A DNA stretch of 64,000 bases, taken from NCBI RefSeq assembly GCF_003449035.1, contig NZ_QRGB01000001.1, positions 1,426,001 through 1,490,000 of the forward strand. The letters run 5' to 3'. The DNA is from Pedobacter indicus. GTDB lineage: Bacteria > Bacteroidota > Bacteroidia > Sphingobacteriales > Sphingobacteriaceae. The notes below the pieces were generated by a model. That model made no database searches. It saw only the letters and a list, made by a program, of their open reading frames with translations, and was not told the origin of the DNA. This document shows positions 1 through 64,000 of the stretch, piece after piece. Made by a program: the position numbers and the translations under genes. How positions within the stretch are numbered: the first letter of the stretch is position 1; every line of letters begins with the position of its first letter.

Positions 1-795
1 GCTCGAAACTGAATTTTCGAGCCTGAAAGAAACGCGGGCTTGACCTTCCTTTCCTTCTTTTGTGGTTACTAATATTACCCCATTAGCACCTCGTGCTCCG
101 TACAATGCCGTTGCTGTTGCATCTTTCATTATCGAAAAACTGGCAATATCGTCGGGATTTAGTCGAGCGAGATCGGTAGAAGTGAGTTCGATGTTATCTA
201 TTAGGATTAACGGGTCTTTTTTATATCCGAATGTGGTAACGCCACGAATAAAGAACTCTGCATTGTCAGCACCTGGTTCGCCGCTTCGTTGATAAGCAAT
301 GACTCCGGCCAGGCGCCCTGCAAGAGCGGTGGTTAGGTTACTCGAAGGAACTTTAAGCTCGCTAGGATTGATTGATGTAACAGAACCAATTAGGTCAGTA
401 CGTTTTTGTGTGCCAAATGCGACGACCACAGCCTCGCCTAACTGAGTAGAAGAAACTTGAAGTGTTACATCAATTGAGGTTTGATTGCCGATGACTATCT
501 CGTGTGGATCGAAACCAACCATGCTAAATACCAAGGTTGTATTGGGATTGTCTGGAACTTCCAGAATATATTTTCCGTTCAGATCGGTGGTCGTGCCCTT
601 TGTCGTATTTTTTATGGTGACGGAAACACCGGGGATCGGCCCGACGGAGTCTCTGACAGTGCCATATACTTCTTTCGTCTGTAAGATTTGCTCTTTGTCC
701 TGATCGATCTCATTTCCTTGGGCTTCAAAGGAAAGAACGGTGGACATGAGAATCAGAAAAGCAATACATCCAAAGAGTAATGAATTGTTCATCAT
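1..795 (-). CDS. SusC/RagA-type TonB-dependent outer membrane receptor, N-terminal part only
   Basis: Reading the minus strand from the ATG at 795 (a second ATG follows at once) gives 265 residues that run off the window start without a stop, about a quarter of a SusC protein. Residues 1-26 form a signal peptide. Residues about 43-115 are a carboxypeptidase-regulatory-like domain (VYGTVRDSVGPIPGV, then DLNGKY). The plug follows, with LGEAVVVAFGTQKR, FFIRGV, PLILIDN and LYGARGANGVILVTTK, all hallmarks of SusC. There is no STN domain before the regulatory-like domain, unlike the SusC at 51353, so sigma/anti-sigma signalling is not expected here. The LacI-type gene upstream is a better candidate regulator. 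The receptor should import an oligosaccharide with a SusD partner beyond the window; its substrate cannot be read. Confidence 0.93.
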   Translation of the reverse strand, partial: MMNNSLLFGCIAFLILMSTVLSFEAQGNEIDQDKEQILQTKEVYGTVRDSVGPIPGVSVTIKNTTKGTTTDLNGKYILEVPDNPNTTLVFSMVGFDPHEIVIGNQTSIDVTLQVSSTQLGEAVVVAFGTQKRTDLIGSVTSINPSELKVPSSNLTTALAGRLAGVIAYQRSGEPGADNAEFFIRGVTTFGYKKDPLILIDNIELTSTDLARLNPDDIASFSIMKDATATALYGARGANGVILVTTKEGKEGQARVSFRLENSVSS

Positions 796-821
796 ATCAC
801 TTTAATTTAGGTTAACGTATG

Positions 822-914
822 AATTGGTTTGTCCTAATGGTTTAGGTTAAAGCTATAGCGCTAAGTATTAATTGGTTGAATAGTATGTAAATTGGTTACT
901 TAAAGCAATTGGTA
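822..914. repeat. Four AATTGGTT direct repeats upstream of the SusC gene
   Basis: AATTGGTT occurs at 822-829, 870-877 and 890-897, with a fourth copy ending in A at 907-914. All lie in the 192-base gap between the receptor start (795) and the SDR stop (988). The two middle intervals are 20 and 17 bases. An 8-base palindrome TAGCGCTA sits at 856-863. The copies could be binding sites for a regulator of the receptor. This is inference from position and repetition; the sequence is A+T rich, so chance is possible. Confidence 0.35.
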
Positions 915-987
915 TTTTATTGATAGCTGTGTATCAGTGTTTCGATGTGCCTCCTATTTTAATATTTACAAATAATGCTTATTGATG

Positions 988-1809
988 TTAAACACCACTA
1001 AAAGCATTGAAACCGCCATCCACTAGAATCGTTTCTCCCGTAACAAAGCCTGATGCGTCGCTCAGGAGAAAAATCAACGTTCCCGTTAGTTCTTCTGGTT
1101 TACCTAATCGCCTATAGGGTGTATTATCTATAAATTGTTTTGTTCTTTGTGTGTAATTGCCGGCGGAATCGATCAGTAGGTCTCTATTTTGTTCGGTTAA
1201 AAATACACCTGGTGCGATTCCGTTAACGCGGACGCCATCTCCATAACGTAATGCTAATTCAGACGCCATCCATCTCGTGTAACCTTCGATTGCCGACTTG
1301 GCCATTGTATACCCCAGCCCTCTGGTGATCGCCTGCTGCGCTGCTAGAGATGAGATATTAACGATGGATCCCTTGCCTTTTTCCGCGATAACCTGACCGA
1401 AAATATGGGTAGGTATGACTGTGCCAAAAAGGTTAAGATCTACGGCTTTTTTGGTGTCTTCTATTTTGGCACTGAATAAATTTTGATCTGGCTGTATTGT
1501 TGCGCCAGCGATGTTGCCTCCCGCAGCATTTACCAGGCCGTCAATGGTTCCCCATTTGTCTATAATATCTTCTTTGGCCCGACGGATCTCGTCTTCAGAG
1601 AGCACATCGGCTAAAATGTAGAAAGCTTGCCCGCCGATGGCTTCTATTTCAGAAACTCGTTTTTGCGCACGCTCCTTGTTACGACCTAGAACAACCACCT
1701 TTGCACCAGCCCGTGCTACTTCTAAAGAAAAGGAAGCTCCCAAAACACCGGTCGCCCCGCTAATAACGATCACTTTGTTCTCCAATGAAAACTGTTGTAG
1801 TCCTTGCAT
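988..1809 (-). CDS. SDR-family oxidoreductase, possibly D-mannonate/fructuronate oxidoreductase type
   Basis: This 273-residue classical short-chain dehydrogenase has the nucleotide-binding motif GATGVLG (residues 18-24), NAAG (94-97), and catalytic Ser153/154, Tyr167 and Lys171 (YTMAK). It ends with the usual GFVTGETILVDGGF segment. Such enzymes oxidise or reduce a hydroxyl group using NAD(P). Between the SusC receptor and a LacI-type regulator it most likely handles a sugar or sugar acid taken up by this locus. Its overall sequence reminds me of the SDR D-mannonate oxidoreductases of Bacteroidota, but no uxuA or uxaC is in view, so the substrate stays open. The ATG at 1809 gives a normal family length. 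The 114 bases up to the LacI gene may hold its own promoter. Confidence 0.85.
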   Translation of the reverse strand: MQGLQQFSLENKVIVISGATGVLGASFSLEVARAGAKVVVLGRNKERAQKRVSEIEAIGGQAFYILADVLSEDEIRRAKEDIIDKWGTIDGLVNAAGGNIAGATIQPDQNLFSAKIEDTKKAVDLNLFGTVIPTHIFGQVIAEKGKGSIVNISSLAAQQAITRGLGYTMAKSAIEGYTRWMASELALRYGDGVRVNGIAPGVFLTEQNRDLLIDSAGNYTQRTKQFIDNTPYRRLGKPEELTGTLIFLLSDASGFVTGETILVDGGFNAFSGV

Positions 1810-1923
1810 GTATGGATGTCTGATTTAGTATGATAATTTACCCTATTACAAATAAAAAAGTAATTAAAGAGATAAGAAAGCTAATTTGTGTCAATGATAA
1901 TTGAATTTGTCTCAAGAACTCTG

Positions 1924-2949
1924 TTATCTTTTCTGTGAGGATTTCCGGACAATTAGTTCTGTGTCTAATATAATTGTACTCGTGATACTTGTATTTTCTT
2001 TTTGTTCTAATTGATTAACCAGAATTCTCGCAACACTTTCTCCCATTTCTTTACCCGGATAGTTAATCGTACTGATAGGCGGTTCCGTTACTTTTGAGAT
2101 TAGGTCATTGTTAAAGCCAATGACAGCGACGTCTTCTGGAACTCGGAGTCCGGCTTCTTTAAGTTTCACGATCGTAAATGCAGCCGCGAAGTCATTTGCT
2201 ATGAAGATACCGTCTGGCAGGGGTTTTCTTTTTAAAATATCATTTTCTAAACAATCGCGAATATCTTCTTCGCGTAATGTGTTGGAAATCACCGAATCGG
2301 AGGTGAGAGCTAGTCCATTGTCTTCGATTGCCTTTTTGAACCCTGAGAGCCTGTCATTATATACGTTCCTCGTCAAATTGCCCGTGATGTGTAGGATATT
2401 TCTACAACCTTGTTCTATTAAATGAGTTGTCGCTGTATGTCCAGCTTTGAAATTGTCAATTACAACTTTAGTTGTTAGAGGGTTATCCGTGACACGATCA
2501 AAAAAGATTAAAGGAATGCCCTTGTCGACAAACATATCCAAGTGTTTGAAATCTTTGGTTTCATTAGAAAGAGATATGATTAATCCGTCGACACGACTGT
2601 TATACATGGTGCTCGCATTGGTTTGTTCTTTTTCCTGTGATTCGAAAGACTGACTGATAATCAGATTGTAACCAGCATTGTTAGCAACTTTTTCGATCCC
2701 CGAGATTACAGAGGACATAAAAAGACTATCTAATTTAGGTATAATGACGCCAATCGTATTGGTTCGTTGCTTTCGGAGGTTACTTGCAAATTTATTAGAT
2801 CTATAACCGAGTTCGAAGGCCAAGTCATTGATTTTCTGCTTCGTGTTTTTGTTAATTGCCGGGTGATCCTGAAGTCCTCTGCTGACCGTCGAGGGTGAAA
2901 GCTTTAATTTTTCAGCTATATCATAGATTGTGATTTCTTTTTTATTCAT
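1924..2949 (-). CDS. LacI/GalR-family transcriptional regulator
   Basis: The product is 341 residues from the ATG at 2949, beginning MNKKEITIYDIAEKLKLS. The start is chosen because the LacI helix-turn-helix (IYDIAEKLKLSPSTVSRGL) must lie at the very N-terminus. A longer reading from a TTG at 3033 adds 28 residues with no family counterpart. The hinge and periplasmic-binding-protein-like effector domain follow (TIGVIIPKLDSLFMSSV, VDGLIIS, DGIFIANDFAAA, IGFNND), so it binds a sugar-like ligand. It precedes the SDR and SusC genes in the same direction and probably controls them. A palindrome at 3007-3016, just upstream of its start, could be its own operator. Confidence 0.93.
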   Translation of the reverse strand: MNKKEITIYDIAEKLKLSPSTVSRGLQDHPAINKNTKQKINDLAFELGYRSNKFASNLRKQRTNTIGVIIPKLDSLFMSSVISGIEKVANNAGYNLIISQSFESQEKEQTNASTMYNSRVDGLIISLSNETKDFKHLDMFVDKGIPLIFFDRVTDNPLTTKVVIDNFKAGHTATTHLIEQGCRNILHITGNLTRNVYNDRLSGFKKAIEDNGLALTSDSVISNTLREEDIRDCLENDILKRKPLPDGIFIANDFAAAFTIVKLKEAGLRVPEDVAVIGFNNDLISKVTEPPISTINYPGKEMGESVARILVNQLEQKENTSITSTIILDTELIVRKSSQKR

Positions 2950-3006
2950 TCCTCGGTATTTTGATCGGTTAATAATCTCTAAATTTAAAAAAGCTTTTTG
3001 TAAATT

Positions 3007-3016
3007 CAATCGATTG
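3007..3016. promoter_or_regulatory. CG-centred palindrome, candidate LacI-family operator
   Basis: CAATCGATTG is a perfect 10-base palindrome with a central CG, as LacI/GalR operators usually have. It lies 58 bases upstream of the LacI-type start and between that gene and the divergent agmatinase-like gene, so it could serve autoregulation or shared control. The assignment rests on position and symmetry only. Confidence 0.35.
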
Positions 3017-3037
3017 CACGTGAAGAATAACAATCCG

Positions 3038-3070
3038 TTGGCATAAATTATACGAAATGTCTTATTTTTG
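3038..3070 (+). promoter_or_regulatory. Candidate Bacteroidota promoter for the agmatinase-like gene
   Basis: TATTTTTG at 3063-3070 fits the -7 consensus TAnnTTTG. A TTG at 3038-3040 lies 22 bases upstream, slightly more than the usual 19-21. Transcription would start near 3076, about 20 bases before the ATG at 3098. Confidence 0.35.
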
Positions 3071-3097
3071 AACGATTATTTCAAATAAATTCCACTG

Positions 3098-4180
3098 ATG
3101 ACGAATAAACAACAAAAAATCGCTGAGTTTGATCCGAACCAACCCGGCGCAGCAGATGCATCCATATTTGGACTGCCGTTTAACGCTGACGAAAGTGAGA
3201 TCATCGTTATCGCAGTACCTTGCGAGGTTACAGTGAGTTATGGCGATGGGGCTTCTTTGGGACCTAATGCTATTTTGGATGCCTCTTATCAGATGGATTT
3301 ATATAATCAAGCATATCCAGAGTTGTGGAAGCTGGGAATCTTTGTGGATGAGGGTCTTGCTTCCGATTGGATGCTCAAAAATTCGACTTTAAAAGAAAAG
3401 GCTCAGTCCGTCATTGAAGTACTTGAAGCGGGAGGTAGTATTGATTCACATCCAGGTTTAAGAGCTAATCTGCTCGAAATTAATAAAGCGTGTGAGCATT
3501 TGAATAGCGATGTGAAAGAGCGTGTTTTATATTGGAAGAAACAGGGAAAAAAAGTAGCCTTATTGGGTGGCGACCACAGCACGCCTTTGGGGTACTATCA
3601 GGCTCTTGCTGAGAGTTATGAAAGCTTTGGTATATTGCATCTAGATGCACATATGGACCTACGGATTGCTTACGAAGGTTTTACATATTCTCATGCCTCA
3701 ATTATGTACAATGCCTTGCAGTTACCAGCCATTGAAAAACTTGTGCAAGTAGGAATACGCGACTTTTGCGAACAGGAAGTATCTGTTGTGAAGTCATCTG
3801 CGGGTAAGGTTAAGGTCTTTACAGATAATTACCTAAAAGAAAATGCTTTTGATGGCTGGAGTTGGAAAGAACAATGCAGGGAGATTATTGAAATGCTTCC
3901 CGAAAATGTGGCTATTAGCTGTGATATCGATAGTTTGTACCAATGGTATTGTCCGAATACAGGAACACCCGTACCAGGTGGATTATCTTTTGAACAGGTC
4001 AGCTATTTGATTCATGAGTTGGCAAAGAGTAAAAAGATAATCATTGGCTTCGATTTAGTAGAGGTGTCACCGGGCGAAGATAGTTGGGACGGGAATGTCG
4101 GAGCGCGTTTGCTTTTTAATCTTTGTGGCGCGTTTGCTAAGTCACAGGGACTGAAGGTAGGGGAACCACTTGTTTTTTAG
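3098..4180 (+). CDS. Agmatinase/arginase-family ureohydrolase
   Basis: This 360-residue protein belongs to the manganese-dependent ureohydrolases, which release urea or a related group from guanidino compounds. Metal-binding motifs are GGDHS (157-161), DAHMD (183-187) and DID (276-278). The segment after DID reads SLYQWYCPNTGTPVPGG; most relatives have GLDP there, so the active-site edge is altered. It matches the longer 'agmatinase family protein' group of Bacteroidota, which has an N-terminal extension compared with enzymes of about 300 residues. It stands alone on the plus strand, with its stop overlapping the convergent DUF2490 gene by 4 bases. The substrate (agmatine, formiminoglutamate or another) cannot be decided. 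Confidence 0.88.
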   Translation: MTNKQQKIAEFDPNQPGAADASIFGLPFNADESEIIVIAVPCEVTVSYGDGASLGPNAILDASYQMDLYNQAYPELWKLGIFVDEGLASDWMLKNSTLKEKAQSVIEVLEAGGSIDSHPGLRANLLEINKACEHLNSDVKERVLYWKKQGKKVALLGGDHSTPLGYYQALAESYESFGILHLDAHMDLRIAYEGFTYSHASIMYNALQLPAIEKLVQVGIRDFCEQEVSVVKSSAGKVKVFTDNYLKENAFDGWSWKEQCREIIEMLPENVAISCDIDSLYQWYCPNTGTPVPGGLSFEQVSYLIHELAKSKKIIIGFDLVEVSPGEDSWDGNVGARLLFNLCGAFAKSQGLKVGEPLVF

Positions 4181-4857
4181 AAACTGTGATAAAAGCCGAT
4201 AGTTAACCAAAGGAGGTGTTCAGTATTAGAGCCAATAAGCTCTTCTGCACGGTAATCGAATCCTGTCTCAAGTTGTGTATTATCGGTGAGATTGTATCCA
4301 ACTGATGAGCCTGCTCTTATCTCTAAATTACCGACCTGATCTTTCAAAATTCCGACGTATTCATTGCTGAATTTAAGATAAAATTCTTTCGGATCAACTT
4401 CCAGCCCGTTTAATGGCTTTTCCAGACTAATCCGATACCTTAGCCGATATTGGGTAGCTTCGTTTTCCTCTAGAGTTTGGTCGGTTCTAAACCGATGGGC
4501 TAAATTGATACCAGTGAGTTCTCGGCTAAAACTGTATTGCTGAATAAACCGATGAACAAAAGATCCGTCAATATCTTGCCTTCGTATCATGTAACCTGCT
4601 CCCAAACCTTTTAACACTCCTTTATCTCGAGTAATAATGACGTCCAGGTCAGTTCTTTCAAATTCTACACGACCACCAGTGCCATCGTAAGGGTTTTGGT
4701 AAAGAATTTGACGGTTCTCTAATTTAGAGTTTACTTTCCAACCATCAGTTAATTTGAAGTCGACATTGATTTGGGGCATAATTCCAAATCTGTTCTGAGC
4801 AAAGCTTGCTTGAAAAACACAGATAAACAGAAAGAAAAGAATTAAGATTGGTCTCAT
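4177..4857 (-). CDS. DUF2490-like outer membrane beta-barrel protein
   Basis: A 226-residue protein with a signal peptide ending near residue 20 (FQASFAQ). The rest is a series of alternating amphipathic strands ending in an aromatic, GFYHSF, typical of outer membrane barrels. Phrases such as ENRQILYQNP and the C-terminal TGFDYRAEEL with LWLTIGFYHSF resemble the DUF2490 family, whose function is not established. It lies 21 bases downstream of another exported protein gene on the same strand, so the two probably form a unit. Confidence 0.75.
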   Translation of the reverse strand: MRPILILFFLFICVFQASFAQNRFGIMPQINVDFKLTDGWKVNSKLENRQILYQNPYDGTGGRVEFERTDLDVIITRDKGVLKGLGAGYMIRRQDIDGSFVHRFIQQYSFSRELTGINLAHRFRTDQTLEENEATQYRLRYRISLEKPLNGLEVDPKEFYLKFSNEYVGILKDQVGNLEIRAGSSVGYNLTDNTQLETGFDYRAEELIGSNTEHLLWLTIGFYHSF

Positions 4858-4878
4858 GGACGTATTTAACGAAGGTTT

Positions 4879-5454
4879 TTAATAAATTAAATGATTGAGG
4901 TTTCTTGATATTATTTTTTTTGTTTTAATGTGTTCACCCGTGTCTGAAAATATAGCTTCATAGGATTGTCTATCGCCATCTTTTCTTCCCGAGAATACGA
5001 TTTCGTAATTAACTTCATACTGTTGACTCTGCGTTTCTTTTAAGAGAACTGACCGCAACAAGTTTGCATCTCCAATCCACTGAATTTGAATTTTGCGGAT
5101 TTTATAACGATCGTAATTTCCTTGAAAATAATCTGTTATTTTTTGTTGTGCTCGTATGGGAAGTTGATCAAAACGTTGTATAAATTCTATATCCTGAAGA
5201 TTACCTAAGGTGTCAAATTTGATACTATAAATTGTTCTGTTTTCTTTTATTTTCGCTTCTACAGCCATGCCTTCCAGATTCTCTTCTAAATACCACTTTA
5301 TTTTTTGAGACCCCGAGAAGATGCTTTCTACGTAGTCTGTTGCTTTCATAGATACCTCTGAACTTTTGATTCGCGATTCTTTTTCGAATTTATCTTGTGA
5401 ATAAAGCGAATTAACCATTAAAAATAGAACAACCAATAACCATGTATGCTTCAT
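4879..5454 (-). CDS. Exported hypothetical protein
   Basis: A 191-residue protein with a clear signal peptide (residues 1-19, ending SLYSQ). The mature part looks like PepSY-like or putative beta-lactamase-inhibitor-like folds of Bacteroidota: TDYVESIFSGSQKIKWYLEENLEG, then strands around IYSIKFDTLGNLQDIEFI. I do not recognise a specific family. It should be periplasmic or attached to the envelope. It is followed after 24 bases by the start-side neighbour's stop region of the DUF2490 gene's operon partner, with which it is probably co-transcribed. Confidence 0.6.
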   Translation of the reverse strand: MKHTWLLVVLFLMVNSLYSQDKFEKESRIKSSEVSMKATDYVESIFSGSQKIKWYLEENLEGMAVEAKIKENRTIYSIKFDTLGNLQDIEFIQRFDQLPIRAQQKITDYFQGNYDRYKIRKIQIQWIGDANLLRSVLLKETQSQQYEVNYEIVFSGRKDGDRQSYEAIFSDTGEHIKTKKIISRNLNHLIY

Positions 5455-5619
5455 AATATTTACCCATTTTAAATATCTCGCAAGATATTAATAGGTTTCA
5501 TTTTCCTTTTATAGACTATTGTTATCAAATAGTTAACTGTATGTTAATAATCTAGCTGCAAATATATACGATATAATTAGTTTTTCTGTATCTGCCTAGG
5601 CAGTTTCTGAATATGTTCT

Positions 5620-5627
5620 TAACTTTG
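5620..5627 (+). promoter_or_regulatory. Possible -7 box at the WalJ-like gene
   Basis: TAACTTTG fits TAnnTTTG and ends only 4 bases before the ATG at 5632, so a transcript from it would be nearly leaderless. I see no matching TTTG at the -33 position, so confidence is low. Confidence 0.25.
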
Positions 5628-5631
5628 TGAT

Positions 5632-6447
5632 ATGCCCTTATTTATTTCATCGCTCAATTCGGGAAGCAACGGCAATTGTTATTACATAGCAAACGATAAC
5701 GAAGCAATTTTGATAGATGTGGGAATTTCTTGCCGTGAAATCGAGAAGCGAATGAAGCGATTGGAACTTTCTATGACGAAAGTAAGAGCAATCTTTATTA
5801 GTCACGAGCACTCTGATCATATTCGTGGATTGCGTGTATTGGCTAAGAAATATCAAATTTTGATTTACATTACACCCAAAACACTTATTTATAGTCGTCT
5901 TGCTCTCGAAGAGCATTTGATTAGGTCTTTTAAGGCTTTTGACATAATTAGAATAGGTGACCTAGAAGTTTATGCTTTTCCGAAGGCGCATGATGCAATT
6001 GATCCGCATAGCTTCCTAGTTTCGGGTGAAGGTGTGAACATCGGCGTATTCACGGATATCGGTGAGGTTTGCAATCAGTTGGTTACAAACTTTAAACGTT
6101 GTCATGCTGTTTTCCTGGAAACAAACTATGATGACGAAATGCTTGATAGCGGTAACTATCCTTTTTACCTAAAGCACAGGATCAGAGGGGGGAAGGGGCA
6201 CTTGTCAAATAAGAAGGCACTGGACTTGTTTGTAAGTCATCGTCCTTCTTATTTAAGTCATGTATTTTTATCACATCTATCGGCCAATAATAACTGTCCT
6301 CTTACTGTTCAAAATTTATTTGCTGAATATGCAGATAACGTTGAAATTATTTTGGCTCCAAGAAGTCAAGAAACATCTGTGTATTGTATAGAGGCTACAA
6401 GTGTCGAATCTACATTTTTATCACCGAGTCGTGCACGACAACTTTAG
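5632..6447 (+). CDS. MBL-fold metallo-hydrolase, YycJ/WalJ-like
   Basis: A 271-residue metallo-beta-lactamase-fold protein. The metal-binding motif HEHSDH is at residues 58-63, preceded by the N-terminal NSGSNGNCYYIA that is typical of the YycJ/WalJ group. Later ligand regions are KAHDAIDPHSF and HVFLSHLSANNN. Members are cytoplasmic and thought to act as nucleases linked to cell-wall or DNA metabolism in Firmicutes; in Bacteroidota the role is not known. It is a single gene on the plus strand between two minus-strand groups. Its last 38 bases overlap the convergent Dabb-domain gene. Confidence 0.87.
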   Translation: MPLFISSLNSGSNGNCYYIANDNEAILIDVGISCREIEKRMKRLELSMTKVRAIFISHEHSDHIRGLRVLAKKYQILIYITPKTLIYSRLALEEHLIRSFKAFDIIRIGDLEVYAFPKAHDAIDPHSFLVSGEGVNIGVFTDIGEVCNQLVTNFKRCHAVFLETNYDDEMLDSGNYPFYLKHRIRGGKGHLSNKKALDLFVSHRPSYLSHVFLSHLSANNNCPLTVQNLFAEYADNVEIILAPRSQETSVYCIEATSVESTFLSPSRARQL

Positions 6448-6823
6448 TCCAATTTTTACTGTACTTATCAATAGCCGCTAAATGAATTGGGTGATTTTCA
6501 TAAGTATCGACGTCCTCCATGGTGTCGAAATATACGAGAAGATTATAGGAAAAACTATTGTCTACAACATCTCTTTGATGAGTGTTAGCCGGAGGGCCAT
6601 AGTGTAATGACTTGATATTTGGTATGGATTTTAACTCTTCAAAAAATCCGGTAAAGTCGTTTACTTCTTGTTTTGTAAGATCATCTTTGAGCCAGAAAAG
6701 CACATAGTGTGCAATTACCTCTTTTTCTTTTTTGGATGCCATGGTTTCTGTGATTGTTCCAGTGAGTATGCTGCCAGTTACAGCTGTAGCAGCTAGGTTT
6801 TTAATAAATTTTCTTCTCTCCAT
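6410..6823 (-). CDS. Dabb-domain protein with a twin-arginine signal
   Basis: A 137-residue protein. Residues 1-29 carry ERRKFIKNLA, a twin-arginine-type export signal followed by a hydrophobic stretch. The mature part is a stress-responsive alpha/beta-barrel (Dabb) domain: IAHYVLFWLKDDLT, IPNIKSLHYGPPA, SYNLLVYFDTMEDVDTYENH. Dabb domains form small dimers, some of which bind or protect labile molecules; the ligand here is unknown. Export by the Tat route would mean that it folds in the cytoplasm first. The 3' end overlaps the opposite-strand WalJ-like gene by 38 bases. Confidence 0.8.
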   Translation of the reverse strand: MERRKFIKNLAATAVTGSILTGTITETMASKKEKEVIAHYVLFWLKDDLTKQEVNDFTGFFEELKSIPNIKSLHYGPPANTHQRDVVDNSFSYNLLVYFDTMEDVDTYENHPIHLAAIDKYSKNWTKVVVHDSVIKM

Positions 6824-6885
6824 TCTTTGTTTAATAATTAATCAACTTGAAATAAAGATAAGAATTCCTAGTAATATAGTGGAGA

Positions 6886-7890
6886 TTAAACTGCTTTTAA
6901 TTCGCTGAGTAACTTAAAAGAATGGAGCCTAGCTTGAAGATCATAGATATAAGAGACCGTCATGAGCTCGTCGATCTGAGTTTTGCCTATGAATGAATCG
7001 ATTTCCCCTTTTATTTTATCAGGGGTCCCGGTGAAGGTATAGGAAATCATTTGTTGTAAAGCAGCTTCTTCCATTGGATCTATTAAAAAATCGTCGGGGT
7101 CGACGGGTGCTTGTAGCTTTTCTCTTTTGCCGGTGATAACGCCTAAGAACATGTTCTTAAAAGAAGTAGCTAGTTTTTGAGCCTCTTTATCCGAGTCCGC
7201 TGCGATTACGTTTACGCAAGCCATCGTATAGGGTTCTTTTAGCTGTGAGGATGGCCGGAAGTTCTGGTGATAAATTGATAGGGCATGGTGCAATTGTGCT
7301 GGGGCGAAGTGACTGGCAAATGCGTAAGGTAGCCCTAGGGCGGCAGCTAAATGTGCGCTGTCGGTACTAGATCCTAATATCCAGATTGGAATATCCAGTC
7401 CTTCTCCTGGAATTGCCCGTACTCTTCCATGACGGTTCTCAGCCGATAAATAGGTTTGAAGTTCTTGGACATTCTTAGGAAATTCCATTGCAGCTCTCTG
7501 CTCTCGTCGCAGGGCCATTGCAGTCAACTGATCGGTACCAGGAGCACGCCCTAATCCTAAGTCGATTCGGTTAGGGAATAGGGTCGCCAAGGTGCCGAAT
7601 TGTTCGGCAACGATAAGAGGTGCATGGTTTGGCAGCATGATTCCGCCAGAACCTACTCTAATTGTGGAGGTTCCCTGAGCAATATGAGCGATTAAAATCG
7701 CAGTTGCTGAGCTGGCCACACCTTCCATATTGTGATGTTCGGCAAACCAGTACCGATGATAGCCAAGCTCTTCAACATATTGGGCTACTTTTAAACTACT
7801 CTTGAAGGTGTCGGCAGGGGTAAAACCCTCTAAAACTGGTGCTAAGTCGAGTACGGAAAGTTGAATGTCTTTTATGGATTCTTTCTTCAT
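6886..7890 (-). CDS. LLM-class flavin-dependent oxidoreductase (YhbW-like)
   Basis: A 334-residue luciferase-like monooxygenase fold. Visible family segments are [12 protein letters not shown] at the start, [21 protein letters not shown] (residues about 45-65), [16 protein letters not shown], and [13 protein letters not shown]. These proteins use FMN or F420 to oxidise varied substrates; the YhbW group to which this sequence is closest has no firm substrate. A 62-base gap separates it from the Dabb gene downstream, so the two could be co-transcribed. Upstream lie 154 bases with an inverted repeat. Confidence 0.88.
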
Positions 7891-7945
7891 GTCTTCTATC
7901 TGGATAATATTGATGGGTAACTCAAAGTTATCAAATAGAAAATGA

Positions 7946-7993
7946 GGAAGAGAAAGCAGATGGAAAATTTACTTCCTGAAGACTTTCTCTTCC
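7946..7993. repeat. 11-base inverted repeat between LLM oxidoreductase and methyltransferase genes
   Basis: GGAAGAGAAAG at 7946-7956 is perfectly repeated in inverted form at 7983-7993 with a 26-base spacer. Read on the minus strand it follows the methyltransferase stop by about 50 bases and is followed by a weak T-rich stretch. It may be a poor terminator or an mRNA end-protecting hairpin. Confidence 0.4.
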
Positions 7994-8044
7994 CATGGAA
8001 GTTACCATACAAAAGTATAGTGACTTTCGCAGTTTTATTATGAT

Positions 8045-8572
8045 CTAGGGTACCACCCAATAGTGGATAGTTGAACCATTTACCTGGATGGTCTTTTCTG
8101 GTTTCCAGTCACCCATATCGAATGCGTGTGATACAATCCTTGTTCCCGATTTTAACTTTAATAATTTGGGTTTCAGTTTAATATTTACGTCGGGAAGTAG
8201 ATATAGTGTTACTACCGTTGCATCGCTAAGGTCAACATCGAACAGGTTCCCCTCGATAAACTTTACTTTATCAGTAACATTTGCTTTTTCAGCATTGGCA
8301 TTAGCTTCACTGATTCTTTGGGGGTCGATATCAACTCCGGTTCCCTTGGTGCCATATTTTTTCGCAGCGGTAACTACGATTCGACCATCCCCACATCCTA
8401 AATCATAAAGGATGTCATCTCCCTTTACCTGCCCCAACTCGAGCATAGCGTCAACTACCGCCTGGTTAGTTGGAACATAGGGAACATCTAGTTGTGGTCT
8501 GTCTTGAGCCTTGACTGTCGCGACTGCGATAAATAGAATGGCAATCGCCATCATGTTTTTGAGTGTTTTCAT
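8045..8572 (-). CDS. Class I SAM-methyltransferase-like protein with signal peptide
   Basis: A 175-residue protein. Residues 1-22 form a standard signal peptide (MKTLKNMMAIAILFIAVATVKA). The rest has a class I methyltransferase motif I, DLGCGDGR at 57-64, a second motif GVDIDPQRI, and the downstream LYLLPDVNIKLKPKL. The conserved ending HAFDMGDWKPE and HYWVVP belongs to a known family of unproven function. An exported SAM enzyme is odd because S-adenosylmethionine is cytoplasmic. Possibly the protein binds another nucleoside-like ligand, or the hydrophobic N-terminus anchors it on the inside. It lies 19 bases after the APC permease gene and is probably co-transcribed with it. Confidence 0.8.
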   Translation of the reverse strand: MKTLKNMMAIAILFIAVATVKAQDRPQLDVPYVPTNQAVVDAMLELGQVKGDDILYDLGCGDGRIVVTAAKKYGTKGTGVDIDPQRISEANANAEKANVTDKVKFIEGNLFDVDLSDATVVTLYLLPDVNIKLKPKLLKLKSGTRIVSHAFDMGDWKPEKTIQVNGSTIHYWVVP

Positions 8573-8591
8573 CGTTTGTTATTTTAATTAG

Positions 8592-9965
8592 TTAATGAAT
8601 ATGGATTGACTTTTTATTTTTTATATTTTGGAAATAAAGTGGGATGAACCCAACTAGTAAAACCGCAATCCCGACTAACGCACCAATCCCAGTATGCATA
8701 ATGCTTGAATAAAGGAGATAAGCGCAGGTCAAGCAGAATAAAATCGGCGTAACCGGATAGAGGGGAACTTTAAAGGGTCGCTTGGCCGAGGGTTCTTTCT
8801 TTCGAAGTACAAAAATAGATATGCCTACAAGCAAGAAAAAGAACCAAAATACAGGTGCGGTGTATTCAATGACCGTTTCAAATCCGTCCCGTGTCAATAG
8901 TCCGAGACTAATAAGGAGAAGTGACACGATAGCTTGTACAATAAATGCCGTAGTAGGGACAGATGTTTGGCTGTTCCATTTACCTAAAGGCGCGAATATA
9001 GAATAATCTCTTCCCAAAGCATAGGTGCTTCTTGCACCTGTAAAAATTGTTGCATTGATTGATGTGACGGCTGAAACAGCAACTAAAGCTCCAATAAGTT
9101 TGCTTCCGGTATTGCCAAAGGCTGTATACATTAAGTCACTGGCGATGGCGTCTGATTGTCCCATGTTTTCAAGACCGAGCACCTGAACAAACGTGTAATT
9201 AATTAATAAGTATACTGATGTTATGATTAATATGCTTACAATTAGCGCTTTGGCCATTGTTCTGCTTCCCGAATGGGTTTCCGCTGAAATATAAGCCGCT
9301 TCATTCCAACCACCAAAGGTTAATAGTACAAAGACCATAGCCAGTCCAAAAGACCCGGAGCTTAGTCCAGAGCTTGCTTCTTGTAAGGGTTTCGCATCAT
9401 CAGGTGTAAAAAAGAGACCGGCAACAACGACGAGGAGGATTCCTCCGACTTCTACCGTTGTAAACACCTTTTGTGTCAGCGTTCCAAAACGAATATTTGC
9501 GAGGTTGATTGCCGTCAAAATGATGACAATTGTGGCAGCATAAAGGATGGATGACAGAGCGCCGACATTAAATATGACTGCTAGGTAATCTCCGAAAACA
9601 TAGGCGAGAATAGCAATTGATCCAGTTTGAATTACACTAAGTCTGGACCAAACAAATAGAAAACTTACTTTTTTACCGAAAGCTTTTCTTATGAAATAGT
9701 AGTCGCCACCGGCATTGGGAAAGGCTGTTGTTAATTCGGCATAACAGAGTGCGCCAATTAAGGAGACGGCTCCGCCACCAATCCACGCGAGAAAAAACAA
9801 TTCTGGACTACTTGAGTTCGCTGCTACTACCGAAGGGGTTCTGAATATGCCGGCGCCGATTACCAGGCCCACGATAAGGACAACTGCATCATTTAAGCTT
9901 AAACTGTTTTTTATTTTCGAATGTGCCGTGTCATCTTGGACATTCGAAGAGGCAATTTTCTCCAT
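8592..9965 (-). CDS. APC-superfamily amino acid permease
   Basis: A 457-residue inner membrane protein with about 12 transmembrane segments. The first helix has the APC motif VLIVGLVIGAGIFRTPSVVAA, whose GAGIF binds the substrate amino group in this family. Other supporting segments are GALCYAELTTAFPNAGGDYYFIRKAFG and TFGGWNEAAYISAE. It should carry an amino acid or related amine, by proton symport or exchange; the substrate cannot be read. The ATG at 9965 precedes a hydrophilic tail of about 25 residues. It is the first gene of a likely two-gene unit with the methyltransferase-like gene. Confidence 0.9.
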   Translation of the reverse strand: MEKIASSNVQDDTAHSKIKNSLSLNDAVVLIVGLVIGAGIFRTPSVVAANSSSPELFFLAWIGGGAVSLIGALCYAELTTAFPNAGGDYYFIRKAFGKKVSFLFVWSRLSVIQTGSIAILAYVFGDYLAVIFNVGALSSILYAATIVIILTAINLANIRFGTLTQKVFTTVEVGGILLVVVAGLFFTPDDAKPLQEASSGLSSGSFGLAMVFVLLTFGGWNEAAYISAETHSGSRTMAKALIVSILIITSVYLLINYTFVQVLGLENMGQSDAIASDLMYTAFGNTGSKLIGALVAVSAVTSINATIFTGARSTYALGRDYSIFAPLGKWNSQTSVPTTAFIVQAIVSLLLISLGLLTRDGFETVIEYTAPVFWFFFLLVGISIFVLRKKEPSAKRPFKVPLYPVTPILFCLTCAYLLYSSIMHTGIGALVGIAVLLVGFIPLYFQNIKNKKSIHIH

Positions 9966-10081
9966 CTAAGTGTATAATGTCTTTTATTCTTAAGCGTCGC
10001 AGTCGTTGCTTAAAATATTCAACAGAATACGTGTGGTTTTGTTTGATGAATTGTTTTTACTAAAGCCTGATTATAAGATTT

Positions 10082-11269
10082 TTATGTAAAAAGTTCGATA
10101 CCCTTTAAGATGATGTCACAAGCGTCATTAATTTCGTCCTCTTTGATAATTAGTGGCGGTGCAATTCGAAGAGCGGTCTCGCAGTGAAGAAACCAGTCAA
10201 TCATAATTCCATTGTCTGCACAATATTTACTGACAGCTTCTACTTGTTGAAATGAATCGAGTTGTATACACATCATAAAGCCCAGTCCGCGTACTTCTTT
10301 AATTGACGGGTGTTGTAATTTTCTTCGAAAGAGTTGGGCTTTTTTTTCTACGGAGTCGAAAAGCTTTTCTTCTAGTATCACATTGATCGATGCCAGGGCG
10401 GCGGCACAACATACGGGATGACCACCAAAAGTCGTAATGTGTCCAAGCATCGGATTGTTGGTGATGACTTGCATGATTTCTCGGTCAGCAATAAAAGCAC
10501 CGATTGGCATGCCTCCTCCAAGAGCTTTGGCAACTAAGAGGATATCTGGTACGATATCAAAATGTTCAAAAGCAAACATTTTCCCGGTGCGTCCGAATCC
10601 AGTTTGTATTTCATCTAGAATCAAAAGAGCTCCAGTCTCATTGCAGCGTTCACGAACAGCTTGCAACCATCGTTTGTCTGGAACACGCATGCCCGCTTCG
10701 CCTTGAACAGTTTCTAATATTACCGCAGCTGTCTTGTCGGTAATCAAGGACAGCTCATCAGAGCTATTAAAACTAATGTAGTTAATATTTGGCAAAAGAG
10801 GTCCGTATGCACTACGGTATTCATCATTGCCGATTAAACTAAGAGCCCCTTGAGTGCTCCCATGATAGGCTTTTTTTGCTGCAATGATTTCTGTCCGTCC
10901 CGTATATTTTTTTGCTACCTTCATCGCACCTTCCGTTGCTTCCGTTCCGGAATTGACAAAATAAACTGAGTTTAAGTTTTGAGGGAAGATGGAAACTAGC
11001 TTTTCTGCAAGTTTTACTTGAGGTGTTTGAACAAATTCGCCATATACGGTGACATGCATGTGTTGATCGACCTGATTTTTCACCGCTTGGATAACCTTTG
11101 GATGTCTGTGTCCGATATTATTAACTGCAAATCCCGAAACAAGGTCAAGGTATTTTTCACCCTTGGGTCCATATAGATAGACGCCTTCTGCGGATACTAT
11201 TTCGGTTAGACGCGGGCTGTTTGAGGTTTGTGCAGTGTTTAATAAGAATATTTCTCTGTTAGTGAGCAT
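10082..11269 (-). CDS. Class III PLP-dependent aminotransferase (ornithine/acetylornithine-like)
   Basis: A 395-residue fold-type I aminotransferase. The PLP lysine is Lys248 in LLVAKALGGGMPIGAF, and the preceding LILDEIQTGFGRTGKMFAFEH contains the PLP-contacting Asp. NIGHRHPKVIQAVKNQ and FVNSGTEATEGAMKVAKKYTG are standard. Family members move the terminal amino group of ornithine, acetylornithine, GABA or similar to 2-oxoglutarate. Nothing around it points to arginine synthesis, since the upstream genes, 5 bases away, are a Spy-like protein and an ECF sigma/anti-sigma pair. It is probably transcribed with them, which is an unusual setting. Confidence 0.88.
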   Translation of the reverse strand: MLTNREIFLLNTAQTSNSPRLTEIVSAEGVYLYGPKGEKYLDLVSGFAVNNIGHRHPKVIQAVKNQVDQHMHVTVYGEFVQTPQVKLAEKLVSIFPQNLNSVYFVNSGTEATEGAMKVAKKYTGRTEIIAAKKAYHGSTQGALSLIGNDEYRSAYGPLLPNINYISFNSSDELSLITDKTAAVILETVQGEAGMRVPDKRWLQAVRERCNETGALLILDEIQTGFGRTGKMFAFEHFDIVPDILLVAKALGGGMPIGAFIADREIMQVITNNPMLGHITTFGGHPVCCAAALASINVILEEKLFDSVEKKAQLFRRKLQHPSIKEVRGLGFMMCIQLDSFQQVEAVSKYCADNGIMIDWFLHCETALRIAPPLIIKEDEINDACDIILKGIELFT

Positions 11270-11274
11270 CGTGA

Positions 11275-11679
11275 TTATCTTCGATTCCTGCTTTGTAGCT
11301 CCTTGAAAAGCTGCTCCCGAAATTCTCTTTCGACTTCAAAAAATCTGGATGATTTGGATGCAGGAATAGCAGTTTTAAACTTTTCTCTGTATTTCTTTTT
11401 ACATGCCAATACCTCTGCGTCAAAATCCAGTTCGTTACGATAAGATCTTTTTAGGCCATCTTCAGACCTTTTTTTATGCATAATTTGTCGAATCTCGTTT
11501 CGATATTGATTATAAAGCGGGAAAAATTTTTCAGCCTCTTGTGGCGATAAGTCGAGCTTTTTGGTTATATAAGCTATTTTGGCAACTTCTATTTTTTGAA
11601 AACGATTTGAGTCTTTCTGTGCGAAAATCGGCAGGCACGAAAATAATATAAAACAACATGTAATTAATAATCGCTTCAT
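11275..11679 (-). CDS. Small periplasmic Spy/CpxP-like protein
   Basis: A 134-residue protein with a signal peptide (residues 1-20, ending LPIFAQ). The mature part is charged and predicted helical: KIAYITKKLDLSPQEAEKFFPLYNQYRNEI followed by an Arg/Lys-rich tail. The LTPEEA-type phrase with helix-forming residues recalls Spy/CpxP chaperones, although the CpxP LTxxQ motifs are not exact. Proteins like this often follow ECF sigma and anti-sigma genes in Bacteroidota. It begins 9 bases after the anti-sigma gene stop and may act in the envelope stress response that the sigma factor controls. Confidence 0.65.
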   Translation of the reverse strand: MKRLLITCCFILFSCLPIFAQKDSNRFQKIEVAKIAYITKKLDLSPQEAEKFFPLYNQYRNEIRQIMHKKRSEDGLKRSYRNELDFDAEVLACKKKYREKFKTAIPASKSSRFFEVEREFREQLFKELQSRNRR

Positions 11680-11688
11680 GACTTCCTA

Positions 11689-12327
11689 TCAAATACTGTT
11701 CTCAAGATACGACTCTATTTCTTCCGAAGAAAATGAATCTTTAAAATCGTCTGATTCTTCTTCAAGCTGCTCTAGCTCTTCGCTTAATTTGATATAATCG
11801 CTGGTTTCGGAGTAAAAGGCCAAGTAGCTGATTATTTCATCAGCGGGAATCTCATCAATGATGTTTTCTACTTGGGCAGCAGCCGGTTCGACTTCCTTTT
11901 CACTTAATTGAAAGAATGCAACAACAGAAACTACCAAAGCGATGCTAGCTGCAGCTGCGTATCTTGCCCAAGGCAATTTTTCGGGTTTAGGCAGTGAGCG
12001 TATTTGTCCCTCTTTAGAGATTTCATCTAGTATCGATGCTCGAAAATTATCGAAATATGAAGGTGGAACGGTGAATCCATCTCTTGGAACTTTAGACTTT
12101 AACTTTTCTTCGGAGACTTTTAAGAGGATATCGTTGGTTAACTCCACTTGATAGTTTTCGGGAGTTAGTAATGTTTTTTGCGTACTGTCTATAATGTCCT
12201 TCCGTTGAAGAATATCTTTGCTTAAGTTAGTGAAATAGTTTTTTGGTACAGAAAAAGGGTTTTCTTGCAACTTCAAGTCGTTCAAAAAATCTTGATTGTT
12301 ATATTCACTATTTCTTAGCTCTTTCAT
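11689..12327 (-). CDS. Probable anti-sigma factor, single-pass membrane protein
   Basis: A 212-residue protein with a hydrophilic N-terminal part of about 125 residues, a single transmembrane segment (YAAAASIALVVSVVAFF), and an acidic C-terminal part facing the periplasm (many Glu and Asp, ending SSEEIESYLENSI). It has no recognised anti-sigma domain by eye. Its position, 34 bases downstream of the ECF sigma gene, and its topology argue for a membrane anti-sigma factor. It contains repeated PxxYFxxL phrases (VPKNYFTNLSKDIL, VPPSYFDNFRASIL), which look like two or three copies of a short helical module. Confidence 0.65.
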   Translation of the reverse strand: MKELRNSEYNNQDFLNDLKLQENPFSVPKNYFTNLSKDILQRKDIIDSTQKTLLTPENYQVELTNDILLKVSEEKLKSKVPRDGFTVPPSYFDNFRASILDEISKEGQIRSLPKPEKLPWARYAAAASIALVVSVVAFFQLSEKEVEPAAAQVENIIDEIPADEIISYLAFYSETSDYIKLSEELEQLEEESDDFKDSFSSEEIESYLENSI

Positions 12328-12361
12328 TGTATCTCCTTAGATAAGGTTTTTCTTAAAAGGT

Positions 12362-12907
12362 TTAATCGGTTTGTGAAAAATAATTCTCAATCTTCTTAAC
12401 AGCTAAATGATAAGATGCTTTTAAAGCGCCTACACTCGTGCCGACGATTTCAGAAATTTCTTCATATTTCAGATCCTCGAAATATTTCATGTTGAAAACT
12501 AACCTTTGCTTGTCCGGTAAGGTGAGTAGAGCTTGTTGCAGTTTGATTTGAGCTTTATCGCCGTTGAAATAAGATGACTCTGTTAAAGTTTCAGCTAAGA
12601 ATCCTGAGCTCTCGTCGTCAATCGATATATTAAGATTTTGCTTTTTCTTGTTTAAAAAAGTAATGCTTTCGTTCGAAGCAATACGATAAATCCAAGTATA
12701 TAACTGAGCATCTTCACGAAATTTTGCCAGATTTTTCCACACTTTGATAAATACATCTTGAACGAGATCATTCGCATCGTCATGATCGAGAACAAAGCGA
12801 CGAATATGCCAGTAGATTTTCTGTTGATATTTATCCAGAAGTAATCTAAAGGCTTCATCACGAGTCTTTTCATCGGCGAATTTATCAAGAATTAACTTAT
12901 CGTCCAT
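12362..12907 (-). CDS. ECF-type RNA polymerase sigma factor
   Basis: A 181-residue sigma factor with region 2 (DDANDLVQDVFIKVWKNL, then LYTWIYRIASNESITFLNKK) and region 4 (LLTLPDKQRLVFNMKYFEDLKYEEISEIV with the helix-turn-helix GTSVGALKASYHLAVKKIE). Length and layout are normal for the ECF group. It heads a tight set with an anti-sigma-like gene, a Spy-like gene and an aminotransferase. The 50-base gap to the transketolase gene upstream leaves little space, so it may be partly read through from that operon. Confidence 0.93.
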   Translation of the reverse strand: MDDKLILDKFADEKTRDEAFRLLLDKYQQKIYWHIRRFVLDHDDANDLVQDVFIKVWKNLAKFREDAQLYTWIYRIASNESITFLNKKKQNLNISIDDESSGFLAETLTESSYFNGDKAQIKLQQALLTLPDKQRLVFNMKYFEDLKYEEISEIVGTSVGALKASYHLAVKKIENYFSQTD

Positions 12908-12957
12908 AGTAGTGAGAATGGGTATCTGTTAATAATACCCATTCTAAATGTGATTCG

Positions 12958-13911
12958 CTACTTACGCTTTATTACTTTTTGTGCTGCCTTTACAATGTCG
13001 TTTGAAGACAATCCGTATTTTTCCATTAGCTCTGCTGGCTTGCCACTTTCACCGAAGCTATCATCTACTGCCACGTATTCTTGAGGAACTGGATGGTTTT
13101 TAACAAGAACTTGTGCAACACTATCTCCCAACCCGCCTAGACGATTGTGTTCTTCGGCAGTGACAACGCAGCCTGTCTTCTTTATAGAGTTGATAATAGC
13201 CTCTTCATCGAGTGGTTTGATTGTATGTATGTTAATGATCTCTGCATCGATGCCTAATTCAGCTAATTGCTCTCCAGCTTGAATTGCTTCCCATACTAAA
13301 TGCCCTGTAGCGATAATACTAACATCTTTACCTTCATTTACCATCCATGCCTTTCCGATTTCGAATTTCTGATCGGGATCGGTAAAAACTGGAACAACAG
13401 GACGTCCAAAACGAAGATAAACAGGGCCGTCATGTTCTGCTATGGCGATAGTGGCCGCTTTGGTTTGATTATAATCACACGGGTTGATTACAGTCATTCC
13501 GGGAAGCATTTTCATCAGTCCCAAATCTTCAAGAATCTGGTGAGTCGCCCCGTCTTCACCAAGTGTTAATCCCGCATGGGAAGCACATATTTTAACGTTC
13601 TTTCCTGAATATGCAATTGACTGGCGAATTTGATCGTATACGCGACCTGTAGAGAAATTTGCGAATGTGCCCGTATACGGGATCTTTCCGCCGATTGTCA
13701 TCCCTGCAGCTAGCCCCATCATATTTGCTTCGGCAATTCCAACTTGGTAAAAACGTTCTGGAAATTCCTTAATGAAGGCGTCCATTTTCAACGAGCCGAT
13801 TAAATCTGCACAAAGAGCAACAACATTTTCGTTCTTTCGTCCAACTTCGGCTAGTCCGGCGCCAAATCCTGAACGAGTGTCTTTTTTTTCTGTGAATGTA
13901 TATTTTTTCAT
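12958..13911 (-). CDS. Transketolase, C-terminal subunit
   Basis: A 317-residue protein corresponding to the pyrimidine-binding and C-terminal domains of transketolase: TRSGFGAGLAEVGRKNENVVALCADL, RFYQVGIAEANMMGLAAGM, HAGLTLGEDGATHQ, and the C-terminal domain starting around GKDVSIIATGHLV. Transketolase moves two-carbon units in the non-oxidative pentose phosphate pathway, using thiamine diphosphate. The two-subunit form made of separate genes is a known arrangement, so this is not a frameshift. It lies 15 bases after the N-terminal subunit gene. Confidence 0.93.
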   Translation of the reverse strand: MKKYTFTEKKDTRSGFGAGLAEVGRKNENVVALCADLIGSLKMDAFIKEFPERFYQVGIAEANMMGLAAGMTIGGKIPYTGTFANFSTGRVYDQIRQSIAYSGKNVKICASHAGLTLGEDGATHQILEDLGLMKMLPGMTVINPCDYNQTKAATIAIAEHDGPVYLRFGRPVVPVFTDPDQKFEIGKAWMVNEGKDVSIIATGHLVWEAIQAGEQLAELGIDAEIINIHTIKPLDEEAIINSIKKTGCVVTAEEHNRLGGLGDSVAQVLVKNHPVPQEYVAVDDSFGESGKPAELMEKYGLSSNDIVKAAQKVIKRK

Positions 13912-13926
13912 TTGTCTAATGCGCTG

Positions 13927-14772
13927 TTAATAATCACCTAATGTTTCTTCGAGCTGATCCAATGCTAATTGTAATTGTTCGTCATTGGGAGCTACTCCAT
14001 GCCATTTATGTGTGCCCATCATATAATCCACACCATATCCCATGTCTGTATGCATCAGGATCATAACAGGTTTGCTCTTGTTTGTTTTTATTTTGGCTAA
14101 TTCAAATCCACGAATAACGTCAATCATTTGATTTCCGTTCATTTCAATTACGTCCCAACCGAAAGCCTCCCATTTAGCCTTCAAATCTCCTAAAGACATA
14201 ACTGTTTCGGTTGGGCCATCTATCTGTTGACCGTTAAAGTCAATCGTAGCAATTAAGTTATCAACTTTATGGTGAGCAGCATACATGGCAGCTTCCCAAA
14301 CCTGACCTTCTTGTAGTTCTCCATCTCCCATTAAGACATAAACATGGTGTTTGTCACCGTTTAGCTTTTTCGTTTGGGCAGCACCAACAGCAACCGATAA
14401 GCCCTGGCCCAATGAGCCGGAAGCAACACGGATGCCTGGCAGGTCTTCGTGTGTAGTTGGATGGCCTTGTAAGCGTGAATTGATCTTTCTAAATGTACGC
14501 AATTCTGAGATATCAAAATAGCCAGCCCGTGCTAGTGTACTATAAAAAACCGGTGATATGTGTCCTTGTGAAAGAAAGAATAGGTCTTCATTTTTCCCGT
14601 CCATGTTAAAATTCATGTCATGATCTAAAACATGGAAATACAAGGCTGTAAAGTAATCGGTACAACCTAGGGATCCTCCTGGGTGACCCGAGTTGCATGC
14701 ATGTACCATGCGCACAACATCTCTTCGGATTTGAGATGCGATGCTCTCTAATTTGTCTATTTCTGCGCTCAT
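13927..14772 (-). CDS. Transketolase, N-terminal (thiamine diphosphate-binding) subunit
   Basis: A 281-residue protein with the thiamine-diphosphate motif GDGELQEGQVWEAAMYAAHH ending in the magnesium-binding Asn (DFNGQQIDG). HACNSGHPGGSLGCTDY at residues 25-41 and GHISPVFY are transketolase signatures. It forms the active site together with the product of the next gene. The ATG at 14772 fits the normal start for this subunit. The 62-base gap to bcp upstream allows joint transcription. Confidence 0.93.
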   Translation of the reverse strand: MSAEIDKLESIASQIRRDVVRMVHACNSGHPGGSLGCTDYFTALYFHVLDHDMNFNMDGKNEDLFFLSQGHISPVFYSTLARAGYFDISELRTFRKINSRLQGHPTTHEDLPGIRVASGSLGQGLSVAVGAAQTKKLNGDKHHVYVLMGDGELQEGQVWEAAMYAAHHKVDNLIATIDFNGQQIDGPTETVMSLGDLKAKWEAFGWDVIEMNGNQMIDVIRGFELAKIKTNKSKPVMILMHTDMGYGVDYMMGTHKWHGVAPNDEQLQLALDQLEETLGDY

Positions 14773-14834
14773 TGAATTGATTATTCTGATTAAGGGTCAA
14801 AGTTAGTGATTTGCGACGTTATTAACGAAGCCAA

Positions 14835-15299
14835 TTACTGATCGTATAAATCAAGGACTTGCTGGCTCGCCTCTTTGTTTTTTACTTTTTTAATAATGTG
14901 TTCGATAATCCCTTCTTCGCTAATAATAAAAGTTGTTCTCGCCGTTCCCATATATTTTCTGCCATAAAGGTTTTTTTCAACCCAGACTTGGTAATCCTCT
15001 ACCATTTTTTTCTCGTCATCGACCAATAGATTAAATGGTAGGCCATGTTTATCAGCGAAACGTTTATGTGACCTTTCTCCATCCACACTAACACCAACAA
15101 CTTCAAAACCCTTATTCAATAAACTTTCATAATTATCTCTGAAGTTACAGGATTCAGTTGTGCACCCCGGCGTATTATCTTTTGGATAAAAATAGAGGAT
15201 AAGTTTCTTTCCTTTAAAATCATCTAATCTAATCGTTTCTCCAGTTTGATTTTTGGCGCTAAATGGTGGAGCTGGATCTCCTACTTCTAGTTTTTTCAT
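14835..15299 (-). CDS. bcp: Thioredoxin-dependent thiol peroxidase, Bcp/PrxQ type
   Basis: A 154-residue peroxiredoxin with peroxidatic Cys46 and resolving Cys51 in PGCTTESCNF, the five-residue spacing of the PrxQ/Bcp group. It has the family segments LYFYPKDNTPGC and GVSVDGERSHKRFADKHGLPF. It reduces hydrogen peroxide and lipid hydroperoxides in the cytoplasm, with thioredoxin as electron donor; a thioredoxin gene is at 35013. The gene is 8 bases downstream of the M23 peptidase gene and likely shares its transcript. Confidence 0.93.
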   Translation of the reverse strand: MKKLEVGDPAPPFSAKNQTGETIRLDDFKGKKLILYFYPKDNTPGCTTESCNFRDNYESLLNKGFEVVGVSVDGERSHKRFADKHGLPFNLLVDDEKKMVEDYQVWVEKNLYGRKYMGTARTTFIISEEGIIEHIIKKVKNKEASQQVLDLYDQ

Positions 15300-15307
15300 T
15301 TTGATTT

Positions 15308-17035
15308 TTATCTTGTGAAATTTACTTGATATATCTTTTCATTGTTTCTGCCATCTTTAACTACCAACATGAAACGGTGTTTTCCTTTCGGGAGGTCTGG
15401 CTCAAAATTGTGCCACAATGATGCGGTCTTTGCGTCATATTCCATCAACACCCATTGTTCGTCTATATACCCATTGAAGGTACTAATGCCAGAGAGATCA
15501 TCCGAAATTTTAAAGCTGATTCTAGAGCTGGACGCCATAGACTTGTTTTCACTAATATTAAGCGGTCTTATGATGGGAGCTTTGGTATCGCTTCCTACAT
15601 AAAAACTGCCGAATTCCGAAACCTTTGCGTTTATGTATCCGTTTTCGAATGTACCTCCACGGGATCGGCCTCGGCCGTCGATCAACAAGAGTTTATCCTT
15701 CATGTGGTCGGGTATAGGTTCGGTTACCTGGATGCTTAAAGAATATGGCGTATGTACTGGGATCATTCGATTATGTACATGATGAACTTCCGAATATGCA
15801 CCTGTCTTTTTCGGGGACTTAGAATATACAAAATTTAAATTGCTATAAAGCGAATTAGCCGGAATGTCCACGATGATCCCTTCCTGTTTAAAAATATTAA
15901 CCTTATCAAATGGAAATAAATAGCTATTTTCCTTAAGATGCTGGTTTACTGTCAATGACGGATCGTATTTTACCTTAAAGGCAAGCGTACTTGTATTCCC
16001 TTTAACATCTCTTACCTTATAAAGCATATCGTGAATTTTGTCATCCTTTATATCAATCAATCCATTATTTACCAAATCACTATAAATGGTCAGCGGGTTC
16101 CCAGGTTCAACAAAGTTTTTTTGAACACGCCGGCTTTTTAAAATATACGTCGGATAATCAATGTGAGAGTTCATTGCCCGGTTATGGTGGAAAAACAGCC
16201 CGTCTAACGTTGATTTGAAAATTGTTTTCCCATCCAAAATAAGCTCGGTTGAGAAAATACCGTTAGAGTTAGCAGAGGCAGAGTTGCGGTCGACAGCCAC
16301 AATCCCAAACCCTGTTTGCCCGTTTACAGCTAGTGTATTGTTTGGCGATAGTCGATAAACTCCATTGCCACCGGTTAGTTGCAAATGTTCACGTGGTGTA
16401 TTTTCAGAAAAGGGAGCGTCTCCTAGTCGAAAAACGGTAAAACCACTTAGGGTAGGGGGAACGTTGTCTGGAATTGTCAAGCCGAATAATTGTGGGTTAA
16501 TTACCTCCTCGGTTTTAGTGTCTCGTAATTCAAAGTGCAAATGGGGGCCACCTGAACCACCTGTGTTTCCCGATAGAGCGATTACATCTCCCCGTTTTAC
16601 CTGCAAACGATTTTCACCAGGAGGGAAGTCAATTGCGAAAGATTGCTCTTCATACTGCTTGTTCTTGACTACTGTGGCAATTTCTTTATTAAATTGTTGT
16701 AAGTGCATATAGACACTTGTATAGCCGTTGGGGTGATCAATATAAAGAGCATGACCACCACCGCCAATTTGAACCCTTGCCCTAGATACATAGCCATCTG
16801 CGACCGCATAGACAGGATGCCCTTCTGTTTGTTTGGTTCGATAATCTGTTCCAGTATGAAAATGATTTGGCCGAAGTTCCCCAAAGCTTCCTGAGGCCTG
16901 AGGTGCTAATTTTAAGGGGGGGCTAAAGTAATCGACTGGCAAATTACTCTTGTCAGATTGACTATAAACAACGGTGGTAGCAAATAAAAATATACTAGTT
17001 AGTAATTTCTTTATGAATCTTAATCTGCTTCTCAT
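15308..17035 (-). CDS. M23-family (LytM-type) metallopeptidase
   Basis: A 575-residue exported protein, with a signal peptide ending near FATTVVYSQ. The M23 domain has the zinc ligands HFHTGTD (about residue 60) and HLHFEL (about 170), with a GGGGHALYIDHPNGYTSVYMHL core. The remaining 350 residues are beta-rich and end with an Ig-like region. M23 enzymes cut peptidoglycan cross-bridges. ATG 17035 is my chosen start; a GTG at 17041 would give two more residues and a 4-base overlap with the preceding stop. Overlap or near contact with the FAH gene suggests translational coupling. Confidence 0.88.
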   Translation of the reverse strand: MRSRLRFIKKLLTSIFLFATTVVYSQSDKSNLPVDYFSPPLKLAPQASGSFGELRPNHFHTGTDYRTKQTEGHPVYAVADGYVSRARVQIGGGGHALYIDHPNGYTSVYMHLQQFNKEIATVVKNKQYEEQSFAIDFPPGENRLQVKRGDVIALSGNTGGSGGPHLHFELRDTKTEEVINPQLFGLTIPDNVPPTLSGFTVFRLGDAPFSENTPREHLQLTGGNGVYRLSPNNTLAVNGQTGFGIVAVDRNSASANSNGIFSTELILDGKTIFKSTLDGLFFHHNRAMNSHIDYPTYILKSRRVQKNFVEPGNPLTIYSDLVNNGLIDIKDDKIHDMLYKVRDVKGNTSTLAFKVKYDPSLTVNQHLKENSYLFPFDKVNIFKQEGIIVDIPANSLYSNLNFVYSKSPKKTGAYSEVHHVHNRMIPVHTPYSLSIQVTEPIPDHMKDKLLLIDGRGRSRGGTFENGYINAKVSEFGSFYVGSDTKAPIIRPLNISENKSMASSSRISFKISDDLSGISTFNGYIDEQWVLMEYDAKTASLWHNFEPDLPKGKHRFMLVVKDGRNNEKIYQVNFTR

Positions 17036-17037
17036 TT

Positions 17038-17649
17038 TCACTTAATTCTGAAATCAATTAATTTTTGGTTTTCGAGGTATCCTTCCAAGTGATCGCCAAT
17101 TTGAATCGGACCAACTCCCGCGGGAGTTCCTGTGTAAATTAAATCTCCGTTCCTTAGCGTGATGTATTTCGAAACGAAGGTAAGGATCTTAGCGAAAGAA
17201 AAGATCATATCTTTAGTTGCGCCCGTTTGTACACGCTGTTTGTTGACATCTAAATGAAAGTTTAAGGCTTGCGCATTGGCAAAACCCTCTTTCGGTAGTA
17301 GATTAGATATAGCTGCTGAATGATCAAACGCTTTTGCCAGTTCCCAAGGTAATCCTTTCTCTTTGTGTTTTTGTTGGATATCTCGAGCGGTAAAATCAAT
17401 TCCTAAACCGATACGGTCGTAATATTTATCAGCAAACTTTTCTGCAATATGTTTACCCTCTTTACAAATGCGTAATACGACTTCGACTTCATAATGAATA
17501 TCCTGGGAAAAGTCAGGGTAGTAAAAATCTTTGTTTTCTTTTAGTAGGGCGGTATCTGGTTTGAGAAAAATTACCGGCTCGGTCGGTACAGGGTTTTTTA
17601 GCTCGTTCGCGTGATCAATATAATTGCGTCCTACGGCAATAACCTTCAT
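17038..17649 (-). CDS. Fumarylacetoacetate hydrolase-family protein
   Basis: A 203-residue FAH-fold protein starting at MKVIAVGRNYIDHANEL. The metal-binding motif is HYEVEVVLRI, and GIDFTARDIQ, KAFDHSAAI and DLIYTGTPAGVGP are typical. Relatives act as acylpyruvases, oxaloacetate tautomerases or decarboxylases, and some act on aromatic breakdown products; the substrate is not decided. I chose the ATG at 17649 over one at 17709 because the extra 20 residues do not resemble the family and because that stretch overlaps the terminator of the gene upstream. Confidence 0.85.
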   Translation of the reverse strand: MKVIAVGRNYIDHANELKNPVPTEPVIFLKPDTALLKENKDFYYPDFSQDIHYEVEVVLRICKEGKHIAEKFADKYYDRIGLGIDFTARDIQQKHKEKGLPWELAKAFDHSAAISNLLPKEGFANAQALNFHLDVNKQRVQTGATKDMIFSFAKILTFVSKYITLRNGDLIYTGTPAGVGPIQIGDHLEGYLENQKLIDFRIK

Positions 17650-17691
17650 AGTGTTTTTTTTGGAAAGATACCTTTTAGAACCTTCAAATAC

Positions 17692-17727
17692 AAAAAAAGG
17701 CATCCTCATTTCAAATGAAAATGCCTT
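17692..17727 (-). terminator. Rho-independent terminator of the T9SS cargo gene
   Basis: Read on the minus strand, GGCAT and TCATT pair with AATGA and ATGCC around a 3-base loop, with two wobble pairs between, and a run of seven T follows. It lies 24 bases after the stop at 17751. Confidence 0.8.
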
Positions 17728-17750
17728 GCAAACTAATTAACTATCATCTA

Positions 17751-18254
17751 TTAGACAATTTGGATTCTTTTGACCACGGTTTCCGTTCCTGCCATGATTC
17801 TGATAAAATAGAATCCACTATTAAGATTACTCTTAATGGAAAATGTATGAACCTGATTGCCTTCTTCTAGTTCTTCCGACAATAAGGTGTTGATTTCGTT
17901 CCCTAAAGCATCCATAATTTTGATGGATACGTTTACTGTTTTACTTAGTTTAAAAGTAAGATTTAATTGTTCTGATATCGGGTTAGGGTAAATCTTAACA
18001 TTGCTAAGTGTTTTCGCTGATTCGCGATGATCCATTTTTAAATACGGAGCGTATGGGGCGAACGGTTTAAAAGTATATAGAGCACTTTTGGGTCTATCTG
18101 TTCTTGTATCACTTAATTTACTTAGGATAGTCTTATTTTCTGTCGAATCCTGTAGCGTCGACGCAGCATCAGCTGAAGCACGATTAGGTAACCCCAGTAG
18201 TGTGCCGAGAAAGATGAGTGAAAAAATAAGAGTATAAAAGTAGTTGTGTTTCAT
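17751..18254 (-). CDS. Short secreted protein with a T9SS C-terminal sorting domain
   Basis: A 167-residue protein. Residues 1-28 are a signal peptide (LLGLPNRASADA). The last 80 residues are a type A sorting domain: VKIYPNPISEQLNLTF, VSIKIMDALGNEI, NLNSGFYFIRI, ending KRIQIV. These domains guide proteins through the type IX secretion system to the surface. The passenger between them is only about 60 residues, of low complexity, with a Pro/Tyr-rich phrase FKPFAPYAPYLK. There is no recognisable enzyme. It is a single gene with its own terminator, sharing a 190-base divergent region with kup. Confidence 0.85.
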   Translation of the reverse strand: MKHNYFYTLIFSLIFLGTLLGLPNRASADAASTLQDSTENKTILSKLSDTRTDRPKSALYTFKPFAPYAPYLKMDHRESAKTLSNVKIYPNPISEQLNLTFKLSKTVNVSIKIMDALGNEINTLLSEELEEGNQVHTFSIKSNLNSGFYFIRIMAGTETVVKRIQIV

Positions 18255-18307
18255 AGATTACCTTATGATGCAAAAGTATAACATTTTTTATTGAATATAC
18301 TATGTTT

Positions 18308-18380
18308 TTGTTAAAAAAGTAAGCTTTTAACAATTTTTAACAACTTTTTTCTTCTCGATAATAAACTGGAGCATTATCGA
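18308..18380 (+). promoter_or_regulatory. Two inverted repeats in the kup upstream region
   Basis: TTGTTAAAA at 18308-18316 pairs with TTTTAACAA at 18325-18333 (9 bp, 8-base loop). TCGATAAT at 18355-18362 pairs with ATTATCGA at 18373-18380 (8 bp, 10-base loop). Both are perfect and lie within 140 bases upstream of kup. They may be RNA hairpins in its leader or binding sites for a regulator. T-runs follow the first one. Confidence 0.4.
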
Positions 18381-18444
18381 TACAAACAGAAATCTTTGGA
18401 AATGGTTTAGGAATATATACATTTGCCACACAAAAAATCGAAAG

Positions 18445-20385
18445 GTGGAGAAACATAAGAATCTAAACCGCTTAAGCTCTGCTGGGTTATTAATTAGCCT
18501 AGGAATTATTTTCGGAGATATTGGGACTTCTCCACTCTACGTTTTTAAAGCTATAGTTGGAGATAATATTATTTCGTCTGACTTAATTTTAGGAGGTCTC
18601 TCTTGTGTTTTTTGGATCCTTACGCTCCAAACGACGATAAAGTACGTGCTTATCGTGTTGCGTGCGGATAATAAAGGTGAAGGTGGTATTTTTTCATTAT
18701 ACACCTTAGTAAAGCGTCGAGCTAAATGGCTGATTTTTCCGGCCATGATTGGTGGTGCAGCGCTTCTAGCTGATGGCATGATAACACCTCCAATAACGGT
18801 TTCTTCGGCACTTGAAGGCTTGAATATTTATTTTCCTGAGCTACCGACGGTACCGATTGTTCTTTTTATTATAACTTGTCTTTTTATCATTCAGCGTTTC
18901 GGGACCTCGATAGTAGGGAAGGTTTTTGGTCCGCTTATGTTCATCTGGTTTAGCACAATGGGGGTTTTAGGTCTTGCATATGTTATTCAACAACCTGATA
19001 TTTTTAGAGCCATCAATCCATATTATGCGATTAATATTCTAGTGAATTACCCGAACGCCTGGGTTATATTGGGTGCTGTATTCTTATGCACAACGGGCGC
19101 AGAAGCACTCTATTCGGATCTGGGTCATTGTGGAAGATCAAATATCCGGGTAAGCTGGATATTTGTAAAAGCGTGTCTGATCCTGAATTACTTTGGCCAG
19201 GGGGTATGGCTATTGCAGCATCAAGGCCTGACCTTAAATTATCAAAACCCATTTTATCTCATCATGCCAGATTGGTTTTTGGTCTATGGGATTGGCATAG
19301 CTACGATTGCGGCTATTATCGCAAGTCAAGCGATGATTTCAGGTTCTTTTACGTTAATTTCCGAAGCAGTTAGACTCAATATTTGGCCCAAAGTTCGGAT
19401 TAACTACCCTAGTAATCAAAAAGGCCAGCTCTATGTCCCTTCGGCTAATTTTATTTTATGGTTAGGCTGTATGGTGGTCGTATTGGTCTTTCAGGAGTCC
19501 CGTCATATGGAGGCTGCTTATGGTTTAGCCATTAATATTACTTTTTTGATGACCACCATATTAATAGGATATTTCTTAGATAAAAAACATTTACCAAAAT
19601 ATCTAATTGTGTTTTTTGTATCGGTCTTTCTACTTCTAGAAATTACTCTGCTAATTAGTAACGGGGTCAAAATAGTTCACGGAGGTTGGTTAACAATAAT
19701 TCTGAGCAGCATTTTGTTTACTGTTATGTTATCTTGGTGGTGGGCTAGGAAAATCAAAAATGCCTACGTTCGGTTCGTTGATATCGAACACTATTATCCT
19801 GTACTTCAAGATCTAAGTGAGGATGAATCTGTTCCGCGATATGCTTCGCAATTAGTCTATCTCACATCTGCTAATTTTGTTTCTGAAATTGAATCGAAAA
19901 TTATTTACTCCATTCTTCAGAAAAAACCGAAACGAGCGGACGTCTATTGGCTAGTACATGTAGATGTACGGGATGAACCTTTTACAAATGAATATAAAGT
20001 AACCAGTCTTATAGATAAAAAATTGATCCGTATCGATTTCCGACTTGGCTTTCGTGTCGAACAACGAATCAGCTTATTGCTTCGCAAGGTGATTGAGGAT
20101 ATGGTAAAAAAAGGTGAAATCGATATTTTCAGCCGATACGATAGTTTAAAAAAATATAAAATGGTCGGTGATTTTAAATTTGTTGTTTTACAAAAAGTAA
20201 TTTCACGATCTAATAATCTGAGCTTTATGCAAAAGATCGTTGTGGATATTTACCATGTTCTTCGACGATTTAGTTTGTCCGAAGAAAAAGGCTTTGGTCT
20301 TGATTCCAGTTTTGTGACGGTCGAACGGGTTCCTTTGATGATTGCCGAAACAGAAGATATAACAATTAAGCGCGTTGATTCGTAA
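18445..20385 (+). CDS. kup: Kup-type potassium uptake transporter
   Basis: A 646-residue KUP/HAK/KT protein. The first about 430 residues hold 12 transmembrane segments, starting with LGIIFGDIGTSPLYVFKAI, the family signature. Further support comes from DNKGEGGIFSLYTLV and GGAALLADGMITPPITVSSA. The last 200 residues form the cytoplasmic domain (VDVRDEPFTNEYKV). It brings potassium in with protons across the inner membrane. The start is a GTG; no ATG is available nearby, and the first helix falls at the usual distance. It has no operon partner and a long upstream region with two inverted repeats. Confidence 0.95.
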   Translation: MEKHKNLNRLSSAGLLISLGIIFGDIGTSPLYVFKAIVGDNIISSDLILGGLSCVFWILTLQTTIKYVLIVLRADNKGEGGIFSLYTLVKRRAKWLIFPAMIGGAALLADGMITPPITVSSALEGLNIYFPELPTVPIVLFIITCLFIIQRFGTSIVGKVFGPLMFIWFSTMGVLGLAYVIQQPDIFRAINPYYAINILVNYPNAWVILGAVFLCTTGAEALYSDLGHCGRSNIRVSWIFVKACLILNYFGQGVWLLQHQGLTLNYQNPFYLIMPDWFLVYGIGIATIAAIIASQAMISGSFTLISEAVRLNIWPKVRINYPSNQKGQLYVPSANFILWLGCMVVVLVFQESRHMEAAYGLAINITFLMTTILIGYFLDKKHLPKYLIVFFVSVFLLLEITLLISNGVKIVHGGWLTIILSSILFTVMLSWWWARKIKNAYVRFVDIEHYYPVLQDLSEDESVPRYASQLVYLTSANFVSEIESKIIYSILQKKPKRADVYWLVHVDVRDEPFTNEYKVTSLIDKKLIRIDFRLGFRVEQRISLLLRKVIEDMVKKGEIDIFSRYDSLKKYKMVGDFKFVVLQKVISRSNNLSFMQKIVVDIYHVLRRFSLSEEKGFGLDSSFVTVERVPLMIAETEDITIKRVDS

Positions 20386-20396
20386 CATGGTTATGT

Positions 20397-20828
20397 TTAT
20401 CTTTTGGATAGACCCAAACACAAGGAACGACTTTCATAATCGATCTTTGCTTTATACTCGTAGAGTAAATCGCCACCAATGACACCTATCACAGGTTCCA
20501 TGTCAAGTTGTTGGTACGCAATGTTGATGGTAGATAGATCTAAAACCGCAGCTTCATAGTTCTTCAGGTGCAAATCACCAATTTTGAAATCCGGAATTGT
20601 AAGCGTATAGCTTTCCATCGTATTCGTTCCCAACCCGGTCGATAGTTGGTCAGAGGGTTTAATTAATTCTGGATCGATATGAGTTTCCACACTGGCTTTA
20701 TCAAATACAGTTTTTGATGCTCCAGTGTCCAAAACTGCACGGAATGGTTTGTCGAAAACGGTGACCTCCACCAAAAGGTGAAAGCCATCGTTTTGTAAAT
20801 TCAGTAAGATCAAAGGAATTTCAGTCAT
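20397..20828 (-). CDS. Retropepsin-like aspartyl protease-family protein
   Basis: A 143-residue cytoplasmic protein (no signal peptide) with one retropepsin-like domain: AVLDTGASKTVFDK with catalytic Asp34 in DTGAS, and a flap-like stretch LGTNTMESYTL. A GVIGGDLLYEYKAKIDYESRSLCL ending matches the C-terminal psi loop. Retropepsins work as dimers. The target is unknown. Its ATG directly abuts the malate dehydrogenase stop without any spacer, so translation is probably coupled. Confidence 0.8.
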   Translation of the reverse strand: MTEIPLILLNLQNDGFHLLVEVTVFDKPFRAVLDTGASKTVFDKASVETHIDPELIKPSDQLSTGLGTNTMESYTLTIPDFKIGDLHLKNYEAAVLDLSTINIAYQQLDMEPVIGVIGGDLLYEYKAKIDYESRSLCLGLSKR

Positions 20829-21767
20829 TTATAATATACCGGTATCTTTCAGGACATCATTCATCTTCTGTACAGCATTTGCACTTTCGCTGAGGCGCGC
20901 TTGATCTTCATCGTCTAAGCTCATTGGCAAAATCTTCTCTACACCACTTTTTCCGATAATAATAGGTACACCGAGATTGATATCTGAGAAACCATATTCT
21001 CCGTCAAGGTACACCGACGCAGTAAATAATTTTTTCTGATCGCGGACAATACTTTCCACTACTGCTGCAGATGCTGCTCCGGGTGCATACCAAGCAGAGG
21101 TGCCGATTAACTTCGTCAACGTTGCGCCTCCCACCATCGTTGCCTTCACGATTTCCTCTTGATCTTCAGATGAAAGAAACTCCGTAACAGGAATACTATT
21201 CCATGTCGCATGTTTAATGAGCGGAATCATTGTCGTGTCACCATGACCGCCAATTACAATAGCGTTTAAATCTCCTGCAGAAGCACCTAACTTCTTACTT
21301 AGCTGATAACGAAATCTTGCTGAGTCGAGAGTTCCACCCATCCCGATAATCCGATTTTTGGGAAGTCCCGTCGCTTTCAATGCTAAATAGGTCATTGTAT
21401 CCATTGGATTTGAGACAACCACTAAAATAATTTCAGGTGAATATTTTAAAAGATTTTCCGCTACATCCTTTACGATAGAAGCATTAGTGCCAATTAACTC
21501 TTCACGCGTCATTCCAGGTTTACGTGGAATACCAGAGGTAATCACAGCTACACTTGAACCAGCCGTTTTACTGTAATCATTTGTTACGCCTGTAATTGTG
21601 GTATCGAAGCCGAGCAGAGCAGCAGTTTGGGACATGTCCTGTGCTTTTCCTTCGGCAAAGCCCTCTTTAATATCTAAGAGTACGACTTCTTCCGCGAGCT
21701 CTTTGCGGACAATATTATCTGCAGTAGTAGCACCTACTGCTCCAGCACCTACGATTGTTATTTTCAT
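20829..21767 (-). CDS. mdh: Malate dehydrogenase
   Basis: A 312-residue NAD-dependent malate dehydrogenase of the lactate-dehydrogenase-like type. The NAD motif is GAGAVGATTA (7-16), the adenosine-binding acidic residue is in VVLLDIKEG, and the substrate loop is IPRKPGMTREE with Arg82 and Arg88, the arginine at the first of these marking malate rather than lactate. The catalytic His lies in IGGHGDTTM. It converts malate and oxaloacetate in the TCA cycle. A retropepsin-like gene follows without spacing. Confidence 0.96.
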   Translation of the reverse strand: MKITIVGAGAVGATTADNIVRKELAEEVVLLDIKEGFAEGKAQDMSQTAALLGFDTTITGVTNDYSKTAGSSVAVITSGIPRKPGMTREELIGTNASIVKDVAENLLKYSPEIILVVVSNPMDTMTYLALKATGLPKNRIIGMGGTLDSARFRYQLSKKLGASAGDLNAIVIGGHGDTTMIPLIKHATWNSIPVTEFLSSEDQEEIVKATMVGGATLTKLIGTSAWYAPGAASAAVVESIVRDQKKLFTASVYLDGEYGFSDINLGVPIIIGKSGVEKILPMSLDDEDQARLSESANAVQKMNDVLKDTGIL

Positions 21768-22025
21768 AATGACTTTTTATTTGTGAAAGCTGCAAATGAT
21801 TAAGTTCTTTAGCAAGATAGAAATAATGAAAGGATTTTTCAACTGTAAAGCTATTATTTATCCCATTTCCTCTTAAGACTTTGTTCGGATCCAGCGATGA
21901 TTTTTCGCCAGTTTATTTGCTAATGTAACCCTGTTTTCGTCGATTTGAACGAGAAGAATAGGGAATTAATAGATAATTAATTGGTAAATACCCTTTACAA
22001 GTTTTCACCCAGATTTAGTAAATAG

Positions 22026-24338
22026 CTAAAACGGATATCCAATTGCGAGATTGAATATAATATTGTCTTTTCGCCATTGTTTATCACCGAAATCAATGCG
22101 GTCAATCACCCAACGCTCGCCTTGCGGCAAATAAGGGATTCTTATGGGGATAGCGATATCTGTTCTTAAGACCAAGAAAGTGAGATCAAAGCGTAAGCCG
22201 AGCCCAGCACCGACAGCCATTTCTTTTAAGAAGTCTTTGCTGATTGCAGCTCCTGGTTTGTTTTCATCTTCATTTAGCAACCAGATATTACCTGCATCAA
22301 CAAACGCTGCACCATGAATAATACTTACCAACTTTCGGCGATATTCTAAATTGACCTCCATTTTAATATCTCCCGTCATATCAGGTATAAAGTTATATTC
22401 GCCAAATGGTTCTGGTTCGTAAGACCCCGGTCCTAATGCACGGGCTCTAAAGGCTCTTATACCATTTGGTCCACCACTAAAAAATTGTTTGATATAGGGC
22501 ATCTGGTTGGAGTTTCCATATGCATAACCGAAGCCTAACATCGCGCGCGCCGCGATTTCAGATTTTGATCCCAGTTTTGTGTAATTCCGGAAGTCCAGGT
22601 CAGTTTTAATATATTGAGAAATAGGTGCATTCAGAAAACTGTATGTGTCCCCTTCATCGTAATTTGCACCTTTTATCAACCCGATAATATTGCCTGATAA
22701 ATCCAGTCCGCCACGAAAATACATTGTATTTTTCCTGTTTTGTTCCATTGTGTTCGTATATGTAAACACATAGTTAGGCCCTATAATGAACTGCTTGTCA
22801 ATGGCGTGCCGCAAGTTAGGGTTTCTTTGTAGCTCGAGTTCGTATTCCGGCGTGATATTCGACGAACGAACATAAGCTACCTCAAGTAAGTCCAGCTCAT
22901 GCTCTTTTTGACTACTCTCTCGCCACGAATAGCCGAAGCCAAAGGTCATCGAGTTGAGTCGATATGCATTCCGACGGTTTAAAAACTCATAACCCGTACG
23001 GATCGTCGTATGAGGGACAAAACGCTTGGTGGGTGTCCACTTAAAAGGGGCAATGATTTGCGGGAAGGTAAGACTAGCTTCAGCACCATAGCGATAAAAG
23101 CTAGAGTTTAGATTTACGTTACCTCCAGTTTGAAGCTCATAACCGCCAAAAACTGAAAGACGGAAAAGTTCCGCTCCTTTAAAGGCGCTTCTGTGTTGCC
23201 AAGAAAGCGTAGCTTCCGAACCGTTATAAACTGAAGCCGTTTTGCCCAGAATTTCGAAATGCATGGACTTGGTCGGTTGCGGCGTGAGATAATAATAGAC
23301 ATCCAGCAAATTGCTGTCTGCTGAATCTACCGGAACAAAGTTGTTCTTGACAAATTTAAAGGTTCCAAGCCCTACTAGTTGTGAAATTGTTCGCGTGTGT
23401 TTAGCCCTCGTGTATAAATCTCCCTTCTGAAAAGACATGGGTCTCGCAATAGCACGTCGTCTATAGGTCTTGAACGGATCAATAATATAATAATCGCCAT
23501 ATCTTGTACTATCTGAGGGTATACCCAGTTGATATGTTCCTTGTTGCAGGTTATAGTCCGGGAAAATATAAATATTATTGATATAATACGGATGGAGACC
23601 TTGGTCAGGAGCCTCTGGTTTGACTGTGACAAATAAATCGACTTGATGATCACCAACAGTGCTATCCACTTCCACAAGCAAGTAATCGGGGTTAAAGTAA
23701 TAATACCCTCTTGCTTTAAGTTCATTGTCAATCCTTGTTCGTTCGTTAACGATAACGTCAAAGTTGTAGGGGTTCCCGGGCTTCAGCAGAGATCCATCTT
23801 TCGTTTCATCAATAATTTTTCCGAAATCAGTGCTGTCTAGCTCAAAGACAACATCTTTTATTTTATAGTTATCATGTGGTGTAGCGAAATAAGATACCGT
23901 TGCTTTTCTGTTCTTAATTGTCGTATCCGAACTAACCTCTGCATTGAAGAACCCTAAGTTTTCCAATCTGTTTCTTAGCAAGTCCTCATTATGCGGTCTG
24001 TTTACATCGCTTAAAAGTACCGGAGGTTCACCGACTTTATATTTCAGCCAACCTTTAATGCCCTTTTCGGTGGTAGTTGAATCTCCTGCCAAATTATAGA
24101 AATACAGTTTTGGACGAAGACCGAGAATACTTGAATTTGGCTGTGGTCTCAGGTAGCTTTCCAGATTTGACTCCAACGGTTCAATATATTTCTCTGGAAA
24201 AGAGGTGTCAGGTTTAAGTTCTACCCGACCTTTCACATAAAGATTTTCTCCTTCTTTGAGATATTTAATATTACTGCAAGAGCTAGCAACAAAAAACATT
24301 ACGATAGGTATCCAAACATATAAAGATCTAATTCTCAT
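22026..24338 (-). CDS. tamL: TamL, BamA-family outer membrane lipoprotein
   Basis: A 770-residue protein with a lipoprotein signal (VMFFVASSC, cysteine 21), POTRA-like repeats in the first about 400 residues, and a C-terminal 16-strand barrel of the BamA/TamA superfamily, ending NIIFNLAIGYPF. The QFFSGGPNGIRAFRARALGPG segment is the conserved lid-loop region (GPNGIRAF). TamL with TamB builds a bridge that inserts proteins or moves phospholipids across the envelope. Its start lies 11 bases inside the TamB gene, so the two are co-transcribed. Confidence 0.92.
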   Translation of the reverse strand: MRIRSLYVWIPIVMFFVASSCSNIKYLKEGENLYVKGRVELKPDTSFPEKYIEPLESNLESYLRPQPNSSILGLRPKLYFYNLAGDSTTTEKGIKGWLKYKVGEPPVLLSDVNRPHNEDLLRNRLENLGFFNAEVSSDTTIKNRKATVSYFATPHDNYKIKDVVFELDSTDFGKIIDETKDGSLLKPGNPYNFDVIVNERTRIDNELKARGYYYFNPDYLLVEVDSTVGDHQVDLFVTVKPEAPDQGLHPYYINNIYIFPDYNLQQGTYQLGIPSDSTRYGDYYIIDPFKTYRRRAIARPMSFQKGDLYTRAKHTRTISQLVGLGTFKFVKNNFVPVDSADSNLLDVYYYLTPQPTKSMHFEILGKTASVYNGSEATLSWQHRSAFKGAELFRLSVFGGYELQTGGNVNLNSSFYRYGAEASLTFPQIIAPFKWTPTKRFVPHTTIRTGYEFLNRRNAYRLNSMTFGFGYSWRESSQKEHELDLLEVAYVRSSNITPEYELELQRNPNLRHAIDKQFIIGPNYVFTYTNTMEQNRKNTMYFRGGLDLSGNIIGLIKGANYDEGDTYSFLNAPISQYIKTDLDFRNYTKLGSKSEIAARAMLGFGYAYGNSNQMPYIKQFFSGGPNGIRAFRARALGPGSYEPEPFGEYNFIPDMTGDIKMEVNLEYRRKLVSIIHGAAFVDAGNIWLLNEDENKPGAAISKDFLKEMAVGAGLGLRFDLTFLVLRTDIAIPIRIPYLPQGERWVIDRIDFGDKQWRKDNIIFNLAIGYPF

Positions 24339-27300
24339 TCTCTGCTCCTTTCGCTCTGAATTGTATGACGTTGGTACTGTCGTTAGGTTGAGTGGATCGT
24401 CTTCTTTGCTGAGGTGCTGATTTCATTAATTCAATATTCTTTTTCTCTTGTTCTTCTTTTAGGTGTCTTTGTAACTTCTCAGCATTCATAAATAACTCAA
24501 CAAACTTATCGTAGTCCATGTTGATATTAAAGCCAATCCCTGTTTCGATAACCTGCCCTTGTAGTGTTACTTCATACTGGTTTTTGCGGAATGCGCGGAG
24601 AAAGTATCTTCCGTCTCGCGATAGTTGATATTCAAGGGCGATATCGCCTGCAATATTTGTCGGTTGACGACCTGGTTGTCCTCCTTCTATTTCGAAATTA
24701 GACCCTACAGTTACCTTGAGTCTATCATTCAATAGCCGCTTGGAAACACCGACATTCAAGTCTGTACGATTTTGTTGAGTGCCGGTACTATAATCGTCTG
24801 TAGATTGAAGGTCGAAGTTCAATTCAACCCCGGCGATTAAGTCGCCAGCTAGATTGTTTAGCTGAGCACTTAAAAGTTCACTGACCGAATTACGTGCCAT
24901 CGATTCGACACTACCTCCGGCTGCACTTGAGAATGGATTTTCGGCGACAAATCGACCTAAAATAATGAGAGCAAAAACTTGTTTATTCAATTCTGATTCA
25001 TCTTCTCGTATTTGTGATAGACGGGTTTCCACTAAACTGGTCACATCTTGCGAGACACCGGTGTTCTCATCCTGCAAGTCGATACCGAATGAGATTTCGG
25101 GTTTCATCATTTCTCCAGTTATAAATAACTCGACTTCAAATGGGATTTTTTGTTTATAATAATTACTATTTCGTCCAGCAAGCTGGTTCTCTAAAAGATC
25201 GATCGGGGCTGCATCAATATCATAACCGGCTGTAATATTCAAATCAGCCGCCATCGGTTCGCCGTTCCATACAATTGTACTTCCCTGCTTAAAATCAAAT
25301 TTCCTCTTTATCATATTGAATGAAAGATTGTAGTGCCCTTCCTCTACCTCATAAGTGCCAGCTAGGGACATGTTCCCTCCGGGACTGATACCTGCGTTAA
25401 GTTGAGCCTCTCCTTTAATAAACAGAGCATCGCCTGTTCCGGGATCGATAACCACATTAAATTCCGCATCTCGGTCAACTCCAATATTAAGGGAAACATC
25501 CATTCCAGTAACCGTTTGCGGGGTTTCTGCTATTTGCTGGTTAAACAAATCGTAGCTGCTCGTATCACTCCGATCAACAAATTTTACGACACCTTCTCGT
25601 TCTGCCAGTCCCGGTTCAGAGTCTGGTACTACAATAGTCATTTTTGTTTTATCATTGACATTAAGAGAACCATTCACTTCTGGACTTTCCATCGATCCGG
25701 TTATACGGAGATCGCTATCAATGAAAAGGGTTCCATAGAACAAGTCATTGTCAACTTGGGATGAATTTAAAACCTGGAAATCGGATGCTTTAAGAGCTAG
25801 ATTGAAGTTAAAATCGGTATAGGTTGATGTTCCAACAATACCGTTAATTGTTGCCGTATTACCAACACTGTCAGCAATAGAAAAATCTCTGAACGCTATC
25901 CCTCGGTCGTTAAAATGGATGGCATCGTTATCGAAATAGAACTGAGCGTTTAACATGGACACATTAAGTTGTGCATTATTAAATAGTAAGCTCCCGTTTA
26001 AGCGAGGCGCGTCCGGAGAACCTGTAATATCTAATTTTCCGTTCAAATAACCATCAGCGCGACGTAGACTTCCAAAAGAAAAGGCTTCCAACGTAGACAT
26101 GTTAAGCCTGTTGACGTTTAAATCAAAGTCCATCGTAGAAGATGCTTCAGGGGGACTGACATAGTCGCCATTTAGATTGACATCATTTCCATTACCGGTA
26201 ATGGAAATGTTAGCGGCAAAAGTATTCTCTCGCTGATTGTCAACTTGAATATTAATATCTCCTACCGTATCCGTACCAAAATAAAAATCATTGACAGTCA
26301 GATCAGAAACAAAAACTGGTGAACTTTCAAAACGATCTACTGTAGCATCCCCATTAATGGCACCACCTAACTTAAGCGTCTCGCTTTCGATAAACTTGGT
26401 GAAAGTTTCTATCCTAAAGTTCGAGAAAACGGCATCAATCGGTGCGTTTCGGCTAGAGTCCCTTGATTGCAGCTGTAAGCTCTGTCCACTGTTTTCCAAT
26501 ACGAAATCATTGGCATGTATACCTAGTTCTCCAAACCTGATGGCGTTCCCTTCTTGTATATTCCACTGGTCATAGTTTAGGATAAGTCCATCCGGTTTCA
26601 ATCTGAACAAAAAGTCGTTGTTCTCAGCTTGCAATTCTGCTCCAATATGATACTGATTAACATTTTCCGTATCACGAATCCAAAGGCCAGTATTCACAAT
26701 GCTATTATTCACATCACCACTGATGAGGGTGTTAATTAGATTGATGTTGGATACGTTCACTTCGCCTATTACGCCAGCATAATATAGCGTGCTATCTGCT
26801 GTGTTTATGTCAAAGCTAACGTTATCTACAAGCGTACTATCGTATAGGATGTGAGGAGCGCCAATACGAGCGTTTAATGATTTGTTTTCACTTGCAAAAT
26901 TACCAAAAAGCGTAATTGGCTCCATCTCACTCAACGCAGGAGCTATCTTAATAATAAGCGGTGAACGAATTAATTCTGCGTTGAACTCGAAAGTTTGTGG
27001 ATCATAAGATGTTGTATCGACTACATTCGTCGGATTGTAATAGGTTTCCACTACATCTTTGATCGCTGTTCCTATCTGCGTCAGTTTATAGTCGCCATAG
27101 ACCATCGCGTTCATAAATTCAGCTTCCAGGTTTAGTAGTTTCAAGGAGTCCGTTGCTTCCGAATGTAACTTAATACTATCTAGCGCATAGCGTTCACCGT
27201 TGTATAAAAGAAGAGAGTTTACTACATTGATATCTCCGTTAAGGTAGTCTGGGTCGGCTGTCGGCAAGTCAACCTCCATGCGACCATGATAGCGAATATC

Positions 27301-29460
27301 ATCAGCTACCAAATTCAAGTTTTTCAAATTCAGGCTATCAACGCTTAGGTTCACCAGCAATTGAGGGTATTGTTCAGTCCAGGTGGCTTGCGCATTCATA
27401 TTAACAGCGATGTTAGGATCAGTACTCAACATATTAGCCAAAATATTTCCTCTGTCTGCCTGAAAATCCAACTTGATATCATGATAGGGATAGCCCATTA
27501 TCTCGGCATTAACAAGCGTTGCACTTCCCTTTGCAACCATCGTTTTTGGATCGAGACCTGTTCCTTCAACATCGGCTAAGAAAGTAATTGCCCCAAAAGT
27601 TGTGTCGTTTTTCAGAAAGCTACCAACATCCAGGTTTTGAATTTGAACTTTTGCACTATAGCTAGTGTCTCGCGCTGCACTATAATTAGCAAGTAAGTCT
27701 GCGTTACCCACGGAAGTGTTCAAATCTAAATTTGTTCTGAAGTTATTCATTCCTCCACGAAATGAACCGGCTAATTTGATGGAATTCGGTATTTCTATAT
27801 CAGGAGGCAATAAGCTTTTTGCAATAAGACGAGTTAAGTCTCGGTTGCTACTCTGGATTGTTTTAATTTTTAAATCTGCGAACAATCGCTCCGGTTCCAT
27901 TGCATTGCGGACAGAACCAGAAATGTTTACATAGGTGTCGTCTAGCGTACTTGCGATAAATCTTCTGATGGTTAGATCTGCTAAAGAGCCGTTAAGGTCT
28001 GCTTCAAGGTTGAAGGTGCGATCAAGAAGCGGCTGCATCACCTCCATTGTGTCCAGTGTAGGAACCAACAGAACAACATCTTTCATGCCGAGGTGACTAT
28101 CATCAACCAATACAGTTAGGTCGATTAACCCCGGGTTTTCACTGATTGCATCGAGAGATGGATAGTTCAGCGTAACTCCACTTTCTAGTTGGGTATTCGG
28201 TGTCTCTAGAATAAAATCTTCCAATAAGACCCCTGTGTTAGTATAGGAAAATTTACTTTCCAGTTTATTGATTTGTAAACCACTCGTATCTCTAAATGTG
28301 AACTTTTGTAGATCGCCAGAAATTGAATCCATCGAGAAATATAGCTCATTAAGGTCGATGTTAAGATTGGAGATGTTCATATGTGCATAATCCAGACCTT
28401 TACGGAGCTTTGGCGACTTATTATCATCATATGCTATGTTTGTGTTTTTGAAGTTGATGTCATCAACATTCACAATCCAATTCATTGAAGTCTCATCTGT
28501 TGATGACGTGTCACGTTCCGGGGTACTAGGTGGTGTTGCTGAGGCAGAAGCCATTGCTAATGCCCCTTCGGTATCTTCTAATAAAAGCTTCTTAATATCT
28601 ATTTTTTCGTTTCTTAGATCAAGGCTGTTAAAATCCACAAGTAAATTTGCAAATTTCAGTTTTGCATCCATTGCCGTTGCTTCATCGGCGTATGAAACAT
28701 CAATGTTTTTAAGCGACACTTCGCCGAGCTTTACATCTGGCAATGCAGCATCTTCACCTGCAACAACCTCAACACCTAGGTCATCCGTAGCGGGCACGGA
28801 AGAGGCTTCTGCAACTTCAGACTGAATAACAACTGTACGAATCCCGTCAATCGTTATTTTCGGGATTTCAAAAAACATCTTTTCAAGGTCAAAAGTTTTT
28901 ATTCGCGTGTCTAGGTGACCCAAATAGAAATCAGCGTCTGTTCCGATAATCTCATCTTTATAGCGTAATTGAATACGATCTAAGTTGATCCGGTCGATGG
29001 AAAATTCCATTGCTGCCGCCGTGTCAGTTGATTCTTCTTGAACCTCCTCTGAAACGAAAGCACGGATAATATAATCGAAGTTAAAAGCGCTATCAGGCAA
29101 TGTTCGGTCAATATTAGCTGTAATGCCCTTGAGGTTCAGCTCATTGATTTCTACTTTATTATTCAGTAATTTTAAGAGACTTATATCAACAGAGAGACTT
29201 TCGCCGGCAAGCAGAGTATCTTGCTTTTGATCTTCAAAATAAACACCTTCTAAAACTAGGAGCTTCGGTAGTTTTAATGAAACTCTTTTTAATTCAACTG
29301 GCGTATCTATTTTAGTCTCTATATAAGATACCACTTTTTGAACAGCGAAGTTCTGTACGGCGGGGATATTAAGTAAAATATAGAGAAGGACAATTAAACC
29401 AATAATAAGCCCCAGCAACCATAAAACAATTCGTAAAGAAATTCTTAAATATTTATTCAA
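24328..29460 (-). CDS. tamB: TamB, translocation and assembly module inner membrane component
   Basis: A 1710-residue protein with one N-terminal membrane helix (residues 5-32, IVLWLLGLIIGLIVLLYILL) and a long beta-helical or groove-like periplasmic part full of DUF490/TamB repeats (for example LNLKGITANIDRTL and GSLNVNDKTKMTI). The C-terminal TamB domain includes GEAQLNAGISPGGNMSLAGTYEVEEGHYNLSFN and VGVSKRLLNDRLKVTVGSNF. Its groove should carry lipids or assembly substrates to TamL. The start is TTG (29460): an upstream in-frame stop and the absence of any ATG in the first 120 codons leave no other choice. A Glu/Gln-rich tail ends the protein. Confidence 0.92.
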   Translation of the reverse strand: MNKYLRISLRIVLWLLGLIIGLIVLLYILLNIPAVQNFAVQKVVSYIETKIDTPVELKRVSLKLPKLLVLEGVYFEDQKQDTLLAGESLSVDISLLKLLNNKVEINELNLKGITANIDRTLPDSAFNFDYIIRAFVSEEVQEESTDTAAAMEFSIDRINLDRIQLRYKDEIIGTDADFYLGHLDTRIKTFDLEKMFFEIPKITIDGIRTVVIQSEVAEASSVPATDDLGVEVVAGEDAALPDVKLGEVSLKNIDVSYADEATAMDAKLKFANLLVDFNSLDLRNEKIDIKKLLLEDTEGALAMASASATPPSTPERDTSSTDETSMNWIVNVDDINFKNTNIAYDDNKSPKLRKGLDYAHMNISNLNIDLNELYFSMDSISGDLQKFTFRDTSGLQINKLESKFSYTNTGVLLEDFILETPNTQLESGVTLNYPSLDAISENPGLIDLTVLVDDSHLGMKDVVLLVPTLDTMEVMQPLLDRTFNLEADLNGSLADLTIRRFIASTLDDTYVNISGSVRNAMEPERLFADLKIKTIQSSNRDLTRLIAKSLLPPDIEIPNSIKLAGSFRGGMNNFRTNLDLNTSVGNADLLANYSAARDTSYSAKVQIQNLDVGSFLKNDTTFGAITFLADVEGTGLDPKTMVAKGSATLVNAEIMGYPYHDIKLDFQADRGNILANMLSTDPNIAVNMNAQATWTEQYPQLLVNLSVDSLNLKNLNLVADDIRYHGRMEVDLPTADPDYLNGDINVVNSLLLYNGERYALDSIKLHSEATDSLKLLNLEAEFMNAMVYGDYKLTQIGTAIKDVVETYYNPTNVVDTTSYDPQTFEFNAELIRSPLIIKIAPALSEMEPITLFGNFASENKSLNARIGAPHILYDSTLVDNVSFDINTADSTLYYAGVIGEVNVSNINLINTLISGDVNNSIVNTGLWIRDTENVNQYHIGAELQAENNDFLFRLKPDGLILNYDQWNIQEGNAIRFGELGIHANDFVLENSGQSLQLQSRDSSRNAPIDAVFSNFRIETFTKFIESETLKLGGAINGDATVDRFESSPVFVSDLTVNDFYFGTDTVGDINIQVDNQRENTFAANISITGNGNDVNLNGDYVSPPEASSTMDFDLNVNRLNMSTLEAFSFGSLRRADGYLNGKLDITGSPDAPRLNGSLLFNNAQLNVSMLNAQFYFDNDAIHFNDRGIAFRDFSIADSVGNTATINGIVGTSTYTDFNFNLALKASDFQVLNSSQVDNDLFYGTLFIDSDLRITGSMESPEVNGSLNVNDKTKMTIVVPDSEPGLAEREGVVKFVDRSDTSSYDLFNQQIAETPQTVTGMDVSLNIGVDRDAEFNVVIDPGTGDALFIKGEAQLNAGISPGGNMSLAGTYEVEEGHYNLSFNMIKRKFDFKQGSTIVWNGEPMAADLNITAGYDIDAAPIDLLENQLAGRNSNYYKQKIPFEVELFITGEMMKPEISFGIDLQDENTGVSQDVTSLVETRLSQIREDESELNKQVFALIILGRFVAENPFSSAAGGSVESMARNSVSELLSAQLNNLAGDLIAGVELNFDLQSTDDYSTGTQQNRTDLNVGVSKRLLNDRLKVTVGSNFEIEGGQPGRQPTNIAGDIALEYQLSRDGRYFLRAFRKNQYEVTLQGQVIETGIGFNINMDYDKFVELFMNAEKLQRHLKEEQEKKNIELMKSAPQQRRRSTQPNDSTNVIQFRAKGAENEN

Positions 29461-29622
29461 CCTAGATCAGTAAAAGTAAAACGTTGTAAAACTAACCAAT
29501 TCCAGTTAAAATAGTTTTAAAATACGCAAATTTGCCAATACATTATCATGTTAGAAATAAACTTTCTATAGAAAAATCAGTCTATATCTTATTAATGTAT
29601 TTTAGATAATAAAATAAAAAAT

Positions 29623-31221
29623 ATGAAACTCCCGACTTTCTTATCTGTATTTCTACTTTTCCACCAATTAATACAACCGATTTTTGCACAAAATATTATC
29701 GAGGCTGATGCGTCTTTACGAGAGGCAATCGTATACGCACAAGGCGCTGAACTGAGGCACGATGTGAAAAATGTGCAGGTTCCGGCCGGCAATTCTGAGA
29801 TAGTGATCAATCGCGTTGCTAAAAATATTCAACCACAAAGTATTCGGGTTTCAAGTAATAGTTCCGAGGTATCCGTTCTATCCGTTTCATTCGAACGGGA
29901 TTATTTACATACAGGTAACAACAAAAGCTCCCTATATCTGGAGATTAAGAAAAAGTATGATGAGGAAAATGCGCTGTATAACGACATCGTCAATCAACGG
30001 AAAAGTGAGGAAAGTACACTTGCGCTCTTAGAGGCCAATAAAAATGTAGGTGGTCAAAATGGTGTGACACCAACCGAAATTGCTAATATGATCAAATATT
30101 ACCGTCAACAGTATAAAGAAATATCAGACCGTATTGTCAGTATAAAGTCCAAAGAAGAGAAACAAAAAGAAGTTGTCGATAAGTTGAAGCAGCAGTTGGA
30201 TGAGTCGGGTGGAGGTGACCAAGATGCCGGTCAGTTAGTTTTAAGGATCAATGCACCGCAGTCCTCAAACGATTCTTTTCATATTGAATACTTTACGAAT
30301 AATGTTTCTTGGTCGCCTTTTTATGAAATACGAGTAGACGACATACAAAATCCGCTGCAGCTGCTTTACAAGGCAAACATTGTGCAAACTACGGGAATCG
30401 ACTGGAAGCAGGTTCGTCTGACTTTTGCAGGTGGTAACCCCCAACAAAACAACAATGTTCCAGAACTGAGTCCATGGCGCTTAAGCTTCAGTAGTCCAAG
30501 GATTATTTCCACTCCAAAACGGATGGCTGCACAGCGCCTTGGAGCTGATAGTGAAAACATACAACAAGTTGCTGCAGCGGCTCCTGCGGATATGGCAGTT
30601 GTTCAAGATAATCAACTGAACTCAAGCTTTGTTGTCGAAATACCCTATGACGTATATTCAAATGGGCAAGCCCAATCAATTCAACTGCAAAGTCATTTGC
30701 TAAATGCAAAATATTCATACACAACGGTACCAAAATATAGCCCGAATGCTTATCTGACAGGGAAAATAATAGATTGGAACGCCTTAAACCTACTTCCTGG
30801 CGAGGCAAACCTGATTGTTGAAAATAATTATGCCGGTACATCTTATATAAACCCTCGCTCGACAGATGACACACTGACATTGAGTTTAGGTAAAGACGAA
30901 CGTATAGTAGCGGAACGTAAGAGGATAGATGAAGAAGGTAGCCGGTCTTTGTTGGGCAATTCACAATCCCGAGAATTTACATATGAAATATCCGTTCGGA
31001 ACTCAAGAAAGGAAGCCGCTGATATTGAAGTGAAAGAGCAATATCCGTTATCCAATGAAAAAGAAATAGAGGTGAAACTGAATGAAATTTCTGATGCGCA
31101 AAACAATCCGGAAAGAGGGGAGCTCACTTGGAATTTACAATTGAAACCGGGCGAAACTAAGAAGTTGATACTGAGCTATACTGTGAAATATCCGAAGGGT
31201 AAGACCCCGGTTGGATTGTAA
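29623..31221 (+). CDS. MuiA-like protein with DUF4139 domain
   Basis: A 532-residue exported protein; the signal peptide ends near QPIFAQ. The N-terminal DUF4140-type domain is ASLREAIVYAQGAELRHDV and following; then comes a coiled coil (about residues 95-195, rich in Lys, Glu, Gln) and a C-terminal DUF4139 domain (SYTTVPKYSPNAYLTGKIIDWNALNLLPGEANLIVENNYAGTSYI). It is named after mucoidy inhibitor A of Vibrio/Shigella-related work; the biochemical role is not established. A stretch around residues 300-330 carries an Ala-rich insert. It is divergent from tamB, sharing a 162-base upstream region, and dnaE follows 38 bases later. Confidence 0.85.
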   Translation: MKLPTFLSVFLLFHQLIQPIFAQNIIEADASLREAIVYAQGAELRHDVKNVQVPAGNSEIVINRVAKNIQPQSIRVSSNSSEVSVLSVSFERDYLHTGNNKSSLYLEIKKKYDEENALYNDIVNQRKSEESTLALLEANKNVGGQNGVTPTEIANMIKYYRQQYKEISDRIVSIKSKEEKQKEVVDKLKQQLDESGGGDQDAGQLVLRINAPQSSNDSFHIEYFTNNVSWSPFYEIRVDDIQNPLQLLYKANIVQTTGIDWKQVRLTFAGGNPQQNNNVPELSPWRLSFSSPRIISTPKRMAAQRLGADSENIQQVAAAAPADMAVVQDNQLNSSFVVEIPYDVYSNGQAQSIQLQSHLLNAKYSYTTVPKYSPNAYLTGKIIDWNALNLLPGEANLIVENNYAGTSYINPRSTDDTLTLSLGKDERIVAERKRIDEEGSRSLLGNSQSREFTYEISVRNSRKEAADIEVKEQYPLSNEKEIEVKLNEISDAQNNPERGELTWNLQLKPGETKKLILSYTVKYPKGKTPVGL

Positions 31222-31227
31222 ATTCGT

Positions 31228-31235
31228 TATATTTG
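31228..31235 (+). promoter_or_regulatory. Possible -7 box upstream of dnaE
   Basis: TATATTTG fits TAnnTTTG 24 bases before the dnaE start, but no well-spaced TTTG lies upstream. dnaE may therefore also be read from the MuiA promoter. Confidence 0.25.
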
Positions 31236-31259
31236 GGATTTTAAAGATATTCCAAAAAT

Positions 31260-34200
31260 ATGCCGAGTTTCTCTCACTTACACGTTCATACTCAATTTTC
31301 GCTTTTAGACGGTGCCGCTGAAATCGGCCGTATGTTTAAAAAAGCTTCGAACGATGGTATGAAAGCCATGGCAATTACGGACCATGGTAATATGTTTGGC
31401 GTTTTTAAATTCGTAGCTGAAGCGGCCAAACATAATGTAAAACCCATTGTAGGTTGTGAATTTTACGTCGTCGAAGATCGCCATGTCAAACAGTTTACAA
31501 AAGAAAAAAAAGACAAACGATACCATCAACTTATGTTGGCCAAGAACCCACAGGGGTATCGTAATCTGGTAAAACTTTGCTCTCTTGGATACATCGAAGG
31601 AGTTTATAGTAAGTGGCCGCGAATTGATAAAGAACTTATTCTAAAATACCATGAAGGTTTGATTGCTACCACCTGTTGTCTGGGAGCAGTTGTGCCACAA
31701 TATATCCTGAACAAATCAGAGGAGGAAGCGGAAGAAGAATTTAAATGGTGGTTAGATCTTTTTGGCGAAGATTTTTATATTGAACTACAACGTCACAATC
31801 TTCCAGAGCAGGAGAAAGTTAATGCCGTCCTGTTAAAGTTCGCCAAGAAATATCAGGTAAAAGTGATTTGTTCGAACGATTCACATTACGTTGATCAAGA
31901 AGACTCTAATGCGCACGATATCTTACTTTGTGTGAATACAGGCGATCTACAAAGTACGCCGATCGCTACAGATGAAGAAGGCGGGAAGGGCTATCGCTTC
32001 GGCTTCCCGAACGATCAGTTTTTCTTTAAAACCCAGGCTGAAATGGCGAGCTTGTTTCACGATATCCCTGAAGCATTAGACAATACCAATGAGATTGTCG
32101 ATAAGGTTGAAACCCTTCAGCTAAAAAGAGATATCATGCTCCCAAACTTTCCACTTCCTGATGAGTTTAAAGTCCATACGGGGCCTGAAGCGGATAAGGA
32201 GAATCAGTGGGAGTACTTAAAACATCTTACATATCTGGGTGCAAAAGAACGCTATCGGGATATTACGCCCGAAGTGCAAGAACGTGTTGATTTTGAGCTC
32301 TTCACGATAAAAACAATGGGTTTTGCCGGCTACTTTCTTATCGTTGCTGATTTCATTAAAGCAGGGAGGGATTTAGGGGTTTTCATAGGACCTGGCAGAG
32401 GTTCCGCAGCCGGATCAGTTGTTGCCTATTGCATAGGAATAACTAATATCGACCCCATTAAATATAATTTGCTTTTTGAGCGTTTTCTGAATCCGGATAG
32501 AAAGTCGATGCCTGATATTGATACTGACTTTGATGATGAAGGACGGCAAAAGGTAATAGATTATGTGGTTGACAAATATGGGAAGAATCAGGTCGCACAG
32601 ATTATCACTTACGGCTCCATGGCTGCAAAGAGTAGTATTAAAGATGTCGCCCGCGTACTTGATCTCCCCTTATCTGAGTCTAATTTTCTGGCTAAGCTTG
32701 TTCCCGATAGACCAGGGACAAACCTCAATAATGTTGTCTTATCGCCTATTGATGACATTAAGAAAAATTACGGACAGGATATCGATAATATTCAGAAACT
32801 ACGGGACTTCTATTCGAAGCCGGATGAGGTCAACGGCAAGGTTCTTAAAGAAGCTCTGATCTTAGAAGGTTCTGTGCGGAACGTAGGCATCCATGCAGCG
32901 GGGATTATTATCGCACCGGAGGATCTGACGAATATTATCCCTGTGTCAACTTCGAAAGAATCGAGCCTCTTCGTGACTCAATACGACGGAAGAGTGATTG
33001 AGGATGCAGGCGTAATCAAAATGGATTTCCTTGGGTTGAAGACGCTAACGATTATTAAGGGTGCTTTAGAGTTAATTAAGGAAAACCATAACGTCGATAT
33101 TTCAATCGATGAAATCCCGCTTGATGACTTAGCGACCTTTGAACTGTACCAGCGTGGAGATACAAATGGTACTTTTCAGTTCGAGAGTGACGGGATGCAG
33201 AAATACTTGAAAGAACTGAAGCCAGATAAGTTTGAAGACCTTATAGCGATGAACGCATTGTACCGACCGGGGCCGATGGATTATATACCGAGCTATATCA
33301 ACCGTAAACACGGTCGGGAGGAGGTCAGTTATGACCTACCCGATATGGAGGAATACCTCTCAGACACTTACGGTATCACAGTCTACCAAGAGCAGGTCAT
33401 GCTCCTATCACAAAAGTTGGCAGATTTTTCTAAAGGTGATGCAGATGTTCTGCGGAAAGCGATGGGTAAAAAAGACCGGAAAACACTTGATAAGCTGAAA
33501 CCTCAGTTTATTGAAAATGCAAAAAAGAAGGGCCACAAAGAAAAAGTACTGGAGAAAATATGGACTGATTGGGAAGCATTTGCATCGTATGCGTTCAATA
33601 AATCTCACTCTACCTGTTATGCATTTGTTGCTTATCAGACGGCTTATTTAAAAGCACACTATCCTTCAGAGTATATGGCGGCCGTTCTGAACAACCAGCA
33701 TAATATTGAGAAGATATCCTTTTTTATGGAAGAATGTCGTAAGATGGGCATAATGGTTCTCGGCCCCGATGTAAATGAGTCAGATCTGCGTTTTTCTGTC
33801 AACAAAAAGGGCGAAATACGATTCGGACTTTCAGGTGTCAAGGGTGTGGGCGATAAGGCGGTAGAAAGCATCATCAGTGAGCGCAAAGAAAATGGTCTTT
33901 ACGCAGATATATATGATTTCGCACGAAGGATGAACTCTAGAACGGTAAATAAAAAGGTTTATGAGAATTTGGTATATAGTGGGGCGTTCGACTGTTTTCA
34001 TTTAAATCGAGCCCAATACTTTCATGTCGTTCCTGGTACGAGTCAAACCGGAATTGATCGTTTAGTGAAATATACAGTGGATCATCAAAATAATGCGAGC
34101 AGTGCTGCGATGTCTCTCTTTGGAGGAACCAGCGATGCCGACATTCCCGAGCCAACTTTAGCAGAATGTGCAGAATGGGATCTTATACTTCGGTTACGAC

Positions 34201-34889
34201 ATGAGAAAGACGTTATTGGGATCTTCCTTACGGGTCACCCGCTAGATAATTACAGCGTAGAAATGAAATATTTCTGTAAGAACACTGTGAAGGATCTTCT
34301 GTTACTCGATCAGGTTAAATCGGCCGATCAAGATCCTGATGTGCTCGCCAAATTCAAGAGTTTAGCAAATAAAGAAATGCTGATCGGGGGGCTAGTATCA
34401 TCAGTAAATCATCGGACGACGAAAACAGGCAGGCCTTTTGGAATCTTTGTTTTTGAAGACTTTACAGATTCTTATGAGATTGCCGTATTTGGTGAAGAAT
34501 ATATAAAATTTAAAGGATTTTTAAATGAAGGATATTTTCTTCAACTGCGTGCGGCCTTTAAACCTAGATTCAGGCAAGAAAACAATTGGGAAGTCAAAAT
34601 CTTAAATATTCAGTTATTGGATGAGCTAAGGGATAAACTCGCCAAACGAGTGACTATTCAATTGTCACTAAATGAAATATCGCCGGCATTTATGTCTGGT
34701 CTAAAGGAAATCGTAGAAAGGAATGCTGAGAGTGAGGGGCAAAAGAATTGCGAGCTCCGTTTTAAAATAATGGATTATGATAATGAAATCCGATTGGATA
34801 TGCCATCCAAAAATATCAGGATTAATCCAGATAATGAATTTATTGAAAGCTTAAAAGGAATAAACATAACAGACTTTTGGTTAAACTAA
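31260..34889 (+). CDS. dnaE: DNA polymerase III alpha subunit
   Basis: A 1209-residue replicative polymerase of the DnaE1 type. The N-terminal PHP domain keeps all the metal-ligand positions I can align: His6/His8/His10, Asp41-His42, Glu67, His89, Cys139/140 and the NDSHY segment. E. coli DnaE has lost most of these. The polymerase active site includes PDIDTDF (418-424), GPGRGSAAGSVVAYC and FAFNKSHSTCYAFVAY. Fingers, beta-clamp-binding region and OB-fold follow. It copies DNA at the fork. Length is close to the usual 1150-1250 for this type. Confidence 0.97.
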   Translation: MPSFSHLHVHTQFSLLDGAAEIGRMFKKASNDGMKAMAITDHGNMFGVFKFVAEAAKHNVKPIVGCEFYVVEDRHVKQFTKEKKDKRYHQLMLAKNPQGYRNLVKLCSLGYIEGVYSKWPRIDKELILKYHEGLIATTCCLGAVVPQYILNKSEEEAEEEFKWWLDLFGEDFYIELQRHNLPEQEKVNAVLLKFAKKYQVKVICSNDSHYVDQEDSNAHDILLCVNTGDLQSTPIATDEEGGKGYRFGFPNDQFFFKTQAEMASLFHDIPEALDNTNEIVDKVETLQLKRDIMLPNFPLPDEFKVHTGPEADKENQWEYLKHLTYLGAKERYRDITPEVQERVDFELFTIKTMGFAGYFLIVADFIKAGRDLGVFIGPGRGSAAGSVVAYCIGITNIDPIKYNLLFERFLNPDRKSMPDIDTDFDDEGRQKVIDYVVDKYGKNQVAQIITYGSMAAKSSIKDVARVLDLPLSESNFLAKLVPDRPGTNLNNVVLSPIDDIKKNYGQDIDNIQKLRDFYSKPDEVNGKVLKEALILEGSVRNVGIHAAGIIIAPEDLTNIIPVSTSKESSLFVTQYDGRVIEDAGVIKMDFLGLKTLTIIKGALELIKENHNVDISIDEIPLDDLATFELYQRGDTNGTFQFESDGMQKYLKELKPDKFEDLIAMNALYRPGPMDYIPSYINRKHGREEVSYDLPDMEEYLSDTYGITVYQEQVMLLSQKLADFSKGDADVLRKAMGKKDRKTLDKLKPQFIENAKKKGHKEKVLEKIWTDWEAFASYAFNKSHSTCYAFVAYQTAYLKAHYPSEYMAAVLNNQHNIEKISFFMEECRKMGIMVLGPDVNESDLRFSVNKKGEIRFGLSGVKGVGDKAVESIISERKENGLYADIYDFARRMNSRTVNKKVYENLVYSGAFDCFHLNRAQYFHVVPGTSQTGIDRLVKYTVDHQNNASSAAMSLFGGTSDADIPEPTLAECAEWDLILRLRHEKDVIGIFLTGHPLDNYSVEMKYFCKNTVKDLLLLDQVKSADQDPDVLAKFKSLANKEMLIGGLVSSVNHRTTKTGRPFGIFVFEDFTDSYEIAVFGEEYIKFKGFLNEGYFLQLRAAFKPRFRQENNWEVKILNIQLLDELRDKLAKRVTIQLSLNEISPAFMSGLKEIVERNAESEGQKNCELRFKIMDYDNEIRLDMPSKNIRINPDNEFIESLKGINITDFWLN

Positions 34890-34914
34890 TGTCAGATTAA
34901 CACAAATCAAAACC

Positions 34915-34944
34915 TTTGGTAAGGTATTTGAATACTTAAGTTTG
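34915..34944 (+). promoter_or_regulatory. Candidate promoter of trxA
   Basis: TTTG at 34915-34918 and TAAGTTTG at 34937-34944 fit the Bacteroidota -33/-7 pattern with an 18-base spacer. A second -7-like box, TAACTTTG, follows directly at 34945-34952. Two AACGTATT copies at 34959 and 34973 lie in the short leader. Confidence 0.45.
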
Positions 34945-35012
34945 TAACTTTGTACTTTAACGTATTGTAAGTAACGTATTTTAAGGAATTGTAAATCGTA
35001 AAATTTAAGAAT

Positions 35013-35330
35013 ATGGCTATTGAAATTACCGACAGCAACTTTGATGAAGTTGTTTTAAAATCTGATAAACCTGTATTGGTTGACTTTTGGGCTGAATGGT
35101 GCGGTCCATGTAGAATGGTTGGACCCGTTGTAGAAGAGTTAGCTCAAGAGTATGATGGAAAGGCTGTTGTAGGAAAGGTGGACGTGGACAATAATCCGGA
35201 CATTTCCGTGAAATTTGGAATTCGTAATATTCCCGCACTATTGTTTTTCAAAGACGGGGAGGTCGTTGATAAACAGATTGGAGCAGTTCCAAAATCAGTT
35301 CTAGCTGAAAAGTTAGAAAAGCAATTATAA
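35013..35330 (+). CDS. trxA: Thioredoxin
   Basis: A 105-residue thioredoxin with the active site WCGPC (Cys30 and Cys33) and the cis-proline in RNIPALLFF. Length and start are those of the classic cytoplasmic protein, and no signal peptide is present. It reduces disulfides of enzymes such as the Bcp peroxidase at 14835. It stands alone with a probable tandem promoter before and a strong terminator after it. Confidence 0.97.
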   Translation: MAIEITDSNFDEVVLKSDKPVLVDFWAEWCGPCRMVGPVVEELAQEYDGKAVVGKVDVDNNPDISVKFGIRNIPALLFFKDGEVVDKQIGAVPKSVLAEKLEKQL

Positions 35331-35360
35331 TAGATATTATTATAATTAGGTTAGCAAGTA

Positions 35361-35394
35361 GCCTGGCTTATTAAAAAATAAGTCAGGCTTTTTT
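35361..35394 (+). terminator. Rho-independent terminator after trxA
   Basis: GCCTGGCTTATT (35361-35372) pairs with AATAAGTCAGGC (35377-35388) through 12 pairs, one of them G-T, around an AAAA loop; six T follow. Confidence 0.9.
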
Positions 35395-35401
35395 ATGGCT
35401 A

Positions 35402-37060
<1,659 letters not shown>

Positions 37061-37134
37061 TTAAAACATCCGGCGTATAAACTAAATCCGCAAAAAAATG
37101 GTTTAATTTATAATAACCTAAATTAAAAAACAAT

Positions 37135-38367
37135 ATGCCAAGACCTCGCATCGCATATCGGTACATTGTCTGGCTTATGCTATCCCTTTCGGTACATACA
37201 GGTTATGCGCAATTCTTTTTCTTGCCTGAAGGTCAGTCAAGACAAAAGGTACCGTTTGAGCTGGTTCATAACCTGATTATAATACCAGTATCCATTAATG
37301 GTGAAGGCCCTTACCATTTTATTTTAGACTCAGGAGTTGGGCCAATTATTCTAACCGATACGGCTATGGTCGATTCACTCTATGAAAGTGACCTTTCTCT
37401 GTTTAAGATTCGTGGAAGAGGGATTGGTTCCGAAGTAGAAGCTTATGTGATGAACAACATGTACCCCTCAATCGGAGCAGCGAAAACCACTGGACTCTCT
37501 TTAGTCTTGCTTCGGAACGACCCTTTTCAATTATCTTCTTATGTTGGAATGCCAATTCATGGAATTATCGGCTCGGATGTCTTCAAGAGCTTCTCTGTCA
37601 AGATAAATTACATCCGAAAACAATTGACCCTTTATCGTCCGGGTGCGAATGTGCGGAAACGAGGCCGGCGAATTTCACTGGAGATTGTCAAAGACAAGCC
37701 CTTTTTACCCGTTACCCTAACAAATGAAAAAGTTACAAAACGCCTCCTATTGTTGCTTGACTCCGGAGCTGGCCATGCCATATCGCTAGAACGCCAAGAA
37801 GCAAACCATGATCTCATCCCCGATAGCACCATTGCAGCCAATCTCGGAGTAGGTCTGAACGGTCCTATCCAAGGGTTAATCGGCAGGTTAAATAACATTG
37901 AGCTGGGCGGATATACATTGGATGACGTGATTACCGCTTATCCTTCATCAGAATTTGAAGATCTGAGACAATTGCTCGGGGATCGTAATGGATCTATCGG
38001 AGGCGAACTGTTAAAGCGTTTTCATGTTTTTATCGACTATGCTGCTAAAGAGATTTATTTAAAAAAGAATAAAAAATTTCACACTCCTTTTGAGCATAAT
38101 ATGTCAGGTATGGAAATCTATGTTGTTGGCAATAATGAGTCCACGCAATTTTTTATCAGTCGGATTGAAGCCAACTCTCCAGCATCGAAGGCCGGTCTTC
38201 AAGTGCACGATGAAATACTTTCCATTAACTTCAAGGATATGTATGCTTATTCACTCGAAGACATTAATAAGTTGATGCATGAGCGGACATCACAACAGAT
38301 TGTTATCGAAATACTCAGAGGGGGTGAGATTTTTTTTAAATTTCTGAATCTGGAACGAAGAATTTGA
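37135..38367 (+). CDS. Exported aspartyl protease-like protein with PDZ domain
   Basis: A 410-residue protein with a signal peptide (ending SVHTGYAQ). Two retropepsin-like halves follow, each with a catalytic-type motif: LDSGVG with Asp65 and LDSGAG with Asp209. The C-terminal 85 residues are a PDZ domain (ISRIEANSPASKAGLQVHDEILSIN). It resembles a group of Bacteroidota periplasmic aspartyl proteases whose targets are not known. DSG in place of the commoner DTG is seen in both halves. It is a single gene that converges, with 10 bases between, on the nitrilase-fusion gene. Confidence 0.87.
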   Translation: MPRPRIAYRYIVWLMLSLSVHTGYAQFFFLPEGQSRQKVPFELVHNLIIIPVSINGEGPYHFILDSGVGPIILTDTAMVDSLYESDLSLFKIRGRGIGSEVEAYVMNNMYPSIGAAKTTGLSLVLLRNDPFQLSSYVGMPIHGIIGSDVFKSFSVKINYIRKQLTLYRPGANVRKRGRRISLEIVKDKPFLPVTLTNEKVTKRLLLLLDSGAGHAISLERQEANHDLIPDSTIAANLGVGLNGPIQGLIGRLNNIELGGYTLDDVITAYPSSEFEDLRQLLGDRNGSIGGELLKRFHVFIDYAAKEIYLKKNKKFHTPFEHNMSGMEIYVVGNNESTQFFISRIEANSPASKAGLQVHDEILSINFKDMYAYSLEDINKLMHERTSQQIVIEILRGGEIFFKFLNLERRI

Positions 38368-38377
38368 TGTAGATAAT

Positions 38378-39889
38378 TTATTTCAACAAATTAACAGAAT
38401 ATAAATCTTTTCTTCTGTCCTTCATCGTTTTAACCGTACCATATTCGTGAAGTTCTTTTAACAGATACAAATCCACATCTGCCAATACCAACATCTCTGT
38501 ATTAGCCGTTGCTTCAGCTTTTATACCATTTGTTGGAAAAGCAAAATCTGAAGGAGTGAATACAGCAGACTGAGCATATTGTATATCCATGTTGTTTACC
38601 TTGGGAAGGTTGCCGACCGAACCTGCAATAGCTACATAACATTCATTTTCGATCGCTCTCGCCTGTGCACAACTGCGTACACGGGTGTAACCATTTTGTG
38701 TATCGGTCAAGAAAGGAACAAATAGAATCTGCATTCCCTGTTCAGCCAAGATCCGGCTAAGTTCAGGGAATTCTACGTCATAACAAATCAGTATCCCTAC
38801 CTTACCACAGTCCGTATCGATGACCTTGACCTTATCACCGCCATACATCCCATAATACTTCATTTCGTTCGGTGTAATGTGCACCTTTCTGTATTCATCG
38901 TAACTTCCGTTTCGATGGCATAAGTAAGACACATTGTACAGCTTGTTATTTTCCACTAAAGGCATTGAGCCGGAAATGATATTTACATTGTATGAGACCG
39001 CGAACTCCTGAATTCGCTTCCGTATCTCCTCCGTCATTTCTGCAAGTTTACGCATCGCCTCTGTTTCTGGAAGATCATTGAATGGACCCATTAAGGGCGT
39101 ATTGAAAAATTCAGGAAAGACTGCGAAATCTGCGTTGTAACCACTAACTGCGTCGACGAAAAATTCTACTTGATCGTAAAAATGTTCGATATTGCTAAAC
39201 GAACGCATCTGCCACTGAACCAAGCCCAAGCGAATCGTTTGTTTCGACGGCGAACTCGCTTTAGCATCTTCTTCATAATAAATGTTGTTCCATTCCAGCA
39301 AGGTAGCATATTCTTTCGACTGCTCATCTTCAGGAAGATAATTCTTAAGAATCTTCTTTACGTGGAAATCGTTCGAAAGCTGAAAGGTTAGAGCAGGGTC
39401 ATAAATTTCCTTCTGTTTAACCTTTTGGATATATTGGCGTGGTGTCAGTTTGTCTGCATGTTCATGATATTTCGGTATCCGACCACCGGCAATGATACTC
39501 TTCAGGTTCATTTCCTCACAGAGTTCTTTTCTTGCATCATAAAGCCGTCGGCCTAAGCGCAGCGATCGATAGTCCGGGTGTACGAACACCTCAATTCCAT
39601 AGAAAATATCACCATCGGGCGCATGTGTCGTAAATTTGCCATTATCCGTTATTTCTTTATACGTATGGCCAGAATTCACATCCTTTGAATTGGTGATAAT
39701 CGCAAGTGCACAAGCAACCACCTTTCCGTCTACTTCAACACAAAGTTGCCCTTCGGGAAAAACTTTGATTAAGTCACTGATATTTGTTTTGGTCCAAACT
39801 CCTCCTGCATCACCCTTATAAGCTTCAATCATAGACTTTTTCAGATCGTTGTAGTCCTGGATCGTAAGCTGTCTAACCTCTATATTCAT
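38378..39889 (-). CDS. GNAT acetyltransferase fused to carbon-nitrogen hydrolase
   Basis: A 503-residue fusion. Residues about 1-160 form a GNAT domain (GIEVFVHPDYRSLRLGRRLYDARKEL is the acetyl-CoA-binding motif). Residues about 225-500 form a nitrilase-superfamily amidohydrolase, with the triad Glu260 (FPEFF), Lys335 (YRKVHITP) and Cys369 (LICYDVEFPE). The substrates are unknown; the fusion suggests successive acetylation and amide hydrolysis of the same small molecule. Such bifunctional proteins occur in many bacteria. It may be followed by no further gene, as the opposite-strand gene begins at its 3' end; ruvB lies upstream on the same strand, 52 bases away. Confidence 0.88.
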   Translation of the reverse strand: MNIEVRQLTIQDYNDLKKSMIEAYKGDAGGVWTKTNISDLIKVFPEGQLCVEVDGKVVACALAIITNSKDVNSGHTYKEITDNGKFTTHAPDGDIFYGIEVFVHPDYRSLRLGRRLYDARKELCEEMNLKSIIAGGRIPKYHEHADKLTPRQYIQKVKQKEIYDPALTFQLSNDFHVKKILKNYLPEDEQSKEYATLLEWNNIYYEEDAKASSPSKQTIRLGLVQWQMRSFSNIEHFYDQVEFFVDAVSGYNADFAVFPEFFNTPLMGPFNDLPETEAMRKLAEMTEEIRKRIQEFAVSYNVNIISGSMPLVENNKLYNVSYLCHRNGSYDEYRKVHITPNEMKYYGMYGGDKVKVIDTDCGKVGILICYDVEFPELSRILAEQGMQILFVPFLTDTQNGYTRVRSCAQARAIENECYVAIAGSVGNLPKVNNMDIQYAQSAVFTPSDFAFPTNGIKAEATANTEMLVLADVDLYLLKELHEYGTVKTMKDRRKDLYSVNLLK

Positions 39890-39941
39890 ATAATAGTTTG
39901 TTTTATTTTGATTCGATATAGAGCAAAGCTTTTGCCAGTTT

Positions 39942-40961
39942 TTAGAATAAGGTGTTACCTTTTGTATTCGTTTTACCTAAATGTTTGTATGCTAAGTCGG
40001 TGCATTCACGACCACGACTTGTTCTCATTAAGAAACCTTCCTGAATTAAAAAGGGTTCATAGACTTCTTCAATCGTTCCTTCATCTTCACCCACTGCTGT
40101 AGCAATTGTTTTTAGTCCCACCGGACCACCTTTAAACTTATCAATGATGGTCAATAGGATTCGATTATCCATTTCATCCAAACCGTACTCATCAACATTC
40201 AAGGCGTCCAGCGCATACTTTGCAATTTCCGTATTAATCGAACCGTCACCTTTAATTTGCGCGAAATCACGTGTTCTTCGCAAGAGCGCATTTGCTATTC
40301 TCGGTGTACCTCGACTGCGTCGAGCGATTTCGTATGCACCTTCATCGTTAATCGGCGTTTTCAAAATATGGGCTGATCGGAGTACAATATCTGTCAAAAG
40401 TTTCGCGTCGTAGTACTGGAGTCTGGAGTTAATTCCAAAACGAGCCCGCAGGGGAGCAGTTAACAATCCTGATCGAGTCGTCGCTCCAATCAAGGTAAAG
40501 GGGCTCAATGATATCTGAACCGAACGTGCGTTGGGTCCGGTCTCCAGCATGATATCTATTTTAAAGTCCTCCATAGCCGAGTAAAGGTATTCCTCCACAA
40601 TGGGGCTCAAACGATGTATCTCGTCGATAAATAAAATATCACCATCATTTAAGTTTGTAAGCAGCCCCGCCAGATCACCTGGTTTATCCAGAACTGGACC
40701 TGATGTTATTTTAATACCTGTTCCCATTTCATTAGCGATAATATGCGACAGCGTCGTCTTGCCAAGCCCGGGAGGACCGTGCAAGAGAACATGGTCGAGC
40801 GCTTCGCCCCGCAATTTTGCAGCTTCGACAAAAATCTTCAAGTTTTCAAGTATCTTAAACTGACCTCTAAAATCTTCAAAAAACTGCGGCCGCAAAACCT
40901 TTTCGATATCCTTTTCTGGTTGCGTTAATTTATCTGGGTTGGGATCTAAATGCTCATTCAT
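39942..40961 (-). CDS. ruvB: Holliday junction branch migration helicase RuvB
   Basis: A 339-residue AAA+ ATPase with all RuvB marks: [44 protein letters not shown] with Walker A, Walker [10 protein letters not shown], sensor 1 [20 protein letters not shown], and the winged-helix C-terminus with [18 protein letters not shown] and [19 protein letters not shown]. Together with RuvA and RuvC (not in the window) it drives four-way junctions in recombination repair. The ATG at 40961 is the usual start. Confidence 0.97.
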
Positions 40962-41039
40962 CTAATGTTGTATCAGTGAAAACAAAGATAAGATTTTAAG
41001 ATAAAGAAATTTTAAGGAATACCCGAGCTCGCTGAAACT

Positions 41040-41768
41040 CTAGGATTTATAATTTCGGAAAAGGCTGTTTAGCTTCATCTGTATAACACCCAAAAAAGCT
41101 TCACGGAAAATACGCGTACTCATTTTTGAGGTTCCCGCCGTTCGGTCGGTAAAGATGATTGGTATTTCCACAACCTTAAATCCATACTGAATGGCCGTAA
41201 ATTTCATTTCGATTTGAAACGCGTAGCCCACAAATCGAATTTTATCCAGCGGTATGGTTTCCAATACTCTTCGCTGATAACAGACAAAGCCTGCCGTGGC
41301 GTCTCTTATTTTTATTCGTGTAATTAAACGAACGTAGGCTGAGGCGAAATAAGACATCAATACACGGTTCATCGGCCAGTTCACTACATTCACACCTTTA
41401 ATGTACCGTGAACCAATAACCATATCGGCACCGTTCTGACAAGCGGCGCGCAGACGTAACAAGTCATTCGGATTATGTGAAAAATCAGCATCCATTTCAA
41501 AGATATATTCATAATCTTTCGCTAGTGCCCACTTAAATCCGTGAATATAAGCCGTTCCCAATCCAAGTTTCCCTTTCCGCTCCTCGATATATAGCATATC
41601 AGGGAACTCCTCTTGCAATGATTTTACGATGGCAGCCGTACCGTCCGGTGAGCCATCATCCACAATCAAGATATCAAATGGGTCAGCTAGTGAAAAGACT
41701 TTTCGAATGATCTTTTCAATATTTTCTTTTTCGTTGTATGTAGGGATAATTACAAGGCTGTCGCTCAC
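41040..41768 (-). CDS. Polyprenol-phosphate mannosyltransferase-like GT2 glycosyltransferase
   Basis: A 242-residue family 2 glycosyltransferase of the DPM1 type: LVIIPTYNEKENIEKII at the N-terminus, DDGSPDGT, the DXD-containing EMDADFSHNPNDLL, and RDATAGFVCYQRRVLE. It transfers a sugar, normally mannose from GDP-mannose, to a polyprenyl phosphate on the inner leaflet. No membrane helix is present, as in the single-domain bacterial versions. The start is GTG 41768; an ATG at 41770 is out of frame. The terminator of the POT gene lies 13 bases upstream, so its own promoter must be very close. Confidence 0.9.
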   Translation of the reverse strand: MSDSLVIIPTYNEKENIEKIIRKVFSLADPFDILIVDDGSPDGTAAIVKSLQEEFPDMLYIEERKGKLGLGTAYIHGFKWALAKDYEYIFEMDADFSHNPNDLLRLRAACQNGADMVIGSRYIKGVNVVNWPMNRVLMSYFASAYVRLITRIKIRDATAGFVCYQRRVLETIPLDKIRFVGYAFQIEMKFTAIQYGFKVVEIPIIFTDRTAGTSKMSTRIFREAFLGVIQMKLNSLFRNYKS

Positions 41769-41781
41769 ATGTACAAATTTA

Positions 41782-41818
41782 AATCGCCATTCTTTTAAAG
41801 ATAAAAAGAATGGCGATT
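41782..41818 (-). terminator. Rho-independent-like terminator after the POT gene
   Basis: A perfect 15-bp inverted repeat (AATCGCCATTCTTTT at 41782-41796, its complement at 41804-41818) with a 7-base loop lies 29 bases after the POT stop. On the minus strand only a short TTTAAATTT stretch follows, so the tail is weak. Confidence 0.6.
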
Positions 41819-41847
41819 AATTACCGTCATTATTTTATAAAATTCTT

Positions 41848-43449
41848 TTAATGAATTCCATGCATGAGCTTTTTCAACCATGGCGATAATGCCATAAGTA
41901 GAATACCTGCGACAATCGATATGACAAAAAACATCATAAAGAAAGTGCTAATAGAGTAAGTTTGTGCGATTTGGTCTATATAACTTCCAATAAAACCACC
42001 CATGAAATTCGCTATAGCACTTGATAAGAACCAGAAGCCCATAATTAATCCGATTAGGTTCTTAGGAGAAAGTTTACTCATATAGGATAAACCAACAGGT
42101 GATAGACATAATTCACCCGTCGTATGGAAGAAATAAGCTAAGATCAACCAAATCATACTTACAGACGCTGTTGTTGCGCCTGATGGTATCTCGCTGGCTC
42201 CATAAGCCAACGCCCCGAATCCGATTCCCAGCAAGATTAAGCCAATTGCAAATTTAACCGGACCAGTAGGGTTGAATTTCGTTTCCCAAACTTTTGCGAA
42301 CACAGTAGCTAGGGTAATGATAAAGAATGAATTTAGAATTTGAAACCACGACGCAGCTACTTCTGTTTCTACACGCGAAAATTCACGATCGATTTTCCAG
42401 AACGCGATTCCCCAAATGATTACAAAGCTCAATGCAGTAAAAAAGATTGATGCAGGGTAACTTGCAAATATCTTTCTTGCCAAGCTAAGCAACACCCAAC
42501 TCAAAAGAATTAAAGGTATAATCGTAAGCAAGGTATCTACCCATTTAAAAGTCAGAGCAGCCTGCCCATCAAGCATTCGATTCGTATAATCGTTCGCAAA
42601 GATCGTCATTGACCCACCGGCCTGTTCAAACGCCAACCAGAAGAATATCGAGAAGAAAATCAACACACCTATTACAATCAGACGATCGCGCCTAACATTA
42701 GCAGGTGTCTTTTCATCCTCCTCTTCGTCCGTCGCCGCACCTGAGTGAATCTCCTCTTCACGTTTTTTAGCTTCACGTGGATCCTCGCCTAACTTTCCGA
42801 AGATCTTACGGCCAAAGTAGAATTGCAGCATACCGAAAAACATAAAGACACCTGCAAGTCCGAAACCCCAATGCCATCCGATATTTTCACCGATGTAACC
42901 GCAAAGTCCCATCCCTAAGAATGCACCTGCATTAATACCCATGTAAAATATAGTGTAACCCGCATCCTTACGGTCGCTGTTATCTGGATAAAGCTGTCCA
43001 ACGATCGAAGAAATATTCGGTTTGAAAAGTCCATTACCCAAAATAAGTAAGCCTAATCCTGCATAGAAAAAAGCATCGGTAAAGCCTTCCAAAGCCATCG
43101 ATGCATGTCCCAAAGTCATAATCAGGGCACCCCAAAATACAGCTTTTCTGTAACCAGTAATTTTATCGGCGATTAAACCTCCAATTAAAGGAGTTAAATA
43201 AACCAAACCTGTGTAGACGCCATACAGCTGCAAGGCTCTCTGGTTTGTCCATCCCCATCCCTCTTCGGAAATGGTACTGACTAAGAAAAGAACGAGTAAA
43301 GCTCTCATTCCGTAGTAGCTAAATCGCTCCCACATTTCCGTAAAGAAAAGAACAAACAGCCCGACAGGATGATTCAGTACTGTTTTCGTGTCAACACCAT
43401 TTTTAATCAGGTGAGTGCTTAAAATTTCATCTTGATCCGAAGGTTTCAT
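41848..43449 (-). CDS. POT-family proton-coupled oligopeptide transporter
   Basis: A 533-residue MFS protein of the POT/PTR group. The proton-coupling motif ExxER lies in TEMWERFSYYGMRALLVLFL (helix 1), and FYMGINAGAFLGMGLCGYIGE is the PTR2 signature. It has about 14 transmembrane helices and a charged cytoplasmic loop (REEEIHSGAATDEEEDEKTP) near the middle. It brings di- and tripeptides into the cell. The DPP IV gene lies 127 bases upstream on the same strand, which fits release of dipeptides followed by uptake. Confidence 0.94.
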   Translation of the reverse strand: MKPSDQDEILSTHLIKNGVDTKTVLNHPVGLFVLFFTEMWERFSYYGMRALLVLFLVSTISEEGWGWTNQRALQLYGVYTGLVYLTPLIGGLIADKITGYRKAVFWGALIMTLGHASMALEGFTDAFFYAGLGLLILGNGLFKPNISSIVGQLYPDNSDRKDAGYTIFYMGINAGAFLGMGLCGYIGENIGWHWGFGLAGVFMFFGMLQFYFGRKIFGKLGEDPREAKKREEEIHSGAATDEEEDEKTPANVRRDRLIVIGVLIFFSIFFWLAFEQAGGSMTIFANDYTNRMLDGQAALTFKWVDTLLTIIPLILLSWVLLSLARKIFASYPASIFFTALSFVIIWGIAFWKIDREFSRVETEVAASWFQILNSFFIITLATVFAKVWETKFNPTGPVKFAIGLILLGIGFGALAYGASEIPSGATTASVSMIWLILAYFFHTTGELCLSPVGLSYMSKLSPKNLIGLIMGFWFLSSAIANFMGGFIGSYIDQIAQTYSISTFFMMFFVISIVAGILLMALSPWLKKLMHGIH

Positions 43450-43576
43450 ATAAAAGTAAGTAGTTTATTTTGTGTTTTATGTTTTTCTTTTGCTGATCTT
43501 CAAATGTCAAAAATGCAATAATAATCCGAAAATCAAAGCAATATTTTTCATATGTTAATGCTTTACACACTTAAAT

Positions 43577-45751
43577 TTACAAATTTTCAAAAACGAAATC
43601 GGTAATTTTATTGAAGAGGTGCAGCGAAGTATTGCCTCCATAAATACCGTGATTCTTATTCGGATAGTAGGCCTGTTCAAATGGGACATTTGCTTGAATT
43701 AGTGCTTCAGAAAACATAACGCTGTTTTGGAAATGGACATTATCATCTGCCGTACCGTGGACTAACAAGAAATTCCCTTTGATTTTATCTGCGAAATTAA
43801 TTGGAGAATTATTGTCGTAGCCTTCCGGGTTTTCTTGCGGCGTTCTTAAATAACGCTCGGTATAAATTGTATCATAGAAACGCCAGTTTGTAACAGGAGC
43901 TACCGCAATAGTCGTTTTGAAAACATCGGCACCCTTGGTGATTGCCAGGGACGCCATATAACCTCCATAGCTCCATCCCCACAGACCGATTCGTTCCTTA
44001 TCCACATAACTTTGTTGGCCGAGCCATTTTGCTGCTTCAATCTGATCGATTATCTCATACTTGCCTAATTGAAGATAGGTCATCTTTTTGAATTCCGCTC
44101 CCCTGAATCCAGTACCGCGATTATCCACACAAACCACGAGATAATCATGTTGTGCTAAGAAATCGAACCAGTAGTTGTGATTCCAGGAGTTAGCTACATT
44201 CTGGCTTCCCGGACCGCCATATACAAACATCAGCACGGGATATTTTTTGTTTTCATCAAAATTAGCAGGTTTGATCATGTACCCATTTAAGTCCACGCCT
44301 TCTGATGTGGAGAAAGAGAAAAATTCGCGTGGCTTCACACCGTATTGTTCGTTTGTTTTCTTTGCTCCGCTATTATCTTCTAAAACACGCTCGACTTGCC
44401 CCTTCGCATTATTCAGCGTGATGTATGGAGGAGTGTCTACGCTCGAGTGATTTAGGATATAATAACTAAAGTCAGCGCTGAACGTTGCTGAGTTCGTTCC
44501 TTTTTTCGGGCTAAGTTTTGTTTTCTTCTTGCCCGATAGGTCAATTGAATATACATCCCTTTCCAGCGGAGAACTTTCAGTTGATTGATAATACAACGTA
44601 TTTGTTTTCTGATTTACACCGTAAAGCCTGGTAATTTCCCAATCTCCATCAGTAATCTGACGTACCAATTTACCACTCATATCATATAGATAGATATGAT
44701 TATAACCATCGCGTTCGCTCGTCAAAAAAAAGTGTTTACCATCTTTTAAAAAGGTCAAATCGTCATTGATATCGATGTAATATTTGTCAGTTTCAGTCAA
44801 GGCTATTTTGGATGAACCCGTTTTGGCATCCACAAACAGATAATCCAGGTTATTTTGGTGTCTGTTCATGCGCAACACGCATAGCAAGTCTGCGTCTTGT
44901 GTCCATTTAATTCGAGGAATGTATTGGTCGGTTTCAGAGCCGATATCAGCTGTTTGTGTGGTTTGACTCTGAAGATCGTATACATGGATGCTGACAATCG
45001 AATTCTTTTCGCCGGGCTTTGGATATTTAAATTTATAAACTTCCGGATATAAGTTTTCATACATCATCATTGAGAATTCCCGAACCTCGCGCTCGTCAAA
45101 GCGATAGAATGCGATTTTATTTCCGTCCGGACTCCAGAAGAAAGCTTTGGCAAAGGCAAACTCTTCTTCATAAACCCAGTCAGCACCACCATTAATAATC
45201 TCATTGTACTTACCGTCCGTAGTTACTTGAGTTTCCGCGCCACTTTCCAAATCTGTAATAAACAAGTTGTTATCTCGAACAAAGGCTACTTTCTTGGCAT
45301 CTGGCGAAAAGGTAGCATACATTTGCTTCCCTTCCTTCTTAGAAACTGGTGTAATCTTTTTAGTTTGGATGTCGAAAACATAATAATAAGCCTTGCTAGA
45401 GCGACGGTATATCGCTTCTTTTTCATGCGCGATCAAGATTTTCTCTTCATTCTCACTAAAGTCAGTTCCGATTGGTAATTTGAGGTCTTCATACACCAAA
45501 TCACTTTGCGAAAACAAACGCTCAGCAATCTCTCCGTCTTTATAATTGTTTCTTGCTACGAAGCGATCTTGCGTGGCTGGGTCGACTTCAATAGAAACAT
45601 AAGTTTTTCCATCATTCATTGACCGCAAGCCCTGTACACTCTTTGTTTTGAATGTGCCATTTTTGTAGATGTCTTCTAGTGTAATTTTACTTTGAGCATT
45701 CGCTAAAATCGTTGAACCTATTAATAGCAGAACAAGGAAAGATTTCTTCAT
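43577..45751 (-). CDS. S9B dipeptidyl peptidase IV
   Basis: A 724-residue exported serine peptidase with a signal peptide (ending ILANAQ). An N-terminal eight-bladed propeller is followed by an alpha/beta hydrolase domain. Catalytic residues: Ser594 in GWSYGG, Asp in HGTADDNVHF, His701 in KNHGIYGG. The EE motif for binding the free N-terminus of substrates is seen in DWVYEEEFAFAKAFFW, the feature that makes this family a dipeptidyl peptidase. It cuts X-Pro or X-Ala dipeptides from peptides in the periplasm. Confidence 0.94.
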   Translation of the reverse strand: MKKSFLVLLLIGSTILANAQSKITLEDIYKNGTFKTKSVQGLRSMNDGKTYVSIEVDPATQDRFVARNNYKDGEIAERLFSQSDLVYEDLKLPIGTDFSENEEKILIAHEKEAIYRRSSKAYYYVFDIQTKKITPVSKKEGKQMYATFSPDAKKVAFVRDNNLFITDLESGAETQVTTDGKYNEIINGGADWVYEEEFAFAKAFFWSPDGNKIAFYRFDEREVREFSMMMYENLYPEVYKFKYPKPGEKNSIVSIHVYDLQSQTTQTADIGSETDQYIPRIKWTQDADLLCVLRMNRHQNNLDYLFVDAKTGSSKIALTETDKYYIDINDDLTFLKDGKHFFLTSERDGYNHIYLYDMSGKLVRQITDGDWEITRLYGVNQKTNTLYYQSTESSPLERDVYSIDLSGKKKTKLSPKKGTNSATFSADFSYYILNHSSVDTPPYITLNNAKGQVERVLEDNSGAKKTNEQYGVKPREFFSFSTSEGVDLNGYMIKPANFDENKKYPVLMFVYGGPGSQNVANSWNHNYWFDFLAQHDYLVVCVDNRGTGFRGAEFKKMTYLQLGKYEIIDQIEAAKWLGQQSYVDKERIGLWGWSYGGYMASLAITKGADVFKTTIAVAPVTNWRFYDTIYTERYLRTPQENPEGYDNNSPINFADKIKGNFLLVHGTADDNVHFQNSVMFSEALIQANVPFEQAYYPNKNHGIYGGNTSLHLFNKITDFVFENL

Positions 45752-45848
45752 ACCTATGTTGTTTTATGTCTGTTTTAAAATAAAATAATGCGCAAAATAC
45801 AAATAATGTAATTGCTTTAAAGAATGTAATAAAGTTGATAGGCTATTT

Positions 45849-47027
45849 TTAGAGTTTTTTGATTACCATCGCACTTGCTCCGCCGCCGCCATTGCAAATG
45901 CCCGCAACGCCGATCTGGCCGCCCTGTTGCTCAAGAACATGGAGTAGGGTCGTTACAATTCGTGCTCCCGACGCTCCCAACGGATGACCCATAGAAACAG
46001 CTCCTCCATTAACATTTACCTTCTGAGCATCCAAGCCAAGTTCCTTGTTATTAGCTAAAGAGACAACAGAAAATGCCTCATTGATTTCATAAAAATCAAT
46101 GTCGCTTTCTTTTATATTGGCAGCTGCTATCGCGCGTGGAATAGCTTTCGATGGTGCCGTTGTAAACCATTCCGGTGCCTGCTGCGCATCAGCATAACCC
46201 AGTATCTGTCCAATTGGCTTAATCCTCAATTCCTCGACTTTTTCTTTACTCATTAATATGAGAATGGCAGCCCCGTCGTTTAGCGTCGAAGCATTAGCAG
46301 CCGTTACCGTACCTTCTTTCTTAAAGACAGGTCTTAATTGAGGTATTTTATCAAAGTTAACTACATGAATTTCTTCATCTTCATCGACCAGCGTTACATC
46401 ACCTTTTCTTCCAGTAATTTCGATCGGAACAATTTCGTTCTTGAATTTTCCCTCCTGACTTGCTTTTTGCGACCGCTTATATGACTCAATTGCATAAGCA
46501 TCTTGCTCCTCACGAGTAAATTTACATTCCGAAGCACAAAGTTCCGCTGCTGAGCCCATGTGATAATCATTGTAAACATCCCATAGGCCATCCTTTACCA
46601 GCCCATCTGTCATCTGCCCATGCCCCAAACGGTAACCTGTTCTTGCCTTATCAAGGTAGTAAGGCACATTGCTCATACTTTCAGTTCCCCCAGCGATTAC
46701 GACTTGATTAATTCCCAGCTCAATGCTTTGTGCCCCCAACATAATGGCTTTCATTCCTGATGCGCACACCTTATTAATCGTTGTGGCAGGCAGATCCCCT
46801 AAACCACCAAGCTTAGCCGCTTGGGTAGCTGGCGCTTGTCCCAAATTTGCTGATAGTACATTCCCTAAAAAAAGCTCGTCCACTATGCTTGCATCGATAC
46901 CGGTGCGTTGGATAGCAGTAGCGATCACCTTGCCTGCCAGTTCCGTTGCGGTTAAAGAGGCTAGTTTTCCTCCGAAGCTTCCAATAGGGGTTCTAAGCGC
47001 CGCAACGATAAAAACCTGTTTATTCAT
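45849..47027 (-). CDS. Acetyl-CoA C-acyltransferase (thiolase)
   Basis: A 392-residue thiolase with nucleophile Cys88 (INKVCASGMKA), the His of GHPLGASG and the second Cys in CNGGGGASA. The whole family pattern (VAGGTESMSNVPY, DGAAILILMS) is present. It condenses two acetyl-CoA or cleaves 3-ketoacyl-CoA; the short-chain acetoacetyl-CoA type is most likely by overall sequence. A GCAAGTT/AACTTGC inverted repeat at 47048-47066 lies in the region shared with the divergent HD-phosphohydrolase gene. It stands alone. Confidence 0.94.
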   Translation of the reverse strand: MNKQVFIVAALRTPIGSFGGKLASLTATELAGKVIATAIQRTGIDASIVDELFLGNVLSANLGQAPATQAAKLGGLGDLPATTINKVCASGMKAIMLGAQSIELGINQVVIAGGTESMSNVPYYLDKARTGYRLGHGQMTDGLVKDGLWDVYNDYHMGSAAELCASECKFTREEQDAYAIESYKRSQKASQEGKFKNEIVPIEITGRKGDVTLVDEDEEIHVVNFDKIPQLRPVFKKEGTVTAANASTLNDGAAILILMSKEKVEELRIKPIGQILGYADAQQAPEWFTTAPSKAIPRAIAAANIKESDIDFYEINEAFSVVSLANNKELGLDAQKVNVNGGAVSMGHPLGASGARIVTTLLHVLEQQGGQIGVAGICNGGGGASAMVIKKL

Positions 47028-47132
47028 AAGTTTCGAATTGGTTCATTGCAAGTTAGCAAAACTTGCTTTAATTTTAGTCAGAAATGGGAGATTCTCTTTA
47101 GAAATCTTAATTTTGGATGAAATACATCCATC

Positions 47133-49244
47133 GTGAGCAAAAAGAATACATATAAAAATAAGTTTCTTCAACAGAATCCACAGCTGTTTCGATATGCTTT
47201 GATGTTTTTCTGTGTGGCTATCATCACCACATTTTTACCTAAGCACCCTCGTTTCCGATTTGAATTTGAAAAGGGCAAGATATGGTTGAATGAAGATCTG
47301 GTTTCACCTTACAACTTTGCGATCCTTAAAACGTCAGAAGAGTTAGCAAATGACCGAGACGAGATACTCCAGTCTATCAATCCGATCTATAATTTTCAGT
47401 CAAAAACTGGTCCCGATCAAATATCGCGGATGCAGACTGATCTGAAAACAAAATGGGACGCTACTACTTTCGATCCCGAAGACGAACAATTCTATATGGA
47501 GCTCGCTACGGATATCCTGACAAAAATCTATGCAGATGGAGTCTTATCGCCCGCAAAGAAGTTCCAGATTGATGATGAACATTATAATTTCACACTCCTA
47601 CGCGATAAAATTTCAACCACGAAGAATACTGCAGACGTCTTTACCCAAGAAACAGCCTTAGTGTACGCAGATGAAATCATACGAGCAAATAACCGTATTG
47701 AGCATAAAGAATGGTTAAGGCGAATTATTTCTGATTATATTCAAAATAATTACATCTATAATGAACAACTTACCGAGAGTCTTGAAAAAGACGCTTTAGC
47801 CAATATTTCGACTACCCGAGGAATGGTTCAAAAAGGAGAGCTTATTATCGCCGAAGGTGCAACCATTAACAACGAGGCATATCAGAAAATAGAATCCTTG
47901 CGAAATGCCTATGAAGAGGAGGCGAGAATAGGAGGGGATATCAAGGTCGTTATCTTGGGTCAAGTGCTCATAGTCGGGATGATCGTCTTTCTTTTAATGG
48001 CCTTCCTTTATTTGTTTCGGAAAGATATCTATAATGATAATCGACTGCTTTCGTTGATCCTTCTTGTCATAACCAGCATGTTGGTTCTCTTGTCTTGGGC
48101 GGTTACCATTAAGTTGCCAAATCTATACTTCATCCCATTTTGTATCGTACCGATCATTATTCGGATTCTGTTTGATACGCGAATGGCACTGAATATCCAT
48201 CTTTTAATGGTATTGGTTGCAGCATATTTTGTGCCCAATAGTTTTGAATTTGTCTTTCTGCAGTTGACAGCCGGTATGGTGGCTATATATAGCATCAAAA
48301 CACTGATTAAAAGAGAACAATTTCTCCTGTCAGCTCTACTGATACTTGCAACCTATGTCGTAGCTTATTTGGGAATGGTGCTGATTCGTAATGGAAATGT
48401 TGATGATATTCGTTGGGTTGATTTTGTACCCTTTATCGTCAGCGTTGTTCTGACACTTCTCGCTTATCCACTAATTTACGCTTTCGAACGTTTCTTCGGC
48501 ATCACATCAGATGTGACCTTGATGGAGCTTACCAACACCAACTCACAATTGCTTCGAGAGATGTCGTACAAAGCGCCGGGGACTTTTCAGCATTCCCTGC
48601 AAGTGGCGAACCTTGCAGAGGCAGCAATCTATCAGATTGGAGGCAACACCTTGCTTATTCGTGCCGGTGCGCTTTATCACGATATTGGCAAAATTGTCAA
48701 TCCTCAATATTTTATTGAAAATCAGACCAAAGGCTATAACCCCCATGATGGGCTCACTTTCGAACAAAGTGCGCAGATCATAATCTCACATGTCTCCAAA
48801 GGTATTGAAATGGCGCGTAAAGCTAATTTGCCTGAAGAGATCATTGATTTTATCAAAACCCATCACGGTACTACCCGAGTGGATTATTTCTACCAGTCAT
48901 ACATCAAGACATTTCCAGAGAAATTTGTAGATGAAGACCTGTTTCACTATCCGGGGCCAATTCCTTTTTCAAAAGAGACGGCAGTGCTTATGTTAGCTGA
49001 CTCTGTTGAGGCCGCATCAAAAAGTATCAAAGAGCCTGATGCGAAAAGTATCAGCAATTTGGTTGACAAGATTATTGATTACAAGGTTGAACAAAATCAA
49101 CTTAGAAATAGTGATATCACTCTTCAGGAGGTCGAGAAGATCCGGGAGATTTTTAAAAATATGCTCATGAGTATTTATCATGTTCGGGTTGATTACGATA
49201 TCAAAAAAGATAAAAAAACTGAGAGCCAGCCAACAGGGAATTAA
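47133..49244 (+). CDS. 7TM-HD membrane phosphohydrolase, PgpH-like
   Basis: A 703-residue membrane protein. Residues 1-270 hold an N-terminal helix and an extracytoplasmic 7TMR-HDED sensor domain; residues 270-470 hold seven membrane helices; residues 480-690 hold an HD domain with the metal motif HDIGK (His516, Asp517) and FQHSLQVANLAE. In Listeria, PgpH of this layout breaks down cyclic di-AMP. The same role is probable here but not proven. The start is GTG 47133, with an in-frame stop 13 bases upstream. A terminator-less 68-base gap leads to tRNA-Ser. Confidence 0.92.
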   Translation: MSKKNTYKNKFLQQNPQLFRYALMFFCVAIITTFLPKHPRFRFEFEKGKIWLNEDLVSPYNFAILKTSEELANDRDEILQSINPIYNFQSKTGPDQISRMQTDLKTKWDATTFDPEDEQFYMELATDILTKIYADGVLSPAKKFQIDDEHYNFTLLRDKISTTKNTADVFTQETALVYADEIIRANNRIEHKEWLRRIISDYIQNNYIYNEQLTESLEKDALANISTTRGMVQKGELIIAEGATINNEAYQKIESLRNAYEEEARIGGDIKVVILGQVLIVGMIVFLLMAFLYLFRKDIYNDNRLLSLILLVITSMLVLLSWAVTIKLPNLYFIPFCIVPIIIRILFDTRMALNIHLLMVLVAAYFVPNSFEFVFLQLTAGMVAIYSIKTLIKREQFLLSALLILATYVVAYLGMVLIRNGNVDDIRWVDFVPFIVSVVLTLLAYPLIYAFERFFGITSDVTLMELTNTNSQLLREMSYKAPGTFQHSLQVANLAEAAIYQIGGNTLLIRAGALYHDIGKIVNPQYFIENQTKGYNPHDGLTFEQSAQIIISHVSKGIEMARKANLPEEIIDFIKTHHGTTRVDYFYQSYIKTFPEKFVDEDLFHYPGPIPFSKETAVLMLADSVEAASKSIKEPDAKSISNLVDKIIDYKVEQNQLRNSDITLQEVEKIREIFKNMLMSIYHVRVDYDIKKDKKTESQPTGN

Positions 49245-49269
49245 AGCCAGATTGATTCTCTAAAATATT

Positions 49270-49299
49270 TTTGCAAAGTAGTTTGATTTGCTATATTTG
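49270..49299 (+). promoter_or_regulatory. Candidate promoter of tRNA-Ser
   Basis: TTTG at 49270-49273 and TATATTTG at 49292-49299 are separated by 18 bases and fit the Bacteroidota consensus. Transcription would begin a few bases before the mature tRNA at 49313. Confidence 0.5.
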
Positions 49300-49312
49300 C
49301 ATTCCTTTAAAC

Positions 49313-49399
49313 GGAGAGGTGCCTGAGTGGCCGAAAGGAACAGTTTGCTAAACTGTCGTACTGGAAACGGTACCGCGGGTTCGAATCCCGCTCTCTCCG
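49313..49399 (+). tRNA. tRNA-Ser (anticodon GCU)
   Basis: The cloverleaf is complete. Acceptor GGAGAGG (49313-49319) pairs with TCTCTCC (49392-49398) with a G-U at the base; the discriminator is G. The anticodon stem CAGTTT-GCT-AAACTG gives anticodon GCU, reading AGC and AGU. A long variable arm (CTGGAAACGGTACC region) marks a class II serine tRNA. The T arm is GCGGG-TTCGAAT-CCCGC. CCA is not encoded. Length is 87 bases. Confidence 0.97.
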
Positions 49400-49430
49400 C
49401 AACTTTATAAGCTAAAGAAGACCGGGAAAA

Positions 49431-49463
49431 GGTTGCTAGTTAACTAGCAACCTTTTTTCTTTT
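49431..49463 (+). terminator. Rho-independent terminator after tRNA-Ser
   Basis: GGTTGCTAGTT (49431-49441) is followed at once by its exact complement AACTAGCAACC (49442-49452) and a T-rich run with one C. An AAAA run before the stem makes it potentially bidirectional. Confidence 0.9.
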
Positions 49464-49543
49464 AAAATGAGTAGGTTCTATTCTGAAGTTGTGATTCATC
49501 AATTATTGCTGTATTATTGTCAAAATAACCGAAACCAATTTAC

Positions 49544-50101
49544 GTGAAGGAACATTTTTCTTTTAAAGGCTTTTCCGAAAATACTTCGGAAAAGATATTT
49601 AGGGAATATTATGCTCGCTTGAGCTATTTTGCATTCAAGTTTGTCAATGACAAGGATGTCGCTGAAGATTTGGTTCAGGACGCATTTCTGGCGTATTGGA
49701 ATTCCAAAAAGCAAATTCCTTATCACCCTAAAGCCATAAAAGATTTCCTGTATTCATCCGTAAAAAACGCTGCTCTCAATGTTCTTAAACGACAAAAAGT
49801 AAAGGAACGCTATTTTTCCCTAAGAACTGAAGATGATATTGAAAATAGATCTGTTCTCGACAATATGATTGAGGCTGAGGTGATAAATGACGTTCATCGT
49901 GCCATTGCTCAGCTGCCCCAAAGCTGTAGAAATGTTTTTATGCTTGCCTACTTCGACGGACTTAGTAACCCCAAAATAGCGGAGAAATTAAAAATCAGCG
50001 TCAACACAGTCAGAAGCCACAAGCAAAACGGACTGCGGATCTTACGAGGGCAACTCAAACCCGAATTATTCGTCACCATCCTCGCAGTATTACTGAAATA
50101 A
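49544..50101 (+). CDS. ECF sigma factor, FecI-like
   Basis: A 185-residue sigma factor with region 2 (DKDVAEDLVQDAFLAYWNSK) and region 4 (AIAQLPQSCRNVFMLAYFDGLSNPKIAEKLKISVNTVRSHK). It is of the type that pairs with a FecR anti-sigma factor. The GTG at 49544 is the only start in reach of region 2. A TTG at 49489-49491 and TATTATTG at 49512-49519 (one base off the -7 consensus, 20 bases apart) could be its promoter. It is the first gene of the carbohydrate operon that runs to 61886, and probably drives the SusC gene and its followers. Confidence 0.93.
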   Translation: MKEHFSFKGFSENTSEKIFREYYARLSYFAFKFVNDKDVAEDLVQDAFLAYWNSKKQIPYHPKAIKDFLYSSVKNAALNVLKRQKVKERYFSLRTEDDIENRSVLDNMIEAEVINDVHRAIAQLPQSCRNVFMLAYFDGLSNPKIAEKLKISVNTVRSHKQNGLRILRGQLKPELFVTILAVLLK

Positions 50102-50168
50102 ATTTTCAATTTTCTTTAGTCTTTTTTCTTACTCAAGTTTTCTTAATAAGAACAAAGCCTAAATTACA

Positions 50169-51323
50169 TTGGATCCATACGAGTTATCGAAATTAATTTC
50201 CAAGCATATACAAGGAAAAACTTCCGAAGCAGAGGAGTGGCAATTAGCACAATGGCTCGACGAAGATTCGGAGAATCAAGAACTGTTTGAACGCCTAGTT
50301 GAGGCGGAACAATTAGAACACGGTCTGAAGTATTTTGACTCGCTCGATGTCGATTCCTCTTGGAAAAAAGCCAAGAAAAGCAGACTGATCAGTAGGTCAA
50401 AGAAAGCACTACCTTACATTGGTTATGCAGCTACGATCGTTGGTATCCTGTTTTCTATCAGCCTCTTCTTTGCTGATAGGTCGCAAAGTCATCCTTCAGA
50501 GCAAAGTCGACAAGTTTCGGTGCCGGATCAACATCCGCTTATACAAGGGGCTAACAAAGTGTCGCTGACCTTTTCCGATGGAAAAGTCGTCAGTCTTGAC
50601 GAAAACTTCATAAGCATTTCGTTAGAACATGGCGGTATATTCTCCAATAACGACGGCGAGTTGAGATTTACTAATGAATCGCAACGAGGTGATTATTCTC
50701 ATATTTATCATAAACTGTCGGTTCAAAAGGCGGGTACTTACAGAGTTGTTTTACCTGATGGTACAAAAGTCTGGTTAAATGCCTTGTCCGATTTGAAGTT
50801 TCCTGCTGCGTTTTCCGAAAGTGATCGTAAAGTACATTTAACCGGCGAAGCCTATTTTGAAGTTGCACCCGATCGTTCCAAACCCTTTATAGTCGAAGTC
50901 AACGACAATCGTATCGAAGTCCTGGGTACACACTTTAATATAAACTCTTATGACTCCAAATGGAAAGCTACCCTGTTCGAGGGAAGCATCAAAGTTTGGA
51001 ATCAATACGGTTCAGAGCTACTGAGTCCTGGACAGGAGGCAAGTATTGTCGACCGTGAAATCACAATAGCAAAAGCCAATGTAAAAAAGGCAACTGCCTG
51101 GCGCAATCGAGAGTTCTATTTCGAGAATGAATCCATGAGCAGCATTCTAAAGGAGCTCGCGCGATGGTATGATTTTGAACTAACTCAACCTGCTGCGGTA
51201 GATAGAAAAAGCTACTCGGGTAGTATAAGTCGCAATCTGGAATTAACACAGGTACTAAAAGTATTAAGTTCTCTTACGGGCTATCAATTTCGAATTGACA
51301 ACGGGAAGCTTATTTATAACTAA
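50169..51323 (+). CDS. FecR-family anti-sigma factor
   Basis: A 384-residue single-pass inner membrane protein. The cytoplasmic N-terminus (about 75 residues) should bind the sigma factor. The membrane segment is YIGYAATIVGILFSISLFF (about 82-100). The FecR domain contains HKLSVQKAGTYRVVLPDGTKVWLNA, then LTGEAYFEVAPDRSKPFIVEV. A C-terminal DUF4974-type domain, from FYFENESMSSILKELARWYDFEL, is expected to contact the receptor's STN domain. The start is TTG (50169), with a stop just upstream. The gene lies 67 bases after the sigma gene and 29 bases before SusC. Confidence 0.93.
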   Translation: MDPYELSKLISKHIQGKTSEAEEWQLAQWLDEDSENQELFERLVEAEQLEHGLKYFDSLDVDSSWKKAKKSRLISRSKKALPYIGYAATIVGILFSISLFFADRSQSHPSEQSRQVSVPDQHPLIQGANKVSLTFSDGKVVSLDENFISISLEHGGIFSNNDGELRFTNESQRGDYSHIYHKLSVQKAGTYRVVLPDGTKVWLNALSDLKFPAAFSESDRKVHLTGEAYFEVAPDRSKPFIVEVNDNRIEVLGTHFNINSYDSKWKATLFEGSIKVWNQYGSELLSPGQEASIVDREITIAKANVKKATAWRNREFYFENESMSSILKELARWYDFELTQPAAVDRKSYSGSISRNLELTQVLKVLSSLTGYQFRIDNGKLIYN

Positions 51324-51352
51324 TTAATAAACTAACAATCTAATCTAAAACT

Positions 51353-54300
51353 ATGAAATCTTTTTATCGCATTTTAAAGTTTAACCTGCTCTTCATGCTG
51401 GTTTTTGCTTTGTCTGCTTCTGCGGAGATTAAGGCGCAAGACGTCTCTCTCCATGTAAAAAGTGGTACGTTGGCGACTGTTTTTTTACAGATATCCGAAC
51501 AGACAGGCTACAAGTTTATTTATGATGATGCACTGATATCAAAAGTGCCAAAAGTATCTGTACAAGTTAAAAATAAAGACGTATCCGAAGTGCTGGGGGA
51601 GGTGTTAGAAGACACTGGCTTTGGTTTTGAAATCATTGAAGAAACGGTAGTGGTCAGTCGTCGAAGTGCTCAATCCGCTCCCGCAAACACCGCCTCAAAA
51701 GAAAGTCACCAACAAACCATTCAGGGCCGCGTTGTGGATGTAGATGGTAATAGCTTGCCCGGCGCAACTGTTTCTGTTCAGGGTAAAGCTGGCAGTGCAG
51801 TTGTAACCGACGCAAATGGTAATTTTTCTATCGTTGCGCAAGAAGGAGACATTATTGAAGCTAGTTTTATTGGCTATAATCCAAAACGAGCAACCGTTAC
51901 CGAAGGATCCAGCGTGACGATCTTACTTGAACCATCATATGCCGAGCTGGGTGAAGTAGTCGTAATAGGGTATGGTACAATGAAAAAGCGGGATGTAACC
52001 GGTGCCGTGGCTCAGGTGAAAGGAGTTGATTTAAAGAATATGCCTGTACGGAACGCCACCGAAGCATTACAAGGTAAGACCTCAGGAGTTACTGTGACGT
52101 CGACTGGTGGCAGTCCCGGTACACCACCCGCAGTACGAATCCGCGGTATTGGAACGGTCAATAACAATAACCCTTTGTATGTCGTTGACGGCCTTCCTCA
52201 GACCGATATCGGTTGGCTAAACTCAAATGATATTGAATCTATGGAAATCCTAAAAGATGCTTCTGCATCTGCGATCTACGGTACGCGCGCAGCAAATGGT
52301 GTTGTGATGATCACAACAAAGCGCGGCAAAATGGGAGGCGATGTGCTTCGAAGTAATGTTACTTTTGATGCCTATTATGGTATTCAAAATCCCGTTAAGA
52401 CCTATGAAATGATGAATGCGTCTGAATTTATGGATTATAAAAACTTGGCAAACCAAAACGCCGGCTTAGATCCTTACTTTACTGCATCTCAAAAAAATCA
52501 AGTACTCGATTTCCTGCGGTCAAATTTTGGTAATGACGAAGGGACAAACTGGTGGGAAGAGATTAACCAGGAAAATGCTCCTGTTCAAAGTTATAATGTA
52601 ACCCTTTCCGGTGGCGTAAAAGGCCTAGCATATAATTCAAGTATCGGTTATATGGATCAAAAAGGTATTATCGAGGGTTCAGATTATGATCGGATCAGTT
52701 GGCGTACGAACTTTGATCATGATTTAAAAGATTGGTTCAAATTATCAGGTAATGTCGGTATCGTTAGTGAGAGTAGAAGAAATGTGCTGGAAGGCAGCCC
52801 GGGTTTCAACACAGCTTTTATCGCGTTCGTCGCCGATCCTATTTCGCCAGTTTTTCGTACGGGTCTAAGCAATATTCCCTCGTTTCTGGAAGATGCTTTT
52901 TTTATGAATGAGATCGATCCAAATAATCCTTATTCTTTTTATAGCCCGATACTGATGACTAATAAAGAGAATCCTGCATCACAGGTGAATATCTATAAGG
53001 ATAACGTATGGAAAGGCTTGCAGTTGAAAGGTGGATTGGCGGCGGATATTCAGATTACCGATTACTTGAAATACAGAGGAAGCTTCGGTTTGGACCTGAG
53101 TCGAGGTGGTTCTGACGGATTTAGTCCCCGCTACCGCTTGGACAATGAACAATTCGTTACAGATGCAACTGTGAGCAAATTTGTCAGTCAGAGCGATTAC
53201 TGGGTGCTTGAAAACACATTGACTTTCGAGAAAAGTTTCGATGATCATAATGTTATGGTCATGGTTGGTGCTTCAGCAGAGGAAACTAAATACGAAGAGA
53301 CAGGAGCATCTAAACAAGGCTTGGTTACAAACGATGAAAGTCAACGAATCATCAACGCAGGTACGATCAATCCCGGCGCTTCCGGTTACAAATCCGAAAG
53401 TGCACTGGCATCTTATTTCAGCCGCGCTTTCTATTCCTATAAAAATCGTTATCTGTTTACAGCAAACTTCAGAAGAGACGGTTCGTCCAACTTTGGTGAT
53501 GGTCAAAAATGGGGAAATTTCCCCTCGTTTTCGGCAGGCTGGGTTTTCTCGGATGAAGATTTTATGGAGAATCTGACTTGGCTGACCACTGGTAAGTTGC
53601 GCGCGAGTTGGGGTCAGATCGGAAATCAGGCTATTGGTGGTGGAGCTTATCGAAACACCTATTCAGGAAATCTCGGATATTATTTATTCGGTGTTCACGA
53701 TCCCTATCTACGCGGCGGAAATAATTACCGCGGTAACCCGAATGTGCGCTGGGAAACAACAGAGCAGACGGATATCGGTGTAGAGCTTTCTTTATTTGAT
53801 GGAAAGGTAGATGTGGTGGCAGATTGGTTTCAGAAAACGACCGATGGAATGTTATTGAATGTTCCTTTGCCGACTTATCTTGGTTTCCCTAACTATCCAT
53901 GGACCAATGCCGGTATCGTAGAGAATAAGGGATTGGAACTGGATGTCGCCTACCATAATAATGACGGTGAATTTCAATACACTATCTCCGGTAACCTCTT
54001 CACATTTAAAAATGAAGTAATCAGTTTGGGCGGTGGTGAACCGATTTTGGGCGGTGGATGGATCAACTATACCACAACACGCACCGAAGAACGAATGCCT
54101 ATTGGGTATTTCTACGGACTCAAAACAGATGGTATTTTCCAAAGCCAGGCCGAGGTCGATAATTATTTTCAGGAAGGTGCACGACCAGGTGATCTGCGCT
54201 TTGTCGATGTCAATAGCGATGGGAAAATCGATAACAATGACCGAACCAATATTGGAGATCCTTTCCCCGACTTTTCCTATGGCTTAAACTTCAGCTCTGC

Positions 54301-54760
54301 TTATAAGGATTTCGACTTCCTTGTGAGTATTCAGGGAACGGTAGGAAACGAAATTATGAATATCAAGAAAATAGATATGAACTCGGGCGTGGGCTGGTAT
54401 AATGCACCTAAAGATCTGATGAAGAAAGCCTGGTCGCCGACAAACCCAAGTAATGAACAGTTTGCTATCAACGCAACGAATACAAATAACTTGCAGATTT
54501 CTGACTGGTTGGTTGAAGATGGAAGCTATATGAGGCTGAAAAATATTCAGGTAGGTTATTCGCTACCTCAGTCGGTTGTAACAAAAGCTGGTATTAACCG
54601 CGTACGTTTCTGGGCGGGTGCTTATAACTTGTTGACTATCACTAATTATACAGGTTTAGATCCAGAGATTGGAAGTTCCTCGCCGTTGAGTAGTGGTGTG
54701 GATCAGGGCTATTACCCATTAGCAAAATCATTTATGTTCGGCATCAATGCAACTTTTTAA
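51353..54760 (+). CDS. SusC/RagA-type TonB-dependent receptor with STN domain
   Basis: A 1135-residue outer membrane transporter. A signal peptide ends near AEIKAQ. Residues about 31-98 are an STN domain (LATVFLQISEQTGYKFIYDDAL, DVSEVLGEVLEDTGFGF), the signal domain that contacts FecR. A carboxypeptidase-regulatory-like domain follows (GRVVDVDGNSLPGATVSV), then the plug (LGEVVVIGYGTMKKRDVTGAV, NPLYVVDGLP, SAIYGTRAANGVVMITTKRG), and a barrel ending AKSFMFGINATF. With the SusD neighbour it should bind and import a glycan or glycoside. The STN domain ties import to sigma-factor release. Confidence 0.96.
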   Translation: MKSFYRILKFNLLFMLVFALSASAEIKAQDVSLHVKSGTLATVFLQISEQTGYKFIYDDALISKVPKVSVQVKNKDVSEVLGEVLEDTGFGFEIIEETVVVSRRSAQSAPANTASKESHQQTIQGRVVDVDGNSLPGATVSVQGKAGSAVVTDANGNFSIVAQEGDIIEASFIGYNPKRATVTEGSSVTILLEPSYAELGEVVVIGYGTMKKRDVTGAVAQVKGVDLKNMPVRNATEALQGKTSGVTVTSTGGSPGTPPAVRIRGIGTVNNNNPLYVVDGLPQTDIGWLNSNDIESMEILKDASASAIYGTRAANGVVMITTKRGKMGGDVLRSNVTFDAYYGIQNPVKTYEMMNASEFMDYKNLANQNAGLDPYFTASQKNQVLDFLRSNFGNDEGTNWWEEINQENAPVQSYNVTLSGGVKGLAYNSSIGYMDQKGIIEGSDYDRISWRTNFDHDLKDWFKLSGNVGIVSESRRNVLEGSPGFNTAFIAFVADPISPVFRTGLSNIPSFLEDAFFMNEIDPNNPYSFYSPILMTNKENPASQVNIYKDNVWKGLQLKGGLAADIQITDYLKYRGSFGLDLSRGGSDGFSPRYRLDNEQFVTDATVSKFVSQSDYWVLENTLTFEKSFDDHNVMVMVGASAEETKYEETGASKQGLVTNDESQRIINAGTINPGASGYKSESALASYFSRAFYSYKNRYLFTANFRRDGSSNFGDGQKWGNFPSFSAGWVFSDEDFMENLTWLTTGKLRASWGQIGNQAIGGGAYRNTYSGNLGYYLFGVHDPYLRGGNNYRGNPNVRWETTEQTDIGVELSLFDGKVDVVADWFQKTTDGMLLNVPLPTYLGFPNYPWTNAGIVENKGLELDVAYHNNDGEFQYTISGNLFTFKNEVISLGGGEPILGGGWINYTTTRTEERMPIGYFYGLKTDGIFQSQAEVDNYFQEGARPGDLRFVDVNSDGKIDNNDRTNIGDPFPDFSYGLNFSSAYKDFDFLVSIQGTVGNEIMNIKKIDMNSGVGWYNAPKDLMKKAWSPTNPSNEQFAINATNTNNLQISDWLVEDGSYMRLKNIQVGYSLPQSVVTKAGINRVRFWAGAYNLLTITNYTGLDPEIGSSSPLSSGVDQGYYPLAKSFMFGINATF

Positions 54761-54779
54761 CCAATTAAAGACATAGACA

Positions 54780-56447
54780 ATGAAAACACATCAATATATT
54801 TTAGGAGCAAGTATCGTGGCACTTTCATTGGGTGCTTGCAGTGAGTCATTTCTTGATAGGGATCCACTGGGAAGTTTGGCCGAAGAAGAATATTTCCAAA
54901 CAGATAACGCGGCTATGAAGCTGATAACGGACTGTTATGGTCCTATGCTTGATGGATGGGGATATACAGTTAACAAGATCGCTTTGGGAGATGAATCTGT
55001 CGATAACGCCGACGGTGGAGGCTCCGATCCCGGCGATCGGCCGCAAACAATCGAAGTTGGTCGCGGTCGCCCTTTAGCTTCCAATGCGCTTTTGCAGGAA
55101 GCCTGGAGTAACCGATTTCTTGGAATCGGAAAAGCGAACCTGGCGATTCAGAATATCGAAGCGAATTGGGATAAGCTGATCGCCAACGGAACCAGCGTTT
55201 CAGAAGAGACGAAAGCCAGGTATATTGCAGAGGCGAAATTTCTCAGAGCCTGGTATTATTTTGATCTGGTTTGGGTGTTTAAAGAAGTTCCTTTAATTGT
55301 AGAACCTCAGGATCCAGAAGCCAGAGTACCCAAAAGTAGCACCGAAGATTTGAGGATACAGATCTATAAAGATTTGGATGAAGCAATTGCCGTTGCTTCT
55401 TTTCCGCGTAGTTCGGAGATGCCAAGAGAAGAGAAGGGGAGAGCAAACAAAGATGCTGCTTATGCCCTTAAAGCCAGAGCAGCTTTATTTTTCGCTGGCC
55501 TAATGGAAGCAGGTAAAATGAACGGGAATGCAGACGAAGAATATGTAGTCGCCAAAGCTGCCGCTGAACAGGTCGTTCTGCATGGTAACTTGAGTCTTCT
55601 GCCGGACTTTCAGGATCTGTTTAGAGGAGATTATCAAGTCGGCCCTTTTTCCGAAGAGTCGATCCTCCCTGTGATCAGAGCCTACCTGCCTGAAGTAAAC
55701 TTTGGAGGCGATGCTTTTGCTATTATGAATGTTGGTCGAAACAATGTTGGCGGATGGGGTGGTAATACGCCAACTCGCGACCTCGCAAGTGAATATGAAG
55801 TTGAAGATCCACGTAAAATGTTCACCATCATCAGCCACGGTGATATTTTCAAGACAGCAAGTGGTGGCGAGGAAGTACACAATTACCGAGGTTACTATAA
55901 TGATTTTAATTTGCAACACAGCCGAAAAGCCTTCGTGCCACAGCAATATCGCGTACAAGGCAATTTGCAGCGAAGCAATTGGGGGCCTTATTGGATTCGC
56001 TATTCCGAAGTGCTGCTAATCTATGCAGAGGCATTGTTAAAAACCAATGCCAGTCCCACAGAAGTTGTGAAATATATCAACGAAGTTCGTAGACGAGCAT
56101 TTGTGACAAGTTCCAAAACCGATGAACCAGCGATATTTAGAAAGTTCCAAGAAGGACTGAAACCGATAAGCGAATCGGAATTTACCAGTAAATTTGCGGT
56201 AAAACCGACTGATAATTTGATGGAGGCCATTAAACATGAGCGTAGGGTTGAATTAGCCTTAGAAGGTTTCCGACTATATGACTTGGTGCGGTGGAACGAA
56301 TACGCGCCGGTAATGAAAGCCTTCTATACAAAATATGGGTTTGCTGATAAAGGAATTAATGCAGGAGAAAACAGCTGGCCATTTCCAATCCCACAAACCG
56401 AAATCGATCGGTCAAACGGCATCTTAGAACAAAATTCCAATTATTAA
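54780..56447 (+). CDS. RagB/SusD-family nutrient-binding outer membrane lipoprotein
   Basis: A 555-residue lipoprotein, with lipobox LGAC at residues 17-20. The SusD/RagB family phrases are SFLDRDPLGSLAEEEYF, AEAKFLRAWYYFDLVWVFKEVPLI, WGPYWIRYSEVLLIYAEALLK and ELALEGFRLYDLVRWN near the end, finishing PFPIPQTEIDRSNGILEQN. It forms the lid of the SusC transporter at 51353 and contributes most of the ligand-binding surface. The gap to SusC is 19 bases. Confidence 0.96.
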   Translation: MKTHQYILGASIVALSLGACSESFLDRDPLGSLAEEEYFQTDNAAMKLITDCYGPMLDGWGYTVNKIALGDESVDNADGGGSDPGDRPQTIEVGRGRPLASNALLQEAWSNRFLGIGKANLAIQNIEANWDKLIANGTSVSEETKARYIAEAKFLRAWYYFDLVWVFKEVPLIVEPQDPEARVPKSSTEDLRIQIYKDLDEAIAVASFPRSSEMPREEKGRANKDAAYALKARAALFFAGLMEAGKMNGNADEEYVVAKAAAEQVVLHGNLSLLPDFQDLFRGDYQVGPFSEESILPVIRAYLPEVNFGGDAFAIMNVGRNNVGGWGGNTPTRDLASEYEVEDPRKMFTIISHGDIFKTASGGEEVHNYRGYYNDFNLQHSRKAFVPQQYRVQGNLQRSNWGPYWIRYSEVLLIYAEALLKTNASPTEVVKYINEVRRRAFVTSSKTDEPAIFRKFQEGLKPISESEFTSKFAVKPTDNLMEAIKHERRVELALEGFRLYDLVRWNEYAPVMKAFYTKYGFADKGINAGENSWPFPIPQTEIDRSNGILEQNSNY

Positions 56448-56454
56448 TGACAAC

Positions 56455-59400
56455 ATGAAACAAAGCCACGCCATCCTATTTTTACTACTTTCTCTAATCA
56501 TCGTCAGTTGCAAGCCGAGCAGGAAGCAAGTGAATGTTCTTTATTTTTCGACTCAAACAGAAAGTGGGTCACTGAATGATATTCGTTCAGTGACCGAAGG
56601 CTGGAATATTATCAGCAGCTCGGATCCTGTAATTTTTTCTGAGGATTCTATCACAGATATTAGCGCCATTGTTCTGCGGGTGAGCGATCTGAATCAACTG
56701 GATCACCGTGCAATACCACGTTTAAAGCGCTACCTCGAAGCCGGTGGTGGCGGAATAATCGCTCTTCGTGATACTGCGCTGGTAGATAAAGGGTGGCCTT
56801 GGCTGAAAAATTGGATGGCGCAGGAGAATGGTGCGATGATCGATCAGGATCAAGGCCGCCTGGCTGTTCTAGACGCGAACTATACAGCAGAAGAGTTGAC
56901 TGCTGCGTTGGACTTTGTCATTGGCAAAAACAAAATGCCTGACTTTGATGACTTGGCAACGTTGGCGGTTCCCGACAGCAGCCGCTATACCCGTGAGGTT
57001 CTGGTCGAGGGGCTTGATGAACCACTTCAAATGGCAATTCTGCCAAATAAAAATATTTTATTTGTTGAGAGAAAAGGTGGAATAAAACTTTATGAGGAAG
57101 CAAATGGCGAAACAAAAAGTATTGCCAATATCGATGTGTTCAGTGGTATTGAGGATGGTTTATTGGGTGTCGCGGCAGACCCAAATTTCGAAAAGAACCA
57201 CTGGATCTATCTGTATTATGCCGTAGGTGGCGATGAATCGATCAACCGTCTGGCTCGTTATGAATTGCATGGAGATAGTCTTGCGCTAGGTACCGAAACC
57301 AAGGTATTGGAGATACCCACACAGCGTATCTATTGCTGTCACGCAGCAGGTTATGTCGCTTTTGATAACGACGGTTTGCTTTATTTAGCAGTAGGGGACA
57401 ATACCAACGCAGAGGAAACCGAAGGTTTTACACCGGTAGATGAGCGATCGGGTCGCTCGCTTTCTGATGATCAGGCTACGGCTGCTAATACCGATGATCT
57501 CCGGGGGAAAATTCTGCGTATCCGACCTCTTGATGACGGTGGCTATGCCATCCCCGACGGGAATCTGTTTCCAAAGGATGGGTCGGGTGGCCGACCGGAA
57601 ATCTATATGATGGGGGCACGAAACCCTTTCCGGTTTAGTGTAGATTCAAAAAATGGCTATCTCTATTTCGGCGAGGTAGGGCCTGATACAAAGGTAAAAG
57701 CCAGTACAGGCGAGCTTATGAGTTTCGATGAAATTAACCAAGTCCGGGAACCGGGCTTCTTTGGTTGGCCTTATTTTCTGGGAAATAATGAGGTGTTTCC
57801 GATGTACGATTATGAAACGAAGATACCAGGACCCGGAAAGGATCCTGCAAAGCCAATCAATGATTCACCCAACAATACGGGTGAGCGCGAGCTGCCACCT
57901 GCTCAACCAGCTATGATATGGTATGGGAAAGGTGATTCCAAAGAATTTCCCTTAGTGGGCAGTGGCGGGGCCAGCGCAATGGCCGGTCCTGTTTATTATC
58001 GGTCGGATTTTACCGACGCTCCTTATTCTTTATCTGAATATTACGACGGAAAACTGTTTATCTACGAATGGATACGCGGGTGGATCATGGCGGTGACTTT
58101 TGATGAAGATGATAATTATTTGCGAATGGAGCCTTTCCTGGATCACCTGAGCTTTGATGCGCCAGTCGACTTTCAGTTTGCAGACGACGGTTCGATTTAC
58201 ATATTGGAATACGGAACTAATTGGTTTTCAAAGAACACCAATGCCAGATTGCTTCGTATCCAGTATGTTGAAGGAAACCGGGCACCAAAAGCTGAAATTG
58301 AAATCGACAAACAGTATGGCGCTGCACCAATGAAGGTAAACCTCTCTGCTAGCGGGTCGAGCGACTATGATGCTGAAGATCAACTGAGCTACGAGTGGCG
58401 GATTGATGGAAAGACACTAGCAGGCGAGGAGCTAAGCTATACGTTTGACAAAAACGGAATCTATGAAGTCAGTTTAACTGTTACGGACGATCAGGGCGAC
58501 AGCGGTAAGGCGACAAGTAAGGTTTTCGTCGGAAATACACCACCGGACGTGGCTATCCATACCAAAGCAAACCGTTCTTTTTATTGGGATGGGGTGGATC
58601 TGGATTATGATATCCAAGTGGCTGATAAGGAAGAGGATATCGATCCTTCGCGTATCAATATTTCCTTCGGATTCATCCCACATGGTCGCGACGCTGCTAC
58701 TATTTTAACTGGCAGTCAGGATGTTTCCAGTCTCCAGTACATTCGAGGCAAGCAGATGATTGCTGCGCTTGATTGTAAATCTTGCCACTCACTAGAGCAG
58801 GAGTCGGTCGGGCCAACGTATTTAGCTATCGCTGCACGCTACAATGGTGAACCTAATGCAAAGAAGCAGCTGGCTGAAAAAATCATCAAAGGGGGCAGCG
58901 GTAATTGGGGTGAAAGAGCTATGACACCTCACCCAGCAATCTCCAACGAGGAAGCCGAAGAAATGGTGAACTACATTTTATCCTTAACCGATGAACAGTC
59001 CAGCTTGCCTCTGCAGGATGTGATTCCACTGAAAGAACATGAAAGCAAAGGAGATGAGGGGGCCTATTTGCTCAATGCGACCTATCGAGATCGTGGAGCG
59101 AATGGCATCGATGAACTACAGAGTCGCGATTATATCCTGCTGAAAAGCCCGCTTGTACAAGTCGAAGAGTTTGATGAGGGAAATTTGCGGATTGGAACTA
59201 TTACTACGCAAGCTCTTTCTTACGCTCTAGGTATTGTCGATGGTAAATATATGAAATTCAACGCAATTGACCTGAGTCATGTAAAGAACCTAACTTATCG
59301 GATACAACCAAACGGTGCTGGAGGAACAATTGAGCTGCGAACTGGAAGCATGGATGGTGAAATTCTAAGCAGCCTGCAAATTCCCGCAGCTTCAGGCGAC

Positions 59401-59532
59401 ATCAGTAAGATTGGATGGAAAGAATTTTCAGCGCCACTGAAGGATAGCCAAGGACATCAGGACTTGTATTTTGTATTTAAAGGGGGCGATCAAGGCTTTT
59501 TCAATATAGATTGGATCAGGTTTGACCGATAG
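56455..59532 (+). CDS. Multi-domain sugar dehydrogenase lipoprotein (ThuA-like, GDH, PKD, cytochrome c, CBM6-like)
   Basis: A 1025-residue lipoprotein (lipobox IVSC). Residues 23-155 are a degenerate ThuA-like domain (IPRLKRYLEAGGGGIIALRD, GWPWLKNW). Residues about 170-600 are a glucose/sorbosone dehydrogenase propeller (EDGLLGVAADPNFEKNHWIYLYY, DDLRGKILRIRP, ARNPFRFSVD), usually PQQ-dependent. Residues 610-690 are a PKD domain. A class I cytochrome c follows, with CKSCH at 774-778 and probable axial Met823. The last 130 residues resemble a CBM6-type sugar-binding domain (GAGGTIELRTGSMDGE). It likely oxidises a sugar in the periplasm and passes electrons to its own haem. Confidence 0.9.
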   Translation: MKQSHAILFLLLSLIIVSCKPSRKQVNVLYFSTQTESGSLNDIRSVTEGWNIISSSDPVIFSEDSITDISAIVLRVSDLNQLDHRAIPRLKRYLEAGGGGIIALRDTALVDKGWPWLKNWMAQENGAMIDQDQGRLAVLDANYTAEELTAALDFVIGKNKMPDFDDLATLAVPDSSRYTREVLVEGLDEPLQMAILPNKNILFVERKGGIKLYEEANGETKSIANIDVFSGIEDGLLGVAADPNFEKNHWIYLYYAVGGDESINRLARYELHGDSLALGTETKVLEIPTQRIYCCHAAGYVAFDNDGLLYLAVGDNTNAEETEGFTPVDERSGRSLSDDQATAANTDDLRGKILRIRPLDDGGYAIPDGNLFPKDGSGGRPEIYMMGARNPFRFSVDSKNGYLYFGEVGPDTKVKASTGELMSFDEINQVREPGFFGWPYFLGNNEVFPMYDYETKIPGPGKDPAKPINDSPNNTGERELPPAQPAMIWYGKGDSKEFPLVGSGGASAMAGPVYYRSDFTDAPYSLSEYYDGKLFIYEWIRGWIMAVTFDEDDNYLRMEPFLDHLSFDAPVDFQFADDGSIYILEYGTNWFSKNTNARLLRIQYVEGNRAPKAEIEIDKQYGAAPMKVNLSASGSSDYDAEDQLSYEWRIDGKTLAGEELSYTFDKNGIYEVSLTVTDDQGDSGKATSKVFVGNTPPDVAIHTKANRSFYWDGVDLDYDIQVADKEEDIDPSRINISFGFIPHGRDAATILTGSQDVSSLQYIRGKQMIAALDCKSCHSLEQESVGPTYLAIAARYNGEPNAKKQLAEKIIKGGSGNWGERAMTPHPAISNEEAEEMVNYILSLTDEQSSLPLQDVIPLKEHESKGDEGAYLLNATYRDRGANGIDELQSRDYILLKSPLVQVEEFDEGNLRIGTITTQALSYALGIVDGKYMKFNAIDLSHVKNLTYRIQPNGAGGTIELRTGSMDGEILSSLQIPAASGDISKIGWKEFSAPLKDSQGHQDLYFVFKGGDQGFFNIDWIRFDR

Positions 59533-59569
59533 TTAATTTTTAAGAGTAAACCCGTATTTAACCTAAATT

Positions 59570-60793
59570 ATGAAGGGCTCGATCCGCATAAGATTGTCAT
59601 TTCTTATGTTTTTTGAATATTTTATTTGGGGAACTTGGTATGTAACCATGGGGACTTACCTCTTCTCCAATTTTGATGCTACTGCGGTGCAGGTTGGCTC
59701 TTCATACGCGAATCTGTCGATCGCTGCAATCATTTCCCCATTTTTTGTCGGGTTGATTGCTGATCGCTTTTTTGCAGCCCAAAAAGTATTGGGCGTGCTG
59801 CATCTCGCTGGTGCCGCAACGCTCTTCTATGTAAGTACAGTTACGGAATTTAACGGGTTTTGGTGGTTGATATTGCTTTACACATTATTGTACATGCCAA
59901 CTATGTCACTTGCCAACTCTGTTTCCTTTCATCAAATTAAAGATGGTGGTAAGGAGTTTCCATTTATCCGTGCGTTCGGTACACTCGGGTGGATTGCATC
60001 CGGACTGTTAATAGGCTTTATGGGACTAGAGAGTTCGGTGTGGACCTTCCGGATAGCTGCTGTTGCTTCTCTATTGTTAGGTGTTTTCAGTTTCTGCTTA
60101 CCTAGCACGCCAGTGAAAAAAAGAAAGAATGCAAGCCTATCTTCAATTTTAGGTTTAGATGCTTTAACCTTATTTAAGAGTCGCTCTTTTTCTGTTTTCT
60201 TTTTCTCTTCAATCGCTATCTGCATTCCGTTATCATTCTATTATAGCTTCACCAATTCCTTTTTGAATGATATAGGCATGGTCAATGCAGCAAGTAAAAT
60301 GACTTTGGGTCAAGTCTCTGAATTTTTATTTATCCTATTGATCCCTTTGCTGTTCCGCCGCTTAGGTGTAAAAATGATGATCATTATTGGTATCGTCGCC
60401 TGGATTGTCCGTTATGTATTATTTGCCTTCGGTAACGTAGAAGCCGAGTTATGGATGCTTTATGGTGGAATTATTTTGCATGGTATCTGCTATGACTTCT
60501 TTTTTGTTACTGGTCAGATCTATACAGACAAGAAAGCCGGTGAATCGATCAAAAGTGCTGCGCAAGGTATTGTTACCTTTGCTACCTATGGCGTTGGTAT
60601 GCTCATTGGTTCCTACTTGTCCGGAATGGTAACGGAACGATTTGCCGCTAATCCAGGAAGTGAATTCAATTATAACTGGAAAATGGTATGGCTTGCCCCA
60701 TGTGCAATCTCCTTCATCGTTTTAATTATCTTTGCCTTGTTTTTTAATGATAGATCGTTTGAAAAGCAAGGCAACACTAGTAAATTAACTTAA
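59570..60793 (+). CDS. MFS permease of the nucleoside/sugar:H+ symporter type
   Basis: A 407-residue inner membrane protein with 12 helices. The first segment, RLSFLMFFEYFIWGTWYVTMGTYL, and LLYMPTMSLANSVSFHQIKDGGKEFPFIRAFGTLGWI are typical of the NupG-like group. In Bacteroidota such permeases are often next to sugar oxidoreductase genes, suggesting uptake of a sugar or sugar derivative rather than a nucleoside. The gene begins 37 bases after the dehydrogenase and ends 19 bases before the Gfo/Idh/MocA gene. It probably imports the oxidised product or the free sugar. Confidence 0.88.
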   Translation: MKGSIRIRLSFLMFFEYFIWGTWYVTMGTYLFSNFDATAVQVGSSYANLSIAAIISPFFVGLIADRFFAAQKVLGVLHLAGAATLFYVSTVTEFNGFWWLILLYTLLYMPTMSLANSVSFHQIKDGGKEFPFIRAFGTLGWIASGLLIGFMGLESSVWTFRIAAVASLLLGVFSFCLPSTPVKKRKNASLSSILGLDALTLFKSRSFSVFFFSSIAICIPLSFYYSFTNSFLNDIGMVNAASKMTLGQVSEFLFILLIPLLFRRLGVKMMIIIGIVAWIVRYVLFAFGNVEAELWMLYGGIILHGICYDFFFVTGQIYTDKKAGESIKSAAQGIVTFATYGVGMLIGSYLSGMVTERFAANPGSEFNYNWKMVWLAPCAISFIVLIIFALFFNDRSFEKQGNTSKLT

Positions 60794-60812
60794 ATTTAAA
60801 TCCGTAAGAAAT

Positions 60813-61886
60813 ATGAATCCTATTCGAGTTTTAGTTGTTGGTTGTGGTAATATGGGTGCTTCCCATGCCACTGCTTATCATCATTTGGAAGGTTTTGAAA
60901 TATGTGGTTTGGTTGCCAGAGGCGAAAGTAAAGTCAGCCTAAACAATAAACTGGGTGGAGGCTACGAACTCTTTACCGATTACGAAGAGGCTTTGAAAAA
61001 AACCAAACCCGATGCTGTTTGCATTTCTACTTACCCTGATACCCATGAAGCTTATGCTATCCGGGCTTTTGAAAATGGTTGCCATGTATTTGTTGAGAAG
61101 CCTCTAGCAGATACAATTGAGGGCTCAATTCGCGTGGCAGAAGCAGCTAAAAGGTATAATAAGAAACTAGTTGTCGGTTATATTCTACGTTATCACCCGT
61201 CTTGGGAACGTTTTATCGAATTAAGTCAGGAACTCGGCAAACCCTTGGTTATGCGGATGAATCTGAACCAACAAAGTCACGGTGTCATGTGGGATGTGCA
61301 TCGCAACCTGATGAAAAGCCTGAGCCCGATTGTCGACTGCGGCGTGCATTATATCGATGTGATGTGCCAGATGACGAATTCCAAACCGCTACAGGTGACG
61401 GCCATTGGTGCACGATTGACTGATGATATCCCAGCAGATAATTATAATTACGGACAGCTTCAAATCCGTTTTGAAGATGGATCGGTCGGTTGGTATGAAG
61501 CGGCTTGGGGACCGATGATCAGCGAAACTGCATTCTTTGTAAAGGATGTTATGGGGCCAAAAGGTTCGGTTTCCATCGTTGCTAAGGAAGCAAGCGGTTC
61601 GGGTAAGTCGGACTCTGTTGAATCACATACAAAAACCGAATCCTTGCGATACCATTATGCAGATATTGATGAGAAAAATGCATTTGTCAAAGAAGATCGG
61701 TGGATTGATCTGGAAGATGAACCCGACCATCAAGAGCTCTGCAACCGAGAACAACGGTTTTTCTTAAAAGCCATCCGAGAGAACATCGATTTATCCTCCT
61801 CCATCGAAGACGCTATCAATAGTCTCAGAATTGCTTTTGCATGTGATGAGTCGGTCAGGACGGGCCAAGTTGTGAAATTAACTTAA
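60813..61886 (+). CDS. Gfo/Idh/MocA-family oxidoreductase
   Basis: A 357-residue NAD(P)-dependent sugar oxidoreductase. The Rossmann motif is GCGNMG (10-15) and EKP at 95-97 is the cofactor and catalysis motif. VDCGVHYIDVMCQM is the typical active-site helix with Asp and His. No export signal is present, so it is cytoplasmic. Enzymes of this family oxidise or reduce a sugar hydroxyl, or interconvert keto-sugars. Here it is the last gene of the SusC/SusD operon, before a strong terminator, and so would act on the imported product. Confidence 0.93.
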   Translation: MNPIRVLVVGCGNMGASHATAYHHLEGFEICGLVARGESKVSLNNKLGGGYELFTDYEEALKKTKPDAVCISTYPDTHEAYAIRAFENGCHVFVEKPLADTIEGSIRVAEAAKRYNKKLVVGYILRYHPSWERFIELSQELGKPLVMRMNLNQQSHGVMWDVHRNLMKSLSPIVDCGVHYIDVMCQMTNSKPLQVTAIGARLTDDIPADNYNYGQLQIRFEDGSVGWYEAAWGPMISETAFFVKDVMGPKGSVSIVAKEASGSGKSDSVESHTKTESLRYHYADIDEKNAFVKEDRWIDLEDEPDHQELCNREQRFFLKAIRENIDLSSSIEDAINSLRIAFACDESVRTGQVVKLT

Positions 61887-61905
61887 TGGAAGATTAACTT
61901 GATAG

Positions 61906-61937
61906 AAAAAGGCGTTCTATTATCGGAACGCCTTTTT
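61906..61937 (+). terminator. Rho-independent terminator ending the SusC/SusD operon
   Basis: GGCGTTC (61911-61917) pairs with GAACGCC (61926-61932) around an 8-base loop, with A5 before and T5 after the stem. It begins 20 bases after the Gfo/Idh/MocA stop. Confidence 0.92.
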
Positions 61938-61949
61938 GTTTACGTCGGT

Positions 61950-61980
61950 TTTGTTTGCAATCTTAAAAGCTCTATCTTTG
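61950..61980 (+). promoter_or_regulatory. Promoter of the BCCT-universal stress protein unit
   Basis: TTTG at 61950-61953 and TATCTTTG at 61973-61980 are spaced by 19 bases, an exact fit to the Bacteroidota consensus. The predicted start of transcription is near 61986, so the message has a leader of about 160 bases. Confidence 0.65.
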
Positions 61981-61994
61981 CATTTTTAATTTTT

Positions 61995-62105
61995 GATTGT
62001 CGCTTTGCAGTTCTTGGAAAGCACAATCGAGCTACTGGTTCGATCCGAACATTTTACACGACAATTCGTGACCAATTCCGAAGTCTCTCGCTTTACAGCG
62101 ATGAG
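61995..62105 (+). ncRNA. Structured 5' leader, four successive hairpins
   Basis: Hairpin 1 (61995-62028): GATTGT and GCTTT pair with AAAGC and ACAATC, one C bulged. Hairpin 2 (62038-62050): GTTCG, loop ATC, CGAAC. Hairpin 3 (62057-62070): CACGA, loop CAAT, TCGTG. Hairpin 4 (62085-62105): CTC and TCGCT pair with AGCGA and GAG, one T bulged, loop TTAC. The first starts about 9 bases after the predicted transcription start and the last ends 42 bases before the BCCT ATG. No known riboswitch class is recognised. A function is inferred only from the density of perfect stems. Confidence 0.4.
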
Positions 62106-62147
62106 CTTGGAAATTCGTTTTGATTGATCTCGAAAAAACAAACATGT

Positions 62148-63812
62148 ATGTCAGAAAGCAAGTCGAATACTTCCGTCTTTAACAAAATCCCTAAACTCGT
62201 TATCCACCAGCCTGTGTTTTATCCGGCATTGATCACTATTATCCTGAGTGTCGTGTTGGCGCTTATATTCACAGATCAAGCCCAGAGCAGTTTCGAAAAT
62301 GTTCAAAATATCGTATCTGAAAAAGGGGGGTGGATTTACACACTATCCGTTAATGCCTTTATCGTTTTTTGTATTTATATGGCTTTCGGTAAGTATGGAT
62401 CCATCCGGATTGGCGGACCCGAAGCACGGCCTGAGTTTAAGTCGACGGCCTGGTTTGCCATGTTGTTCAGTACAGGGATCGGAAACGGGCTGGTGCTTTT
62501 TAGTATCGCCGACCCGGTTCGCGATTTTATGAATCCACCACGATTATCTGCTGATGCAGATCCGACCGCTATTGCTCAAGAAGCTATCAATTTCTCGTTT
62601 CTTCATCATGGTATCCACGGGTGGGCTATTTATTCGGTTATCGGCTTGGCATTAGCTTATTTCACTTATAATAGAAAAATGCCTCTGACCATACGTTCTG
62701 CCTTTTACCCTTTGCTAGGCGAACGAATTCATGGGTGGATCGGTAACCTGATTGATGTTGTGGCGGTTGTGGCCACACTATTTGGCCTAGCAACCACGAT
62801 GGGCTTTGGCGTTGGACAGATTAATGCGGGGTTTACGCATGTGTTTGGGATTCCCCACAGTTTGTTGGTTCAGTATCTGATTATTTTAGCGATTACCGCC
62901 ATTGCCACTATTTCCGTAGTTTCTGGAGTTAACCGAGGGATAAAATTCCTGAGTGAGATGAATGTAGGCGTTGCTGTCATCATCTTTCTTATGGTCCTGG
63001 TTCTTGGCCCTACGGCTTTTATCCTAAAAGGCTTTGTGCAAAACGTCGGTAGTTACTTGATCAACTTTGTCGACCTGGCTACCTGGTCGGGCGCCTACGA
63101 CGATAGCAGCTGGCATAATAACGTAACCCTAATGTATTGGGGTTGGTGGGCGTCCTGGTCGCCGTTCGTCGGGACATTCATTGCGCGGGTTTCGAAGGGT
63201 AGAACAATCAAGGAGTTCGTACTTGGCGTACTCTTTTTGCCAGCTATGGTCACCTTCCTATGGTTCTCAGCTTTTGGCGGTACAACCATGCTCGGCTTAA
63301 TCGACGGGGATTTTTCCCTGGCGGCAGCAGTCGACGATAACATATCGACAGCGCTGTATGTGTTTTTCGAGAAGTTCCCACTTGCTATGCTGCTGAAGAT
63401 ATTGGGAATGGTATTGATTTGTAGTTTTATTATCACTTCGGCTGACTCCGGTGCGCTCGTTGTAGACGGAATTACCTCTGGAGGTAACAAGAAGACACCC
63501 GCTTTGCAACGGATTATCTGGGCATCATTAGCAGGTTGTATCGCCGCAGCTCTGCTGACCGGTGGTGGCCTTGGAACCTTACAGGCAGCGGTGACGATAT
63601 CCGGATTACCTTTCGCAATCTTGCTGGTAGCGATGTGCGTTTCCTTGTATATCGGAGTCCGTGAAGATTTCAACCTGAATAGACGACGAACGAAATTGAA
63701 GGACGAGGAAACATACAAAGCGATGCTCAAGAAAATCCTGGAAGAAGAACAGAAGTTTGACCCAGAAGGTAGACTATTGAAAAATGAAATCGAACATACT
63801 GAAAGCAAATAA
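62148..63812 (+). CDS. BCCT-family betaine/choline/carnitine transporter
   Basis: A 554-residue inner membrane transporter of 12 helices. The Trp-rich signature is MYWGWWASWSPFVGTFIARVSKGRTIKEF, and GNGLVLFSIADPVRDF and HHGIHGWAIYSVIGL fit helices 3-5. Members use sodium or proton gradients to bring in quaternary amines such as glycine betaine. MSESKSNTSVF from ATG 62148 is taken as start; a TTG at 62124 adds eight residues. The highly charged C-terminal tail (KDEETYKAMLKKILEEEQKFD) could be a sensor, as in BetP. The universal stress protein gene follows after one base. Confidence 0.93.
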   Translation: MSESKSNTSVFNKIPKLVIHQPVFYPALITIILSVVLALIFTDQAQSSFENVQNIVSEKGGWIYTLSVNAFIVFCIYMAFGKYGSIRIGGPEARPEFKSTAWFAMLFSTGIGNGLVLFSIADPVRDFMNPPRLSADADPTAIAQEAINFSFLHHGIHGWAIYSVIGLALAYFTYNRKMPLTIRSAFYPLLGERIHGWIGNLIDVVAVVATLFGLATTMGFGVGQINAGFTHVFGIPHSLLVQYLIILAITAIATISVVSGVNRGIKFLSEMNVGVAVIIFLMVLVLGPTAFILKGFVQNVGSYLINFVDLATWSGAYDDSSWHNNVTLMYWGWWASWSPFVGTFIARVSKGRTIKEFVLGVLFLPAMVTFLWFSAFGGTTMLGLIDGDFSLAAAVDDNISTALYVFFEKFPLAMLLKILGMVLICSFIITSADSGALVVDGITSGGNKKTPALQRIIWASLAGCIAAALLTGGGLGTLQAAVTISGLPFAILLVAMCVSLYIGVREDFNLNRRRTKLKDEETYKAMLKKILEEEQKFDPEGRLLKNEIEHTESK

Positions 63813-63813
63813 T

Positions 63814-64000
63814 ATGAACAATATACTCATTGCATTAGACCTTACGGATACGGATGAAAGCATCATCCGCTATGCATATTCTCTGAAGACACAGACCGAG
63901 CTTTCTCAAATCCACTTCGTACACAATATCAAACTGTATGAAGTAGATGAAGTAATCCAAGAAATGTTGGGGGGTAAGGATATCAAGACCATCATAGAAA
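63814..64000 (+). CDS. Universal stress protein, N-terminal part only
   Basis: Beginning with ATG 63814, 62 residues are visible before the window ends with no stop reached. MNNILIALDLTDTDESIIRYAYSL is the usual beta1-alpha1 start of a UspA domain, and LSQIHFVHNIKL follows as beta2. UspA proteins bind ATP or other ligands under stress. Only one base separates it from the BCCT stop, so translation is coupled and the protein may regulate or respond to the transporter. Confidence 0.75.
   Translation, partial: MNNILIALDLTDTDESIIRYAYSLKTQTELSQIHFVHNIKLYEVDEVIQEMLGGKDIKTIIE

Follow-up and report, generated by a model that had tools for sequence, protein, structure and literature searches.

How does a Bacteroidota operon that is built around a SusC/SusD pair use its substrate when it encodes no visible glycoside hydrolase? 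The question is raised by seven genes at positions 49544-61886 of a 64,000-nucleotide stretch of Pedobacter indicus DNA, referred to here as the window; all features described below lie on its + strand. The operon begins with genes for a Bacteroidota-type sigma-70 ECF sigma factor (49544..50101; NCBIfam TIGR02985, 148.2 bits against a cut-off of 126.4) and a FecR-type anti-sigma factor (50169..51323) that has Pfam FecR and FecR_C domains and, as judged by eye, a hydrophobic stretch near residues 80-105. These are followed by genes for a SusC/RagA TonB-dependent transporter with an N-terminal STN signalling domain at residues 53-103 (51353..54760; NCBIfam TIGR04056, 867.5 bits), a SusD/RagB substrate-binding lipoprotein (54780..56447; Pfam SusD_RagB), a 1025-residue fusion lipoprotein with lipobox Cys19 (56455..59532), an MFS permease (59570..60793), and a Gfo/Idh/MocA oxidoreductase without a signal peptide (60813..61886; Pfam GFO_IDH_MocA), which is a candidate keto-sugar reductase. 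The intergenic gaps are exactly 67, 29, 19, 7, 37, and 19 bases. A terminator hairpin with a T run closes the operon at its 3′ end (61906..61937; z -4.9), and a terminator-like hairpin with a T run (49424..49459; -22.4 kcal/mol, z -5.3) lies between tRNA-Ser(GCT) and the sigma gene. Both flanking hairpins were absent from the output of a generic terminator scanner, and a sigma-70 type promoter scan, whose model does not cover Bacteroidota promoters, was uninformative. ORF coordinates, Pfam and NCBIfam matches, and hairpin folding bear out the gene set, single direction, six gaps, and end terminator given by the first-pass annotation, and the seven genes are presumably co-transcribed.

Two hallmarks of a SusC/SusD polysaccharide utilization locus are present, namely adjacent SusC and SusD genes and, to judge from gene content (ECF sigma, FecR, and STN on SusC), a local regulator. 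The third, a glycoside hydrolase or polysaccharide lyase inside the cluster, is missing: none of the seven proteins matched such a family in Pfam, as the first-pass annotation had noted. Ten upstream proteins (29.6-49.2 kb) likewise gave nothing above the hydrolase or lyase cut-offs, in a scan that took in neither the ORF at 45849-47027, which is thiolase-like, nor small ORFs that overlap others. A DPP IV-type peptidase in this upstream region had one sub-threshold Pectate_lyase22 match. Downstream, our scan took in the BCCT protein and, over the following 18.5 kb, nine of 13 listed ORFs; the sole carbohydrate-cleaving candidate was a glucuronyl-esterase-like protein outside the window.

The genome-neighbourhood comparison proposed in the first-pass annotation recovered the same gene order in two Parapedobacter loci, L039 and L051, which read sigma-FecR-SusC-SusD-(extra Gfo)-fusion-permease-Gfo and whose SusC and SusD proteins are 62-63% and 65-66% identical to those studied here. 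A third locus, L140 (SusC 60%, SusD 63%), has the permease and the Gfo gene, then, 17 bases on, a GMC oxidoreductase gene, and no fusion; its dehydrogenase slot is occupied by an unrelated enzyme. No glycoside hydrolase was found from SusC through Gfo in L039, L051, or L140, so the hydrolase-free core is conserved. An ordinary polysaccharide locus with an overlooked hydrolase was therefore rejected for the core, since neither the seven genes nor these three relatives with the same SusC/SusD encode one.

The dehydrogenase slot of our operon holds the fusion lipoprotein. Its N-terminal alpha/beta domain (56533..56922) has no Pfam match of its own and is called ThuA-like from 25% identity over 72 residues to a Pfam-confirmed ThuA protein and from secondary structure. 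It is followed by a beta-propeller of the glucose/sorbosone dehydrogenase (GSDH) fold at residues 172-606 (56968..58272; Pfam GSDH), a PKD domain (58276..58524; Pfam), a class I cytochrome c domain (58744..58986) with CXXCH at 774-778 and Met823, and a CBM6 carbohydrate-binding domain (59224..59526; Pfam). In a VIA-align comparison confined to residues 172-606, the propeller matched 3a9g with Z 33.2 and rmsd 2.8 over 321 residues; the closest solved structures are the aldose dehydrogenases 3a9g, 2ism, 7cdy, and 2g8s. The haem ligands (CXXCH and Met) are conserved in all 31 fusion proteins compared.

The propeller shares its fold, a catalytic His, and an Arg-Asn pair with soluble PQQ dehydrogenases of family PF07995. 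Cys294-Cys295-His296 (57334..57342) is invariant in 31/31 proteins, as are Arg389, Asn390, and Arg541, and His296 aligns with the catalytic His of soluble glucose dehydrogenase (sGDH His144, a role taken from PMC6881789). By contrast, none of the 31 has Arg at the positions aligned with the PQQ-binding pair (sGDH 406/408), whereas Arg-x-Arg is kept in 3/3 ordinary GSDH proteins compared. The alignment near sGDH Lys377 is ambiguous (Ile540 or Arg541), and we draw no claim from it. PqqE had no match at E 0.001 in the P. indicus genome, in a search in which the controls also stayed below the cut-off; among ten relatives, seven gave sub-cut-off matches only, and no control genome rose above it. 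PqqC matched in no genome, controls included, and that search is hence silent on absence. Because the arginine pair is absent and no PqqE was found, the cofactor of this "dehydrogenase" is uncertain. We did not accept the fusion as a PQQ enzyme at face value, given that the pair is missing throughout. PQQ can be scavenged by a host. For the fusion, no NCBIfam equivalog scored above its cut-off, and an open-literature search by title and abstract opening returned no paper on a ThuA-GSDH-PKD-cytochrome c-CBM6 fusion. This fusion is the "dehydrogenase lipoprotein" of the first-pass annotation.

The permease belongs to the nucleoside:H+ symporter family of Pfam (Nuc_H_symport, PF03825; 389.1 bits against a cut-off of 25.9) but falls below the NCBIfam nucleoside permease model TIGR00889 (386.8 against 446.1). 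The sole other PF03825 gene in the genome (E up to 0.001) adjoins a GMC and small-subunit pair, a TIM-barrel sugar isomerase, and a Gfo protein. The operon's own Gfo protein retains Lys96 (of EKP), Asp175, and His179, which are invariant in 34/34 sequences. It has no NCBIfam equivalog above cut-off: its top scores, all sub-cut-off, were to UDP-GlcNAc 3-dehydrogenase and inositol 2-dehydrogenase, then levoglucosan dehydrogenase, and it lies far under the cut-offs of the glycoside/disaccharide 3-dehydrogenase models (29.7 bits against 750 and 44.6 against 650).

Gfo orthologs 70-81% identical were found in 24 genomes besides its own (150 searched), and the group is tight: of the candidates scored, down to E 1e-60, none matched more weakly. 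We counted neighbours on the same strand within three genes at 33 loci, which share descent, so that the counts overstate independence. The fusion occurs near Gfo in seven loci, a GMC oxidoreductase in five (with a Gluconate_2-dh3 small subunit alongside in three), and a PF06439 (3-keto-disaccharide hydrolase) domain in five, the same five with Pfam's own model; GMC or PF06439 is thus present in 10 loci, and any of the three in 17. The other 16 have none of them (one, L122, starts near a contig end), and the permease is near Gfo in 11 of the 33. The background for PF06439 is about 2% per 7-kb neighbourhood (179 domains in ~65 Mb, in 14 of the 24 genomes). The GMC enzymes, which we take to be "LacA-type", match Pfam GMC_oxred with Gluconate_2-dh3 and no NCBIfam equivalog at cut-off; three GMC proteins elsewhere in the P. 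indicus genome are 50-62% identical to that of L140. Among the 15 closest relatives of the fusion, a PF06439 gene lies directly upstream in seven, and the permease and Gfo genes lie downstream in seven others. In the branch at 57-62% identity, PF06439 is directly upstream in 7/8 loci, and the eighth ends at a contig edge. In 17 more distant homologs (L053-L069), neither the permease nor Gfo was matched within four genes, nor was PF06439, for which a small self-built profile was used.

The Gfo neighbours in relatives, the GMC swap in L140, and PF06439 or permease-Gfo beside the closest fusions together suggest a resemblance to 3-keto-glycoside breakdown. The operon itself has neither a PF06439 domain nor an eliminase, and no recognised 3-dehydrogenase (GMC of LacA type or a BT_2158/BT_2159 equivalog); PF06439 domains number 13 in the genome and none in the window. 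The first-pass proposal of oxidation, permease import, and then a cytoplasmic redox step fits the relatives (partners at 17/33 Gfo loci; GMC in the L140 slot) but is not new as a kind, since two papers already present 3-keto-glycoside breakdown as a route (PMC9007349, PMC10628242), the latter as oxidation, elimination, hydration, and reduction by Gfo. Described there as an "alternative to hydrolysis", such a route would not dispense with cleavage: the bond must still be broken, and the cleaving enzyme, absent from the operon, sits beside the fusion in 7/15 closest relatives. Hydrolases beside the set in relatives, which the first-pass annotation had named as evidence against itself, are thus nearly what we found, but L039, L051, and L140 remain free of glycoside hydrolases from SusC to Gfo.

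By our analysis, the operon probably operates much as the known route does, using a different dehydrogenase and a cleaving enzyme encoded at another site. A small glycoside or oligosaccharide would be bound and taken up by SusD and SusC, and STN, on sensing this uptake, may cause FecR to release the ECF sigma factor, so that the operon activates itself, as the domain order implies. In the fusion, CBM6 would bind the carbohydrate, the propeller oxidise it, and the protein's own cytochrome c take up the electrons. Cleavage would fall to a 3-keto-disaccharide hydrolase or an eliminase whose gene lies elsewhere, or to a step not yet seen; the Nuc_H_symport permease would then carry the keto-sugar into the cytoplasm, where the Gfo/Idh/MocA enzyme would reduce it to an ordinary sugar. 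We give about even chances to this reading, in which a self-sensing operon uses a sugar compound oxidatively, in a 3-keto-glycoside-like manner with a different dehydrogenase. Counted against it were the operon's lack of a cleaving enzyme, the Gfo scores far under 3-dehydrogenase cut-offs, the 16 partnerless loci, the distant fusions without partners, and the GH78-type or ADP-ribosylglycohydrolase-like genes upstream in some relatives. A bolder proposal, which we consider unlikely, is that the fusion represents a new type of sugar dehydrogenase, with a propeller that lacks the usual PQQ arginines and whose rebuilt site (Cys-Cys-His, Arg541) uses a differently held or different cofactor, which would oxidise a glycoside ring hydroxyl at the envelope, pass electrons to its own cytochrome c, and replace the GMC-type glycoside dehydrogenase in SusCD loci.

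The propeller could instead be an ordinary aldose dehydrogenase that turns free aldose into lactone (C1 oxidation) with scavenged PQQ, the permease taking up the aldonate or sugar and Gfo acting on an unrelated alcohol. Its nearest structures, the conserved catalytic His and Arg-Asn pair, and a beta-propeller lactonase after the fusion in L038, whose cluster recurs in five Daejeonella-branch loci, speak for this. We find it rather unlikely, as the PQQ-holding arginines are missing in 31/31, PqqE is unmatched in the genome at E 0.001 (with no control above cut-off), a GMC enzyme fills the slot in L140, and PF06439 is among the relatives' partners. A non-enzymatic propeller, serving as a carbohydrate- or protein-binding scaffold in a plain uptake operon, would accord with the loss of the arginine pair and with the nearness in fold (Z 24-28) of the propellers of Hedgehog-interacting protein, which have no known redox role; the invariance of the cytochrome c ligands (31/31) and of His296, Arg389, Asn390, and Arg541 makes it hardly credible.

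Other explanations concern the remaining genes. In an ordinary substrate locus whose hydrolase was lost or is encoded elsewhere, an oligosaccharide imported by SusCD would be cut by unlinked hydrolases, and the oxidoreductases would be side activities. GH78-type genes just upstream of the fusion-permease-Gfo block in L041 and L043 and ADP-ribosylglycohydrolase-like genes at the same place in L040 and L045 favour it, but the three relatives that share SusC/SusD yet are hydrolase-free between SusC and Gfo make it decidedly unlikely. Alternatively, Gfo might catalyse the first oxidation of an anhydrosugar, inositol, or similar polyol as a levoglucosan- or inositol-type dehydrogenase, with the fusion just binding or shuttling electrons. 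Its best sub-cut-off scores point that way, and PMC10628242 describes a levoglucosan operon as analogous to 3-keto operons. We give this little probability, since every such score is far under its curated cut-off and Gfo, which has no signal peptide, is encoded last, after the permease and a haem protein that lies outside the cytoplasm.

If the 3-keto-glycoside-like reading is correct, an unrecognised dehydrogenase would join a hydrolase-independent route of sugar breakdown, the transporter and reductase would be named as markers of such loci, and some Bacteroidota operons without glycoside hydrolases would become readable. Redox enzymes of unrelated kinds, one flavin-type and the other a propeller-cytochrome, would be seen to replace each other in one operon slot, and the automatic label "PQQ-dependent" for the fusion family would have to be treated with caution.

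Among known systems is LacABC, whose LacA component belongs to the GMC proteins and is paired with a cytochrome c subunit. As described from Caulobacter and Pedobacter, this lactose 3-dehydrogenase acts with PF06439 proteins and resembles what we propose for our operon in that oxidation is periplasmic and that genes for a transporter, a sugar epimerase, and a sugar reductase lie nearby (PMC9007349), and the Gfo ortholog group studied here sits beside GMC in 5/33 loci. Unlike that system, our operon lacks GMC and PF06439, has a propeller-cytochrome fusion in the dehydrogenase slot, and includes SusCD and ECF/FecR control. The Agrobacterium tumefaciens GlycDH-OGE-hydratase-Gfo operon shares with our proposed scheme the sequence of oxidation, cleavage, and reduction of a 3-keto sugar by Gfo (PMC10628242). 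It differs in the fold of its dehydrogenase and in its TIM-barrel eliminase and hydratase genes, which have no counterpart in our operon. Bacteroides thetaiotaomicron BT2156-BT2160 is likewise a Bacteroidota sugar locus that includes a Gfo/Idh/MocA oxidoreductase, but our Gfo lies far under the cut-offs of the NCBIfam BT_2158/BT_2159 families, and that locus is not known to encode an external cytochrome protein. The soluble PQQ glucose/aldose dehydrogenases (PF07995) share the propeller fold, catalytic His, and Arg-Asn pair with the fusion, which differs in lacking the PQQ Arg pair and in having Cys-Cys before the His and fused cytochrome c, PKD, and CBM6 domains. The fungal AA12 pyranose dehydrogenase CcPDH, which carries a carbohydrate-binding module, has an AA8 cytochrome b in contrast to the cytochrome c of the fusion and is 12-13% identical to it. 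CcPDH resembles the fusion in that a single secreted protein, active in sugar oxidation, holds both a cytochrome and a propeller of the GSDH fold (PMC6881789).

The first-pass annotation had described seven plus-strand genes (49544-61886) as a self-sensing carbohydrate import and oxidation operon without a visible glycoside hydrolase, and re-reading of the window bore out their order, strand and gaps throughout. Domain searches identified the products as an ECF sigma factor, FecR, an STN-bearing SusC, SusD, a 1025-residue lipoprotein (56455-59532; the fusion), a Nuc_H_symport permease (PF03825; 59570-60793) and a Gfo/Idh/MocA oxidoreductase (60813-61886; Gfo). Because strong terminator hairpins flank the operon at its 5′ end (49424-49459) and its 3′ end (61906-61937), it is likely a single transcript. 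The host genome measures 3.47 Mb and is 99.99% complete. Directly 5′ of the operon lie a 7TM-HD membrane phosphohydrolase-like gene (47133-49244) and tRNA-Ser(GCT) (49313-49400), while a BCCT betaine/choline-type transporter gene (62124-63812), 237 bases past the operon and behind the terminator, is probably a unit apart. Further upstream, a single protein combines a GNAT acetyltransferase domain with a carbon-nitrogen hydrolase domain (38378-39889). Past the window end, about 4 kb 3′ of the operon, a second large redox-type protein (L072 2622-5807; ~66.1-69.3 kb in window numbering) carries DUF7133, HEAT and cytochrome c domains with a GDSL-like part; near it, minus-strand genes encode a glucuronyl esterase-like protein, a TIM-barrel isomerase, an MR/MLE-family enzyme, a 2-hydroxyacid dehydrogenase and an MFS permease, followed by a further SusC/SusD pair.

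The operon is real and its core is conserved. One scan of genome contigs yielded 33 fusion loci, 15 of them at ≥57% identity. In seven of these 15 (six loci in five Parapedobacter strains and one in Pedobacter nyackensis), the permease and Gfo genes directly follow the fusion; in seven others (five Daejeonella plus one MAG each from Sphingobacterium and Bacteroidetes), a gene for a 3-keto-disaccharide hydrolase domain (PF06439) directly precedes it, as confirmed by Pfam in L038. The fifteenth, L042, begins at a contig end and has downstream genes as in the PF06439-type loci. The whole operon recurs in L039 and L051, with SusC and SusD 62-66% identical to those of the window and sigma factor and FecR just 27-33% identical. 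An additional Gfo protein is encoded 5′ of the fusion in five of the seven permease-Gfo loci, immediately before it in four. With the same fusion-permease-Gfo block, GH78-type genes lie just 5′ in L041 and L043, and ADP-ribosylglycohydrolase-like genes in L040 and L045. Among the 17 more distant homologs (L053-L069), permease, Gfo and PF06439 were not found within four genes, and the neighbour association is therefore mainly a trait of the near branch; in L060 and L061, the gene next to the fusion encodes a TIM-barrel isomerase. The window's own genome encodes two further fusion-like proteins, one with a PF06439 gene two genes 5′ (L073) and one with no PF06439 within four genes (L074).

Two other features of these neighbourhoods were observed. 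In the Daejeonella branch, a conserved set encoding an amidohydrolase, a PLP enzyme, a small cytochrome c and a 7-bladed lactonase-like protein lies 3′ of the fusion (L038 13280-17889; also L042, L044, L046, L047, L049 and L050 as far as the contigs extend). In the matching Parapedobacter operons, a gene for an FAD-dependent oxidoreductase sits just 5′ of the sigma gene (L039 98-1810, L051 111-1832), and a relative of it lies within the L045 cluster.

Gfo matches at E 1e-60 or better occurred in 25 of 150 genomes, the window's own included; the 31 outside it were 70-81% identical, with none weaker. We examined 33 Gfo loci: 26 matches as fetched stretches, five on named loci (L040, L041, L043, L045, L051) and two further named loci (L039, L052). 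Within three genes and on the same strand, the fusion was present at seven, a GMC oxidoreductase at five, a PF06439 domain at five (all recovered with Pfam's own model too), a Gluconate_2-dh3 small subunit at three and the permease at 11. Fusion, GMC and PF06439 loci are mutually exclusive, so that 17 of the 33 carry one of the three; the PF06439 background is 179 domains in ~65 Mb from 14 of these genomes, chosen partly for having partners. Many of the remaining 16 form syntenic groups (e.g., L125, L127, L129, L131, L137, L138), and L122 starts near a contig end. The GMC enzymes are presumably LacA-type, and none scored above the cut-off of an NCBIfam equivalog. The most telling Gfo locus is L140, which runs from a sigma-like gene (recognized by eye) through FecR, SusC (60%), SusD (63%), permease and Gfo to a GMC gene starting 17 bases past Gfo. 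Of the two PF03825 genes in the window's genome, the second adjoins a gene pair for a GMC enzyme and a small subunit of the gluconate-dehydrogenase-subunit-3 type. The same stretch (L146; G000:C1 2360000-2375000) encodes ApbE, a TIM-barrel isomerase, a Gfo protein and an FGE-sulfatase-domain protein, and is likely a keto-sugar locus.

With its altered active site, the propeller-cytochrome fusion is the part of the operon worth pursuing; our searches of open-licence papers found no publication on it. Following a lipobox at Cys19, its N-terminal alpha/beta domain is ThuA-like (one pairwise comparison with a separately confirmed ThuA protein gave 25% over 72 residues at E 6e-9). The propeller (172-606) resembles aldose dehydrogenases (Z 33.2, 2.8 Å over 321 residues against 3a9g), and domain search placed PKD, class I cytochrome c and CBM6 after it; mean pLDDT of the AlphaFold model is 81.8. 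We aligned 31 fusions, comprising the window's protein plus a single representative per locus for 30 of the 33 loci (L064, L066, L070 and second copies in L039 and L056 were left out). All 31 retain the haem ligands C774, C777, H778 and M823, as well as H296, aligned with the catalytic His, R389, N390 and R541. For Arg228, Asn229 and Arg406 of soluble glucose dehydrogenase, we assume the roles generally ascribed to them. Those of His144, Lys377 and Arg408 are described in PMC6881789. The fusions depart from the textbook enzyme in two respects: Cys-Cys immediately precedes H296 in all 31, and Arg occupies the positions aligned with the PQQ-carboxylate arginines in none, being replaced by Ala/Ser/Asn/Gln/Gly/His at one and Val/Ile/Met at the other. 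Arg-x-Arg is kept in all three ordinary family members compared (two from the window's genome, one from a relative). PMC13384848 lists vicinal disulfides among the features of bacterial PQQ alcohol dehydrogenases, and the likeness of the Cys-Cys pair to them may reflect convergence or chance. A PqqE search of the window's genome returned nothing at E 0.001, but the control genomes all fell below the cut-off of that model as well, and an organism can also obtain PQQ by scavenging. The fusion has its fold in common with PF07995 enzymes, but not their complete PQQ site.

The gene content, domain make-up, residue conservation and neighbourhoods observed here lead us to infer the reactions, substrate and step order of a putative pathway. 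SusCD would import the substrate, STN-FecR-sigma signalling would let the operon induce itself, and the haem lipoprotein would oxidise the substrate. A PF06439 enzyme or an eliminase encoded elsewhere would cleave the oxidised product (all 13 PF06439 domains of the genome lie outside the window), after which the permease would take up the product and Gfo would reduce it. Routes with such steps are already in print (PMC9007349, PMC10628242); the latter describes a Gfo enzyme that reduces 3-keto-glucose to glucose. The operon encodes no cleaving enzyme, which a polysaccharide utilization locus strictly defined contains, and neither the recognised 3-dehydrogenase nor the cleaving enzyme of a strictly defined 3-keto-glycoside operon; we therefore assign it to neither class. 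In its proposed working, it would resemble a 3-keto-glycoside operon.
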